Shown here in pieces: positions 1-64,000 of a stretch of 64,000 nucleotides of DNA; the stretch's first letter is position 1; each line of letters opens with the position of its first letter. Position numbers and translations under genes: made by a program. The stretch is taken from contig OX387604.1 of NCBI GenBank assembly GCA_947568835.1, positions 7,657,860-7,721,859 on the forward strand. Direction: 5' to 3'. The DNA comes from Protonemura montana. Taxonomy: Eukaryota; Arthropoda; Insecta; Plecoptera; Nemouridae. The notes under the pieces were generated by a model, which worked only from the letters and a program-made list of their open reading frames with translations, was not told the origin of the DNA and made no database searches.

Positions 1-2004
<2,004 letters not shown>

Positions 2005-5000
2005 TTAAGTTACCAACGAATCCCCCAGGTCAATCCAATCATCTTCAGATTGAGCCAACTCTGCTTTAATCCAATTCGGTATCTGTAATCGTATAACATT
2101 ATTGCTGTTATCTCATCAAGTGTAGAAACCCAGCAAACTTAAATTTGTCGTGAATAATCATTAACAATAATACATATGTGAAAATATTGGATAGATAAAT
2201 ATTGATAGTAAACAATGATAATGATTAGTATATGGACGTAATTAAATTAGGATTAGCTTACCGGGCCAATAGAATCAAAGTCAGGTTCTTCTGTCGAGTT
2301 CTTCGAGTAGCGATTGGGCCCAGAGGCGGAGTTAGAAGGGTTAATTAGGGGAACGGGTGTAGTGGTGTTCACTACGAGTATTAACTTGTGGCGCCAAGGG
2401 GTGGCATTCTCCAAGGTAAGAGTCTCATCTCGCAAGACTTGGGTTGGAGATGCATACAAGCTAATGACAAAGAAATACGCAGAATTTGATATCATTGAAA
2501 ATTATTAAATCCTTCCAAACTTGGAGACAATTTAACTCACGCTAAAACTTCTCGAGGTATCAAAATAAGATTTGGTGGTGGGTTTCGCGAGAAATCACTG
2601 AATTGATAAGGTTCAGACCTATATAGGTCATTCCAGGTACCGGCATGGCTACTTGCGATTTCCTAGAGATTAGAAAAGATCTTATGAAACATATATCTAC
2701 TTATATTAACACACCTGTTTGTGAGTGTGTTTTCCGCAAAAACTCAGGTCTTTATACGTTTCTACAGTTTTTGAGATTTTCGTTTGAAACTTTTTGGACT
2801 GACTTGGAATTGACGTATTGCATTGCTGAGTCGAGATCGCGACACCTGCGGCAAAATTTTCGGCCATTTTTGGGAGTGCATTTTGGTAATTTTTTTTACT
2901 TTTTGGCATTATTTTTTTTTTGTACACTTTTTACTTGTACTTGTGGACTCAAAAAGTTCAACGATTTTATGGTTCGAGGCACCAATGGGGGGAAAATCCA
3001 AAAATCTGAAGTACCATTATTTTCTCTCGATTTCTCTCGATTCTTTTCCATGGTTTTTATATTATGTTTTTGAGACTTGAAAGACTTGCTGAAATTGACA
3101 TTTTGCAGTGCGTGGTTACTGTTTCCAAACCCGGAGGGCGATCTTGGGCAACATTAAAAAGTGCATTTTGATTCGTTTCTACAGTTTTTAAGAATTTTTT
3201 TAAAAACTTTTAGCGATGGTTCGGAACTTATGATTTACAGTGGAAATGTAGGTTGGGTCCAAAAGGACTTAAACATTGTTTCTTCTCTAGATCCTGTACC
3301 ACAGGTTTTTTGTTATATCTTTGAAACTCAACAAGCTTGCTGAAATTTACGTTTTCAGTTAGTGATTAGTGTTCCCACACCCGAGGGGCAATTTTGAGCA
3401 AAGATTAACAATGCATTTTGATCCATTTTTACAGTTTTTATGATATTTTTTATTTTTTTGGGCAATTTTGGGCACATTTTAGGGGTACGTTTGAAACTTA
3501 TTTTGCGCAAAACACGTTGCGCTGAAAACACTTTTCGTGCGTGACACTTTCCACGGTGTGTGCCATAGACAGGGGGCGAAGCCCCTTGTCATAAATGCTG
3601 CACCGTGCCCAGCGGGCGCCAAGGGGCGTAGCCACTTATCAACTAAGTTTATACACTACTACTAGATGCTATTTTCATCATTCTGCTCATACGTTTGCTT
3701 GTGTAGGGCTGCCAAATGCTTTTCCCCAAAGATAGAGCACGTTTTCAGTGGTGCTGGCCACTGTAAAGCCTGGTCCACATTTTACTGCCTGAAAAAGACA
3801 GCTCCCATGATACATGAGATAAATCATGAAAACCGAACCAATTATAAACATTACTTGAAACTATTTAAATATGCTAGAAAAACGACCTTTCATACGTACA
3901 TTCACTTCTTTATCGGCCAAAAATTTTACGCAGCAAGGACCATGAAAATTCTGCTTAGCGTGTCCTTGCCCTAGTTGACCATCGTTGTTGGAGCCAAAAG
4001 TAAAAATTTTGTGACAGTGAGTCAAAACAGCGGAGTGTGTTGGGCCCAAAAATATATCTTTGATAGGACATCCAATTCCTTTCAATTTCGATAAAGTCAA
4101 CACCTTGCCAATCGAGACGTCGCCCTATAACCACGCTTTCTTAATCAAACATCCAAAATTGCAACAAAACACAATCATCAACAAATATGTGCAAAACCTA
4201 CTTTGTATTTACTAGACAAAAACCACTGATTCTTTTTCGCAAGTCCCAATTTGTTATTGTAATTGGAGCCACAAAGCCACAATTCTCCATCTTGAGTAAC
4301 CAAGGCAGTACTGTCAACGCCACATCGTAGACCAACAATGACGGATTCTTTGGGCATTGTCACCTGCATTGGCAAACAGCTGCCGATGACATGTAAGACA
4401 ATAACCGATTAGCCAAGATTCTTATTCTAAGGATGAAAGCAACGATTCGTGAAACATGCATGGCTTTTGTGACATTATGACACTTTGAGATTATAGTTAA
4501 GATAGTCTCAGCGCTAGTGTTAAACTGTCTCCGCGAAAAATAACGACCAATAGCAACTTTATCGACAAAATTGGTTGTCACCCAGAGATGGAGTCAGCGT
4601 CATTTTGAGTGTTAAAAAATTAATTTCGTTATTTCTCACAGGATACTCGCATTTCAGACTGTTTTACGCTCAGTTAATTCTAACCTCTACGATTGAAATA
4701 CATGGTTCGATATTTTTTATCTAATTATAGAAGTTTGTTTTGTTGAAAAGTACAGCTGCAAGCGCTGTCGCTGGTGGACTTCTTCCACATGTTGGAGGAT
4801 CAATTGCTCCGCAGAAAAAGAAAAAGATTAGGGCTGTGACTCTGACAAACAAATCCTCATACCAATCGTCCTCGCGACCGAGTCCTAAGCGACCATGACA
4901 GCCTCTGCCCCACGAATACACCTGATTGTCGACACTGACCGCTGCCACATGCTGGGAGCCACAGGCTATCATCACCACATCAACACTCAGAAGTTTTTCT

Positions 5001-7720
5001 GGATCCAACAAAACACTGGTCAGTGCAAGAACGAGAAAGCGTTTTGTATTTGTGTTCACTACAGAGAAACCTTACCATTCTTACTAAAAATTCACTTAAA
5101 GCTGTCACATAAAAAGTACGCCATTTCTTTTAAAGTGTTTTAACTTCTGATATTCACATTTGGCACGCACTATAAGTCACTGGTTTGGAAGATATATTTA
5201 TACAATTTCAATAAATACCAATGCAATACCATATTTACCTATTATTCTTGGCCTCATCACGGAATTCCAATCACCGTGGCCAAGACATCCAAAAGTACCA
5301 TCACCACAAGTGATAACCATTCCTGAATCCGACAAGAAGACACTAAAACCATCTCCAGCACTCACATGGTTGATACTTTTTCCCTTTAGAGAATCAATAC
5401 AAAGTGGATCTTGAATCCACGCATCTGCTTGTCCATTACCCAGAGATCCGAATTTCCCTTCACCCCAAGCATACACCAATCGTTCTGAAAAATTCAAAAG
5501 CGAACGAATGTACAGTGAAATTACAAGTGATAATTGAAATTAAATATGTTACCTGAAGTCAAGACAATCATGTGCGTGCTGCTGACTGCCAGCTCAGCGA
5601 CTCTGGTTCGGGGAGGGATTGGTAGGGGTGTGAATAAGCATTCTGATCCGTGTGTTATGTCCATCTCATAGACTACAGATCTAAGAATAAGAACAGGTTC
5701 ACTCATTCGCTTTACTGCACATAGAGAGTAAATGTCCGCTGTGTAATGTGCTTGTCAGTGTGGCTTACCTTTGCTCCTTGTCTCTATAAAATAATACAAA
5801 AAAATATATCAATTGAAAGTACTTATCACAATTTTAGTGAACGCTTCTTAAATATATGGTGTAGGAGGAAAATGGAATCTGCGAATTACTTCGAGTTAGA
5901 TGAGTCGGGCGACGATTCATTGTAACCAAAAGGTTCCGTCTGACATTGAAGCGTTTCCAAAATTCTTGGCAAACGGTTTTGCAGTATATGCTCTGCCGTT
6001 GGACGCAACGCAGGATCTTTTTGAAGAATGTCATGTATTAACTCGCTTAGTCCTTGTGAATATCCAGACGGAATGGGCGCAAAATATCCCTGAAAATTGT
6101 ACAGCACATTTTATGCATTTGTCGGAAATCTTCCAAGACATGCCATCCAACAAGCTGTTAAATTATCAAAAACAAAGAGATATCACATTTCTTTTCATCC
6201 CAAGTTACTAAGAAAGTTGGGACACGAAGTATCCTAAAGATTAAAAAGTTCTTGTATTCGTTCACGAGTGCTGAGTTACACTGTGGTCAGCATTCAGGGG
6301 CACAAAGGCAAGGGAGACGAGGTTGCTCTGCGGGCTGCGTTCAGGGGCACAAGGGCAAGGGAGACGAGGTTGCTCTGCGGGCTGCGTTCAGGGGCACAAG
6401 GACAAGGGAGGCGAGGTTGCTCTGCGGGCTGCGTTCAGGGGCACAAGGGCAAGGGAGACGAGGTTGCTCTGCGGGCTGCGTTCAGTGGCACAAGGGCAAG
6501 GGAGGCGAGGTTGCTCTGCGGGCTGCGTTTAGGGGCACAAGGAAATTTCAGTCAGCCTGGCCATCCTGTAATGAGAAGTAATAAACATTTCCAGGGAAGT
6601 CAATGCAAAATTTTAGAGTGAGCATGTGAAACCAAACGTTTTGGTGGCATATATGTAACAAAGAGTTTACCGCCATGATTTTGTTGACAAGTGCCGGCAA
6701 GTTAGAACCCTCAAATGTCTTCTGAAGGCAAGCCATCTCGTATAAGATACATCCCAGCGCCCAGATGTCTGACTTCTCATCGTATTGCTTGCCTTCACAC
6801 TAAAAAAGCACATTTGCTCATTATATGGATGTATCACATTGAGGGTTTTATCACATTGAAGCAATTGTAGAAAAAAATATTTACCATTTCTGGACTTATG
6901 TAATAAGGCGTTCCCAATACAGTTTGTGCTTGGACAAGTGTAGTCATTACTTTCGAAATCCCAAAATCGCCTACTTTAATTCTGTTATTTTTGTGTAAGA
7001 ATACGTTCGCGGTTTTCAAATCTCTGTAACAGGAAATTGGCCTTGAGAGTGGATAAGGCTGAAAATGCAATTGAGTTCTGCTGCCAGTGTTAGTTGCTTT
7101 CATAGTCGTTACTTACCTGTGTAATACACTGTGATTATGCATGTAACGGATAGCCTCAACGATTTGACTGAACAGTAAAATGACTAGCTTCTCCTCCATT
7201 TTCGTTGAGCGACGCGCAAGCATTTGAGCCAATGTTCCTTGATCTGCATACTCCATTTCGATCATTAAAGTGCCGTCGCGCTCGAAGCTCCCTAAATACC
7301 TGTTCAATATCACGATAAGTTACACTAACATGTTCTCCAACCATGGTTTCACACAAAACAAATACCATCGAGGATGGTGAAGGAATAGTTCACAATTATC
7401 AAAATGGGTTTTTAGTTGGTTCCCAGAAACTTGCCTGACAATGTTCTCGTGATGAAGAATAGACAAAACTTGCACCTCATTCAGCGCCATTTGTCTCTCG
7501 GCAGCATTTAGATCGACCATGTTGATCTCCTTGATCACAACCAAGGACTCATCACAAGTCTTCTTATACAAAACGGCGGTCCCGAACGCTCCTATAGAGA
7601 TACGAAACGTTAAGGGAAAAATAACTGTACTCGGAACCTGACTTTAATAGTATTTTTATATTTACCCTTTCCAACAGCGCGGATCTTTTCATATCCTTCA
7701 AGGAGTGAGTTTTCTGCCAT
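2005..7720 (-). CDS. NEK9: NEK8/NEK9-type serine/threonine kinase with RCC1 domain
   Basis: NIMA-related kinase with a C-terminal RCC1 propeller; family members act in spindle assembly (NEK9) or cilia (NEK8). Exons: 7666-7720, 7435-7591, 7117-7299, 6885-7023, 6671-6799, 5927-6089, 5769-5783, 5553-5714, 5239-5484, 4851-4998, 4202-4379, 3900-4124, 3693-3788, 2541-2597, 2262-2460, 2005-2082. Phases chain throughout except that one short exon (length 2 mod 3) is missing between 3693 and 2597. Kinase motifs in order: GKGAFG loop, VVIKE lysine, HRDLKTAN, GDFGIS, GTPYYISPE, SDIWALGC. RCC1 blades follow, such as SWGRGCHGRLGLG, WLCGSNYNNKLGL and FTFGSNNDGQLG. The last exon (IPNWIKAELAQSEDDW) recalls the W-x-x-x-E-L segment downstream of RCC1 in NEK9, so NEK9 is preferred over NEK8. 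I see no long NEK9-type C-terminal coiled coil. The start is the ATG just before YEKIRAVG. Intron 2 uses a GC donor. Confidence 0.88.
2755..3540. repeat. Diverged ~255-bp tandem repeat, T-rich
   Basis: Blocks such as 'tctacagtttttgagatttt' recur near 2760, 3178 and 3426. A second block, 'ccgagggcgatcttgggcaa'-like, recurs near 3130 and 3380 with the preceding 'tgaaatt(g/t)ac(a/g)ttttcagt' segment, a period of about 255 bp. The stretch lies in a NEK9 3' intron, where the one exon missing from the gene model should also be. Confidence 0.55.
6297..6543 (+). repeat. 47-bp minisatellite, 5.25 copies
   Basis: A 47-bp unit starting ggggcacaagggcaagggag repeats at 6297, 6344, 6391, 6438 and 6485, with a partial sixth copy at 6532. 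Copies differ at only a few positions. The unit length is not a multiple of three and contains no plus-strand stop, so all three forward frames stay open and give overlapping spurious reading frames. It lies inside a NEK9 intron (6090-6670), antisense to the gene. Its GC content is far above its surroundings. Confidence 0.95.
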
Positions 7721-8038
7721 CTTGCAGGAGAGTTTTTCTCGAAGATCATCGATGCGGAAATATAGGTTGCCGATATTGTATCGTGAGCTGAGTTCAGGCC
7801 TTGTTACATCCTTCCATAGCCTTACTGGAATCTTTATGTGTGGAAGAAATTTGTTTACCAAGGAACAGGCACGGTTAGATTAAGCGCTAAGTGAAGATTT
7901 CATTTGATAACATTAGTCAAACCAAAACACTTAAGATGACATTTGATTTTGTAAAATCTGATTTAAATTTAAGATGCTTGCAATGGACAAAGTATTTCAA
8001 GTACTTCCAATGCACTAAAATCATTTTAAAAATGGCAT

Positions 8039-8111
8039 GTCTAATTAGCTCAATTGGTTAGATCAAAACACGTGAAAGGTGGAGATCGAAGTTCGATTCT
8101 CCGATTGGGCA
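8039..8111 (+). tRNA. tRNA-like sequence, probably a degenerate tRNA or tRNA-derived SINE head
   Basis: The 73-nt stretch folds partly as a tRNA. The seven-pair acceptor stem is gtctaat/attgggc with G-U pairs, followed by discriminator A and a genomic CCA. The A-box-like stretch tagctcaattgg matches the Pol III consensus closely. A seven-base T loop (ttcgatt) sits on a 4/5-paired stem. The D stem has one mismatch and the anticodon stem pairs only in three positions when the loop is placed as gtgaaag (anticodon GAA). A T-run follows the CCA. The poor anticodon stem argues against a functional gene. Confidence 0.45.
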
Positions 8112-8223
8112 CCAATTTTTGAGGGGTTATTAGTTTTAGGTTACAAGGTTATTAGTGTAAAATATCATTTGATTGTGACCTAGATGTTTATCACGGTACT
8201 GACAATCTTTGCTGCTAATCCCT

Positions 8224-8247
8224 CCCCCCCCCCCCCCCCCCCCCCCC
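8224..8247 (+). repeat. Poly-C tract
   Basis: An uninterrupted run of 24 C residues. Such runs are unstable and are often miscounted in assemblies. Confidence 0.95.
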
Positions 8248-8402
8248 ACAGTTATAATTTGTCGCTGTCGTTAATCGCACTATCTGCACTACAGTTGGGT
8301 GGAGAGGTGGGTCGAGCAAGTGGTCAGGCCAGTCTTTGAGAGTGAGGTTGGTTGGAGTAGGAAGTTAGCAAAATCACGGAAGTAAAGGAAGCAACAATCA
8401 TT

Positions 8403-9258
8403 CTAGGGAATCAGAAGAGCCAGCGTCAAGAAAATTACAGTACAAAATAGACTGCGAGACGGACATGAAGACCGGAAGTTTAAAAAGGTATGCTCAATCC
8501 TTATAAACTTGTGTGTGTGTATTCGAGACTGCTAAAAAGGTGAACAGCCGAGAGAAGATTAATTAAAATGCAAGGCAAAGCGCAAAGATTGCTTTGATTT
8601 TCGCTAATCACTAACGCTAGAAACTTCTTTTGGTTTGAGTTAACGCTGGTTTTCAATGTCTATTTCTATCGTACCTGCAAAAACTTTTGAAGCTCTTTTG
8701 AAATCGGATCCCCGTCAGTATTGTTTTCGGACGAAGAAAAGAAGAAGTCCATACGACGTAATCCTGAAGTCATCGTGCTAGTCATCAGGAAGATCAGGAA
8801 AGAGCGAAGCTCGTCATCCGTTCGTATTGTTTCCACACTAATGAACTGACAGAAAGACAAGGAAAATGGAGTATGGACAAGCGTCCTACAATCTATGAAC
8901 ACGGCTGAGACTGTTTCTTACATTTTTCTTACCTTCTGTCCCGAATTACAGATAAAGATGCTGGTCTCAGAGCAGTGCGTAAGAAATGCTATGCTCGTCA
9001 CACGGATTGTGTTGCTCAATGCGTTCGTAACTAGCTCTGAAAGTTCGTGTTAGGGTATATGATCTTAATATGATTCTACATATTTTTGTAGAATGAGATC
9101 GAATACAATATTTACTCATTACCTTTGATTCCGCTGAGACCACTTGTATCGTATTCGTACTTCACTAGGATTACGCTCTCGCGGATTGTTGAAATCACCT
9201 CTGTCACATTTGCTGCTCGGCTAGATGCTATCAGAAGTCTAGGTTTAGAAAAGTCCAT
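8403..9258 (-). CDS. Uncharacterised small protein, faint DUF4347-like layout, four exons
   Basis: Four exons chain in phase: 9123-9258 (ATG, ends phase 1), 8933-9036, 8675-8845 and tentatively 8403-8531, giving about 179 residues. Junctions are canonical (AAAG|GTAATG; TTTCAG|AG; AGAAG|GTAAGA; CTGTCAG|TTC; TTGCAG|GTACGA; TTTTTAG|CAG). The protein opens MDFSKPRLLIASSRAANVTE. The alternation of strand-like segments (SVILVKYEYD, TSIAFLTHCSETSIFICNSG, MDFFFSSEN) and a 'LRSFLIFLMT' helix reminds me of the DUF4347 fold seen in large adhesion-like proteins; this is a weak resemblance. The last exon ends with a hydrophobic stretch (LFCTVIFLTLALLIP) and stop, as in a tail-anchored or GPI-anchored protein. 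Without exon 4, the third exon would read through its donor to a stop at 8666. I do not recognise a named gene. Confidence 0.45.
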
Positions 9259-10948
9259 GATTAAAATAGAAATAATTTGAAGTTGAACTAGGTGATTTTA
9301 ACCGAGTGCATAGAAAAGCAGAATGCACCATGTGTTGCAGTTGGCGCTTTCAGTAACTGGGGCAAAGGAACGGGCAGTAGAGTGCAACGGATAATGATCA
9401 ACAGGAAATATTGATTTGTGTGGAATATTGCGACATGAAAGTTGATACCTAGTTGCTACGCTATACCAAGGCTTGCCTACTTCGATTATCTAATTATCAA
9501 GCAATTACCTACTTCCTGGGACAAATATTTGTATGTAAGGCCATAAATAAACCACAACAAGGGGGTATAAAAGGCAACCGCCTGCTTGGTTATATTTGTT
9601 TGAAATAGTATTATTTATTCCTATTGGGAATCACAGATCTGACAAGCTTCTTCTCCGCTAAAATCTCTGGGCACCTTATATTTCTAATACAATTTATATT
9701 CAGTGAACTATGATACAAGCTCATAGGTATATAAGTACGTTATCCTAAGTGACGCTATATAGCTTAAAAGCACACCCATGCTACTTAAATTTAAATTTTA
9801 AGCAAATTATAAAATTGTTACATATAGCCAATTTTATGCTACGAATGGTCCCAATAAGATATTTTAGCCCCGAAGTATTAACACACTATTTGAGACAAAT
9901 TGATTGAATGCGTTATAATTCACAGGCTCATAACCCATAACCATTTTAATTTCATCGATAGAAAAAAATATACTTGTGTAAACGGATAGTCACGTGGAAT
10001 TAAAATTTTATGCGAACAATCATATGATTGTAATTTTCATTATAAATTACTCATACCTGAAATTATTGTGCCAATTATTGTAGCGCTTTGGCTGTTGCTG
10101 TCAAAAATTGAGATAACATTCGAGAAGAAACATAAAAAAAAAACCAATCCAACAAACAATAGAAACCAAACAGTTACAGTTATTTCATTTCCTACGTCCC
10201 ATAATCACACGAAACCATTGTGGAGTTGATATTATTAATTATTAGCCGATAAAAGAGATCGAATATCGACCTCAGAAGCAATTTCCAATGTAATCAGAAT
10301 CATTAGCTGGCCACAATGGAAATTTGAATTCAGATGTGAATATTTCTAGCCAAAATATTGCAGTATTAAATTGATGATGATAGTAGGCACCACATAGGCT
10401 TATCAACAATCTGTTTGCACAATGCAAGGTCAAGAACTATTCTAAAAATATTCGATCAATCAATCGTATGAACAGGTATTGTATCAAGTATAACAGCTCA
10501 CTACCCGGTAGATCATTTAACAGCAAAATGTGTTTTATTGGGCACTTCCAATTTCCATTTCTCAGTATTTTTTATAGGTAGTCAGTATGCAGATACAAAT
10601 AAACACTCAATGGCGCTAACGGCCACACTGCGGGAGATAGTTTGTGGTTGACATGAAAGAAAGCATTAAAATATGCCTTATTTTAGTATTTTGACCATAC
10701 AATCTTGAGTCATAACTAAAGGCAGTAAAAACAAGCCGTAGACGCCATCTCTCGATAAGGGTGAACAGTTTTTGTTGCGAGTTCAGAATATCATTAGTTA
10801 GTGCTGTTTTTACTATTGACAGACAAACTTGATTTAAATCCCAATAATAATACGTTGAAGCTGATTTATTAACGAATCATATATTAAGGGCGTATAGAAA
10901 TATTATCTGTGAAGAGCAATGCTGGATATGATGTCAGTTGAACATAAG
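9259..10948. other. Spacer with an orphan TATA-like element
   Basis: No convincing exon is seen on either strand. A strong plus-strand TATA-like sequence (tataaaag, 9566-9573, in a gggggtataaaaggcaa context) has no recognisable gene within reach. It could be a remnant LTR promoter or a chance match. A possible reverse-strand exon around 10061-10130, ending at a CAG|GTATGAG-like donor, could not be linked to the flanking models. Confidence 0.35.
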
Positions 10949-12459
10949 TTAGCATGATGAGCACCGCCAGGGATCTCCGTTTTGAAGCAGTTTTAGTTTT
11001 GAAAGATCAACTTCGGGGTCCGTTTTCTCGTCGCTATCCACCATGTTCCCCTGTTGCACACAATATGTTAGTAATCACAATTCAATATAGCGGACAAGTG
11101 CATCACGTGGACTACTGAAGATATTTAATAAGAATAAGAAAGTGTCTTACACATCGAGCGCGTTGCTCCCTTATGCTTCTTGCTAAAGTTACAAACACTT
11201 CTTCTATATTGATATTTTGTTTGCAAGACACCTCAAAAAACGGCATATCGAAATTGTCGGCGATCTGAAAGAAAATCAATGTTTTTATTCTTAGAGGAAC
11301 TTAACTTTGATCAGGGATGACATTACTCGGCAACTTTCATGCTGCATAAAGTATACTTTAAGCATTTTATTCTTTTTCTCTTACCATTTACCATTTCATT
11401 GCATTTCAGGAATTAAAAAGGGGAATTTACCGAGTAAACTTTGCCAATATCCGGTACTTTGACGGTTACTGACTTTGACTGACATTAAATTTGTTTCTAA
11501 AGGACTAATCTTCTTGACGGTTTATTACTAGCATTCATTTTAGGTGAACTACTTGTGATTCCAAAAAAACGGTGAAATAGATGGCTGGGATTCTTTGTCA
11601 GTTGATAATGGTATAGGTAATCGAATGAATCTCTCTCACCTTCTCTCCTCGATCCGTTTCCACGCCTCTTTGAGCGATAGCATCGCATTTGTTTCCAGCT
11701 AGAACCTTCACTACGTCTGGCGATGCATTCTGTTAAGAGACAGTCACGAAATTGGGTTACAAAAACAGGATGCGTCACATTCACATGGTCAGCTTGGGCG
11801 AAACTCATCCCGAATCCATACCTCTTGTATGTTCCGAAGCCAATACGAAAGATGATTGAATGAGTCGAGACTAGTTACATCATACATGAGAAGAATTCCC
11901 ATTGCTCCCCGGTAATATGCTGTCGTCAGTGTACGAAAGCGTTCCTGACCAGCAGTGTCCCTGAAAAATAAATAGTAATAAGTCCCTCAGAAGGCCTTGA
12001 TATTCGCTGACTCAGCATTCAAAGCAACACAATTATTTTTTTAATTTCATTGCCGCAACAGAGATACACATCTTGAACTTACCATATTTGAAGCTTAATA
12101 GGCACCCCATCTAAATTGATTATTTTTTGCTTGAAATCGATTCCTGTGAACAAATTATCAAAATTTGGCTATCAATAAAAATATTTTTCATGAGAAAACT
12201 TAACAAATGGATACACATCAAACCCAAATGCAGAATTGCGAAGCTTAAGATCAAGATATACATAATTCTGTACTAGATACTACAAGGTCGCCAAAAGTCG
12301 AAACCAAAGCTGAAGATTTTCCACGATTTTCTTACCTATCGTTGATATGTATGTATCGTAGTACCTTTCGTCGCAATATCGATGAACAATACATGTTTTA
12401 CCAACGTTCGAATCACCAAGAACTAGAATCTTGTAAGTAGCAGCAAATTCAAGCGCCAT
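10949..12459 (-). CDS. Rab-family small GTPase, divergent
   Basis: Six exons: 12336-12459, 12083-12143, 11822-11960, 11640-11729, 11151-11264, 10949-11050; all phases agree and give 209 residues. Rabs are membrane-anchored GTPase switches in vesicle traffic. G1 is GDSNVGKT, switch I/G2 YISTIGIDFK, G3 [21 protein letters not shown]4 GNKCD; the G5 position reads VSCK where SAK is usual. The core is nearest the Rab8/Rab10 group ([21 protein letters not shown]), but switch residues and the tail differ, so I give no symbol. The C-terminus is RCSSC, two cysteines suited to geranylgeranylation although not a standard CC or CXC ending. A strong donor at 12680/12681 (TTAGCAG|GTGAGTC) and an acceptor at 12473 imply an upstream exon. 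Joined to it, the frame stays open and reads SVAPK into the ATG, so a longer N-terminus is possible. Confidence 0.9.
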
Positions 12460-12680
12460 CTTAGGAGCTACACTAAAAAAACTTACTATACAACTCAATT
12501 CCGAAAGGACTTGTCATCCATGTGTGTTATACACCCTCCCTCTAGTTGCAAAGAGTTGCAAGCAACAATCAATGGTGCTACACATGCGCACTGGCAACCA
12601 CCTGTTAAAAGCAGAACCATCGACAGTGTGGCGCCTTGTAGCTTGGAAGGGTTATTTGGTTGGCGCCTAACATGACTCAC

Positions 12681-12910
12681 CTGCTAACAGACATCCTTAG
12701 AGTTGGTGAACACTTCTTGGTGTTTCCCATGATCGACATAAACTCACATTGCGAAAACAAGTTCATTTTGAGGGCTTTGATACTGGCGGCTGGCCCGTAT
12801 GAATCTGTTTCGTTTTCTGACAAAAATGACAACGTATCTTCTCTCACTGAATAGATGGAATCCTCTATGAGTCTCACACCCCAGACATAAGGCGCCGGTA
12901 CGTTCCTGAT
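12681..12910 (-). other. Candidate 5' exon of the Rab gene
   Basis: The reverse strand is open and ends in a consensus donor (GCAG|GTGAGTC). A ~200-nt intron then leads to the acceptor TTTTTTTAG at 12473. Splicing AG onto T-GTA-GCT-CCT-AAG keeps the Rab frame open. In-frame ATGs occur inside the exon (for example MNLFSQCEFM and MSIMGNTK). It may be a leader exon or an N-terminal extension. Confidence 0.35.
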
Positions 12911-13089
12911 CACTAGGGCTTCGCAAATACAAATTGCAATAGGTTTTTGTTTTGTTTTAGTGTCATTTGATCTCCTTAGAATGTACAGACATGTTATACA
13001 AAAAAAAATATGTAATAAAATTACAAGTGTTTACATATTATTAGCATTCTGGCAGAAACACACAAACTCATCTATATTGTAAAATTCTA

Positions 13090-13800
13090 GATCCACTAAC
13101 ACATTTTTTTGACATTTTTTTTAAATTTTTGTACAGTCGGGTTCTTTAAAGTCTCCGGTAGCATATTGAAGAGTCTCATTCCTTGTTGTTTGGCCTGATT
13201 TCTAATTTGAGTCCTATTTTCTGGTTCAATTTCAAAGTTTCCTTTGTTTCTAGTTTTGTATTGGTGCTTTGGTACCGGGAATTGACTAGAGTTTATTTTT
13301 ATAAAATACAGTAGATTGAGTAAGTATAGGATTGGGAATGTTAACATTTTTAATTTTTTAAACTGGTTTCGGCATGTGGCCTTTCGGTCAAGTTTCAGGA
13401 TAATTTTTATTGCTCTTTTTTGGAGAGTAAATATATTTTTCCAATGACAAGAGTTTCCCCAGAATATTATCCCGTAGCTCATCTGTGTTTCGAAAAGGCC
13501 ATGGTATGTTATTTTTAGGGTGTTTATCGAAGTGATCGGCTTAAGAGCTCTTATGGCATAGCATAGTTTAGCTAATTTGCTCTGTAGTTTGTTGATGTGA
13601 CCCTTCCAATTTAATTTGTGGTCAAGTTTAATGCCCTGGAAAGTGGTTTCTTCTACTTTTTTTAATATTTCGTTGCCGACGTTGATATTTAAGTTATTGA
13701 CCAGAGTGCCCCTTGTTTTGAACGATATAACCTTTGTTTTGCTTGCGTTTAGTTTTAGATGATTGATGGGCGTAGTTTCTTTATTTCTTAATTCCTTAAT
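13090..13800 (-). mobile_element. 5'-truncated non-LTR retrotransposon (LINE), reverse transcriptase C-terminal part
   Basis: An open reverse-strand frame from about 13800 to 13096 reads LKLNASKTKVISF, then LDHKLNWKGHINKLQSKL, MSYGIIFWGNS and LFNMLPETLKN. These are hallmarks of the region after the RT catalytic core in jockey/CR1-type LINEs. The frame starts abruptly next to an in-frame stop at the left junction, typical of 5' truncation during target-primed insertion. The 3' end is A/T-rich. The catalytic domain is absent, so the copy cannot move by itself. Confidence 0.85.
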
Positions 13801-15295
13801 TTAAGAAATTTAAGGAAAGAGGTACGAGGTGGGAATGAAGGTGCTGCCGCACATACTTCTCTTGGTACTTTCGGTTCACCAAGAACTCGTCCCATTACGA
13901 ACTTTGAAAAAATTGTAATGGAAACAATTTCTACGAATTTCAACCGAAGACTTTTGCTTGATTTTTCGATGAAAAATTTGTTGGTTACCAAACGTGGTGG
14001 CTGATTTACTAAAACACGCAGGGAGTCTAGTTCAGAACACAAAAGATGTCATGAAAATTTCATCAAAATCAGACCAGCTATTTGGTCGGTAGAGCGCAAA
14101 AAACGGATAAAATATTTTGTGGTTTTGTGGTGAAATTTAAAATTGACTTCACTCTTTACGCTCATCAATAATTTAATACATGCTAATACAATGCTTGTGG
14201 CAATGCTTGTGGTCTGGGGATTTTATTGTTGGAATAAATTCATTGCATGGTGGATCCATGGGATGTGAGGTTTTGAATAATCAACAAACTAGTATAAGGA
14301 AAAATTGGTCATTATTTTCAATTTAATCTATGCAAAACACTACAATGTTAATAGCTATAAAATACAAATAAAAAATACAACTTTTTCAAAGAAAAGCACT
14401 GCCTGCAGGGTGCAATACAAAATGTCTGTCTGAAATTCAGTTTAAACCTATTCCTTGTACACAATAGAAACTTTTCAGATGGAATTTGTGTCTTTGAAGC
14501 GTTAATTAAATGCTCTGAAACCTAGATAACACTGAGACTTAACTTCAGATTGTTCAAGCACAAAATTAAGAGATCAAGACACTATTTTACGTAATACAGT
14601 TCTTCGCGTCCCATGGACTTAATTGACAAAACTGCCGGCTTGGCCTCATCTGTAGTTTTTGAGAACTTTTTTTTTTAAGTAAGAATAAAGCTTATTAAGA
14701 GATATAATTTAAATACTTTTTTATGTAAAATTAGAGTCCAGGTCTGTTTACCTGTTTACCACAAGTTGTCTTCTGGCTCTGTTTCTTGATACTTGATATT
14801 ACAGATACTTGATGAGTTACAGATCAATATTTTTTCTACAAGTTACTACTTTTCCTGTTGTACACATAAGTTACCTATATTCGATTTTGTGGTTTACAAA
14901 ATGCAACTGAAATCAAAATATCAGTTGTATTTATATAACGACACTGCCAAAGTCACAGTACTATAAAAACTGGGCAAGTTGTGCAGATAATAATATGAAG
15001 AAGTACAATTTAATTGACTTTTTAAGCTGACAAAAATATTTTTTTTCCATTGGAAGGAAAATGACTAGATCAAATACAGTATCTTACAAAATGGCTTAAT
15101 TCTGCTTTATCTGAGAAGCTTACAATACTTTTTTTGTATTATACTGTTACCATTCTATTGTTGGATACTCACAAGTTAAACAAAAAAAAAGTACACTCTA
15201 CCGAAGCATTCACCACCAATTACATAAGTGGTACAATTAAAATATAATTTTACAAAACTTAAAGATCCAATAACAAAAACAAAAATTCAACCTAA
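13801..15295. other. AT-rich spacer
   Basis: No coding exon or RNA gene recognised. An open reverse-strand frame at 13788-14042 lacks family motifs. Confidence 0.4.
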
Positions 15296-15725
15296 CGGTT
15301 TGGCGTGTTGGAAATCGTTCATGAGATCTCATGAGATCTCCGAAGTTAAGCAGCGCTGCTCTGAGTTAGGTATTGGATGGGTGACCATCATACACATGAC
15401 CAGTTCTGTTTGGCAGAGAGGTTGGAGGAATGAAAGTTAGTACAATTTTACTCACCATGCTTATCAATCAATCAACGGCATGGATTTGTGAAGGGATCCG
15501 CAGTTCTAGTTGTACCGTCCATAGGAAAGGACGTTGAGTCGGTGGTCCCCTTGGTGCTATTCGACAGAAGTAGGCTACGTGCCAGCACCGGGTTTTCCCT
15601 CCTCCCTTCTAGGCTAGGTTCATCATCATCCACTCATTCACCGTCACTATTAGACCAGTCCCGCATGGCTTGTTGTCGAAACAGTGTGTTGGTAAACCCC
15701 AATAATTAATCAAGAACAGTCGCCT
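15296..15725 (+). mobile_element. 5S-rRNA-derived SINE (SINE3-type), copy 1
   Basis: The head contains recognisable 5S rRNA segments, 'ccgaagttaagcagcgctg' and 'ggtattggatgggtgaccat', carrying the internal Pol III control region. The body carries 'taggctacgtgccagcaccg' and the 3' block 'ttagaccagtcccgcatgg', then 'gtcgaaacagtgtgttggta' and 'aaaccccaataattaatcaa'. The same head-body-tail order is seen at 39435 and, cut by the window end, at 63774. Confidence 0.85.
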
Positions 15726-16119
15726 TTCAGTAAATAAATAAGTACCGATATATAAAATATACCCATTAAATTGATATTTTTCCGATCAGGCTATGTTAAT
15801 TTACGATTGGTGGTAAGAACTCGAGGGTTACAACAGTGAGATAGAGATGATTCAATAAATCCCATTCCGTAAAAATGCACAACTACTCTTCTTTAGGAGT
15901 ATCAGTTTGGTTTTTAAAGGTTCCATTCTGAAGCAAACGGGGAATTCATCGTTCACGGTTGATTTCACTAATCCTTTTTGAATCATTCTTAAACAATGTG
16001 TAGGGGCAAATTAAGCCAGCAAAGCAACATGCTTTAAAACACTGTTATTCCGAATCATGCAAACCAAAAAATTTAGACGGCACACGCAGAACTAATATAT
16101 ATAATTATTAACACGGGAG

Positions 16120-16932
16120 CGTGTATTGTGGGCCACTCTATTCTCGGCCTCAAAAAGTGTAAACTCGGCCCTACTCAGCATCTAAACGACCACTCGCGCA
16201 TACTCGGCCTCTCTTTTGTCAGCCCCGATTAACTTGACCCGAACTGAAACAACAAGTATTGTCTATCCACACAACTGCCATGCAGATAAGTCTCTGTGAC
16301 ACTGATTCCTTTGACAGCAACGACATTCCTCGCACTGCAGTTTTCTAACTAACGAATATGCAACATCTAAACACTGCGTTTTGGATTCTGATAAAGAAAA
16401 ATGGTATTGTGCTGTTAACTTTTGCAATTCAAATTTATTATAGTAGCAAGCCAGTCAGTAATTGTGGTAGGAACTTGATTAAAAATGCATTATAATCTGG
16501 TCAGAAAAAACAACCATCCTGGGCTATTTAAAACGAAAGTTTGATCAACAGACTTTTTTTCAATACATTGTCATATTCATGTAAACTTATACCAACTACC
16601 TGCCTGAAACCCTTTTCTTTGCTTGTTGAAAGGAATATCTGTCTCACTTTCATTTTAGGCAATATAGCAAGGATCGAACATTGGCAAAAAACATCTTTTA
16701 GACCTACAGCACCACAGTCTGACGAAGTTTTTGCCAAAACATCATTGATCTTCGTAGAATTAGTGTTTAGTAGCTTCACAAAGTACTGTGTGACTAGGCG
16801 ATGCCTAGTGTTCAGCTCTGGCCGAGTTTATCGTGGCCGACAAAACAGAGGCTAACTTGAAACGAGTGGTCGTTTAGAGGCTGAGTTACTTTCGGAATTT
16901 TTTAAATTTGAGGCCCACAATACAGAGGCCGA
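16120..16932. mobile_element. Inverted-repeat element (MITE/foldback-like)
   Basis: Imperfect inverted arms of about 110-120 bp flank a ~580-bp centre. The left arm carries 'gtattgtgggcc', 'ctcggcctc', 'ctcagcatctaaacgaccac' and 'tctcttttgtcagcc'. The reverse complement of the right arm carries the same blocks in order. The centre has open frames in both directions without recognisable domains. No transposase is visible. Exact ends and target duplication were not resolved by eye. Confidence 0.65.
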
Positions 16933-17341
16933 GAAAGATGGCACCTATTTTGGTCAGTGCAAACAAAATATGAATGAGACTTCTTACTTTAGCCTCCATC
17001 CTTTAAAAGCTTAGAAGCTAAACCCCCCAACCCTCTAGGTTCGAATATTATCAACGATTTTGGGAGAGAGAAAAGAGTGACACTGAAAACACAGGACAAC
17101 GCTTTAAATTATCACCAAATTCAAATTTAAATTTGCATTTCTATAGTGAATGTATCAAAAAATCTTCTTTGAAATCGTTAAAAACGAAGAAACAAAGAAA
17201 ATCAATTTAGGCCTAGAAGCCCCGTTTAAGTAAGTTTTAAACAGTGTTTTGAACTTGGCCATCAGTAGGACACTTGGTTGTGATTTAATCTATGTCCCTG
17301 TCTTGGTAGTCCAAGATATTCCTTGGTTGCCAGCCATGCAT

Positions 17342-18224
17342 TCAAAGATAAGAGCACACCACAAAACCAACAGACACAAATATTGCTATAAAAAGCAATT
17401 CTTTTCTCAGTTCCTTGTCCAAAAAATTTAGCTTTCTATTACGTCTAAGCTCAATCAATGGTAAAAGAAGGTTGAGTAAATCTGGTATCATGAAACCCAA
17501 ATCCCGAATAACTTGGTGTCTGTAACCTTCTCCACGAAGCACATTTCCAATAAATTGATCAAACCCGCCAGCCATTACGTGAAGCACGGCTATACTAGCG
17601 ATTCCTAGTGCTTTACGTATAGTTACAGGGTTTTTCTCGTTTGCCAAATGAACGATAAGAACAGTGGATGCAATTTCGGTACAAGTGAAGAACAGCTGAT
17701 GATTCCACTGTGAATAAAATTCGTCATTCCAGTAATTTACGTACGACCACCAAGCGTAATAGTTAGAGAAAATTGAACATGAGAACAAAACTAGCATTGA
17801 TGTTCTTAAGCGACGCTTGAATGCCAGTGACATTAAATGTCGAATCGACTCGTAAAGAGCAATGATGCAGGTGACGGTTATTATCCAAATTTTTGTTGTG
17901 TTTGATGTTGCATTAAAATACATGTGCTTATAAGATGCTATACCAGATTCATATGTCCCTGAAAAATAAAATGGAATACCAGTTATGAAGGGGTATGCTG
18001 GTAAGAAAGAAGCAAAGATGTTACCAGAAAATATGTTGGCAGACAGTACCTTTAAAAACTGTATCCCAACAGGAACAAGAACAATATCTCTTGTCAACTG
18101 TTCGTGAAAACTGGTCCCAAAAGTAATACAAAACAGCTATGTGGCAAGGTGGAATTAATGCCGGGGCTAAACATCCACAGAATTTAGCCCAAATCTTGGA
18201 TCTCTCCTGCTTTTCATCCGACAT
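17342..18224 (-). CDS. Multi-pass membrane protein, unidentified; one apparent frameshift
   Basis: A single-exon reverse-strand gene of about 293 residues. The start is the ATG at 18222-18224 (MSDEKQERSKIWAKFCGCLA). The first frame continues to about 18120, where it must shift by one base at the run cccaaaag (18116-18123) to join the long downstream frame (HEQLTRDIVLVPVGIQFLKV) that ends at 17342. About six hydrophobic segments follow, with motifs YAWWSYVNYWNDEFYSQWNH, GGFDQF and RDLGFMIPDLLNLLLPLIEL. The order and aromatic-rich loop look like a conserved integral membrane family, but I cannot name it. The shift could be a sequencing or assembly error in the homopolymer, or a real lesion. The rest of the frame is clean over 250 codons, which favours an error or a recent change. 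Confidence 0.7.
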
Positions 18225-21200
18225 GATCTGGAACAGGGTAAACATCGATTAGTAAAAAATGAGTTCTTTAGGCGGTTTTTCAACTGGCGCAGCAATACAT
18301 CTCTAATTGATCATTGTTTAATAATTTTAGCAAACAGAGCACGAAAAGCAAAGTCTTGAATCTTCTACTCTTAAAAATATGACAGTGTAGTTTTTAATCC
18401 CGCTCTACTGGCCAAGCCGCTGCAGTGATTTGGCCATTTTTTCAGGGCACGTCTTAGTCTCCTAAAGGTTCAAGATTTTCAGAATTTGAGGGGGGTTTGG
18501 AAACAGATCCCAAACTGACAAATGTGTCTAGCAGTATGTTTAGACTTTAGAGCACTCCCAAGTCAAAGCACAGAAAGAAAGGCAAGGGAGAATTTTCCTT
18601 TCTCCCAATTGTCGGGAATTTCTCCACAAACAGTTATTTGGATCAAGGAAAGTGCCAAAGAAAGTTGGCGGGATCTTAGAATCTAGCGTGCCCTTAATTT
18701 TATTTTAATGCAACTAAAAAGCTACCCTAATCAACAATGCAACCAAAAATGTGTTTCAAAAGCTCTCGTTGTAGCATTGTACTTAAATGGTTATTCTAAA
18801 TTCAAAGACAGTAATTGCCATCTATTATTATTGCCATCTATTTACCGTCAAAATGAATATGCATGAGCACTGTTGCTCTTCTTGATAATGTATCATGAGG
18901 ATTAATCATCATTACAAAAACGTCTTGTTTTACACCATCAACCTTCTTAAACTCATGAGAGGCTTGTGTTGTGGGCAACAATATTTTAACGCTAGTTACA
19001 AATTAATTTTATTTGCTTGTTCTGTCATCGATAAAGAATAAGTAAACGATCTATACAACCATAGATACAACCACTTACAACATCTATGATACAACTATCT
19101 TTGGGATAGGTTGTGTCGTTGACAAGCCAGAAAAGGTGTGAAATCAGGTAATGTGGTTTCCCCTACCTTAGGCACTATTCGGTACCAGTCTGTTAAAGTA
19201 ATTTTATATCATCGAGTTAGCGGTATTATCGAAGAACAGCTTATCACATGAATTCCAAACATAGGCAAATTACATTAAACTAGCAGGTACTTATCAAGTA
19301 CTTATAATACGAACTTTCGATACCATGCCTTGTTTCTGTCAGCATAGCTGTCAGATTACACTTTATCCAACATCAGCCGAAGAATCAACGAAGAATGTTT
19401 ACATGTTGGGGTGATGCTACCAACTTAACCTCGAGTGTTATATCGCTGTTATATCGTTGAGGATCAATTGTATTCAATATTAGTAGAAAAGCATTTTAGA
19501 AATATGTGAGAAAATATTTATTCTTTATGGCAAAGGCTTAGAATGGCATGTATGGCATGGCTTAGCAACCAATATTTCTAGGCTTTCTATATTCAAATTA
19601 TTGTGGATTGATTGTGTGAATAGCAATCTCAGGCCACATGGCTATGCGCTTTGACTATGCGTGTGTATAGATGTTTTTTCAACAGCACCATGTAAAAGTA
19701 CCCTTCAAGAGGCTACATGCCGTTATTACTCCCCCAAACCCGAAACCCAGCATGTAACACATATCACAGACAACGCGCAAAAGTTCAAACCGCATAAAAA
19801 CCCTTTGAATTGTTAAAACCATACTGAGATACCATGAGGCAACAAAAAAATTTGACCAGCTTTTCTGAATGTCACTGAAACAGCAAGATCATCTTCAACA
19901 GCAAGTGAAATTAGAATTGATCAGTGATCCATGATTCTATTTAATTTTTTCTTTTCCATACTTTCCTTTCTTGCTATCCATGCCAACAAATGACAAAGCA
20001 ATTAGTTTGTTTGCAAATATGTCCTAGGTCATTTCAATCATCTTTTGATAATCTTCAATAAAGTACAAAAATAATTACTTTGGCACTTGCCAAACCCATT
20101 AGATGAGTTTGTCCACGACATCCAGCACTCACTCTCCAGAAACCTACACATTGCTCGAAAGGGATGAGAGGTACAATGAGCTCAGATTACCACCCTCTTG
20201 CAAGCCAAAGATAATTTAGAGCCAGAGGTCAAGTAACTAAAATTTCAATAATTAAAAAAAATTGTTTCTCTAGCTCTGAAAACTTCGCTCGAAGTCTCTC
20301 GAGAGTGGAAGTTACTTTACAAGCACCACAATCTCGTAAAATTCCTTTTTATCCAGGGACTAGTAACTGGATAATGGGCTCGTCAGTTATTGTTTAATGT
20401 TACATATTAAAGTAACACATTAAAATACATATTGCAATAATAATAATCCATAATTATTAATGCACAATACAATAACAAAAATAATAAATATTAAGATAAA
20501 AACATACTAACTAACGTTTAAAATATATCTCGAAGAAATTCTCCAAGCGATAGAGAGGATTGTCAAATAAAACCTGTTTTACAGTTGTCTTGAGTTTTTT
20601 TAAATTGGTTCCTGTTGTGCAATCAAGGGGTAAATTATTAACAAGCTTAATTACTATATAAAACACACTACGTTCATAAGTTGACAATTTTTTAACAACA
20701 CTGAATAACTATTTACGTGTTTGTGTAATGTAAATCTGCTGACTGTGAGAGTGATTCAGGCAATGTTGACAACCATTTTTTCTGTGAGGTCAGTGGTCAT
20801 GGCCAATTATAATCTGTAATTTGCACAGACTATAATCAATCTACATCTACATCTATCTAATAATCTACATTTCTTCAAAGAACCCTACAGCTTGAGACAT
20901 GAACGACGTGGGGTAAAATACTCTACGAATTAATACACGGCCCACTTTGGGCCTGCTATAAACTATGGAGTGTTTTACCCATTGAGTCTCCATAATCTAC
21001 CAGCATGTAAATCTATGTTAAAAAGCTGGTTGGTAGATAAATGGTTTTATTCTATTGACGATTATTTGGCAAAGGCCGGAAAGGATTGATATACTTGTTG
21101 TATTCTTAAAATGTATTCTAAAATTGTCTTGTACTCTAAAATGTGTACTATGTGATGCAGCAAATGTGTGCTGTATTGATATATCACTTTCTTATATCAA

Positions 21201-22044
21201 CCTTGATCTCTGGACAATAAAATGTATTATTATTATTATTTTTAATTTCCCAGCATTCGCTTAACTGTGACGCGCGGAAACCATGAAAAACGAACTTCGG
21301 GGCGGGCCTCAAGGGTGCAAACAGGAACATTATGCAGGTAAGCAATAAAGTAATATGGCTTGTAAATTAGGTTACATGAATCTTGAAGCATCTGAGGAAA
21401 CCCTACTCTCCCTTATGACTATCTGTTATGACTTTATGTTGGTTTCATTTACCACAATATTACATGTTCTAGGCGTAAGGCAAGCTAAGAGAAAAACGGA
21501 ACATGAGAGGAGACAAAAAAAATTGGACCTGAAAACTAGCACAACAAATCAACCTAATTTTGTCAACCCTCAACGATGGACAAAGCGACAAAGAAACTAC
21601 CATTCTACAACAATCAAAACCTAACCAATCAAAACTGTGAAGAACAAAACAACTTTTAGTAAGAACCTACAACGACCAAAACTTGGACAGAAAGTCTAAC
21701 GACAATGGACTTGTCCCCAAATTTTTCTTGACTTCTCTCATATCACACAAATGATTAAGAATTATTATTATTTCTTAAACTCAAGACGCAAACAACCTCT
21801 GAACTTACCTGACGTTAAGCCACGCAAAGCAAGCAACGACATATGTATCCAACAAACAAAAGTTACCCATTTCCGCAGACACCTAATAAAACTCTGACAG
21901 CACATCCTTGCTACAATTTCCAGGGCTTGAAGCTATTCGGGCGCAAGGGATGGTAGAATCATTGAGTAGAATTAGGTAGAGTAGGGTACGGTAGAACAAG
22001 GCCGAGGCATCAACCAAAATAGAGTCAGGGAAAGTCCATCAGAA
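18225..22044. other. Gene-poor spacer with repeat remnants
   Basis: No gene recognised. Around 20341-20460 lies a copy of a repeat also present near 51630 (shared 'ctggataatg(g/a)gct(c/t)gtcagt'). Reverse strand 20520-20640 reads LVNNLPLDCTTGTN..LYRLEN-like residues to a stop, resembling a LINE protein end. At 20911-20993 there is a nested hairpin. At 21150-21240 an 'aataaaatg(tatt)n'-like tail looks like a retroposon 3' end. Confidence 0.4.
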
Positions 22045-22335
22045 ATGGTTAAAGGCCTGGGGTGGGAATCGCTGCAAGAGAGGAGAAAAATAAATAGACT
22101 GTGTAACCTAAAAAAGGCTGTTGCAGGGAATGAAGGTTGGCAGGAATGGGTGGAGAAGCTGCAACCTACAGGACCAAGACATAAGCTCAGGGAAAGAGAG
22201 TCCAGGGGGGATGTGGGCAAAATCACTCAGGTAAATAGAACCATCCGCAACTGGTACATTCTAGGGGAACATGTAAGAAAACAGGCAAGGGACCAGTCAG
22301 TAAAAGCTCTTCGACAAACGATAACCAACCCTTGA
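22045..22335 (+). mobile_element. LINE remnant, C-terminal RT region
   Basis: The open frame reads MVKGLGWESLQERRKINRLC and continues to a stop at about 22335. The LGWESLQ-x-RRK-x-x-RL motif is typical of the region after the reverse transcriptase core in non-LTR elements. The downstream part is degraded (KQARDQSVKALRQT) and no catalytic segment is present. Confidence 0.7.
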
Positions 22336-22462
22336 TTACGGTGGTTGCATGCAGAATGACCAAATTTACACTGCTCATTACGAGTTTTAGTAGTTCACTA
22401 AATAGATAAACAAACTTTACTAAGATTTTTACTAAGTTCCTAAACTAATAATAAGTTCCTAG

Positions 22463-23956
22463 CAGGGCATCGAACCCGAACTCGAACCCGAAAAAACCGA
22501 AATTATGTGTGGAACCGAGCCCGAACCCGAACCAGAATCCGGAAAATTTGGAAACCCAAACCCGAACCGGAACCTGTATTTTAACTATGAAAAACCTGAA
22601 CCTGAACCCGAACCAGTATTATTTCTCGGGTTTTTTTCGGGTTTTTGCACATATTGCTTTTTATTTAAAATTGTGCAGATATCCTTCCACGAAATATGCA
22701 AGATATTTTTGTTCAGAGGAACTTTATCAAACCTTTATCTTACCCACCCATTTTCTGTGGGTAAGCACACTTACGCAGACGTCTCATTGCGCAGTCGGGC
22801 TCAAGAAAAATAAACATTTTATACGGTTTACATCGGTGACTGAGAAATCTTTTGAAATTTCTGCAGAATACTCAGCCTGCGAGAGCTGTAACCTGTAACG
22901 TTAGCGTGGCTATCAGCGATTTCGTAGATTCTCTTGAATATCAACAGTGGTCTTACCAACAACTCGCTTTTATATCGCGCCGCTACCCTTTGTCGGGCAG
23001 CGCCGACGAAGCAATGCAACAGTATGGTACAAAAACAAAGACAAACTGGGTTGGGTATCGAGTGAATTGTTTCTAGTGATGCATCGATTTTAATTTAAGG
23101 CTTACCCGCTTATTTTGTTACAAATAAACCACTTTAATACCATTTCAAGGGAAACGGACAAAATGTAGGGAACTGGGAAGGGATTATCTTCTATTTTAAG
23201 AAGTAGCAAGTTTGCACTTTACCAACTTACAATCAAATGTGTTGCTTGCTTTGGCTTGTTCGGTCAGTGTCAGTCTTTTTTCATTCGTCATAGGAGGTGG
23301 CCGTATTACGCTCTTGTGTTTTATGCACACCTTTGAATCATGGGGCGCAAACAAGAAAGCAAAATCAGAAAATATTTTAGTTGAGGCTACGTCAAAAAGG
23401 AATCAAGTTGCAGAATAGACGGCTGTAACGTGATTATGAAGGTAAATTTGCAAATGTATTTATGAGTACATTGTATCGACTGTCGAGACCCAGTTTACAG
23501 TCTGCAGTTCGTATCTATTTCAAACCTATTTCGTAGGACATATTAGTTATTAGTATTATAACCACATAAAACTATAATATTATGCCATAACTTAGTTGAT
23601 ATTTTTTATACCACCTAATCAAAATTTAACATCGATCCAAAAGTACCATTTTCATCCAGTACATTATTGCAAACATTTAAATGCCTATCACTTTATTGTT
23701 GGAAAAATACAATAAACAAAATTTGCGTACCCCTTTGGAATCCGATCCCAAGCAGACCGAAGGGAAAAAAACCTGAACCTGAACCTGAACCCGAATGAAC
23801 CCGAACCCGAACCTGAAAACGTACCGAACTCGAACCCGAACCCGAACCGGAATAAGCAAACTTAAAAAAACCCGAAACCGAACCCGAACCAAAATTTCAC
23901 ATTTACCAAACCTGAAACTGAACCCGAACCGATATTAATTTCGGTTCGATGCCCTG
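22463..23956. mobile_element. Non-autonomous hAT DNA transposon, 1494 bp, intact ends
   Basis: The left end reads cagggcatcgaacc (22463-22476). The right end is its perfect reverse complement (23943-23956), a 14-bp terminal inverted repeat beginning CAGGG as in many hAT elements. It is flanked on both sides by the identical 8-bp target duplication gttcctag (22455-22462 and 23957-23964). Both subterminal regions are packed with variants of gaacccgaac, in the same orientation on the plus strand. No transposase frame is present, so mobility would need a source element elsewhere. Confidence 0.93.
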
Positions 23957-24289
23957 GTTCCTAGTACCTACTAATTAATGAAACTATTTTTAGGAACAAC
24001 ATTAAATAAAATAAATAAAATTATATGTGTTCGTTACAATTATGTGTTCCTAGCAATTATATTTTATATTTGTAATTATATATTAGATGTTTAAGTTGTA
24101 CCTTACCACAGTGCAGCAAATGCACACTTGTAAGAGAAATAAATACAATACAATACAATCTACCATACTCAACGATTCTACTTATTAATTAAAACGAGTC
24201 AAACTGAAAATGACAACGCCGTGTCGCAACGCAACTCTGTGTGCACTCATGTGGTATGCGTTACATACATACTAGGGACAGCAGTGGAT

Positions 24290-24910
24290 AAACCAAGAAA
24301 TCGTATTGGTCTTGGGTATTGGACGCCGTTCAACCCCTTCAGAAAATCCGGCCCAAATTTTCTTACCTGAGGGTACTTCTTTTTGTTCTTATCTTTTTGC
24401 ATGATTTTTGAGTTGGACTAGGTTTTCATTTGGTAGTTACAACAGGTTTTTTTCTTAAGGTAGCAAGAAATCTTGTCGTTGTTGGGTATTAGATGCTGTT
24501 TAACCCTTAAGAAAATCTGGCTCAAATTTTCCTTTTACCTCAGTATGTTCTTATCATTTTACAAGATTTTTTAGTTGGGCCAGATTTTTGTTCATTAGTT
24601 ACTCAAGAAATCGTATTGATGTTGGGTATTGGACGCCGTTTGACCCCTTCAGAAAATCCGGGTCAACTGTTTGTTTTTATCATTTTTCAAGCTTTTTTGA
24701 TTGCCTAGGTTTTCGTTTCGTAGTTACAGCCGGTTTAGTAACTCAAGGTAGCAAGAAATCGTGTCGTGGATGCTTTTAAACCCATTTAAAAAATTCGGGC
24801 ACACAATTTCCTTCTACCTCAAAGTACCTTTTAATGTTTTTATCATTTTACAAGATTTTTGAATTTGACACGATTTTATTCTGGTAGATACAGTCGATTT
24901 AATATGCCGT
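24290..24910 (+). repeat. Degenerate ~140-170-bp tandem repeat, about four units
   Basis: Units begin near 24295, 24464, 24604 and 24750, each with 'aagaaatc(g/t)t', three of them with 'ttgggtatt(g/a)ga(c/t)gc(c/t)gtt', then 'aaaatc(c/t)gg' and a later 'ttatc(a/t)tttt(g/a)ca(a/t)gatttttga' block. They lie immediately upstream of SPOUT1. Confidence 0.75.
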
Positions 24911-25076
24911 TTAGCATGTTCAACTGTGCATAGAATTCTTGATTGTAGCCTCTTTAAGGGTACTATAATATCCGCCATGTTCAATTTGAATGGTCCGGTG
25001 GCTCGTGGAAATTTGTTAGGTTAGAAACTGTGGCAGTTCAATACTTTTGGATTCAACGGTCCACAACATCTCACAA

Positions 25077-27159
25077 ATGGCTGCAACAAATTTGGGAAAT
25101 AAACGAAAGATGCTGCACGACGTGCCCAAATTTTCTAAAGAAGATAAAAAAAGGTATAGAGAGCAGAAACTTTTAAAGCTGAATCAAGAACACATTGCAG
25201 GAACTAGCCAAGCAACACAGGCTGAAGTCACCGAATTGCAGCAAGAGAATGAAATGGTGCGACCAAATGTATCAACACTCACAATTGCAGTTCCTGGATC
25301 TATTTTAGAAAATGCCCAAACCCCTGCTCTGCGTGCATATCTTGCTGGACAGATCGCTCGTGCTGCTGTTATCTATAGAGTTCACGAGGTAACTAACTTG
25401 ACGCATTTTACAAATTTTTCTTTCCGAAATATGTGTGTGTGGAGTAGGAATAGAGCACCCCTTCATCAATATTACTGTACTCCACAGTTTATTAGGGCGT
25501 AGTATGTTTTTTCAAAGTGTAACCCTATCGCATACCCAGGAATAGGCAAGCCAATTGAAAAGTATCTGAAATGCCTACTAGTTTCAAGATACATTAAAAA
25601 AGTATCTGAAATATAGGTATAAGATACTTCCACAAAAAGTATCTCATGATATTGATACTTAAGTACCTTGAAGATACTCAAGATACTTTTCAATCAAAAG
25701 AAATTTGCATTTATAAAGTTGATTGGCTAGGGGAAGAGTAAAGTGTGTTCCTGTCAGAGAGCAGACTTTTCTTTATAACTACTCTTTCAACTTCTTCAGT
25801 ATATTTATAAATAACATTGACGCCTGCCAAATTTAAAGCTGTTCAGCATAAACTGAACTAGCAATTGGAACCAGCAAAACAATTATTGGACAGTAATAGA
25901 GATACATATCTCAGATACTGCCCATCCTTGTGCATACCTACCTACTATTGCTTTTGCCTATGCAAGGCTTGATCAGCTCAGACTCTTTGCCAGAATCTTT
26001 GCCTAGTCATAATTTTTGGGCTGCTGCACTTGTGAATGAAAGTAAGTGTGATAACTTTTGCATCAAAAGAAAAAAAAATACATTACGAAGTTTTTGATAA
26101 TTGTCCCAATTATTAATAATTTTTTCCAAAATTTTGTAACTTGTACCTGTATCACAACAACAGAAAAATTAGTTATTTTTACTTCATGTTCAAATGTTTG
26201 GATTTGAATAACTTTTTTAGCACTAGTGCTAAAGCTAGATGAAGTAAATGCATGTCCAAAATCCATTATATCCACATTTTCTGTTGCAAATTAACTGTAG
26301 ACTGCAGAGGTGGTTGATTTGACATTAGTGTGTTAAACTAAGGAATCACACTGAAACTCTTATATTATTCCAGATTGTGATCTTCGACGACGTTGAGGAC
26401 CAGAAAACTGATACTTTCAATGGAATGTCTACACGATATGCTACTGCGCAATTTGCCAAGCTTCTACAATATCTTGAATGCCCCCAATATCTAAGAAAGA
26501 AAATATTCCCTTTGCATAAAGATTTAGAATTTGCTGGTATTATGAATCCTTTAGACTGTCCACATCACTTGCGAAGTACTGATGTATCTGCATTTCGAGA
26601 AGGAATTGTTACATCTCACCAGTCCAAAAACACTTATGTCAACGTTGGACTTCATAAAGATGCTTTGGTGGATCGCAACTTACAGCCAGGGATCAGGGTG
26701 ACAGTCAAACTCGACTCACCGGAGTCATATGCCCAGAAGCGCAGAGGAAAAGTCGTGTCTCCACTGACACCTGAATTAGAGCTGGGCATATACTGGGGAT
26801 ACACTGTTAGAGTAGCTGGCTCAATCAGTCAAGTATTCTCACAGTCGATTTATGATGGAGGTTATGATGTCACAGTGGGAACATCAGAAAAGGGGAAATC
26901 CATTGATGAAATTACATCCTCGGAAATGCCGAATTATAACCATGCTTTAGTGGTGTTTGGAGGTTTGAACGGGTTGGAACAAGCCATAGAGAGTGATCCG
27001 CTTCAAAAAATTGATGACCCAATGTATTTGTTTGATGTTTATATTAACACATGTCCTGAGCAAGGCTCTAATATAATTAGAACAGAAGAGGCTGTTTTTA
27101 TCACACTAGCAGAGCTGAGGACAAAGCTCTTCCCAAAACAAAAGATACAATGTCCATAA
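25077..27159 (+). CDS. SPOUT1: SPOUT-domain RNA methyltransferase (C9orf114/CENP-32)
   Basis: Two exons, 25077-25388 and 26374-27159 (365 residues; human protein 376). SPOUT1 is a trefoil-knot methyltransferase linked to RNA modification and to spindle/centromere organisation. The start is the ATG of MAATNLGNKRKM, the first ATG of the frame. A basic coiled N-terminus is followed by LTIAVPGSILENAQT and LRAYLAGQIARA, the conserved start of the SPOUT domain. Exon 2 gives QYLECPQYLRK, LDCPHHLR, YWGYTVRVA, GTSEKG and the knot-proximal NYNHALVVFGGLNGLEQAI, then FDVYINTCPEQGSNIIRTEE. Splice signals are CACGAG|GTAACT and TATTCCAG|ATTG, phase 0. A poly(A) signal AATAAA follows at 27207-27212. Its 3' end faces that of RPE. 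Confidence 0.96.
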
Positions 27160-27206
27160 AAAAATATTTCAATTTTGTCAATTACACCTATGTATATCAC
27201 AACGAA

Positions 27207-27212
27207 AATAAA
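27207..27212 (+). terminator. Polyadenylation signal for SPOUT1
   Basis: AATAAA 48 bases after the SPOUT1 stop. Confidence 0.6.
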
Positions 27213-27479
27213 GCAACATAGTGATAACTTTGACCCTGTCTTTATGCATATTAAATTACACCTTCCATCCCAATAATCATTGGAGCTTTATTGTGAAGAG
27301 GCTTCACGCTACACATGATGAACAGTGAGCACGTGCACCTCTTCCAGTCAAAAAGATTAACACTTGACAAAGTTGCTTCATGGTGCTGACCTTGCCCTAT
27401 GTTAACATACATTCAATTTTTAATCCACCCATCAATTGACTGTATTTTGTGGGGGAAAGGATCTTTACCATCAAGATCT

Positions 27480-28340
27480 TCATGGTTTCTTCATGTATTC
27501 CTGGACAGCAGTTCGCAGATTGGAAATAACTTCGGTAGGATCTCTAGCCTTGGTTACCGCTGTGCCCGATACTATCCAATTGGCACCAGCCTACCAAATA
27601 AAAAGCATTTAATACATTGATACATGGAGATATAACACATATAAAGATTTACCTGCACTTTTTACTAATCCAAAAGTTTCTTACCTGAGCACACTCGTGT
27701 ATGTTAACAGGTCCCACACCACCATCTACCTCAATGTTCACGAGAGGAAAGTTCTTCCGTAACCAGGCAATTTTCGGTAACATTTTGTACATGAAGGTCT
27801 GTCCTCCGAATCCAGGTTGAACTGTCATAATAAGTACAGTATCAGCAAGATCTATGTACTCCACTATGTCTTCGATGGGAGTATCTGGCTTAAGAGCCAG
27901 GCCTACTTTCATGCCAGCCTCTCGCACTTTCCTGCATATCATTGGCACGTCGTGGCATGGCTCGACATGAAACGTGTACTGGTTGACCGCAGCATTGCAC
28001 ATCGGCTCAATCCACTGGGCAAATAAAGTTTTAGTTAGTCAGTCTTCCCTAGAATTATATCCAAATAATACCAGAGGATACGTTCTCTTACTTGTTCCGG
28101 GTTCATGACCATCATGTGTGTCTCAAAAAACACAAGTGGCATTTTTGCCCGAAGGCAAGCAACGACGGGAGGTCCAAATGTTAGGTTTGGTACAAAGTGC
28201 CCATCCATAACATCTAAATGCAGATAATCTGCTCCAGCGTCTAGCAGAGCCTTCGAGACGTTGCAAAGGTCCGATAGATCGGTGTTCAGTATTGAAGGCC
28301 CAATCATACATTTCAGTGCACCTCGAGACCATCGAGCCAT
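27480..28340 (-). CDS. RPE: Ribulose-phosphate 3-epimerase
   Basis: Three exons, 28092-28340, 27685-28014 and 27480-27590 (229 residues; human 228). The enzyme interconverts D-ribulose 5-phosphate and D-xylulose 5-phosphate in the cytosolic pentose phosphate pathway. Motifs in order: [33 protein letters not shown], containing the metal-binding His and catalytic Asp; [41 protein letters not shown] with the second Asp; and in exon 3 [15 protein letters not shown], the phosphate-binding loop. Junctions: CAA|GTAAGA, CCCAG|TGG, TCAG|GTAAGA, GGTAG|GCT, all phase 0. It is divergent from CTP synthase (678 bp apart) and convergent with SPOUT1 (320 bp). No key residue is missing. Confidence 0.97.
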
Positions 28341-29018
28341 GGTTTACTTGACTTTCAGTTGAAAAACTCCAAAATTGAACGTAAGTTTGAACCACTTTAG
28401 TTGCTGATCGGAATAGTTGAATTACGTAAATCTTACTTTTTTTAAAAGCTTGGTTATGAATCGCGCAGGCACGTTACAGACACGAACTAAACCACGGTCA
28501 AGGCTGACAAGCGTTATGAGGGAGAGGAAGGTGGGGCGTGTTGATTTGATTGGGTGACATGAAATTCATGGCGCCAAACAGGAAGCCAATGGCAAGGCGT
28601 TTACTTATTTTTTAATTCCATTTGAATTTTGCTTATTTTTATACTTTTATAAAACGATTGAATTGACACACTGAGTTGTAATATAAAATGAAAAATATCG
28701 TATTCCCAGCCACAAATTACATCTGAATTATAGTGAGCCTTGTTACATGGGCTCCGAAAATAACATAGAATATTTTTGGAATATTACGCGGGAAGGATAA
28801 GAAATCGATATTCGGATGCGTTGCGACTTGAGTAGTTGTTCATCGGGTTGGCACAGACTCTTCGCTGGCTCAGACAGGAGTAGTAGGATCGCGTGTGGAC
28901 GTGCGTATGGCTAGTGCTCATCAGGAATCTACTCCGCTTGTTTATTTAGAGTGCACTCACAACAAAGTTCTATCGACATATGTAGTGTCCATTTAAAAGT
29001 CACCTGCAACAAATCAAA
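28341..29018. promoter_or_regulatory. Shared intergenic region between RPE and CTP synthase
   Basis: Only 678 bases separate the two divergent start codons, so both 5' leaders and core promoters must lie here, unless an undetected leader exon exists. I see no clear TATA box. The arrangement suggests a bidirectional promoter; this is inference from spacing. Confidence 0.45.
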
Positions 29019-33742
<4,724 letters not shown>

Positions 33743-34865
33743 TTTTGAAGGCATTCTGCATTATGAAATTATAAATACCTGACAATTTGTATCGGCACAA
33801 AGATCATGAATATAGCTTTTATGAATTTTTTTCACTTCATACAGCAAGATCTTAATTCACTACCCTACATGTTTTTGGAAACCCCTGAAAACGTGTGATA
33901 AAATAGTAATGCACAATAGCCCCAAAACGAAATAGTAGAAAGTGTGTAGTCGAAAGTAGCGACATTTCTAGGATCTGAACAAAATATTCATTTGCTGTTT
34001 TGTGGGCTGGAATGACAAATATAGCTGCTATGATTGTAATCCATAGCTGATTTGTGACTTACTTCGGTGTTTAGAAGGTTTTATGGATGCCATAACTATT
34101 GCCAGTTTATTTTTTTAATCTCAAAATACATCAGACTAAAAGAATTGTAAACAGTAATTATTTTGGAACTACTGCTACGAACTTGCTAATTGCACCATAA
34201 CAGTTACAAATGGATTATTTCCTATCGCTGGTGTTCGGTCAGATTTATAGAAGATTAGAGTTTATTATGGAAACAGTTAGCAGCCAGCCTATTGGATATA
34301 TAATGCTGCAGTCGATAATGCAAATCCAAGATGGCCGTAACTCCAAGATTTGATCTGCAGGGGTTTGATCATGCAACTCTTTGGTTAGAGATCACAAACG
34401 GTATCTGGTTAAGTAACCTGTATTGACCGTGTGAAAGTGACATGATCCCACACTGATCTTAAAAGGTGTTTGTAAACAGGGAAATGGAGTAACGCTAATA
34501 CTGTGTTCTTAAAACAATACCTTCATTTTTTTTTAAATTCTAAATACAATTCTGTTAATGTGACTTTGGAAATAATCTCCCAGTGCTAGTGTGTTCCATA
34601 GGAAGCTGATGTGCGTTTATTTGTATAGCATGAATGTTTCCTTACAGTGCAAGCTGTTATTGTAAGTTAATTTAATGGTATAGTTTTAAATATTTTACGC
34701 TACTATGTCGACATATACTAAAATATTTTACACTATCGTACTGCTGATATATTTTTAAATAATTTAAACTGTTAGCCCTGTTTTTCTTTAGCAATTTGTG
34801 ATTTTGCAAACTTTATATCAAAACCGTTATTTGAAAATTAACGAACCATGTTGAATTATTATTTT

Positions 34866-34901
34866 AATAAACTTGCTTGTAGCACAGCGACAGCAAATAA
34901 A
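34866..34901 (+). terminator. Two polyadenylation signals for CTP synthase
   Basis: AATAAA occurs at 34866-34871 and again at 34896-34901, about 1.1 kb after the CTPS stop. This implies a long AT-rich 3' UTR. Use of either is not shown by sequence. Confidence 0.45.
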
Positions 34902-36623
34902 AAATGAGTTTGACCAACATCTGGATTGAACCCTTTCATCAAATACCATGTGCATGCACTGAATTGATTATAAACACCTATATTTAGAAGATGAGAGTGA
35001 CTTTGAGCTACATTTTTTTAACTGCACATAGATAAGTTGATGCTAAATTAAAATGTGCACAAGCAAGATGAAATTATGTAAGGTGGAAATGTGAGAGTAA
35101 CAGTGCACCAGAGTTTCACCCTAGAACAACAGCCCGGTAAAATATACGGTACCTTATAGACCAATGTACTTACCAACATGTGAACTACACAGATAATGTG
35201 TTAATAAGCAAAGGTTGAACGCACGATGCACACTAGTTAATGGAAATGGGTTGGATAATTAGGAACTTGTCAACACTGCAATCCTGTTGAAAACATTAGT
35301 CTATTGCAATGTAAGTTTGACCAGAAGGTATGACGAACAACTTCCGTAGGCTCAGTATTATACACATCTTACAATAGTATAAGAATACATTGGCTACAAA
35401 GGTATTAGATATAAAACGGCTTACCCCAATACTAAGGTAGAGATAAAGTCCTATTGGAATGTGAACAAGTACAGCTGCCCAAGCCCGAGTCAGATTAATT
35501 ATCCTAGGTCTGTAATTTTCTGGCATGGTAAGTAAAATACTACCACGCTATCTTTATATAAACCCTAGGTTATTCAAATTACAAGGAATAAGTAATGCAT
35601 CGTTTATAAAAGACATTTTTTTATGGCCCAAGTGCTGTGGCAGATAAAATTTGCTGTAAATTGAATTCCTAATAAGATCGTAACATACCATGTACAAAAA
35701 TTAAAAAATATATTATCATTTTACATGGGAGCTAAATTTTAAAATTATGCAATAAAATGTTCACTTCAATATCTATTCCATTACCAGCCAATCAACAATA
35801 AGGATGGTAGGCAATTATAAATCTCTTGGGACAAATAACTATCGCAATGCTAGGCCTATCTTGGCTTAAGCTGCTCGTTTAATACTAATGCTAAAATTAC
35901 GATATGAGAAATCATAGTTAATGGACGCAAATTACTGAGAGCATTGCTGCTCAAATAATATCTTTTTAAGTGATTAAACACTTTCTAGACAATAAACTCA
36001 ATTAAGACATAAAAAAAACAAACACAATGAACACCACAGAATAAACCAGCTTAAATAAGGTACTTGTGCATTGATTGATCACTATTTGTACCAACATGCT
36101 AACTTCCACCTTCTCATCAGCATGTGTCATGCTGTCAAAACTTGGGGTCAACAAGGGTGCAAACGTTCAGATATGGATAATATGGGCAATGACGATAGGA
36201 TGAAAACTTTTGAAAAGAACAAGACGAGACAATCCACGTAAGCAATAAAATTCTGCACATCAGTAGCATTGCTATAATGTAGCACCTGCAAACATGTTTG
36301 TCTAGAATAAAATTGAAAGGCTGTTGATTTGTATCTACCAAAAATACAGGCTTATAAAATGCTGTGGCTGACAAGATTAGAAATTTAATTATCTCTGCAG
36401 AAGGCATTCTCTTGGCTCTTGACCACTAACTTGCCTGAGAGCTATGTTACACACTTAATTCTACTCAACTGTTTCGGCAGATCCCGTTTGTTAAGTTCCA
36501 AAATTGGGTGCTTTGGCCATTTCTTTGTTCAACTTCTTTTGTACATTGTTTACAATAGAAAACAGAAACCTTAGAAAATAACTTGCACAGAAGTGGAGTA
36601 ATTAAAAAAATGGTACGGAACTA
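34902..36623. other. Spacer between convergent CTPS and neurexin-IV genes
   Basis: AT-rich, with no exon recognised on either strand. The part adjoining 36623 should be neurexin-IV 3' UTR. Confidence 0.45.
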
Positions 36624-39600
36624 TCAGATGAACCATTCCTTTCTTTTCTGCACTTGGTGTCCAGTTGTTGATCGGACAACGGCAGAATCTGGGTCCAAAG
36701 CACACTCGGCACCCTTGTCTTCTTGTGTCAAATACTCACCCTTGTGCCGCGAAAGGTAACGACCAATCAGAATGGCCATCACGACCAAAGCCAAAAAAAT
36801 GATAGCAAGAATTCCTGAAACCAATCATCAGTTGTTTTATAAAAATTGTCAAGGTCCATAAATGGAACGTCACTGTTACCATGTCCTCAATGATCATAAA
36901 CCTATAAGCATAATTAACATGATGCCATTGAGGAACTATTGAAACCTCCCTATCAGGCAGTGAATTCTAGCAGTTGGAGATTATAACCAGACAACATCAA
37001 ACCGGCAAACATGATTATGTATTATGAGTACCTCGTCAAAAAACGAGAATAAATAAATAATATTAATATAAATTCAAACAATGTTTAATGATCTTTGCAA
37101 AAGGAAGAATGTGGTTAACTCACCTCCAAGAATAGCAGAATCTGTTTTGTGATAGATGGCACGCAGCTTTTCTTCATCAACAATCGGTGGGGGCCGGGTC
37201 TCAATTTCGTTGGGGGGATGGGTAACGGGTTCAACTCCACAGAAATCTTCAGTCAATGCAGCTGAAAAATAAATGTCAGAAATAAATTTCACATTCTAAA
37301 CAAACAAATTAAAACTTCTCACCGAAAAAATTAAATAACGTTGATCTTACATCCAATCGAGCGAACATTAGCAGGGCCATCTTCTTGGAAGAGAAGTTTC
37401 AGCGGGTATATATCATCAAACTCTACTCTCGAAATGCACCCCGAAAAACCTTCTGTCATCGACTCATTTCTACCAATGTACATGTATTGTATGTTGTTAA
37501 ATTGTGCGTCTGCAGATGCCTTGATATCGAAAGTGAATTCTTTTTCTTCGTAGTTATCGACTTGCAAAACCATCTTAGACCCAGAGTCTTTTCTTGTGAT
37601 TCGAACATCGTGATACTGTCCTAGACCAAAATGCTTGTTTGGGAAGATGAGCTCTTGACGCTCGAAACCGAAGTCGAACACCACACGAAGATGCCCTAAA
37701 AGAGATAACAAAGGGATATGAGTTTGTTTTATGATTGTTTCATTGCTTTCTGTACTACAATTCTAAAAAACAAAGTATCTCATCAAATATAAACGTGAAC
37801 TCACCACTGTTGGAGATCATAATAGTGAGATATTCTCCCGAAATGTTGGAGAAGAAGCCTAGCAGGAATCCCTTTGGATTAGTTGTCGTAAAACCAACAC
37901 GGATTTTCTCCGAAATAGTGGACCGCCAGCTACCCATAAAGTCATACTTCACTCCAGTGCTTGGTCGCATGTTCACTCCAATTTCTGGAAAACAGTTTAT
38001 CATTTACTAAACGAAAAGAGGCAAAGTTGAGCAAAGTAAGACAAACTACGATAACAATCACGTCCCTCCTTGGCAGTAATTTCTTGAACAAAGCTAACAA
38101 GACAATTTTTTTTGTTTATTTGTTTGGGTGTCTCAACCCACTGCCAGCTCAGGCATGCTTCATCAAATGAAAGAAGAATGAGAGCAGAGATTGTAAATTA
38201 TTTGCTTGTGGCTACTACAACCAGAAGTTCAGTAAACTACTTCAACTTGTATTCACATATTAGTAATCCAGTAACTGGCCAGGAATAAAGCACCCACCAT
38301 CCTACTAAATAATCTGCACAGGTAGCTTACCGTCGGCACAAATCGGCCCTTTGAAAGCAGTCCATCGGCAGTCACACAAGTATCCCTCATAGCGCTCGTG
38401 GCATGTTCCGTTATTAAGACACGGTGAGCTCTCGCACCGTCCAACACAGCCCGGTGTGACGCCGTAGAGTCCACGCTGGGCGTGACCACGCAGGTCAGCA
38501 AGCACTCCGTTAAGCAGCAGTGCACGAATGCAACCGACATAGCCGTCGCGGTAGTCCACGGTTGAGCCTGCCACATACAGTTATAGGTCAGAGTATATGG
38601 CTTTAAGTGCATCAACTAGATATTAGACTAGGCCAACGTCTCCCCGTGGACTTTCCCTGTCAGTGCCTCAGTGTCGACAGTACCTTAAGGTAAGAGGGCA
38701 ATCAGTCTAGCACATGAAAGAAGATACCAGCACAAGGATTGCTCTCTGCATTACAACCAACACATGAATTTAGTAATGTCAGCAGCAAGACTTCAAAATA
38801 AGCTTTAATTTTACCCGAAAAATAATTCCTAAGTTTTTTATAATAAACAAACAAATACATTTCATAGCTTTAAAAATAACGAAAGCATTGGAGGAAACTC
38901 AAAATGGCAGGTATTAAGGTAAACTAAGGACTACCTTTTCCCCTTACAAATTGCAGACCTTTTTTGTGCAACCAATCCTGCCTAAATTGTCTTAAATAAC
39001 GTTATGAAACAAACAAGGAAGTTGTTGAATGTGTTTGGCCCAGTTCATAAGCATCACTAATTTTCAGTTCTCAGCTACAAATGCCTGAGCTGGATTGTTA
39101 ATGTATCTCCAAAATTACAACTCATGTTGATGGGGTTTTCGGACAGGGGGTACATTCTTGATTGTGGTGTCTGAGCTCGGTATCAACTTATTTTTGAGGT
39201 TCTATGCTTCATGTACACTCTAACGTGGGCTGTCAGTTTTCGGAGAAGTATCACAACCGATTCTGCTGGGACTTACCGATAACGAGCTCGGAGGTGAGGT
39301 GCAAAGCTCGGACAGGGCCTGGAGGTTCTCTGACCTCTGCCTTGAGGGCCCCATCCACGACAATGCGAGCTTCTTTCCTAGAGAACACAAAAATAAAATG
39401 TGATGACATGGCAAGATTCACTCAGTCACAGAACATTTTGGCGTGTTGGATACACTGGTTATCATATGATCACCGCAGTCGAGCAACACAGCGCTGGGTC
39501 AGGTATTGGATGGGTTCTGTTTGAGAGACAGGTTGGAGGCATGAAAGTTAAGGCATTTGCCTTGCTTATCTCGAAGCATGGATTTGTGAAGGAATACTGC

Positions 39601-42600
39601 TGTTAGCGTTATACCATCCTTCGAAATGGATGCTAAGCTGGTGGCCACCTTTGGTGCTTTTTGCCAGGAGTAGGCTACGGACTGGCACCGGGCTTCCCCT
39701 CCTCCCTTTTAGACTAGATTAGGTTTACCATTATTCTCGTCGTCATCCACTTATTCATCGACGCGATTAGACCAGTGCTGCATGGCCCGGTGTCGAAATA
39801 GTTCGTCGTTAAACCCCACAAATCACTCAAGCAATCAATCAACTCACCCTGACAGTGCATGGGCCTAATCTCAGCTCAAAAATTGAGGCTGAAATTTTTT
39901 ATAGGCCACAAATATTTCAAGATTTGAAATTTGAGGTTCGAAACTGGAAACTGGAACTTTAAGAAGAGGTTTTAGTATGGTTCCAATTTCCAGCGACTTG
40001 CTCAACACTAACATTCACCCAGAAGAGCCAATAGGCTGGAAGGCTGTCAGCTATTTTTACTGGCAGTACTTATCCTGTATAAAAAAACATTGAAGCATTG
40101 AATACATGGCTACAAATCATGTGATGCTAAATTATCTGCTGGCTGCCGATTAAATCTCTCCACAACTTTTTGAGAAAGAATATTTGAAAATCGATTAATT
40201 TTTTCGAAAATGGAAAAAAATTTGTCGAAATTTTTCCAACGTTTGAAGATAAAGGTCTGGCCGCTTAGCTGACATACCTATTTCTTTCGACGGAAACCGA
40301 GTGCCAGTTGTTATCGGCTAGCCGATACGAAGTTTCGACGTTGACCCCCAAAGGACCGCTGCCTGCTTGGTACTGGAACTGAAGCTGATCACCACCGATA
40401 ATGGAGATCTTGATGTAGTCTGTGGGCCCTTTGCTGTTGATAATCACCGCGTTGTCGGCAGTAGTCTTGAACTCGAAGTAGATGTCTCCGCTGTGGCCCA
40501 TGTCGAACGTAGGCAGGTTAATGGAAGCGTCTGAGATGCGGAACGTCACCACATTGTTGAACAGGTCTGGAAATGAACATTTTCTTAATGGTATCGGTTC
40601 GGCACTTTAGCAAAACTAGTCAATAGATATAATTCTGCTGCAAATATCATCGCTTAGAGTTGGGTTCTCTGTGATAAGAGAGATATACCAAAGCATCAAA
40701 ATACCAGATTTTGAATTATAACCCCACATGCATTCCATAAGGATATTGGACAATTCATCCGTTTTCCACTTCCACAGAAATTAACCAGCCCTTTGACATT
40801 TCTAACCACATTCTAAAATCATACACATCAATAGTAAGAATAGGAGTAAGCTGGAATGTCTAATGTCTTCTTCAAAATATTTTTTGAATTCCATAACAAA
40901 GAATTTACTGAATATGAGCAAAATACAACATTTTTACTTGGTTAATAGATATTATGTTCACTAACTTTTTGATTAAAGCATTTACCATTACCATTTTGAT
41001 TGAAAAAAGCACTCAGAATAAAGTTGATCCGAGGTTTGGGAAGTGACAATTTGAGACATGTCGTCAGCAAACAGCGTCATTTGACCCACATTTACTTCTC
41101 TAGGTAGCTCATTCGTAAACAGTATGAACAAGAGGGGCGAGATGACTGACCCCTGGGGTAAACTGATATTCACCGTGATTTCATTTGACCGACATTCTAT
41201 TACATTCCTTCTAATGTTAACCATTTGTTTACAGTCTGTAAGGTATGACCTCACCCAGGAATTAGCTACCCCACTGATCCCCATGTTGTTCAGCTTGTAT
41301 AATAATATTTCATGGTCTATTGTTTCAAAAGCCTTCGTGAAATCATAAAACACTCCAGCTACTTATAGTTTGTTTCTCCGTGCCTAGAACCAATTCAACA
41401 AAACCTGCAATTGCTGACTGTGTTGATCTTCCTTTGGTGAAGCCGTGCTGACAATTCATTAAATTGTTTTTCGTAATAAATGATAGGATTTGGCTACAGA
41501 AGGCCTTTTCGAATATTTTACTTAACACGGAAATTATTGAGACTGGTCGATAATTAGCTACACATTTTACATCGCCTTTCTTTTGCAAACTACACGCTAA
41601 GATAAAAAATTAGCTATAACCATTTTGAACTGGTGATTAACTATATATTAAACTAGATATAGTAAAACTGGCTACAAGTTGCATAATTCCCTTCTATCCA
41701 TAGTCCCTACCACACTATTACCATAGGTTTAGCTGATATTATGTCCTAAACATCCTAATTGAGGCGGCACGACATGGTAGCAATAGATTCGGTCACTTCT
41801 GGTAACCAACAGTTGGGATTTGCATCTGTAAAGGCAAATTGAGAGTACTCCCGTCACAGATGTGAATTATCTCCGAGAAATAATAAAAGCAATTTCTTTA
41901 TTAATGTTCAGAAAGATGGTGGCTTCACCTCCTATTTCACTACATATTCCACACCTTCTACCCTCTACCATTTCGGTCGGTATCGAAATCGTATAGTTGG
42001 TTCTTTTTTGCAGACAGCTTCGGTTTAGCTTAGGGACTTGTGACTAAACCTATAAATATAAAACGGTACATCGGTACACTCCACTTAGAACCAGAGGTCA
42101 GAATGTCTACAAATTTGTATTCCAATTTCAGGAAGTTGAAACTCTCACCCCAATTACATATTAAAAAAAAAAATAACATCCCCTGCCTAGCTTTCGGCAT
42201 TGGGCTTATAGTTAGTCAGAGCTACAGCTGTAATGTTAAAAGTTCTACAGCCTCCAAAAGGTGTTGACAGTTAGCTGTCCCTGTACCAACTACAGTTGAT
42301 ACAGTACCATCACCGAGTATCATAGTACCATTATAGAGAGCGCTAGAAATGCCAGAGAGCGCCTAGCTAGCAAAGTGCAACCCTAGCGTTTTGATGGATA
42401 TATCTGGAGTGCGAGAGCCAGGCTCGCTCTCTTAACGGCACCCTCTCTCAGACGCCAGACACCAGACGGGCAGGACGCCGCCGAGCGTTCCTTCCAGCCA
42501 GCTTGTTTATACGTGAAGATGTTATAAGTAAACGAGAATCTCTACACGTCGCGTCTTGCTGCAACCCGAACACCTTCCTGTCTCCGCCAAACCTCCGATC

Positions 42601-45600
42601 ACGGCCACATCCCACTTCACAAACCTCTACAGTTAAATAATAAGTACTCAAAATATCAATACATGTACATTGTAACTCAATCCTTGAGGCTAAGATTAAT
42701 TGAGCAAAAACCAGTCTCAAATGGAAGTGATCTGCGAGAAATAACTCAAGTTCCTAATTTAATTTCTTAACGCTAAAAATAAAGGCGACTTCATTTCTAG
42801 GCATCATCATTTTTGTTGGTTCATCGGTCAGCAATTATTGCAAACAGAAGCACTGAGACTCTGACAGAACTTATAAGCCTAATGCTACCGGCAACTCAAA
42901 GCTGACTCACCATCTCCTTCGCAAGTGAGTGGACCAAGGGTGTACCGCCCCTCCTTGTCGTCGAGCGGATTCCCAGTGTCACCGAATCGCAGCTGCTTGA
43001 CGGGTAGGTATTCCTTCTGGACTATCTCGCCACCGTCTTCTGCCCATGAGTCGAGCCCCGCATCGCAGTTGCACCACTTGGTAGGGTCGATGCATGTGCC
43101 GAGCACACCGCACTCGCATTTGCGCGATCCGGGTAGCGAGCCACCCCAAAAGTCCATTTTCTGGTTGTAACGCGACACCCACCACGAGAATGGTCGGAAG
43201 TTGTCCTCGTCAGCTGCGAGCGGAAAATTCGGATGAACGAAGTGAAAGCCGGAGGACAGACGTACTGATCACCAAGTGGATGGAGATGTTGCAATTTGTT
43301 GCACATGAAGAAGACTGACTAGAAGCTTGACTAATAACTCAATGTAGCACAATCAGAAGATAATATTATGCTGTCACACTGCTTAAAAAAGGTCTATATA
43401 TGATTATGAATTAGTTCTACAAAGTACGTTCATTGCAATAATTATTATCGTGAATTCTTAAAATAAAATTAAGAGAAAATAGAAATCATGCCCAACTACA
43501 AGACCTACGAAATGCCAAACAAATTTTGGTTTTCCCACGAAAACATTTTGAGAGACCTATTCCGCACATTGTCAACCACTGACTGTAACTCGTCAGGGAG
43601 CACCAACCTGGCGAGTTGAGGAGGCGTGATCGCCTACACGAGTAGTGGAGCCGTTGGGAGCATGACGCAGATCGATTAATGAGCGCTTCTGTCTGCTCCA
43701 TGTCCGCGTCGTACATGATGTTCTGCGTGAAGCTGCCTGCTTCTTGGAAGCCATCCACTGGAGTTGTCTGCTCGTTGCGGTGACCAAGCACAGTCAGGAT
43801 GCGTCCGTCAGCTGAACAAATATTTCAGCTTAAAAACCGAAGGAACATGGGACAGAGTTGGAGGTGCAGAGTTCTACATTTTTTTAAAGAGTTTTAAAGT
43901 TTTTGATTGATTTATGTATATTTAGTCTGGTATTAACAATTTTCCATGTTTTGACTCGACTAACGAATATGATTGCAATGCTGATGATGCTAATAATGTT
44001 GATGATATGCAATGATTGCATGTGAAAAAATGCAGCTAAATTAATCAGTTTGATCAGTTAACATGTTCTTCTTTTTTCAAATAGAATTGTACATTTTTTT
44101 CTTCCAGACGAGTATGTAAGATGTTTAGAATTGAGATAAAATAGATTGTTAGGACACATTGAACATTTTTTGGAGGCCAACGTAGAATTTTATAATCTTT
44201 GTTGTGGCGAGGAAGGAAAGAGAGAGAGCTCGATATCCCAGAGAAGAAAATGTATATCAGATGGTGCACTTATTGAGAAATTATGAGAACTTCCAAGAAC
44301 TTTAATGTTTAGGCGTGTTGCCTTTGTCAGTGTTAACAGGGGCGTGCAGTCAGGATATATGCTCGGTATGCGCACTGAATTGCCCCACGACCTATTTTTA
44401 TTACATGTTTCTTGAAATATTTGGCCAGTTCATAAATTTGGTTGTTCCAAAAAACCGTAGGGATGTTTTCAGTTTTTTGCAGCAAATATTTTCACTTAAG
44501 CTTTTTCTTTTAGCGTGACTTCACTTGTATGCTCCACTAGTTAATTCAGCGCTAACATGTAGCGATATTAGAGTACGCGGAGAGGGAGAGAGTAGGTATA
44601 GCGTTCTGGCATGGATATGCTATGTCTTTACAGTCATGCATTGCGCGTACTCACGAGCTTGAGTCTGCCAAGCAAACACGTCTGTACAGTGTGTGTAGGA
44701 GCGATTAAAACAATTTTTTTTTTTATTGAAATAATTGCTGGAGCAGCATTTTAGTTTGACCACAAGTGCACCCTTTAGCTACACACAACTTCGATACCTG
44801 AATATGTTGACAGGTTTTACGAAAGTATTCTAAATCAGTTTATACTAATAAGATGGCTGTTAAATCATCCATTCTTGCAAATGCATTTTGTGCTAGGTAC
44901 TCAATTTATTGACAAGATAAGACAACTAAAATTATGTTTTTGTTGTAAACAACACTCATAACATCGTTGATTAGCAAGAAAGTGTGAATTTAAATGTTTG
45001 AAGATTCTGTGGGACGTTCTAGAGAATAAGAGATGTAATTATTATTTACTTACCATAAAATTCACATGTCACTGGGAAAGGTTTCAATGGTCCACTTCCA
45101 TCAACATCGATTCTTAACTGAGCTCGTTGGTTTACAGAGTTGGAGTTCTTGTAGGCAGTGCAAGACAATGGATTCAAAGCTAAAATAAAAACAATAAGTC
45201 AGCTTTGCCAAATGGTGCAACGGTTTACAAAACTAAATATTGTTAGGTGTCACCCTTTCTTGGGAGCAAGAGGCTTCTTCGAGTGTCGGTAGGGCTCGAT
45301 AATTGTGACTCATGAGTGCTGTCTAGTCGATGAATTGATAAAGGGGCCTAATTATTTAAGGTTAAAAATAAAATAATTTATGGGATGGAATTACCAATAC
45401 AATATGTGTACTGGGGAGAAATTCAGGTAAGTGATATTCGCTCAGAATCTGGGTTTCCTCTCCCATGGCCTAACAGATATATACACTTTGTTGGGCTCGC
45501 AGCATCGTCAGCAATAACACTGACCCGTCCTTGGAAGCGAGATAATACACTGTACAGTGGCCAAGCCAGTGGGGCAAACAGTGGTGAGCAAGTAATAGTT

Positions 45601-48600
45601 GGAGACTTTAACAATATTCTAGAGGCAAGTGCAAGTATTGAAACAGCTCTAATGCACCGATCACTTGATATCCAAAAAGTATGTTGCTATGTAGAGATAC
45701 TTACAAGTATGGCATACAGCACCAGCATATCCAGTACCACTGCAGTCACAGTAAAACTCCAGGGAGCTCTGTTTGCACACACCGAAATGTTTACAAGGGT
45801 TCGGGTTGCACCGGTCAACCATCTGGCACGCATCAAACACCACTTCATTCTTGCAACAGTATTCCTGAAACAATTCAAAATATTGACAATTAAACCAGTG
45901 CCAAAGACAGTGTGGTATTGAACTATTTAAACGTTCCAGCTAACTCGCAAAAATCACCACTTGGCTGTGATATTCTATCGCAATTAGTTGGTGCAGTCAG
46001 GTTAAGCACATGGCTTGAATGAAACCAACGTTATATATTCAGAGCTCAGTGTCAAAATTTTGGTTGGAGTAGGTTTTTCAAGACGTAATTTTATTCAATC
46101 ACGTTAAATCAAACCCTTAAGAGGTCTGTGCTACCGCAGCTGAAACGTTGACATACATTGACTGAAAATAATTCTTAAAGGACAAAACCATAACAGAAAT
46201 CACAATTAACGCACATCTTCTTTCCAGTCAGTCGGCAGTTTGTAGTTGCCATCGATGCTGATAACCCTCATGCAGCCGACAAATCCCGGAGTGCCGTAAA
46301 CGCCGCCGCCAACCATGTAGATGCTGCCTGTAGTCATCTCAAGGAGGCGCACAGTCTTCATCGGTCGCCCGTCCATGTTAAGCACCAGGTTGTTGACGCC
46401 GATGGTCAGGATCACTTGGTGCCACTTGCCATCGTTAAACAGGTCGTCGTAGTTGTCCAACAACGCTTTCGGGTTTTTTCCCGTCACAATCTCCACTTTG
46501 ATCTTACCGTCGTCCAAAAACAACTGCAAAGAATCACATAGTTAAACTAGATATGGGAGGGAGATTGAGTTGGTGCTGGCATTACAAATTGTAAATGGAT
46601 GCTAATCAAATGTTTTTCTGGTTGGATATTCTCAGAAATATCATTTTTACACATCAGTCAAAGAAAGTTGAATGAAAGAAATAAGAAAGTAGAAGAACTG
46701 AGATTTGAATCACCAACATCAAGCTAAACTCTTTTTAAACAAGCACTTCCATTTTCTTTACGTCTAAATCAATTATATTTTTACAATGTTCAGCAAGTAC
46801 ATTTTGAATGTAAATTCCAGCACTTGTGTTGAAAACATAACCCAACCGGCTTGATGCTGGATTTTGTCCTCCTAGAATTTGTAAATCAAAAAGGACATGC
46901 AATTCGGAGCATGTGGGCTGTCTTGGTATGTGTAACCGTTTAGAAATCAGGGGCAACTGATGGCTTTTAACACTCGTAAATGAAGGAAAATAAGACCACT
47001 TTTTGCACAATTATTTTTGTAAGGGACTGATTTGTGTCAAATATTTAAATATTTTTTTAAAGAGAACATTTTGACAGGCACAAAAATAGGTTCTATTCCA
47101 CAGAAAATAATGAACACTATATAGTATATACACATGTACATTTGAATCTTTGTGATTCATGCATGCAATTTTATTCTTTCAAGTTCTTCAAAAAAGACAA
47201 AATCAATTCTACCTGTAAACCAAGTCTAGTTTAATGTTGGTGAAATCTGACATGAGCTGTTGTAAATCTTTGTAATGCTAATAATGCAAAGGAGGCTAGG
47301 GGTACCTTGACATGACCTTCGGAGGTGAACTTGTGAAACAGAAGGAGACCGTCGCCTTCATATGTTCTGAATGCAAAGGAGACATTCATCGTACGAACAC
47401 CCTCATAGCCTTTCAGCCTCGCAAACGATGCCGATGTCAAGAATGTAACAGGAATTATCTGTGGCTCCTGAAACAAACAAAGATCCATTGAATCAACTCC
47501 ATAAATCGAATGAAGACTGTAAAACAGCAGCAAAAATAGCAGTTAACTTACAGGACAGCTGTAGAGCGTGTTGACTTTGGCATACAGCTGCGATGCTCCA
47601 TCATAGTTTGCTTCTTTGATATTACGAATCACGTTGCTTGAATTCAGGTACAAATTTTCCATGCAGCCAGTGAAATTTTGATTTACTGTCAATCCTTCTT
47701 GTTTATTTGGTACTCCACCAATATGGAACTAAATGAAAAACAATGAAAAGGAACAATGATTTAATGGTAATGCATGGGACTTGATAACGAGTTTCAATGG
47801 GAATTTATCAGATGGGCCTTACCTCTCTGTTCAAATTGAGTCTGGAGAATTCCCCCTTGACCCTTCCCTGAATGACAACACGGTCCACGGAAAAGACGAT
47901 ATCGCGGCGGTTGCGCGATATGACCACATCGTGCCAGATGTTATCGTCGAGGAGACTTCCCACCGAAAGGCTCGTCATGATGCCAGCACCTACAAGCCAT
48001 TCACACTTAATAAATCTACTGCCAGTTATAAGCTCCATAGCACCTTCTTCTAATATCAACTGCAAGTCAAGCCTTACCAAGATCTATATTCAGGAGCATT
48101 CTGTTATCACGAATTTGGAGAGCAAGATAGTCTCCTTGAGTCCCTCGGCTGTACATCAAGACTCCATTTGCAACACTTGTCTTGAACCGAAACCGAATTG
48201 ACTCTCGCGTTGCTGATATTGGATCGTTGGTCAAATCCCACCGCACCAAAGATGTGCCGTTGAAATAGATATTTTCAGCAGCTAAAAGCAGACAATAAGT
48301 ATAAGCCCAAAAGTTGACTACTATCACGTTTGCTCTACGTTTACTTCAACAATGACAACAGAGATCAAGCTCGTAAATCATTTAAAAATCAAGAATTTAA
48401 TTTTGGCTATCAACCAATTAACCAGCAGATCCACTATTTAGCATCTAAATGAAAGATTTAAAACATTACATACTTCACCTGCAGAGCACCTATTATCATA
48501 TTCAAATTAAACCCATGGCAAAACAAGAAATCTGAGCTGCTGAGCCATTTGCCTTATTTATAATGCTTACCATAATCACAGCCATAAAGCTCAACTCTAA

Positions 48601-51008
48601 GGGATATGCGGTCTCGCCACCGGGTTGGGTTTATTCTAATCCACTGAGCGACTATCGGAACTTCAAACATATTCCTTCTTATTGAATCTCCATCAACATT
48701 TCCTTTGAACATCTGAACAAAAAACACAGTCATCAATACAACGAGTCCCCACTCTCACCATTTCTATAAATCAAAAGTTTGGTTATTTAGTTCCAACAGC
48801 ATTAGAATTTTGTACTTGGCAAATGTTAGTATCCAGTCATAGATAATGAGAATCAGCAGATAGTCACCAAAAAATGCATATTTTAATTAATGTTAGCAGA
48901 AAGTCAGTGCTAAAAACTTGTGAATAGTTAGTGCTGATTAGTGAAGAAAGTTTGGGAGGGAGTTGATATTTGGATCGCGAGCAGGACTTTTAATTTATAC
49001 CTCTGTTTCTCCGGTAGCAGTTGTGTAGCTCTTCCATCCCTCAATATCATCTGAATATTGCACAATATACTCTGTTACATATTCTAGCGTGCTTGCCCTC
49101 CCCCGAGTAGCTATAGAGCGGATTTCCTTCCGGCTGTCCAATTTAATTGTAAGAAATTGATTGTAAGTATTTTCTTCGGGAGTCCAGGCCAGGTCCCCTG
49201 CAATGAATAGTGAAGGTTGCTTGGGATTTGGTAAAGAAGGCAATTGTTAGCAAGAAAGAAATAAGGGACACATAGGCATGCTGTGCGATGACCATTACTG
49301 TGCATACATGCGATTAAAGCAAGAAAGAAAACCATACACATATGAACAAAAAAAGTTGCAACAAGCAGAATATCCTAGACATTGGCAAGGGATGGTTTGC
49401 TTCATCTGGAAGAGTAGAGAGGGTCAATCTTCTCCCATTGCATACCTTCACATTGCCTCCAGGCTCCTTATAAACGGCATAGTCGAGCCCATTGGAGCCA
49501 TAAGAGATGCCATACTCTTGCACATACTCGGGTGGGTGAGCTCGACCTTGTGTCGCAATGCCTGTGATGTTCATCACTTGACCCAGGTCTATGATGAGGT
49601 GCTGGTCAAAATCTGAACTGGCAGCAGTCCATGCATTTTCTCCTAGACCACCAAACATGCCGGCAGAACGCAGCCAAAAATCATAGAAAATCAGTGCTTG
49701 CTCACAAACGGCAAACTAAACAGGTTTGATACAAAACAAAACTAAAATAAACTAATAAAATTAAGACTTCTGTTTACCACCTTGTGAAAATGGGTCATAA
49801 AAAAATTCTACATAAACATTTAAAAAGCAACTACATCTGCAACTTAATTCAGTAGATTGCGAGCCAAGTTTGCAAAAAGCTAAAAACAACTACCTACAGT
49901 TCTATAAATAAGAATTTTAGCTACACCAAAGGGATGGAATCATGGATCGAACTACTTCACCCTACCCTAGCAAACATAACTAAATCAATATGTTTTAGTG
50001 GCAGGCTGAGATGTCACAAACTTGGGGCCAAGCACGAAATTGATGTAACATACACATATTGATCAAATCCTGCATTAAAAAAGAAGACTTGGTTTGTTAC
50101 TGGTACTCTGAATCTTCATACTACAATAGTAATCCAACCCTGTCTTGGTTAAATAAATGTATATAAACAAAAATTAAGTACTTTCAAAAATTAAAAAATC
50201 TACAGTTATACCTTTGAAGTGAAATTTAAAATATTTAGTTACATAAAGAAGCAGGTTCAATTAGCTCTAATAAAGATACGAAGAAAATATATTACCGTCA
50301 AGTACAGCATACTTCGGACCACGTTCTCGTAAAGCGGACGTAGCCTTCAGCTCAGCTCGATAAACCTGAGGCTGATTGCATTCATATTCGTCATCTGTAA
50401 AGAATTTTTTAATTTTAAGAAAGATTTGTTCGTTGTCACTGGGAAATACTGGGAAACGTCACTACTAAGGTACTGAGGTTATAACGGGAGTAAACGACAT
50501 ACGCATGCGCAATAATGCTGTTTGGGGCATTGGAAATATACCATTCTCTGCAATTGATGATTACTGGTGCAAAGTCTTTGCATTGCACGCCGATTAATTA
50601 AATATCTTGGGACCGAAATGGGATGGGCCTTGGTCAGAATAAAGCTGTGAACATTTAGCAACAGCTACAAAACTGTAGCAGAGGTAGGCAAAATATTAAA
50701 CCGAGAATGTAACGAACTTCAGAGGTGTGATGACACACATGCCACTCTGCCATAATAACTACGAAAAGCCATGAAAACATTAATTGAAGGTGTTGTAACC
50801 CCAAATCCATCAATAGCGCCATATTGAAATGGGCTGGGTCTGATGATTCACTTTAGTGTTTAATTTTTTTTACAGGAACAAGTACCTAATTTATAAAAAG
50901 GAATATGTATTATGTGAAAATTTCAAGAAAGCTGTTAACTTTACCTGTTCGGATTGACGAAAAACCAAACACTAACACAAAAAGAACAATAAAATGCTTC
51001 GCCACCAT
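36624..51008 (-). CDS. Nrx-IV: Neurexin-IV / contactin-associated protein (CASPR) family receptor
   Basis: Single-pass adhesion receptor of septate junctions and axo-glial contacts. Exons: 50945-51008, 50296-50394, 49446-49642 or 49001-49197, 48571-48712, 48078-48281, 47823-47989, 47552-47728, 47306-47467, 46215-46523, 45705-45864, 45054-45179, 43608-43811, 42911-43213, 40278-40566, 39277-39377, 38331-38567, 37805-37984, 37351-37695, 37124-37261, 36624-36814. With one of exons 3/4 all phases agree: 1264 residues (Drosophila Nrx-IV and vertebrate CASPRs about 1280-1330). Order: signal peptide, discoidin (ends RVELYGC), LamG, LamG, EGF (CNPNPCKHFGVC), fibrinogen-like (SRLLN; WGGS), LamG, EGF (CLNNGTCHERYEGYLCDC), LamG, stalk, membrane helix (ILAIIFLALVVMAILIG). 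The tail has the protein-4.1-binding RYLSRHKGEYLTQEDKGA and a C-terminal EWFI PDZ-type ligand. An RT fragment and a 5S SINE lie in introns. Confidence 0.96.
39435..39843 (+). mobile_element. 5S-rRNA-derived SINE, copy 2, in neurexin-IV intron
   Basis: The head keeps 'gagcaacacagcgctgggtc' and 'aggtattggatggg', but the later 5S part is deleted. The body has 'taggctacggactggcaccg' and the tail 'gattagaccagtgctgcatg', then 'gtcgttaaaccccacaaatc' with an (aatc)n end. It is inserted antisense to the host gene, about 60 bases from the exon at 39277-39377. Confidence 0.88.
40988..41588 (-). mobile_element. LINE reverse transcriptase fragment in neurexin-IV intron, frameshifted
   Basis: Reverse-strand motifs in order are ANYRPVSIISVLSKIFEKAF, NCQHGFTKGRSTQSAI, FYDFTKAFETIDHEILLYKL, LPQGSVISPLLFILF and the catalytic-box equivalent LFADDMS. 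The fragment is broken by a one-base frame change near 41345 and stops soon after the FADD box. It is an inactive jockey/CR1-like copy lying in the same orientation as the host gene. Confidence 0.9.
49001..49197 (-). other. Nrx-IV: Neurexin-IV alternative exon 4 (discoidin N-part, version b)
   Basis: 197 nt, phase 1 in and phase 0 out. The acceptor is CATTGCAG|GGG and the donor ACAGAG|GTATAA. It encodes GDLAWTPEENTYNQFLTIKL, then SIATRGRASTLEYVTEYIVQ, aligning end to end with exon 3. Ligand-facing residues differ strongly while the fold residues agree. Confidence 0.88.
49446..49642 (-). other. Nrx-IV: Neurexin-IV alternative exon 3 (discoidin N-part, version a)
   Basis: 197 nt, phase 1 in and phase 0 out. 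The acceptor is GGTCTAG|GA and the donor GTGAAG|GTATGC. It encodes ENAWTAASSDFDQHLIIDLG, then GIATQGRAHPPEYVQEYGIS. Homologous and length-identical to 49001-49197; the two cannot both be included without shifting the frame. Confidence 0.88.
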
Positions 51009-52059
51009 CGTTTCTTTCACATACCGAACGACAAGCTTAACAACCAAAGTGACCAAACCTTCTTGTTATTCTCGTACCGACCTTGGAAATGTATGATTAT
51101 TTCTTTGGTTGCCAGGTAGCGCTGCGCTCGTTTGGCGGTTAAAATTCTCCGTTTGGATAAGAAATTAAGAAATCAACATTGCCGAAGTCTGATTACTATG
51201 GGTTGGGGTTAGGCTGAAAATATGTGGATTCCTCCCCCCCCCCCTCCCCCCACTTCAATCGCTATGTTTAAATTTGAATGAAATTCACACATTTTCGCTA
51301 CAAATCAAAATGCTTTTCAATGTTTCATAATTATTCTATTATTATTATTATTATTATTTTAGAAATTATTTTAAGCAGGCGTATAGTTCCTAGGCACGAG
51401 CAAGCGTTATTTCATTAAAAAATCTATGTACGTACAACATGCAGGACATGTTTTACTTTGGAAAGGCAGAATGCTCCCGATTCGAATTAACTTTTCACAA
51501 AGCTAAACAGAGCAATATGTATAAAGGGTAAAATTGGGAAAAGAGGTACTTGAAGGAGATCTTTTAAATCCTTCTTCCATATAGAAGTAATTTTAATTTA
51601 AATTAAATTCGATTTATTTGTTTCCAGTGTACATCACAAATCAAGATAGCTGGATAATGAGCTTGTCAGTCTTGTAAAATGTTATGTAATAAATGAACAT
51701 ATTAATAATAAATATTTTTACTCAATGACATAGACCAGCCAATGGTGCAATTAAATGTGGTATGAAAAAAATAATAAATAAAAAAATAATAATTAAAACA
51801 ACCAATTATTTCCAGGAGTCAAATTGCATTTACTATTTATGATGACCTCCAAAATACTTAAATCTGTTCTATCTTTCTTTTAAATACATAAGGAACAGTA
51901 ATTTTTTTCTGCTGTTTGTCTTCTGGTTAATTAGCTTCATTTTAAAAAGTTTTTTTTTAGAAAATAAGTTATAAAGAAAAGGGGTGGCTTTGGTGCTCTT
52001 TTGGTAGCAATCATATTAGTCAGATACAAACATTTCCACACTTTGTCCTTCTCGTTACC
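51009..52059. other. Neurexin-IV upstream region with dispersed repeat
   Basis: The first few hundred bases should hold the leader and promoter. A C-run interrupted by T lies near 51234-51250. From about 51640 there is a second copy of the repeat seen at 20341-20460 ('ctggataatgagcttgtcag'), with an A/T-rich tail. Confidence 0.45.
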
Positions 52060-53818
52060 AAATCACTGATTAACAACACAAATTCTTGGGGTAAAAAAAG
52101 GCTCACAGATAACATTTGAAACAAACGACGAAAGCTGTTGACCACGGAAAATAATCGGTGCTGTTGCAGCGAAGTCTATCATACTGGAGACCATTATTTG
52201 CAGTGAAGAACACAGCCCTTGCCATAGCAGTAGTCTCCACCTGCAAAAATAATAAACACCAGAAAAGTAACTTGGAAAATTAACAAACTTTGCAGTTCTC
52301 TGCTTTACAATGGTCAAAGTGTGGAGCAGAAAAGTTTAACAAAATTGCCCATTTTGACAGAGTGAATTGATAAAAACATCCTGTTTTTTTGGTTGAACAG
52401 GCTGCATGTGGAACTGGTACTATATAAGGCTGGATAGGCTAGACTTATCAACTCAATGCTATTAAAATATACAAAAATCTTTTTGGCATTTGCCACCTTT
52501 AAATTTTTAATTAATAATATTCATTATTATTATTGCTTTATTGTTTTAGGCAATGCTGCCTGGTTACAATACATACATCACACTTATGTGGTAATGTGTA
52601 ACGGTTATACCATAGGTTATACTATTCCGGGATGCAAGTAATACTGCTCTGTGGTCTCCCATGCCATCAATCACTTTGCATTTATCAATTATTGTTTCTG
52701 TTTTGATCAGCATCACATCCAACAAGTTGTTTTTTCCAGACAGCAGGCAGGTTCTAGTGCCCTCTTGGGGTACCTGCGACCCCGTGTATGGTATTTGCCT
52801 CTGACGATCGAGGTTAGGAGTTCAAGTTGTCAAAGTTGTAGACAAAAATGAACATTTCTTTCTTTGAAAAAAGAAAAAATGTCCACAGCTTTGGAAACGT
52901 GATAGACTGATAGATATTTATAAAAATTACTGGCAGTTTAACACGGTTCACAAGCTGTAAATATTTTGTTTCTCATTTGGATCTTCAACAGGGTAAAAAA
53001 GCTTCATTGATAATTCTGCTAATCATTCAATCCCCGCAACATAATCACTGCAATTTAGCTTTTGACATGATCTGTTCTGTACAAAAAACAACACATCAAG
53101 TCCAAAAGCCAAATGAATGAATAATTTAGCATGATCTTTAATATGCAACAATATCTTCCATTTTTTTGCAGTTCCATCGCAACGGGTCGCCTGATTAGCA
53201 CAAACTTGGTTAAGAGCAACTTAACTGGCGTTAATCTTTCTATAACCTCTGCAAGTTTTTAATAGATGTTAAGTCAATTATATGGATAGGGGGAGGGGGC
53301 AATGGTTCTTCCCACTTTTAAAGTGGACACGTGCATTGATATCCTACATTAAATAAATATATTGTCATTATTTTCATTATTTTACTTTACCTAGTCGCTG
53401 ATTAGGAAATCCAATGCTCGAAGATGCAGAGATGGGCTCACAGATTACAATCGCAAAGGACGAGGAAGGCTGCTGGCCGGCAGTTAATCTGCGATGAACC
53501 AACACTACCACTGCCACTTCCAACACTGCTATTTTCTCCAGAAAACCCCGGATCTTGACCTCCTCCTGTGAACAGACCACAATGTTGTGAGGTATCTAGC
53601 CAAAGTATGAACGAAATGTTTAGTTCTTTGTTTTCAATGCCCATAAGGTGGACCAAAGTTTGGGAAAATAACTCAATTCAAGTTTAAGAAGGCTATCCAT
53701 TTGCATTACATTTTCTGTCATGTGAAGTAAAGGTTGCAATGATTACTAGTTCAAACGACTAATCGTGATATTTCAACTTAGTTAATTAATACACATATCT
53801 TATTATTATTATTATTAT

Positions 53819-53868
53819 TGTGGGGTTTAGCGACACGTCAGATACTAGGCTATTTGTGTCGAACATAT
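53819..53868 (-). mobile_element. SINE 3'-tail fragment
   Basis: The reverse complement ends GTGTCGCTAAACCCCACAA, preceded by GTCGA-type sequence, like the 3' ends of the 5S-SINE copies. Only the tail is present, after a plus-strand (att)n run. Confidence 0.6.
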
Positions 53869-56569
53869 CCAATTGAAAGTTAATTGAAAATATAGTGCTT
53901 GCTGGGAGGTTATTTTAACCAAACACCACTGGCTTTTTCCGATGCATAAGTCACCTATGTTTTATTGCTTGAAAGTTGACTAAGCAGCTTCCTGTTCCTG
54001 CCATATAAATTGTAAACAAATTTCAATTTAATTTAAAAATATGGAAGACTGGTTACTATTAACTCGAATACTATTAATATATTATCATGTACCTCTTGCT
54101 GCGATTATTTTGTCTCCACATCTCGATAGCGGTAAAAAAAAACTATGTTCCTTTACAGCACGTCAAACAAAATATAATAGACACTGTGCACCAGGCTTAC
54201 CAAATTTGTTCTTACAACCTTACAATCCAAGAAAACTGTTCGTTGGTTCAGTTTAAAATAGTTTTGTATCACCGACGTAGAAGCCAACACCATCTTCACT
54301 ATATGGTTGATTTCGAAATCACCGCAATCTTGAATTAGAGTTAACCAATTGTTGATAAAAAAAACAATTAGTTCCACTCTAAGACAGATTGCAATGACTA
54401 AATGCTTCATTCTCTCCCATCTTTCTTGCAAATACCCAAAGTACAATAATTGTCTTCTGATGTTTGAGTTCTGGTAAAATAGCTTCAATTACTTTGCTGC
54501 TTCTGCTGTAAGAAAAATAGGTTAAAAAGTAGTACCAGGGGCGCACTTCAACAATTATCTGCTGGAAGTTTGAGGAAGGAGTGGGCTAGAGGTACTACTA
54601 AGGTACTACCCTATTTTGATTGGAAAGGTATATTCCTATCATTCTTCCTTATCTTGACCAAGTCACTGATTAAAAACACAAATGTTTGAAGTAGTAAAAA
54701 TACGGCTCACAGATCACATTTGGAACGAATGACAAAAGCTGCTAACTCTGGCAGACAATTGGCGCTGTTGCAACAAAGTCTGTTGTGCCGCTATTTGCTG
54801 CATACAACAATGTATTGGAAATTTTCTGAAATACACTGCAAAACGCAGCCCTTGTCATTACTCCAGTTGCGAACTGTTGCGAAAAGATGCGTATCTTGGG
54901 GAAATATAAACAAGCGTTGCAGTTATCTGTTTTATAATGGCCAAAGGGTGGAAGCACAAACGTTTAACAAAGTACTCAGTTCAAGACTATCTGTTGCAAA
55001 ATATTTCATAGTTTGTTGTGGAAATGTGAGGATGATGTCATGATAATGAGTTGGATTAATGCTTGTACCTTTTTGAAAGAATGAATTGATAAAGTCACCC
55101 TGCTTTCGAGTTGTTCATAGTGCTTGTGGAATCCTGCTAATGTACTAGGCTGCGGGGTACCTGGACGAGGTAAAGCTCCTACACTTACCATTAAATCGAA
55201 AAATTAAATAGAAAGCTAGCTGGGTTAGTTTTTTTCATACAATTTAAGAATATAAATACACTCCTTGGCGTGAATGTTCCCCATGTATTTTTGACTTTAA
55301 GTTGTAGATAAGGATGGACATTTCTTTCTTCGAAAAAATCTAAACAAATATCTACACTTTTTGAAACGCTGTACCCTTAAACATATGTATTGTAAAAGTA
55401 CTATCAGTCTACCACGTCCACTAGGCTGTAATAATTATTTTTCCATGTGGATCTTCATCAAGGTAAAGTAGCTTTCCCGACTTTTCTGCTATTCCTGCGA
55501 TACCAGCTACACAATCACTGCAATTTAGCGTTTGGATGTGACGTATTAAACCCAAACAATAACATATCACATCGAAAAGCCCAATTGAAATGATTGTTTA
55601 TAATTTTAATGTCTTAATATTGCGTCAATCTTTCATTTTTTTGTATAGTTTTTTCATTCGCAATCATGATTTTTGTAGCTTGATTTTCTGTTGAAGAAAC
55701 GATATTAACGATACTGCTATCGGTTTTGCACCTTATGCAAGAGTTGGCTAAATTTTAGGTCAAAAGCATGTTGTTTGTGGTGGGAAGAGGTGTGGGGGAA
55801 AAGGTTTTTTCGGCATTTAAATTGGACATGAGCACTGCTATCCTGATTATTTCCTCATCGCTAACAAGGAACTCCAATGCTCTAAGATGCAGAGATGGGC
55901 TCACAGATTTCAAACTTAAAGAATGAGGAAGGCTGCTGACCTCCACATAAACTGCTAAAAACCAATGCACATTGCTCACTGTCATTTGCTGCAGTGAAAA
56001 TCACATCTAATGTCTTAGCAATTGCCTTCTCTTGCGACGAGGCCATAGTGCAGTTAGGTATCTAGTAAAAGTATGAAAATCCAACACCATTTTCACCATG
56101 AAGCTGATTTAAATATCACCGCAATCTTGCATTAGGTGTTAGCCAGTTGTTAATAAAAACAATTGGCTATACCCTAAAGACAGGTTGCAATGACTATCTA
56201 TAAAGATCTTCAAAATGCTGTATTCTCTCCCATCTTTCTTGCAAATATCCAGTGCGAAATCCTTGATTTCAGTTTGTCTTCTGGTTACTTTGCTGATTGT
56301 GCTGTGAGGTTAAGATGTTTTACAGCAGATTCGTTGCTGACTTGGTGGAGTCGGATAGACACATGTGTCGGGCTCATCGATTTTGTTTCTTCAACCATTA
56401 TTTCCAGCAATAATGTTGGAAACTGTTTCTCAGGCTTGGGAAACTTTAAGGGATTGGCTGACAGTTTTAGAATGTCCGCGGTTTCTTCACAATGTTATTG
56501 ATTTAAATGTCACCGCAATTTTATCCGTCCTATAAGCCAATTTGAAATGATAATTTAATTTATATTTAT

Positions 56570-56654
56570 TTGTGGTGTTTAACGACGCACTGTTTTGACA
56601 TCTGACCACGCGGCACTGGTCTAATGGCGTCGGTGAATGAGTGGATGATGAATG
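56570..56654 (-). mobile_element. SINE 3'-tail fragment
   Basis: The reverse complement reads CCATTAGACCAGTGCCGCG, then GTGCGTCGTTAAACACCACA, the same conserved tail as in copies 1 and 2 of the 5S SINE. No head is visible, so this may be a 5'-truncated copy or a different SINE with the same tail. Confidence 0.7.
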
Positions 56655-59600
56655 CTCATTTAAGATGACCTTTAAAATTTACAATCAATTCTATCTTTCT
56701 TGCTTTATTTCTTTCTTCAGTAACTTCTTTAATAGCAATAACTTTTTTTGTATCTTCTGGCAAAAAAAAAAACGACATGAGTTCTGCTGCCTTCGATATG
56801 CTGGAAGTTTTAGCCTGATATCTTTAATCAGGCAGTGAGGGGGTTGGAGGGGGTGGGCTGATAATTTCCTTATTTTAAATAGAAGAAGAACATTGCTATC
56901 CTTGTTATTGCTTTAAAGCTGATTGGGAACTTATATTCGCGAAGATGAAGAGGTTAGCTTACTTACGAGTTAACTTCTAGGTGATCTACGAACCGGTCGA
57001 CGACCCTCGAATAATCTGCGATGACGCAGAAGAGGGTTTCGTTTTGCTCACCGTTATTTGCAACAGTGAAAAACACAGCTCTCGGTTTAGGAGTTGCCTC
57101 CTCCTGCAAAAAAACTCACACTAGTAAGGTATCTTGGCGGAATATAAAAAAAGCTGTGCAGTTATCTGCTTTGCAATAGCCGTCCGGTAGGTGAACCAAA
57201 TTTTGGCAACATTACATAGTTCAAGTTGTGTAAGGCTGCCTATTGCATTACTTGTTTTTTTATAGTAAATAAAGGTTACCACGATTTAGTGTTCAAACGA
57301 CTGACGGTGAAATTAATAAAAACATAATTATGTTCGAATTGTGCAGTGCTCCTTGGAACCCTGCTTCAATATATAGCTACTACATTCTAATAAAATCCTT
57401 TCTGGGGTTGTCTCTACAGCTAAAATACTTTCAAAGTTTTTTTTTTTTTTTAAGTTACATTTGCCTCTGTATTCTTGCTTAAAAGTGGTTGGTAAAGTTG
57501 CCCTTCCTTCCATCCATAAATTTGCTTTAAATTGCACCACAAGTTAAGAAACATGGAAGAGCCAATAAAAAAATGAAAATGAAAATCAGTAAAATCATTC
57601 AAGCAAAAAACTTTTTGTTTTCGTATCTTGATCTTCATAGAATTAAAATAGCAACGTTCACATTTCTGCTATTTCTGCGATCGCTACTAGATATTGACGA
57701 TATAAAGAAGGGCCCCTTTGGTGCCCGTAAATGTGACACGTCATGTGACAGGATAACCACATTTTTATTTACAGCCTAAAAAAATTGTCCTATGATAACC
57801 AAGGAAAATGATTTCTTAAATCAGTTCAAAAGCTTTGTCTTTTAACTGTAGGATGCCACACCATCTTCACCACTAAGTTAATTAATGGATCATCTCAACG
57901 TAACATTTGGGGAAGATTGACTGTGATAAAAAAACAATCGATCAAATCCAAAAGTCAAACTGCAATGACAGCTGACAACGATCTCCAAAATTCTTTCATT
58001 TTTTTCTCTTTGATAGATGGGTTTACTCGGCTGCACTCAGAGTTAGGAAAAACTTAGAAATGATGGAATAGGAAAAGTGGTTCCTTCCTCTTTCACATTG
58101 GACAGGTTTATGTTTCCATCCATATTCCTCATCATTATCTGATCGCTGTATGGAAACAACAATCGAAGTTAAAATGGAGGGCTCACAGATCAAAATCGGA
58201 ACATAGTCCCATTTTGGAACCCTGGGTCAAATTAAGACAACGTTCTAATCTATATGGCATGGGTCTGTCATTATTTAAAAATACCATAAAATCTTTTTTG
58301 ATAAAAAGTCATCTCTGTAATCTTCCTTGAAGTTGATGATAGAGGCTTCCATCCGAAAAGTCATTAAAAATCCACCTCAACTTAAGAAACATGATATACC
58401 GATTGAAGAATTAAAAAACAATCAGTCTATCACATTCCTGAAGCTGAAGTAATTTGTTCATCTCATCTTAAACTTCGAAGTAAATAGCTACGCCGAAATT
58501 TTTGTATTCCAGCGATTGCATCTCCAAATTTACTCTACCTAGAAAAGTTTTAAATTGCCATCTAAAACGAGCAGGCGTGAAACAGACACATGCTTGTCAG
58601 GCTTACTGACTTTTCTCTTACAACATAAATATGGTTCGAAGTCCAGCGATTGTCCTGACAGTTGTTAGATGCCTATTGCAATCGAGCATTTAGAAATGAT
58701 ACCTTGTAAAATAAAAACAAACAAGTACTCATATCTTAATGCCAAACTGCAATGACATTTTATGACAATCCTCGAAACGCTTCAATCTCGTACTCTTTCT
58801 ATACTCAAATCGCAAAATTTTTCTTTCTGTAGCAGGTAACGTCACTTTGCCGCTCTTACTGTAAGAAAATGGCGTTTTACAGGGACCTTTTACAAGGGTT
58901 GGTTAGAAGTTTAGGTATGGAGATTGGGTTGGGTTATATGGGAGATGGGAGATATCTACCACCGATCTCCCATCTAAGGGTAGAGGAAATTGGGTCATCA
59001 CTATAAGTTATGACAGGTGGCAGTCAGATGGGAGATGGTGGGGGAGAGGGCATAATTTATTTTATGTTTTAATTATTACTTTTGTATAAGCATCCTCAAC
59101 ATTACCTGATGGCTGATTAGGAACTCCAATGCTCGAAGATGAGGAGGGCCCAGATATCACAATTGGCAAGTAAGACGAAGGCTGCTAAACGAATGATAAC
59201 CTGTGCTGTCGCCGCTGATTTTTACGTCATGCTCACCATTATTTTCGACAGTGATAAACTCAACTCTTGCCTGAGCTGCCTTCTCCTGCAAACAGACCAC
59301 ATCGCAGTGTAAAGTTTGAACAAGCTTTGCAGTTATCCATTTTACAATAGCTATGTTATTGTAAGTACAGTTTACAAAGATTAAGAGTTAAAACCACTGA
59401 TGGCGATCTCTCGAATTAATCAATTATTAATGCCATCTTTTTGTTCGAAGGTTCATAGGTCATAATGGGAACCCTGTTGGATTCTGGGTAAATTTAAGGC
59501 AACTTGCTAATTTATATCAAATTGTGTTTGCCATGAATTCAAAATACAGTTCTAAAATACCAGAAAACCTTTTTTGACATATCAGTCACCTGATGGTAGA

Positions 59601-60226
59601 GGCTATCATCCGATAAGTCGAAAATAATTGCACCTCAACATGAAATCCATGGTTCACCGATTGATAAATTAAAAAACAATCGGTGTCTCACGAACCTCAA
59701 GCTGAAATAAAAGTTTCTCCGCCTCTTAAACTTCATCGTGGTAGATAGCGACGTCGACATTCTTGCTAGAACTGCGATTGCATTTAAAAATTTACTCTAA
59801 ATAGAAGGGGGTTTTTCATTTTTTAATCGCCGTTTAAAACGAGCAGGCGCGAAACAGACACATGTGTCAGGCTTACTGACTTTTCTCGTGCAACATAAAA
59901 TCGGTTCAAAGTCCCGAGATTGTCCTGACAGTTTTTAGATGCCTTCTGCGATCTAGCATTTTGACATGTTCCTTGTGAAAAAAAATAAAAAAAAATTAGA
60001 TAACTACTCATATCAAAACGCCAAACTGCAATGACATTATATAATAATCCTAGAAACCTCCTCCTTTTTCCATACAAATATTCAAATCGCAAAATTTTCT
60101 TTCTGTAGCGTGTAGCGATATTTACTTCGCCGCACTTGCCGTAAGAAATGGTGATCTACAGATGCAAGGTTTCGGTGCCCTTTAACAAGTGTTGGTTAGA
60201 AGTTATGGTGTGTTAAGAGAAGGGGC

Positions 60227-60242
60227 GGGGGGGGGGGGGGGG
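60227..60242 (+). repeat. Poly-G tract
   Basis: 16 consecutive G residues within the array; a similar G-rich run lies near 62417-62430. Confidence 0.9.
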
Positions 60243-62989
60243 TCGAATGTAGTTTATTTTTTTTAATATTACTTGGGCATTACCATCCTCAACATTTCCT
60301 CATAGTTGATTAGGAATTTTAATGCTCGAAGATGAAGAGGGCTCACATATCACAAATGGAAAGGAATACGAAGACTGCTAAACGGCTGATAATAATTAAT
60401 ATGTGAAGTTGCTGCAGATTGTTACGTAATGCTCACCGATATTTTCGGCAGTGATAAACGCAACTCTTGCCTGCGCTGCCTTCTCCTGGAAACTTACCAC
60501 ATTGTAGTAAGGTTTCTTGGTAAAGTATGAACAAGTTTTGCAGTTCTTCGTTTTACAATAGCCATTTGTTGAATTTATGTGGTGGAAGGCTGCCCAATGA
60601 ATAACATGTTATGTTATTATTAGTAAAGGTAACAATGAATAAGCGTCAAAACAACTCATGGGGCTCAATCGACTCAGTTTTTAATTAAAAATGTTTGTTT
60701 TGTTTATTTGTACCGTTGTTGTACCGTTCCCCTGATGAACCATGCAACGATTGAAGACTTAGAGTAGGTTATAAAAGTGTTGCTGGTTTGTCTTTTGAAC
60801 TAAATGTTATTATATGAGAAAAGATATACCTTTTTCGATATATCAGTCCCGAAAAAGTGAATTACAATATAATCGCAATTTAGCATTTGGATACAACTGA
60901 TTGTATATTAAAAAAACAACCAATCAAGTCCAAACACAAAACCGAAACGATAATTGATCACGACCCTCATAATGCTTACATTTTTCACCTTCTGTAATTT
61001 CTGTTTATTGAATTTGTTTATTGAACTGCAAAATTGTAGTCATGGAAATTGCTATGGAATTACGAGAAAATTATTCTGAATCTGAACAATTTTGTCGTCA
61101 CGAAAACTATTTCTGGAAATTTCAACAACAATGTGTCTGTACTTAATAAACTCCAAAAATTGCATTTATAAAACATGAAAATTTTCTGTAAGTTTTAAAT
61201 AGTTCCAGAACTATGTTTGATAGATTTTTCTCAAAAATGCGGCAGGGATAGGTTACGAACAAAAAAAAATGCTTTGCAAATTTGGTTAAAAAAAGAGCAG
61301 GTGTTTGGCCGCAAAGGGCGTACAAAAAAACAGAAAAGAATTACAATATTATCGCAATTTAGCATTTGGACAAGACTGATTGCATATAAAAAAAAACAAC
61401 CGAGTAAGTCCAAACACAAAACCGAAGCGATCATTGACAACCAACTACCTCTTATGGTACAAAAATTGTTATCCCGTAGCTATGTCGTCTAGTAAATAAG
61501 ATAAATGCGTTATTTGGAAGGGTGGCTCTGGTGCTAAAATATCGCCTAAAAGAGTATGGGAAAGGATTGAGAGATTTTTCTCTCTTTCACATTTTGCAGG
61601 TTTATATTGCCATCCATATTTCTCATCATTATATGATCGCTGATTTAAAACATGAACAATTGAGGTTAAAATGGAGGGATCATAATCGGAACATAATCTC
61701 CCCTTGGTGCCCTTGATCAATTTAAGACAAAGTGCTAATATGTATGGCATGTTTTGTGTGTCCTTATTTCAAAAAGCAATTTTAATATGTAAGTCACCTC
61801 TGTAGTCTTGCTTGAAAGTTAATGAGAGAGCCTTCCAGGCGAAAAGTCGTTAAAAATGTCACCTTAACCTGAGAATCATGATAGACCGATTGATGAATTA
61901 AAAAACAATCAGTCTGTCACAATCCTTAAGCTGAAGTCATCTTTACTTTACGTCTTCAACTTCATCGTGGTGAATAGCAACGCCAAAAATTCTTACTATT
62001 CCTGCAATTGCATCTACAGATTTAATCTACCTATAGGGGATTTTTAATTGTCATTAAAAACAAATAGAACAGACTCACATATAGATAAGACTTCCTGACT
62101 TTTCTATTTTAACATAAAAACGGCTTATGGTCCATAGATCAGCCTGACAATTGTTTAATGCCAACTGCAATCTAGCATTCGGAAATGATTGTGAAAAGAA
62201 ACAAAAAAACACTCAATAGCTCAACTGCATTGGCATTTGATGAAAATCCTGGAAGCGCTTTACTCTCTCACTTTTTCCGCGCAATTACTCAAATCGCAAT
62301 AATTTTCTTTCTGTAGCAGGTTGCGACATTTGCTTCGCCGCTTTTACTGTAAGAAAATGGCGATCTACAGGGGCAAGGTTTTGGTGCCCTAAAGCAAGTG
62401 TTTGCTAAAATTGGGTGGGGGGGGGGGGGATTGGAGTGTCTTCCATTTTGTAAATGAGACTTGGCATTGCCATCATCAACAATACCTGTTAGCTGTTTAG
62501 GAACTCCAAAGCTTGAAAATGAAGAGATGGCTGCACAGTTCAGAATTTCAAAGGACGACGATGGCTGCTTGCCCGCATATAAGCTGTGGCGTCGCCGCAG
62601 ATTCTTGATCACCATTACTTGTTGCAATGCTAATCACAGCTCTTGTGTTAGCAGTTGTATTCTCCTGTGAACAGACCGATCTGAAGTAAGATATCTAGCC
62701 AAAGCAGGCTTTGCAGTTCTCCGTTATGCTAAAGACGTTATTTTGCCAAAATAACTGAATTTAAAAATATGATTTTTAGACACATGTTTACTTTCTATAA
62801 CTTTAGCACTAATTTTTAGTTTAGCACTCATTTTAAGTTTGGGAAGGCTTTCTTTTGCTTCACAAGTTTTTTGGAGGAAGTAAAGGTTGCAATTAATAAG
62901 TTTTTGGGTACATTTTGGAAAAGCATTTGTCTACATCGCCATTAAGAAACGTTTTCGATCGCAAGACAGGAAAGTTCACGAACTACACA

Positions 62990-63500
62990 CAATAGGAGGG
63001 TTAAAAGAAGAAAAGAAAGGTTTTACTCCCGCCTTACATCCTTTCACGAAAAAACAACCCGTTTATTTGGACAGCAGAATGTCAAACAAATTGTCGAAAA
63101 GTTGCTATCAGCCAATTCTTTTTGAAGGGCGACGCGAGTAATTATGCCCTAGGTCCCATTCTGTCTCAAGAGGTTGACGGTGATCTTCGACCCGTGGCAA
63201 TTGCAAGTAGATGGTTGCTCGGCACAAAGTCAACTACATCATGACTGAACGCTTAGGGTTGCATTAATATGGAGTGTCAAGTTATTTCATTGCTTTTTGT
63301 GCAACGCAAAACATTTATGGATAGCCATAACCGATGTCGCATCCGTCTTGTGGCTAAAGAATATGTAGGTGCACAATAATTAAAAGCTGAATAGTTGGCT
63401 TATTGAGCTGCTTGTTCATAATTACAACTTTCAGGTAAAATACTTGCAAATGCAGATTTCTTATCGCGCTTATCACAGAAACTCATAGCGAGCGTGATAT
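62990..63500 (+). mobile_element. Ty3/gypsy retrotransposon remnant (RT connection and RNase H)
   Basis: Plus-strand fragments in order are LHPFTKKQPVYLDS (region after the RT core), DASNYALGPILSQEVDGDLR and PVAIASRWL (RNase H DAS motif and following strand), a shifted frame HKVNYIMTER, then ELLVHNYNFQVKY and ANADFLSRL near 63400-63480. Together they match the RNase H end of Ty3/gypsy polyproteins. At least two frame changes and stops make it non-functional. No LTRs were seen. Confidence 0.8.
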
Positions 63501-63639
63501 CAGATGATAGTGATGTAATCTGCATGCCTATGTATGACACAGACAGACTGCGGTCCGAGCAGCGACTTGATCCTTTACTATGACCCACTAAAGATTTCCT
63601 GCTAGCCTCTTCCGGTTGAATTTTTACTTTTTTTAATTA

Positions 63640-63684
63640 TTGGGGGGTTTAGTGGCACGTCAGCTACTCGGCTACTTGTGCTCT
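63640..63684 (-). mobile_element. SINE 3'-tail fragment
   Basis: Reverse complement CTGACGTGCCACTAAACCCC, closely similar to the fragment at 53819-53868 ('ctgacgtgtcgctaaacccc'). Confidence 0.55.
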
Positions 63685-63773
63685 CCCGATTAAAGTGAAG
63701 TTTTCTAGCTAAGCGATGACGACTTTTAACACAAAAATAATTAAGCAGTTCGCGAAGGATGTTAATTAATACC

Positions 63774-64000
63774 AAACAGTTTGACGTGTTGAAAATACCG
63801 GTTCTCGTGAGATCACCGAAGTTAAGCAACACTACGCGAAGTCAGGTATTGGATGGGTGACCACCATAAAAATTACCAGTTATATTCGATAGTGTGGTTG
63901 GAGTGAAGAAAGTTAGTACAGAAACTTCTTTAACCTTGTTTATCAACCTCTCGACAGCATGGATTTGTGGAGGATTCCTGTTGTTCGCGTTGTACCGTCC
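63774..64000 (+). mobile_element. 5S-rRNA-derived SINE, copy 3, cut by window end
   Basis: The head has 'tcgtgagatcaccgaagtta', 'agcaacactacgcgaagtca' and 'ggtattggatgggtgaccac', the best-preserved 5S portion of the three copies. The body ('agcatggatttgtggagga', 'gttgtaccgtcc') is the same as in copy 1. The tail lies beyond the window. Confidence 0.88.

What the first reader, a model, noticed from the sequence alone, without database searches (positions are those of the whole stretch)
49001..49642. Mutually exclusive discoidin exons in neurexin-IV
Two adjacent exons are homologous, exactly 197 nt each, start in phase 1 and end in phase 0. Including both (394 nt) or neither would break the frame, so one must be chosen. 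Both keep the discoidin core (W-T; IATxGRA; EYVxEY) but differ elsewhere, implying two ligand-binding versions. As I recall, Drosophila Nrx-IV also has a mutually exclusive exon pair in its discoidin domain, used differently in neurons and in glia or epithelia. If this animal is not an insect, the switch would be ancient or would have arisen twice.
Basis: partly seen in the sequence, partly recalled or inferred. Interest (0 to 1): 0.78.

Follow-up and report, generated by a model that had tools for sequence, protein, structure and literature searches.

The report
Ancient either-or exons in insect neurexin-IV
An insect's neurexin-IV gene carries two versions of one exon of which only one can be used at a time, the same pair that in fruit flies separates the glial junction protein from the neuronal one, and relatives of both versions occur in spiders, so the choice may be about as old as the arthropods.

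Summary
The minus strand holds a complete neurexin-IV gene (21 coding exons, 1264 codons). Exons 49642-49446 and 49197-49001 are homologous, 197 nt each. Using both gives a stop in exon 4; using neither gives a stop in exon 5. The pair is orthologous to fly exon 3 (septate-junction/glial form) and exon 4 (neuronal form): a known system in another species.

Two additions. (1) Both exon types occur in chelicerates (type 4: two spiders, a pseudoscorpion; type 3: two other spiders, a horseshoe crab), and type 3 in a centipede. Trees split type 3 from type 4 across these groups, so the duplication probably predates the chelicerate-mandibulate split. Sixty-six columns limit this: a chelicerate-only duplication is rejected with a mixture model (p 0.025, 0.026) but not with LG+G4 (p 0.168). 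(2) The intron after exon 4 holds five CTAAY elements, three matching the HOW motif (A/G/U)CUAAC; 13 of 126,848 other windows of that length have three. This fits conserved HOW control but is untested.

No RNA data were available, so use of the exons in this animal is inferred.

The parts
36624..51008 (-). neurexin-IV coding region, 21 coding exons, ATG 51008 to stop codon 36626-36624
   Evidence: exons assigned by hand from frames, splice sites and fly-like order; 20 of 20 introns GT-AG, 1264 open codons; Pfam F5_F8_type_C, Laminin_G, EGF
50296..50394 (-). exon 2, common, ends in phase 1
49446..49642 (-). exon 3, type 3, orthologue of the fly septate-junction/glial exon
   Evidence: six of six type-3 diagnostic residues; trees
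49001..49197 (-). exon 4, type 4, orthologue of the fly neuronal exon
   Evidence: six of six type-4 diagnostic residues; trees
48571..48712 (-). exon 5, common, entered in phase 0
48801..48942 (-). cluster of five CTAAY elements in the intron after exon 4: ACTAAT 48942-48937, ACTAAC 48932-48927, GCTAAC 48897-48892, ACTAAC 48830-48825, TCTAAT 48806-48801; possible binding sites of a HOW/STAR protein
   Evidence: positions; enrichment; HOW motif from passages of PMC12868882

Best explanation
This is the neurexin-IV (CASPR-type) gene of an insect with a conserved pair of mutually exclusive exons that swap 66 residues, about half, of the N-terminal discoidin domain. As in Drosophila, exon 3 most likely gives the septate-junction form (epithelia, barrier glia) and exon 4 the neuronal, non-junctional form. 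A nuclear STAR protein of the HOW type, acting through the CTAAY cluster in the intron after exon 4, is the most likely agent that shifts cells from exon 4 to exon 3; transcripts with both exons or neither are out of frame. The pair arose by one tandem exon duplication before chelicerates and mandibulates parted. Shown here: exons, frame, orthology to the fly exon types, both types among chelicerates, the motif cluster. Inferred: tissue use, HOW action, exclusion in this animal's RNA, and that both exons lie in one spider gene.
For: Structure and frame. Orthology: six diagnostic columns, all matched by the window's exons; 15 of 15 proteins that carry both types have them in the order 3 then 4, among them a Glossina model, which ties type 3 to fly exon 3 and type 4 to fly exon 4. 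Fly use and HOW/Prp40/Cdk12 control: passages of reviews. Motif cluster: three [AGT]CTAAC in 288 nt against 4 in the 10,105 nt of the other 19 introns, and in 13 of 126,848 other windows; shuffles reach the observed CTAAY count in 4 of 1000. Antiquity: types split 97/74 and 67/93 with corals, 100/100 without corals and four long rows.
Against: No transcripts were seen. The HOW cluster is known in one species only, was noticed by eye before it was tested, and is weaker by looser motifs (ACTAAY 53, CTAAY 229 of 126,848 windows reach the count). STAR proteins bound downstream of an exon often favour it (recalled), whereas fly HOW works against exon 4, so the sense of the cluster is unclear. The test against a separate chelicerate duplication fails under LG+G4 (p 0.168).
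Confidence: 0.85

Rival explanations
1. The exon was duplicated separately in chelicerates and in insects, or the spider type-4 proteins come from a second neurexin-IV gene, so the pair is not one ancient switch.
For: Only 66 columns; AU test of a chelicerate clade p 0.168 under LG+G4; no single spider protein with both exon types was retrieved; the two type-3 spider proteins are the most alike in the body (90%).
Against: Types split 100/100 without outgroup (bootstrap not fully settled in the mixture run) and 97/74 and 67/93 with corals; chelicerate clade p 0.025 and 0.026, spider clade p 0.00044 under the mixture model. The two type-4 spider proteins are no closer to each other in the body (83%) than to the type-3 spider proteins (84-86%).
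Confidence: 0.2
2. Exclusion is enforced by competing RNA pairing (docking site and selectors) and not, or not only, by a protein.
For: A known mechanism for other insect exon clusters such as Dscam (search listing). One perfect 11-nt complement joins the start of the intron after exon 2 (50279-50289) with exon 4 (49168-49178).
Against: Pairing energies of the three introns are not better than shuffles (39, 12 and 19 of 60 as low); inverted-repeat search gave only three 11-nt pairs over 927-1300 nt. A weak test with one species.
Confidence: 0.12
3. One of the two exons is a dead copy and the gene uses a single exon.
Against: Both are open, equal in length and GT-AG bordered; each keeps all six diagnostic residues of its type and is up to 80% (exon 3) or 76% (exon 4) identical to other insects' copies of its type, against 35% to its neighbour.
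Confidence: 0.03

Closest known systems
Drosophila Neurexin IV exons 3 and 4, regulated by HOW, Prp40 and Cdk12 (Rodrigues et al. 2012, known here through reviews)
   Same: Orthologous gene, orthologous exons in the same order, alternative halves of the discoidin domain, mutually exclusive; CTAAY sites near exon 4 fit HOW control.
   Different: Tissue use, mutual exclusion in RNA and HOW control are not shown in this animal; the positions of the fly HOW sites could not be compared (paper not held).
Vertebrate CASPR/CNTNAP (for example CASPR2 discoidin domain, PDB 5y4m)
   Same: Same family by literature (passage of PMC2570956); its discoidin domain matches both isoforms (E 8e-21 and 8.1e-23).
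   Different: I know of no alternative discoidin exon pair in vertebrates (recalled, not tested).
Arthropod N-cadherin mutually exclusive exon pairs
   Same: Adhesion gene with exon pairs kept over long arthropod history; one pair is used differently in neural and mesodermal tissue (PMC2655722, abstract and one section read).
   Different: Different gene and domain; shown there for insects and Daphnia, not chelicerates, in the section read.

Membership tests
Neurexin-IV / CASPR family | Discoidin domain, laminin G domains, EGF domain, one membrane-spanning segment and short tail | tested here: met
   Pfam F5_F8_type_C 37-162, Laminin_G_2 in four stretches, EGF 526-556; hydrophobic segment and tail seen by eye and like other neurexin-4 proteins
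Neurexin-IV / CASPR family | Closest relatives are neurexin-4 proteins over the whole length | tested here: met
   79-82% identity to the best insect neurexin-4 proteins from exon 5 on
Mutually exclusive exon pair | Adjacent homologous exons of equal phase, frame broken by both or neither | tested here: met
Mutually exclusive exon pair | Transcripts with exactly one of the two | not testable with these tools
   no RNA data; proteins of other insects mostly carry one type (161 of 176 with a scored segment; 15 models carry both), but these are gene predictions
Fly-type Nrx-IV exon 3/exon 4 pair | Orthology of each exon to its fly counterpart, in the same order | tested here: met
   diagnostic columns, trees, order 3 then 4 in 15 of 15 models with both
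Fly-type Nrx-IV exon 3/exon 4 pair | Exon 3 in septate-junction cells and glia, exon 4 in neurons | not testable with these tools
   fly only
HOW-regulated exon | HOW-type motifs near the regulated exon | tested here: met
   binding motif from passages of PMC12868882
HOW-regulated exon | HOW binding and loss-of-HOW effect | not testable with these tools
   needs experiment
Docking site/selector exon cluster | Competing intronic pairing above chance | tested here: inconclusive
   not above shuffles, but one species and a coarse test

The most novel reading that the evidence does not exclude
The choice between a junctional and a neuronal neurexin-IV, made by swapping half of the discoidin domain and steered by a HOW-type STAR protein through sites after exon 4, was in place in the last common ancestor of living arthropods and has been kept in insects and chelicerates since, which would make it one of the oldest glia-versus-neuron splicing switches.
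Probability: 0.35. Interest if true: 0.6.

Novelty: new member of a known kind. Interest (0 to 1): 0.4.

Why it matters
It shows that the fly glia/neuron splice switch in neurexin-IV is not a fly oddity: a distant insect keeps the exon pair with intact frame logic, and both exon types reach into chelicerates. If the tissue use is shared too, arthropod barrier glia and neurons would have been told apart by the same exon choice since the group began, which spider and cockroach RNA can test.

Tried and rejected
The window's own genome could not be searched: the tool was unreachable, so there is no count of paralogues in this genome. Docking/selector pairing was looked for and not supported. A third exon copy was looked for in the window and not found. 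Steric exclusion and U2/U12 incompatibility were set aside: all 20 introns are GT-AG, and the intron between the two exons is 248 nt with a CTAAC 53 nt before exon 4 and 195 nt after the exon 3 donor. The primary fly paper (Rodrigues 2012, doi 10.1242/dev.074070) is not held; I recall from its abstract that one HOW site serves inclusion and three more serve exclusion of exon 4, and could not check it. Paper searches with neurexin-IV terms and one on mutually exclusive exons in arthropods showed no report of this pair outside flies in what I saw of the listings; only open-licence PubMed Central papers are held, and I read passages of few of them. Structure prediction was not tried, since the spliced protein is not contiguous in the window's DNA.

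Rows dropped: two coral proteins and four type-4 models that begin inside exon 4, from the type counts; segments under 50 residues; Daktulosphaira, Nesidiocoris, Cordylochernes, the centipede and the corals in the second tree set; P0010 and P0062 fell out of the body tree because my pattern did not match them. The exon trees used 42 arthropod segments chosen by me, the body tree 25 rows.

Full report
What is there. The minus strand of the window carries a complete neurexin-IV gene. I built it by hand from reading frames and splice sites: 21 coding exons from the ATG at 51008 to the stop codon at 36626-36624, 20 of 20 introns GT-AG, 1264 open codons. Pfam finds the F5/8 type C (discoidin) domain at residues 37-162, laminin G domains and an EGF domain. 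The discoidin part matches solved coagulation factor V/VIII, neuropilin, lactadherin and CASPR2 domains.

The exon pair. Exon 3 (49642-49446) and exon 4 (49197-49001) are 197 nt each. Exon 2 ends after one base of a codon and exon 5 begins on a codon boundary, so either exon alone keeps the frame. Both together stop at codon 148 in exon 4; neither stops at codon 60 in exon 5. The two peptides align without gaps with 23 of 66 residues identical and score 97, against a maximum of 15 in 2000 shuffles. Each covers residues 55-120, about half of the discoidin domain. A scan of 2158 six-frame ORFs of the window finds no third copy.

The animal. From exon 5 on the protein is 79-82% identical to three unnamed 'lgn' proteins (P0010, P0016, P0008), Timema, Blattella and Anabrus. 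In a quick tree of 25 rows it groups with Blattella, P0016, Timema and Bacillus (SH-aLRT 87, inner forks open; two rows fell out because my pattern missed them). So it is an insect, probably polyneopteran; the order is not settled.

Orthology of the exons. Three protein searches returned 182 different listed proteins; one search listed 120 of 237 hits, all 16, 120 of 138. Two are coral proteins, and four models begin inside exon 4 and have no segment of 50 residues. Of the other 176, 123 carry type 3 only, 38 type 4 only and 15 both; in 15 of 15 the order is 3 then 4. The database is clustered at 90% identity, so isoforms of one species often share a row: 'type 3 only' does not mean that a species lacks type 4. 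Over the segments (110 type 3, 22 type 4, corals left out) six columns separate the types (A/P 7, F/Y 12, S/Q 47, G/S 49, N/D 51, Y/W 55), and the window's exons have all six of their type. Both types were seen in Blattodea, Phasmatodea, Coleoptera, Hymenoptera, Lepidoptera, Hemiptera and Diptera (species names, types; order names are my own knowledge). In flies type 3 is seen in D. simulans (P0100) and type 4 in D. biarmipes isoform X2 (P0146); a Glossina model (P0133) has type 3 followed by type 4, so type 3 is fly exon 3 and type 4 is fly exon 4.

Beyond insects. brought in chelicerates and a centipede. Stegodyphus (isoform X2), Parasteatoda (isoform X2) and the pseudoscorpion Cordylochernes carry type 4; the spiders Oedothorax and Caerostris, the horseshoe crab Tachypleus (isoform X2) and the centipede Hemiscolopendra carry type 3. 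No single chelicerate protein with both was retrieved. In a tree of 46 segments with four coral discoidin segments as outgroup, type 4 is one side of a branch (97/74) and type 3 too (67/93); neither is starred. Holding all chelicerate rows together is rejected with p 0.025, the spider rows with p 0.00044. Without the corals and four long rows the split of type 3 from type 4 has 100/100 under both models (the bootstrap of the mixture run had not settled), but the AU test of a chelicerate clade gives 0.026 with the mixture model and 0.168 with LG+G4. The bodies of the four spider proteins are 83-90% identical; the two type-4 carriers (83%) are no closer to each other than to the type-3 carriers (84-86%), while the two type-3 carriers are at 90%. 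That is what one gene with two isoforms would give, and it does not prove it. One duplication before the chelicerate-mandibulate split is the most likely reading.

How it works. In Drosophila, exons 3 and 4 of Nrx-IV are mutually exclusive, the exon 3 form serves septate junctions and barrier glia and the exon 4 form neurons, and HOW with Prp40 and Cdk12 promotes exon 3 (passages of PMC11893892; PMC4267209; PMC10635556). HOW binds (A/G/U)CUAAC with nanomolar affinity (passages of PMC12868882). In the window the 288-nt intron after exon 4 has five CTAAY, three of them [AGT]CTAAC; the other 19 introns of the gene (10,105 nt) have 18 and 4. Of 126,848 overlapping windows of that length on both strands, 13 reach three [AGT]CTAAC, 53 reach three ACTAAY and 229 reach five CTAAY. 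Dinucleotide shuffles of the intron reach the counts of ACTAAY in 7 and of CTAAY in 4 of 1000. The introns before exon 3 and between the two exons show no such excess. I noticed the cluster by eye before testing it and looked at three introns, so these figures are somewhat generous. All five lie 93 nt or more before exon 5, further than branch points usually lie (recalled). That HOW acts through them is inferred, and whether they work against exon 4 or for it is open. Pairing between the introns is not above shuffles.

Novelty. The system is known from flies; the window gives a further insect member. The spread to chelicerates was not met in the listings, which cover open-licence papers only. 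A close precedent is N-cadherin, whose exon pairs are shared by fly and Daphnia (PMC2655722, abstract and section 6).

Limits. No RNA data; no DNA of other arthropods; the window's own genome could not be searched.

Noticed in passing
P0007 (Timema), P0032 (Operophtera), P0099 (Gryllus); window intron 50295-49643: Three neurexin-4 models from three insect orders contain a 4'-phosphopantetheinyl transferase (PF01648) stretch between the exon 2 part and the type-3 exon, which suggests a gene nested in that intron. tblastn of these stretches against the window finds only the neurexin exon 2 part and no credible match to the transferase, so it is absent from this window.
   Followed up: partly
40988-41362 (-), between neurexin-IV exons 14 and 15: Reverse transcriptase fragment (RVT_1, E 3e-16) in the longest intron of the gene (2344 nt).
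   Followed up: partly
13096-13800 (-): 234-codon ORF that reads to me like the end of a non-LTR retrotransposon polyprotein; no Pfam match.
   Followed up: partly
4721-7643 (-): Kinase and RCC1 pieces close together, like a NEK8/NEK9-type gene (Pkinase, RCC1; the NEK name is my reading).
   Followed up: partly
26329-27159 (+), 27649-28343 (-), 32705-33604 (+): Putative RNA methyltransferase (PF02598), ribulose-phosphate 3-epimerase (PF00834) and a glutamine amidotransferase domain that looks like CTP synthase (PF00117) (the CTP synthase name is my reading).
   Followed up: partly
P0160, P0163, P0164, P0165: Four neurexin-4 models in beetles and Hymenoptera begin at a methionine inside the type-4 exon and lack a signal peptide; either truncated predictions or an internal start.
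   Followed up: no
6162-6621 (+): Tandem repeat translated as GAQGQGRRGCSAGCVQ-like units in two frames.
   Followed up: no
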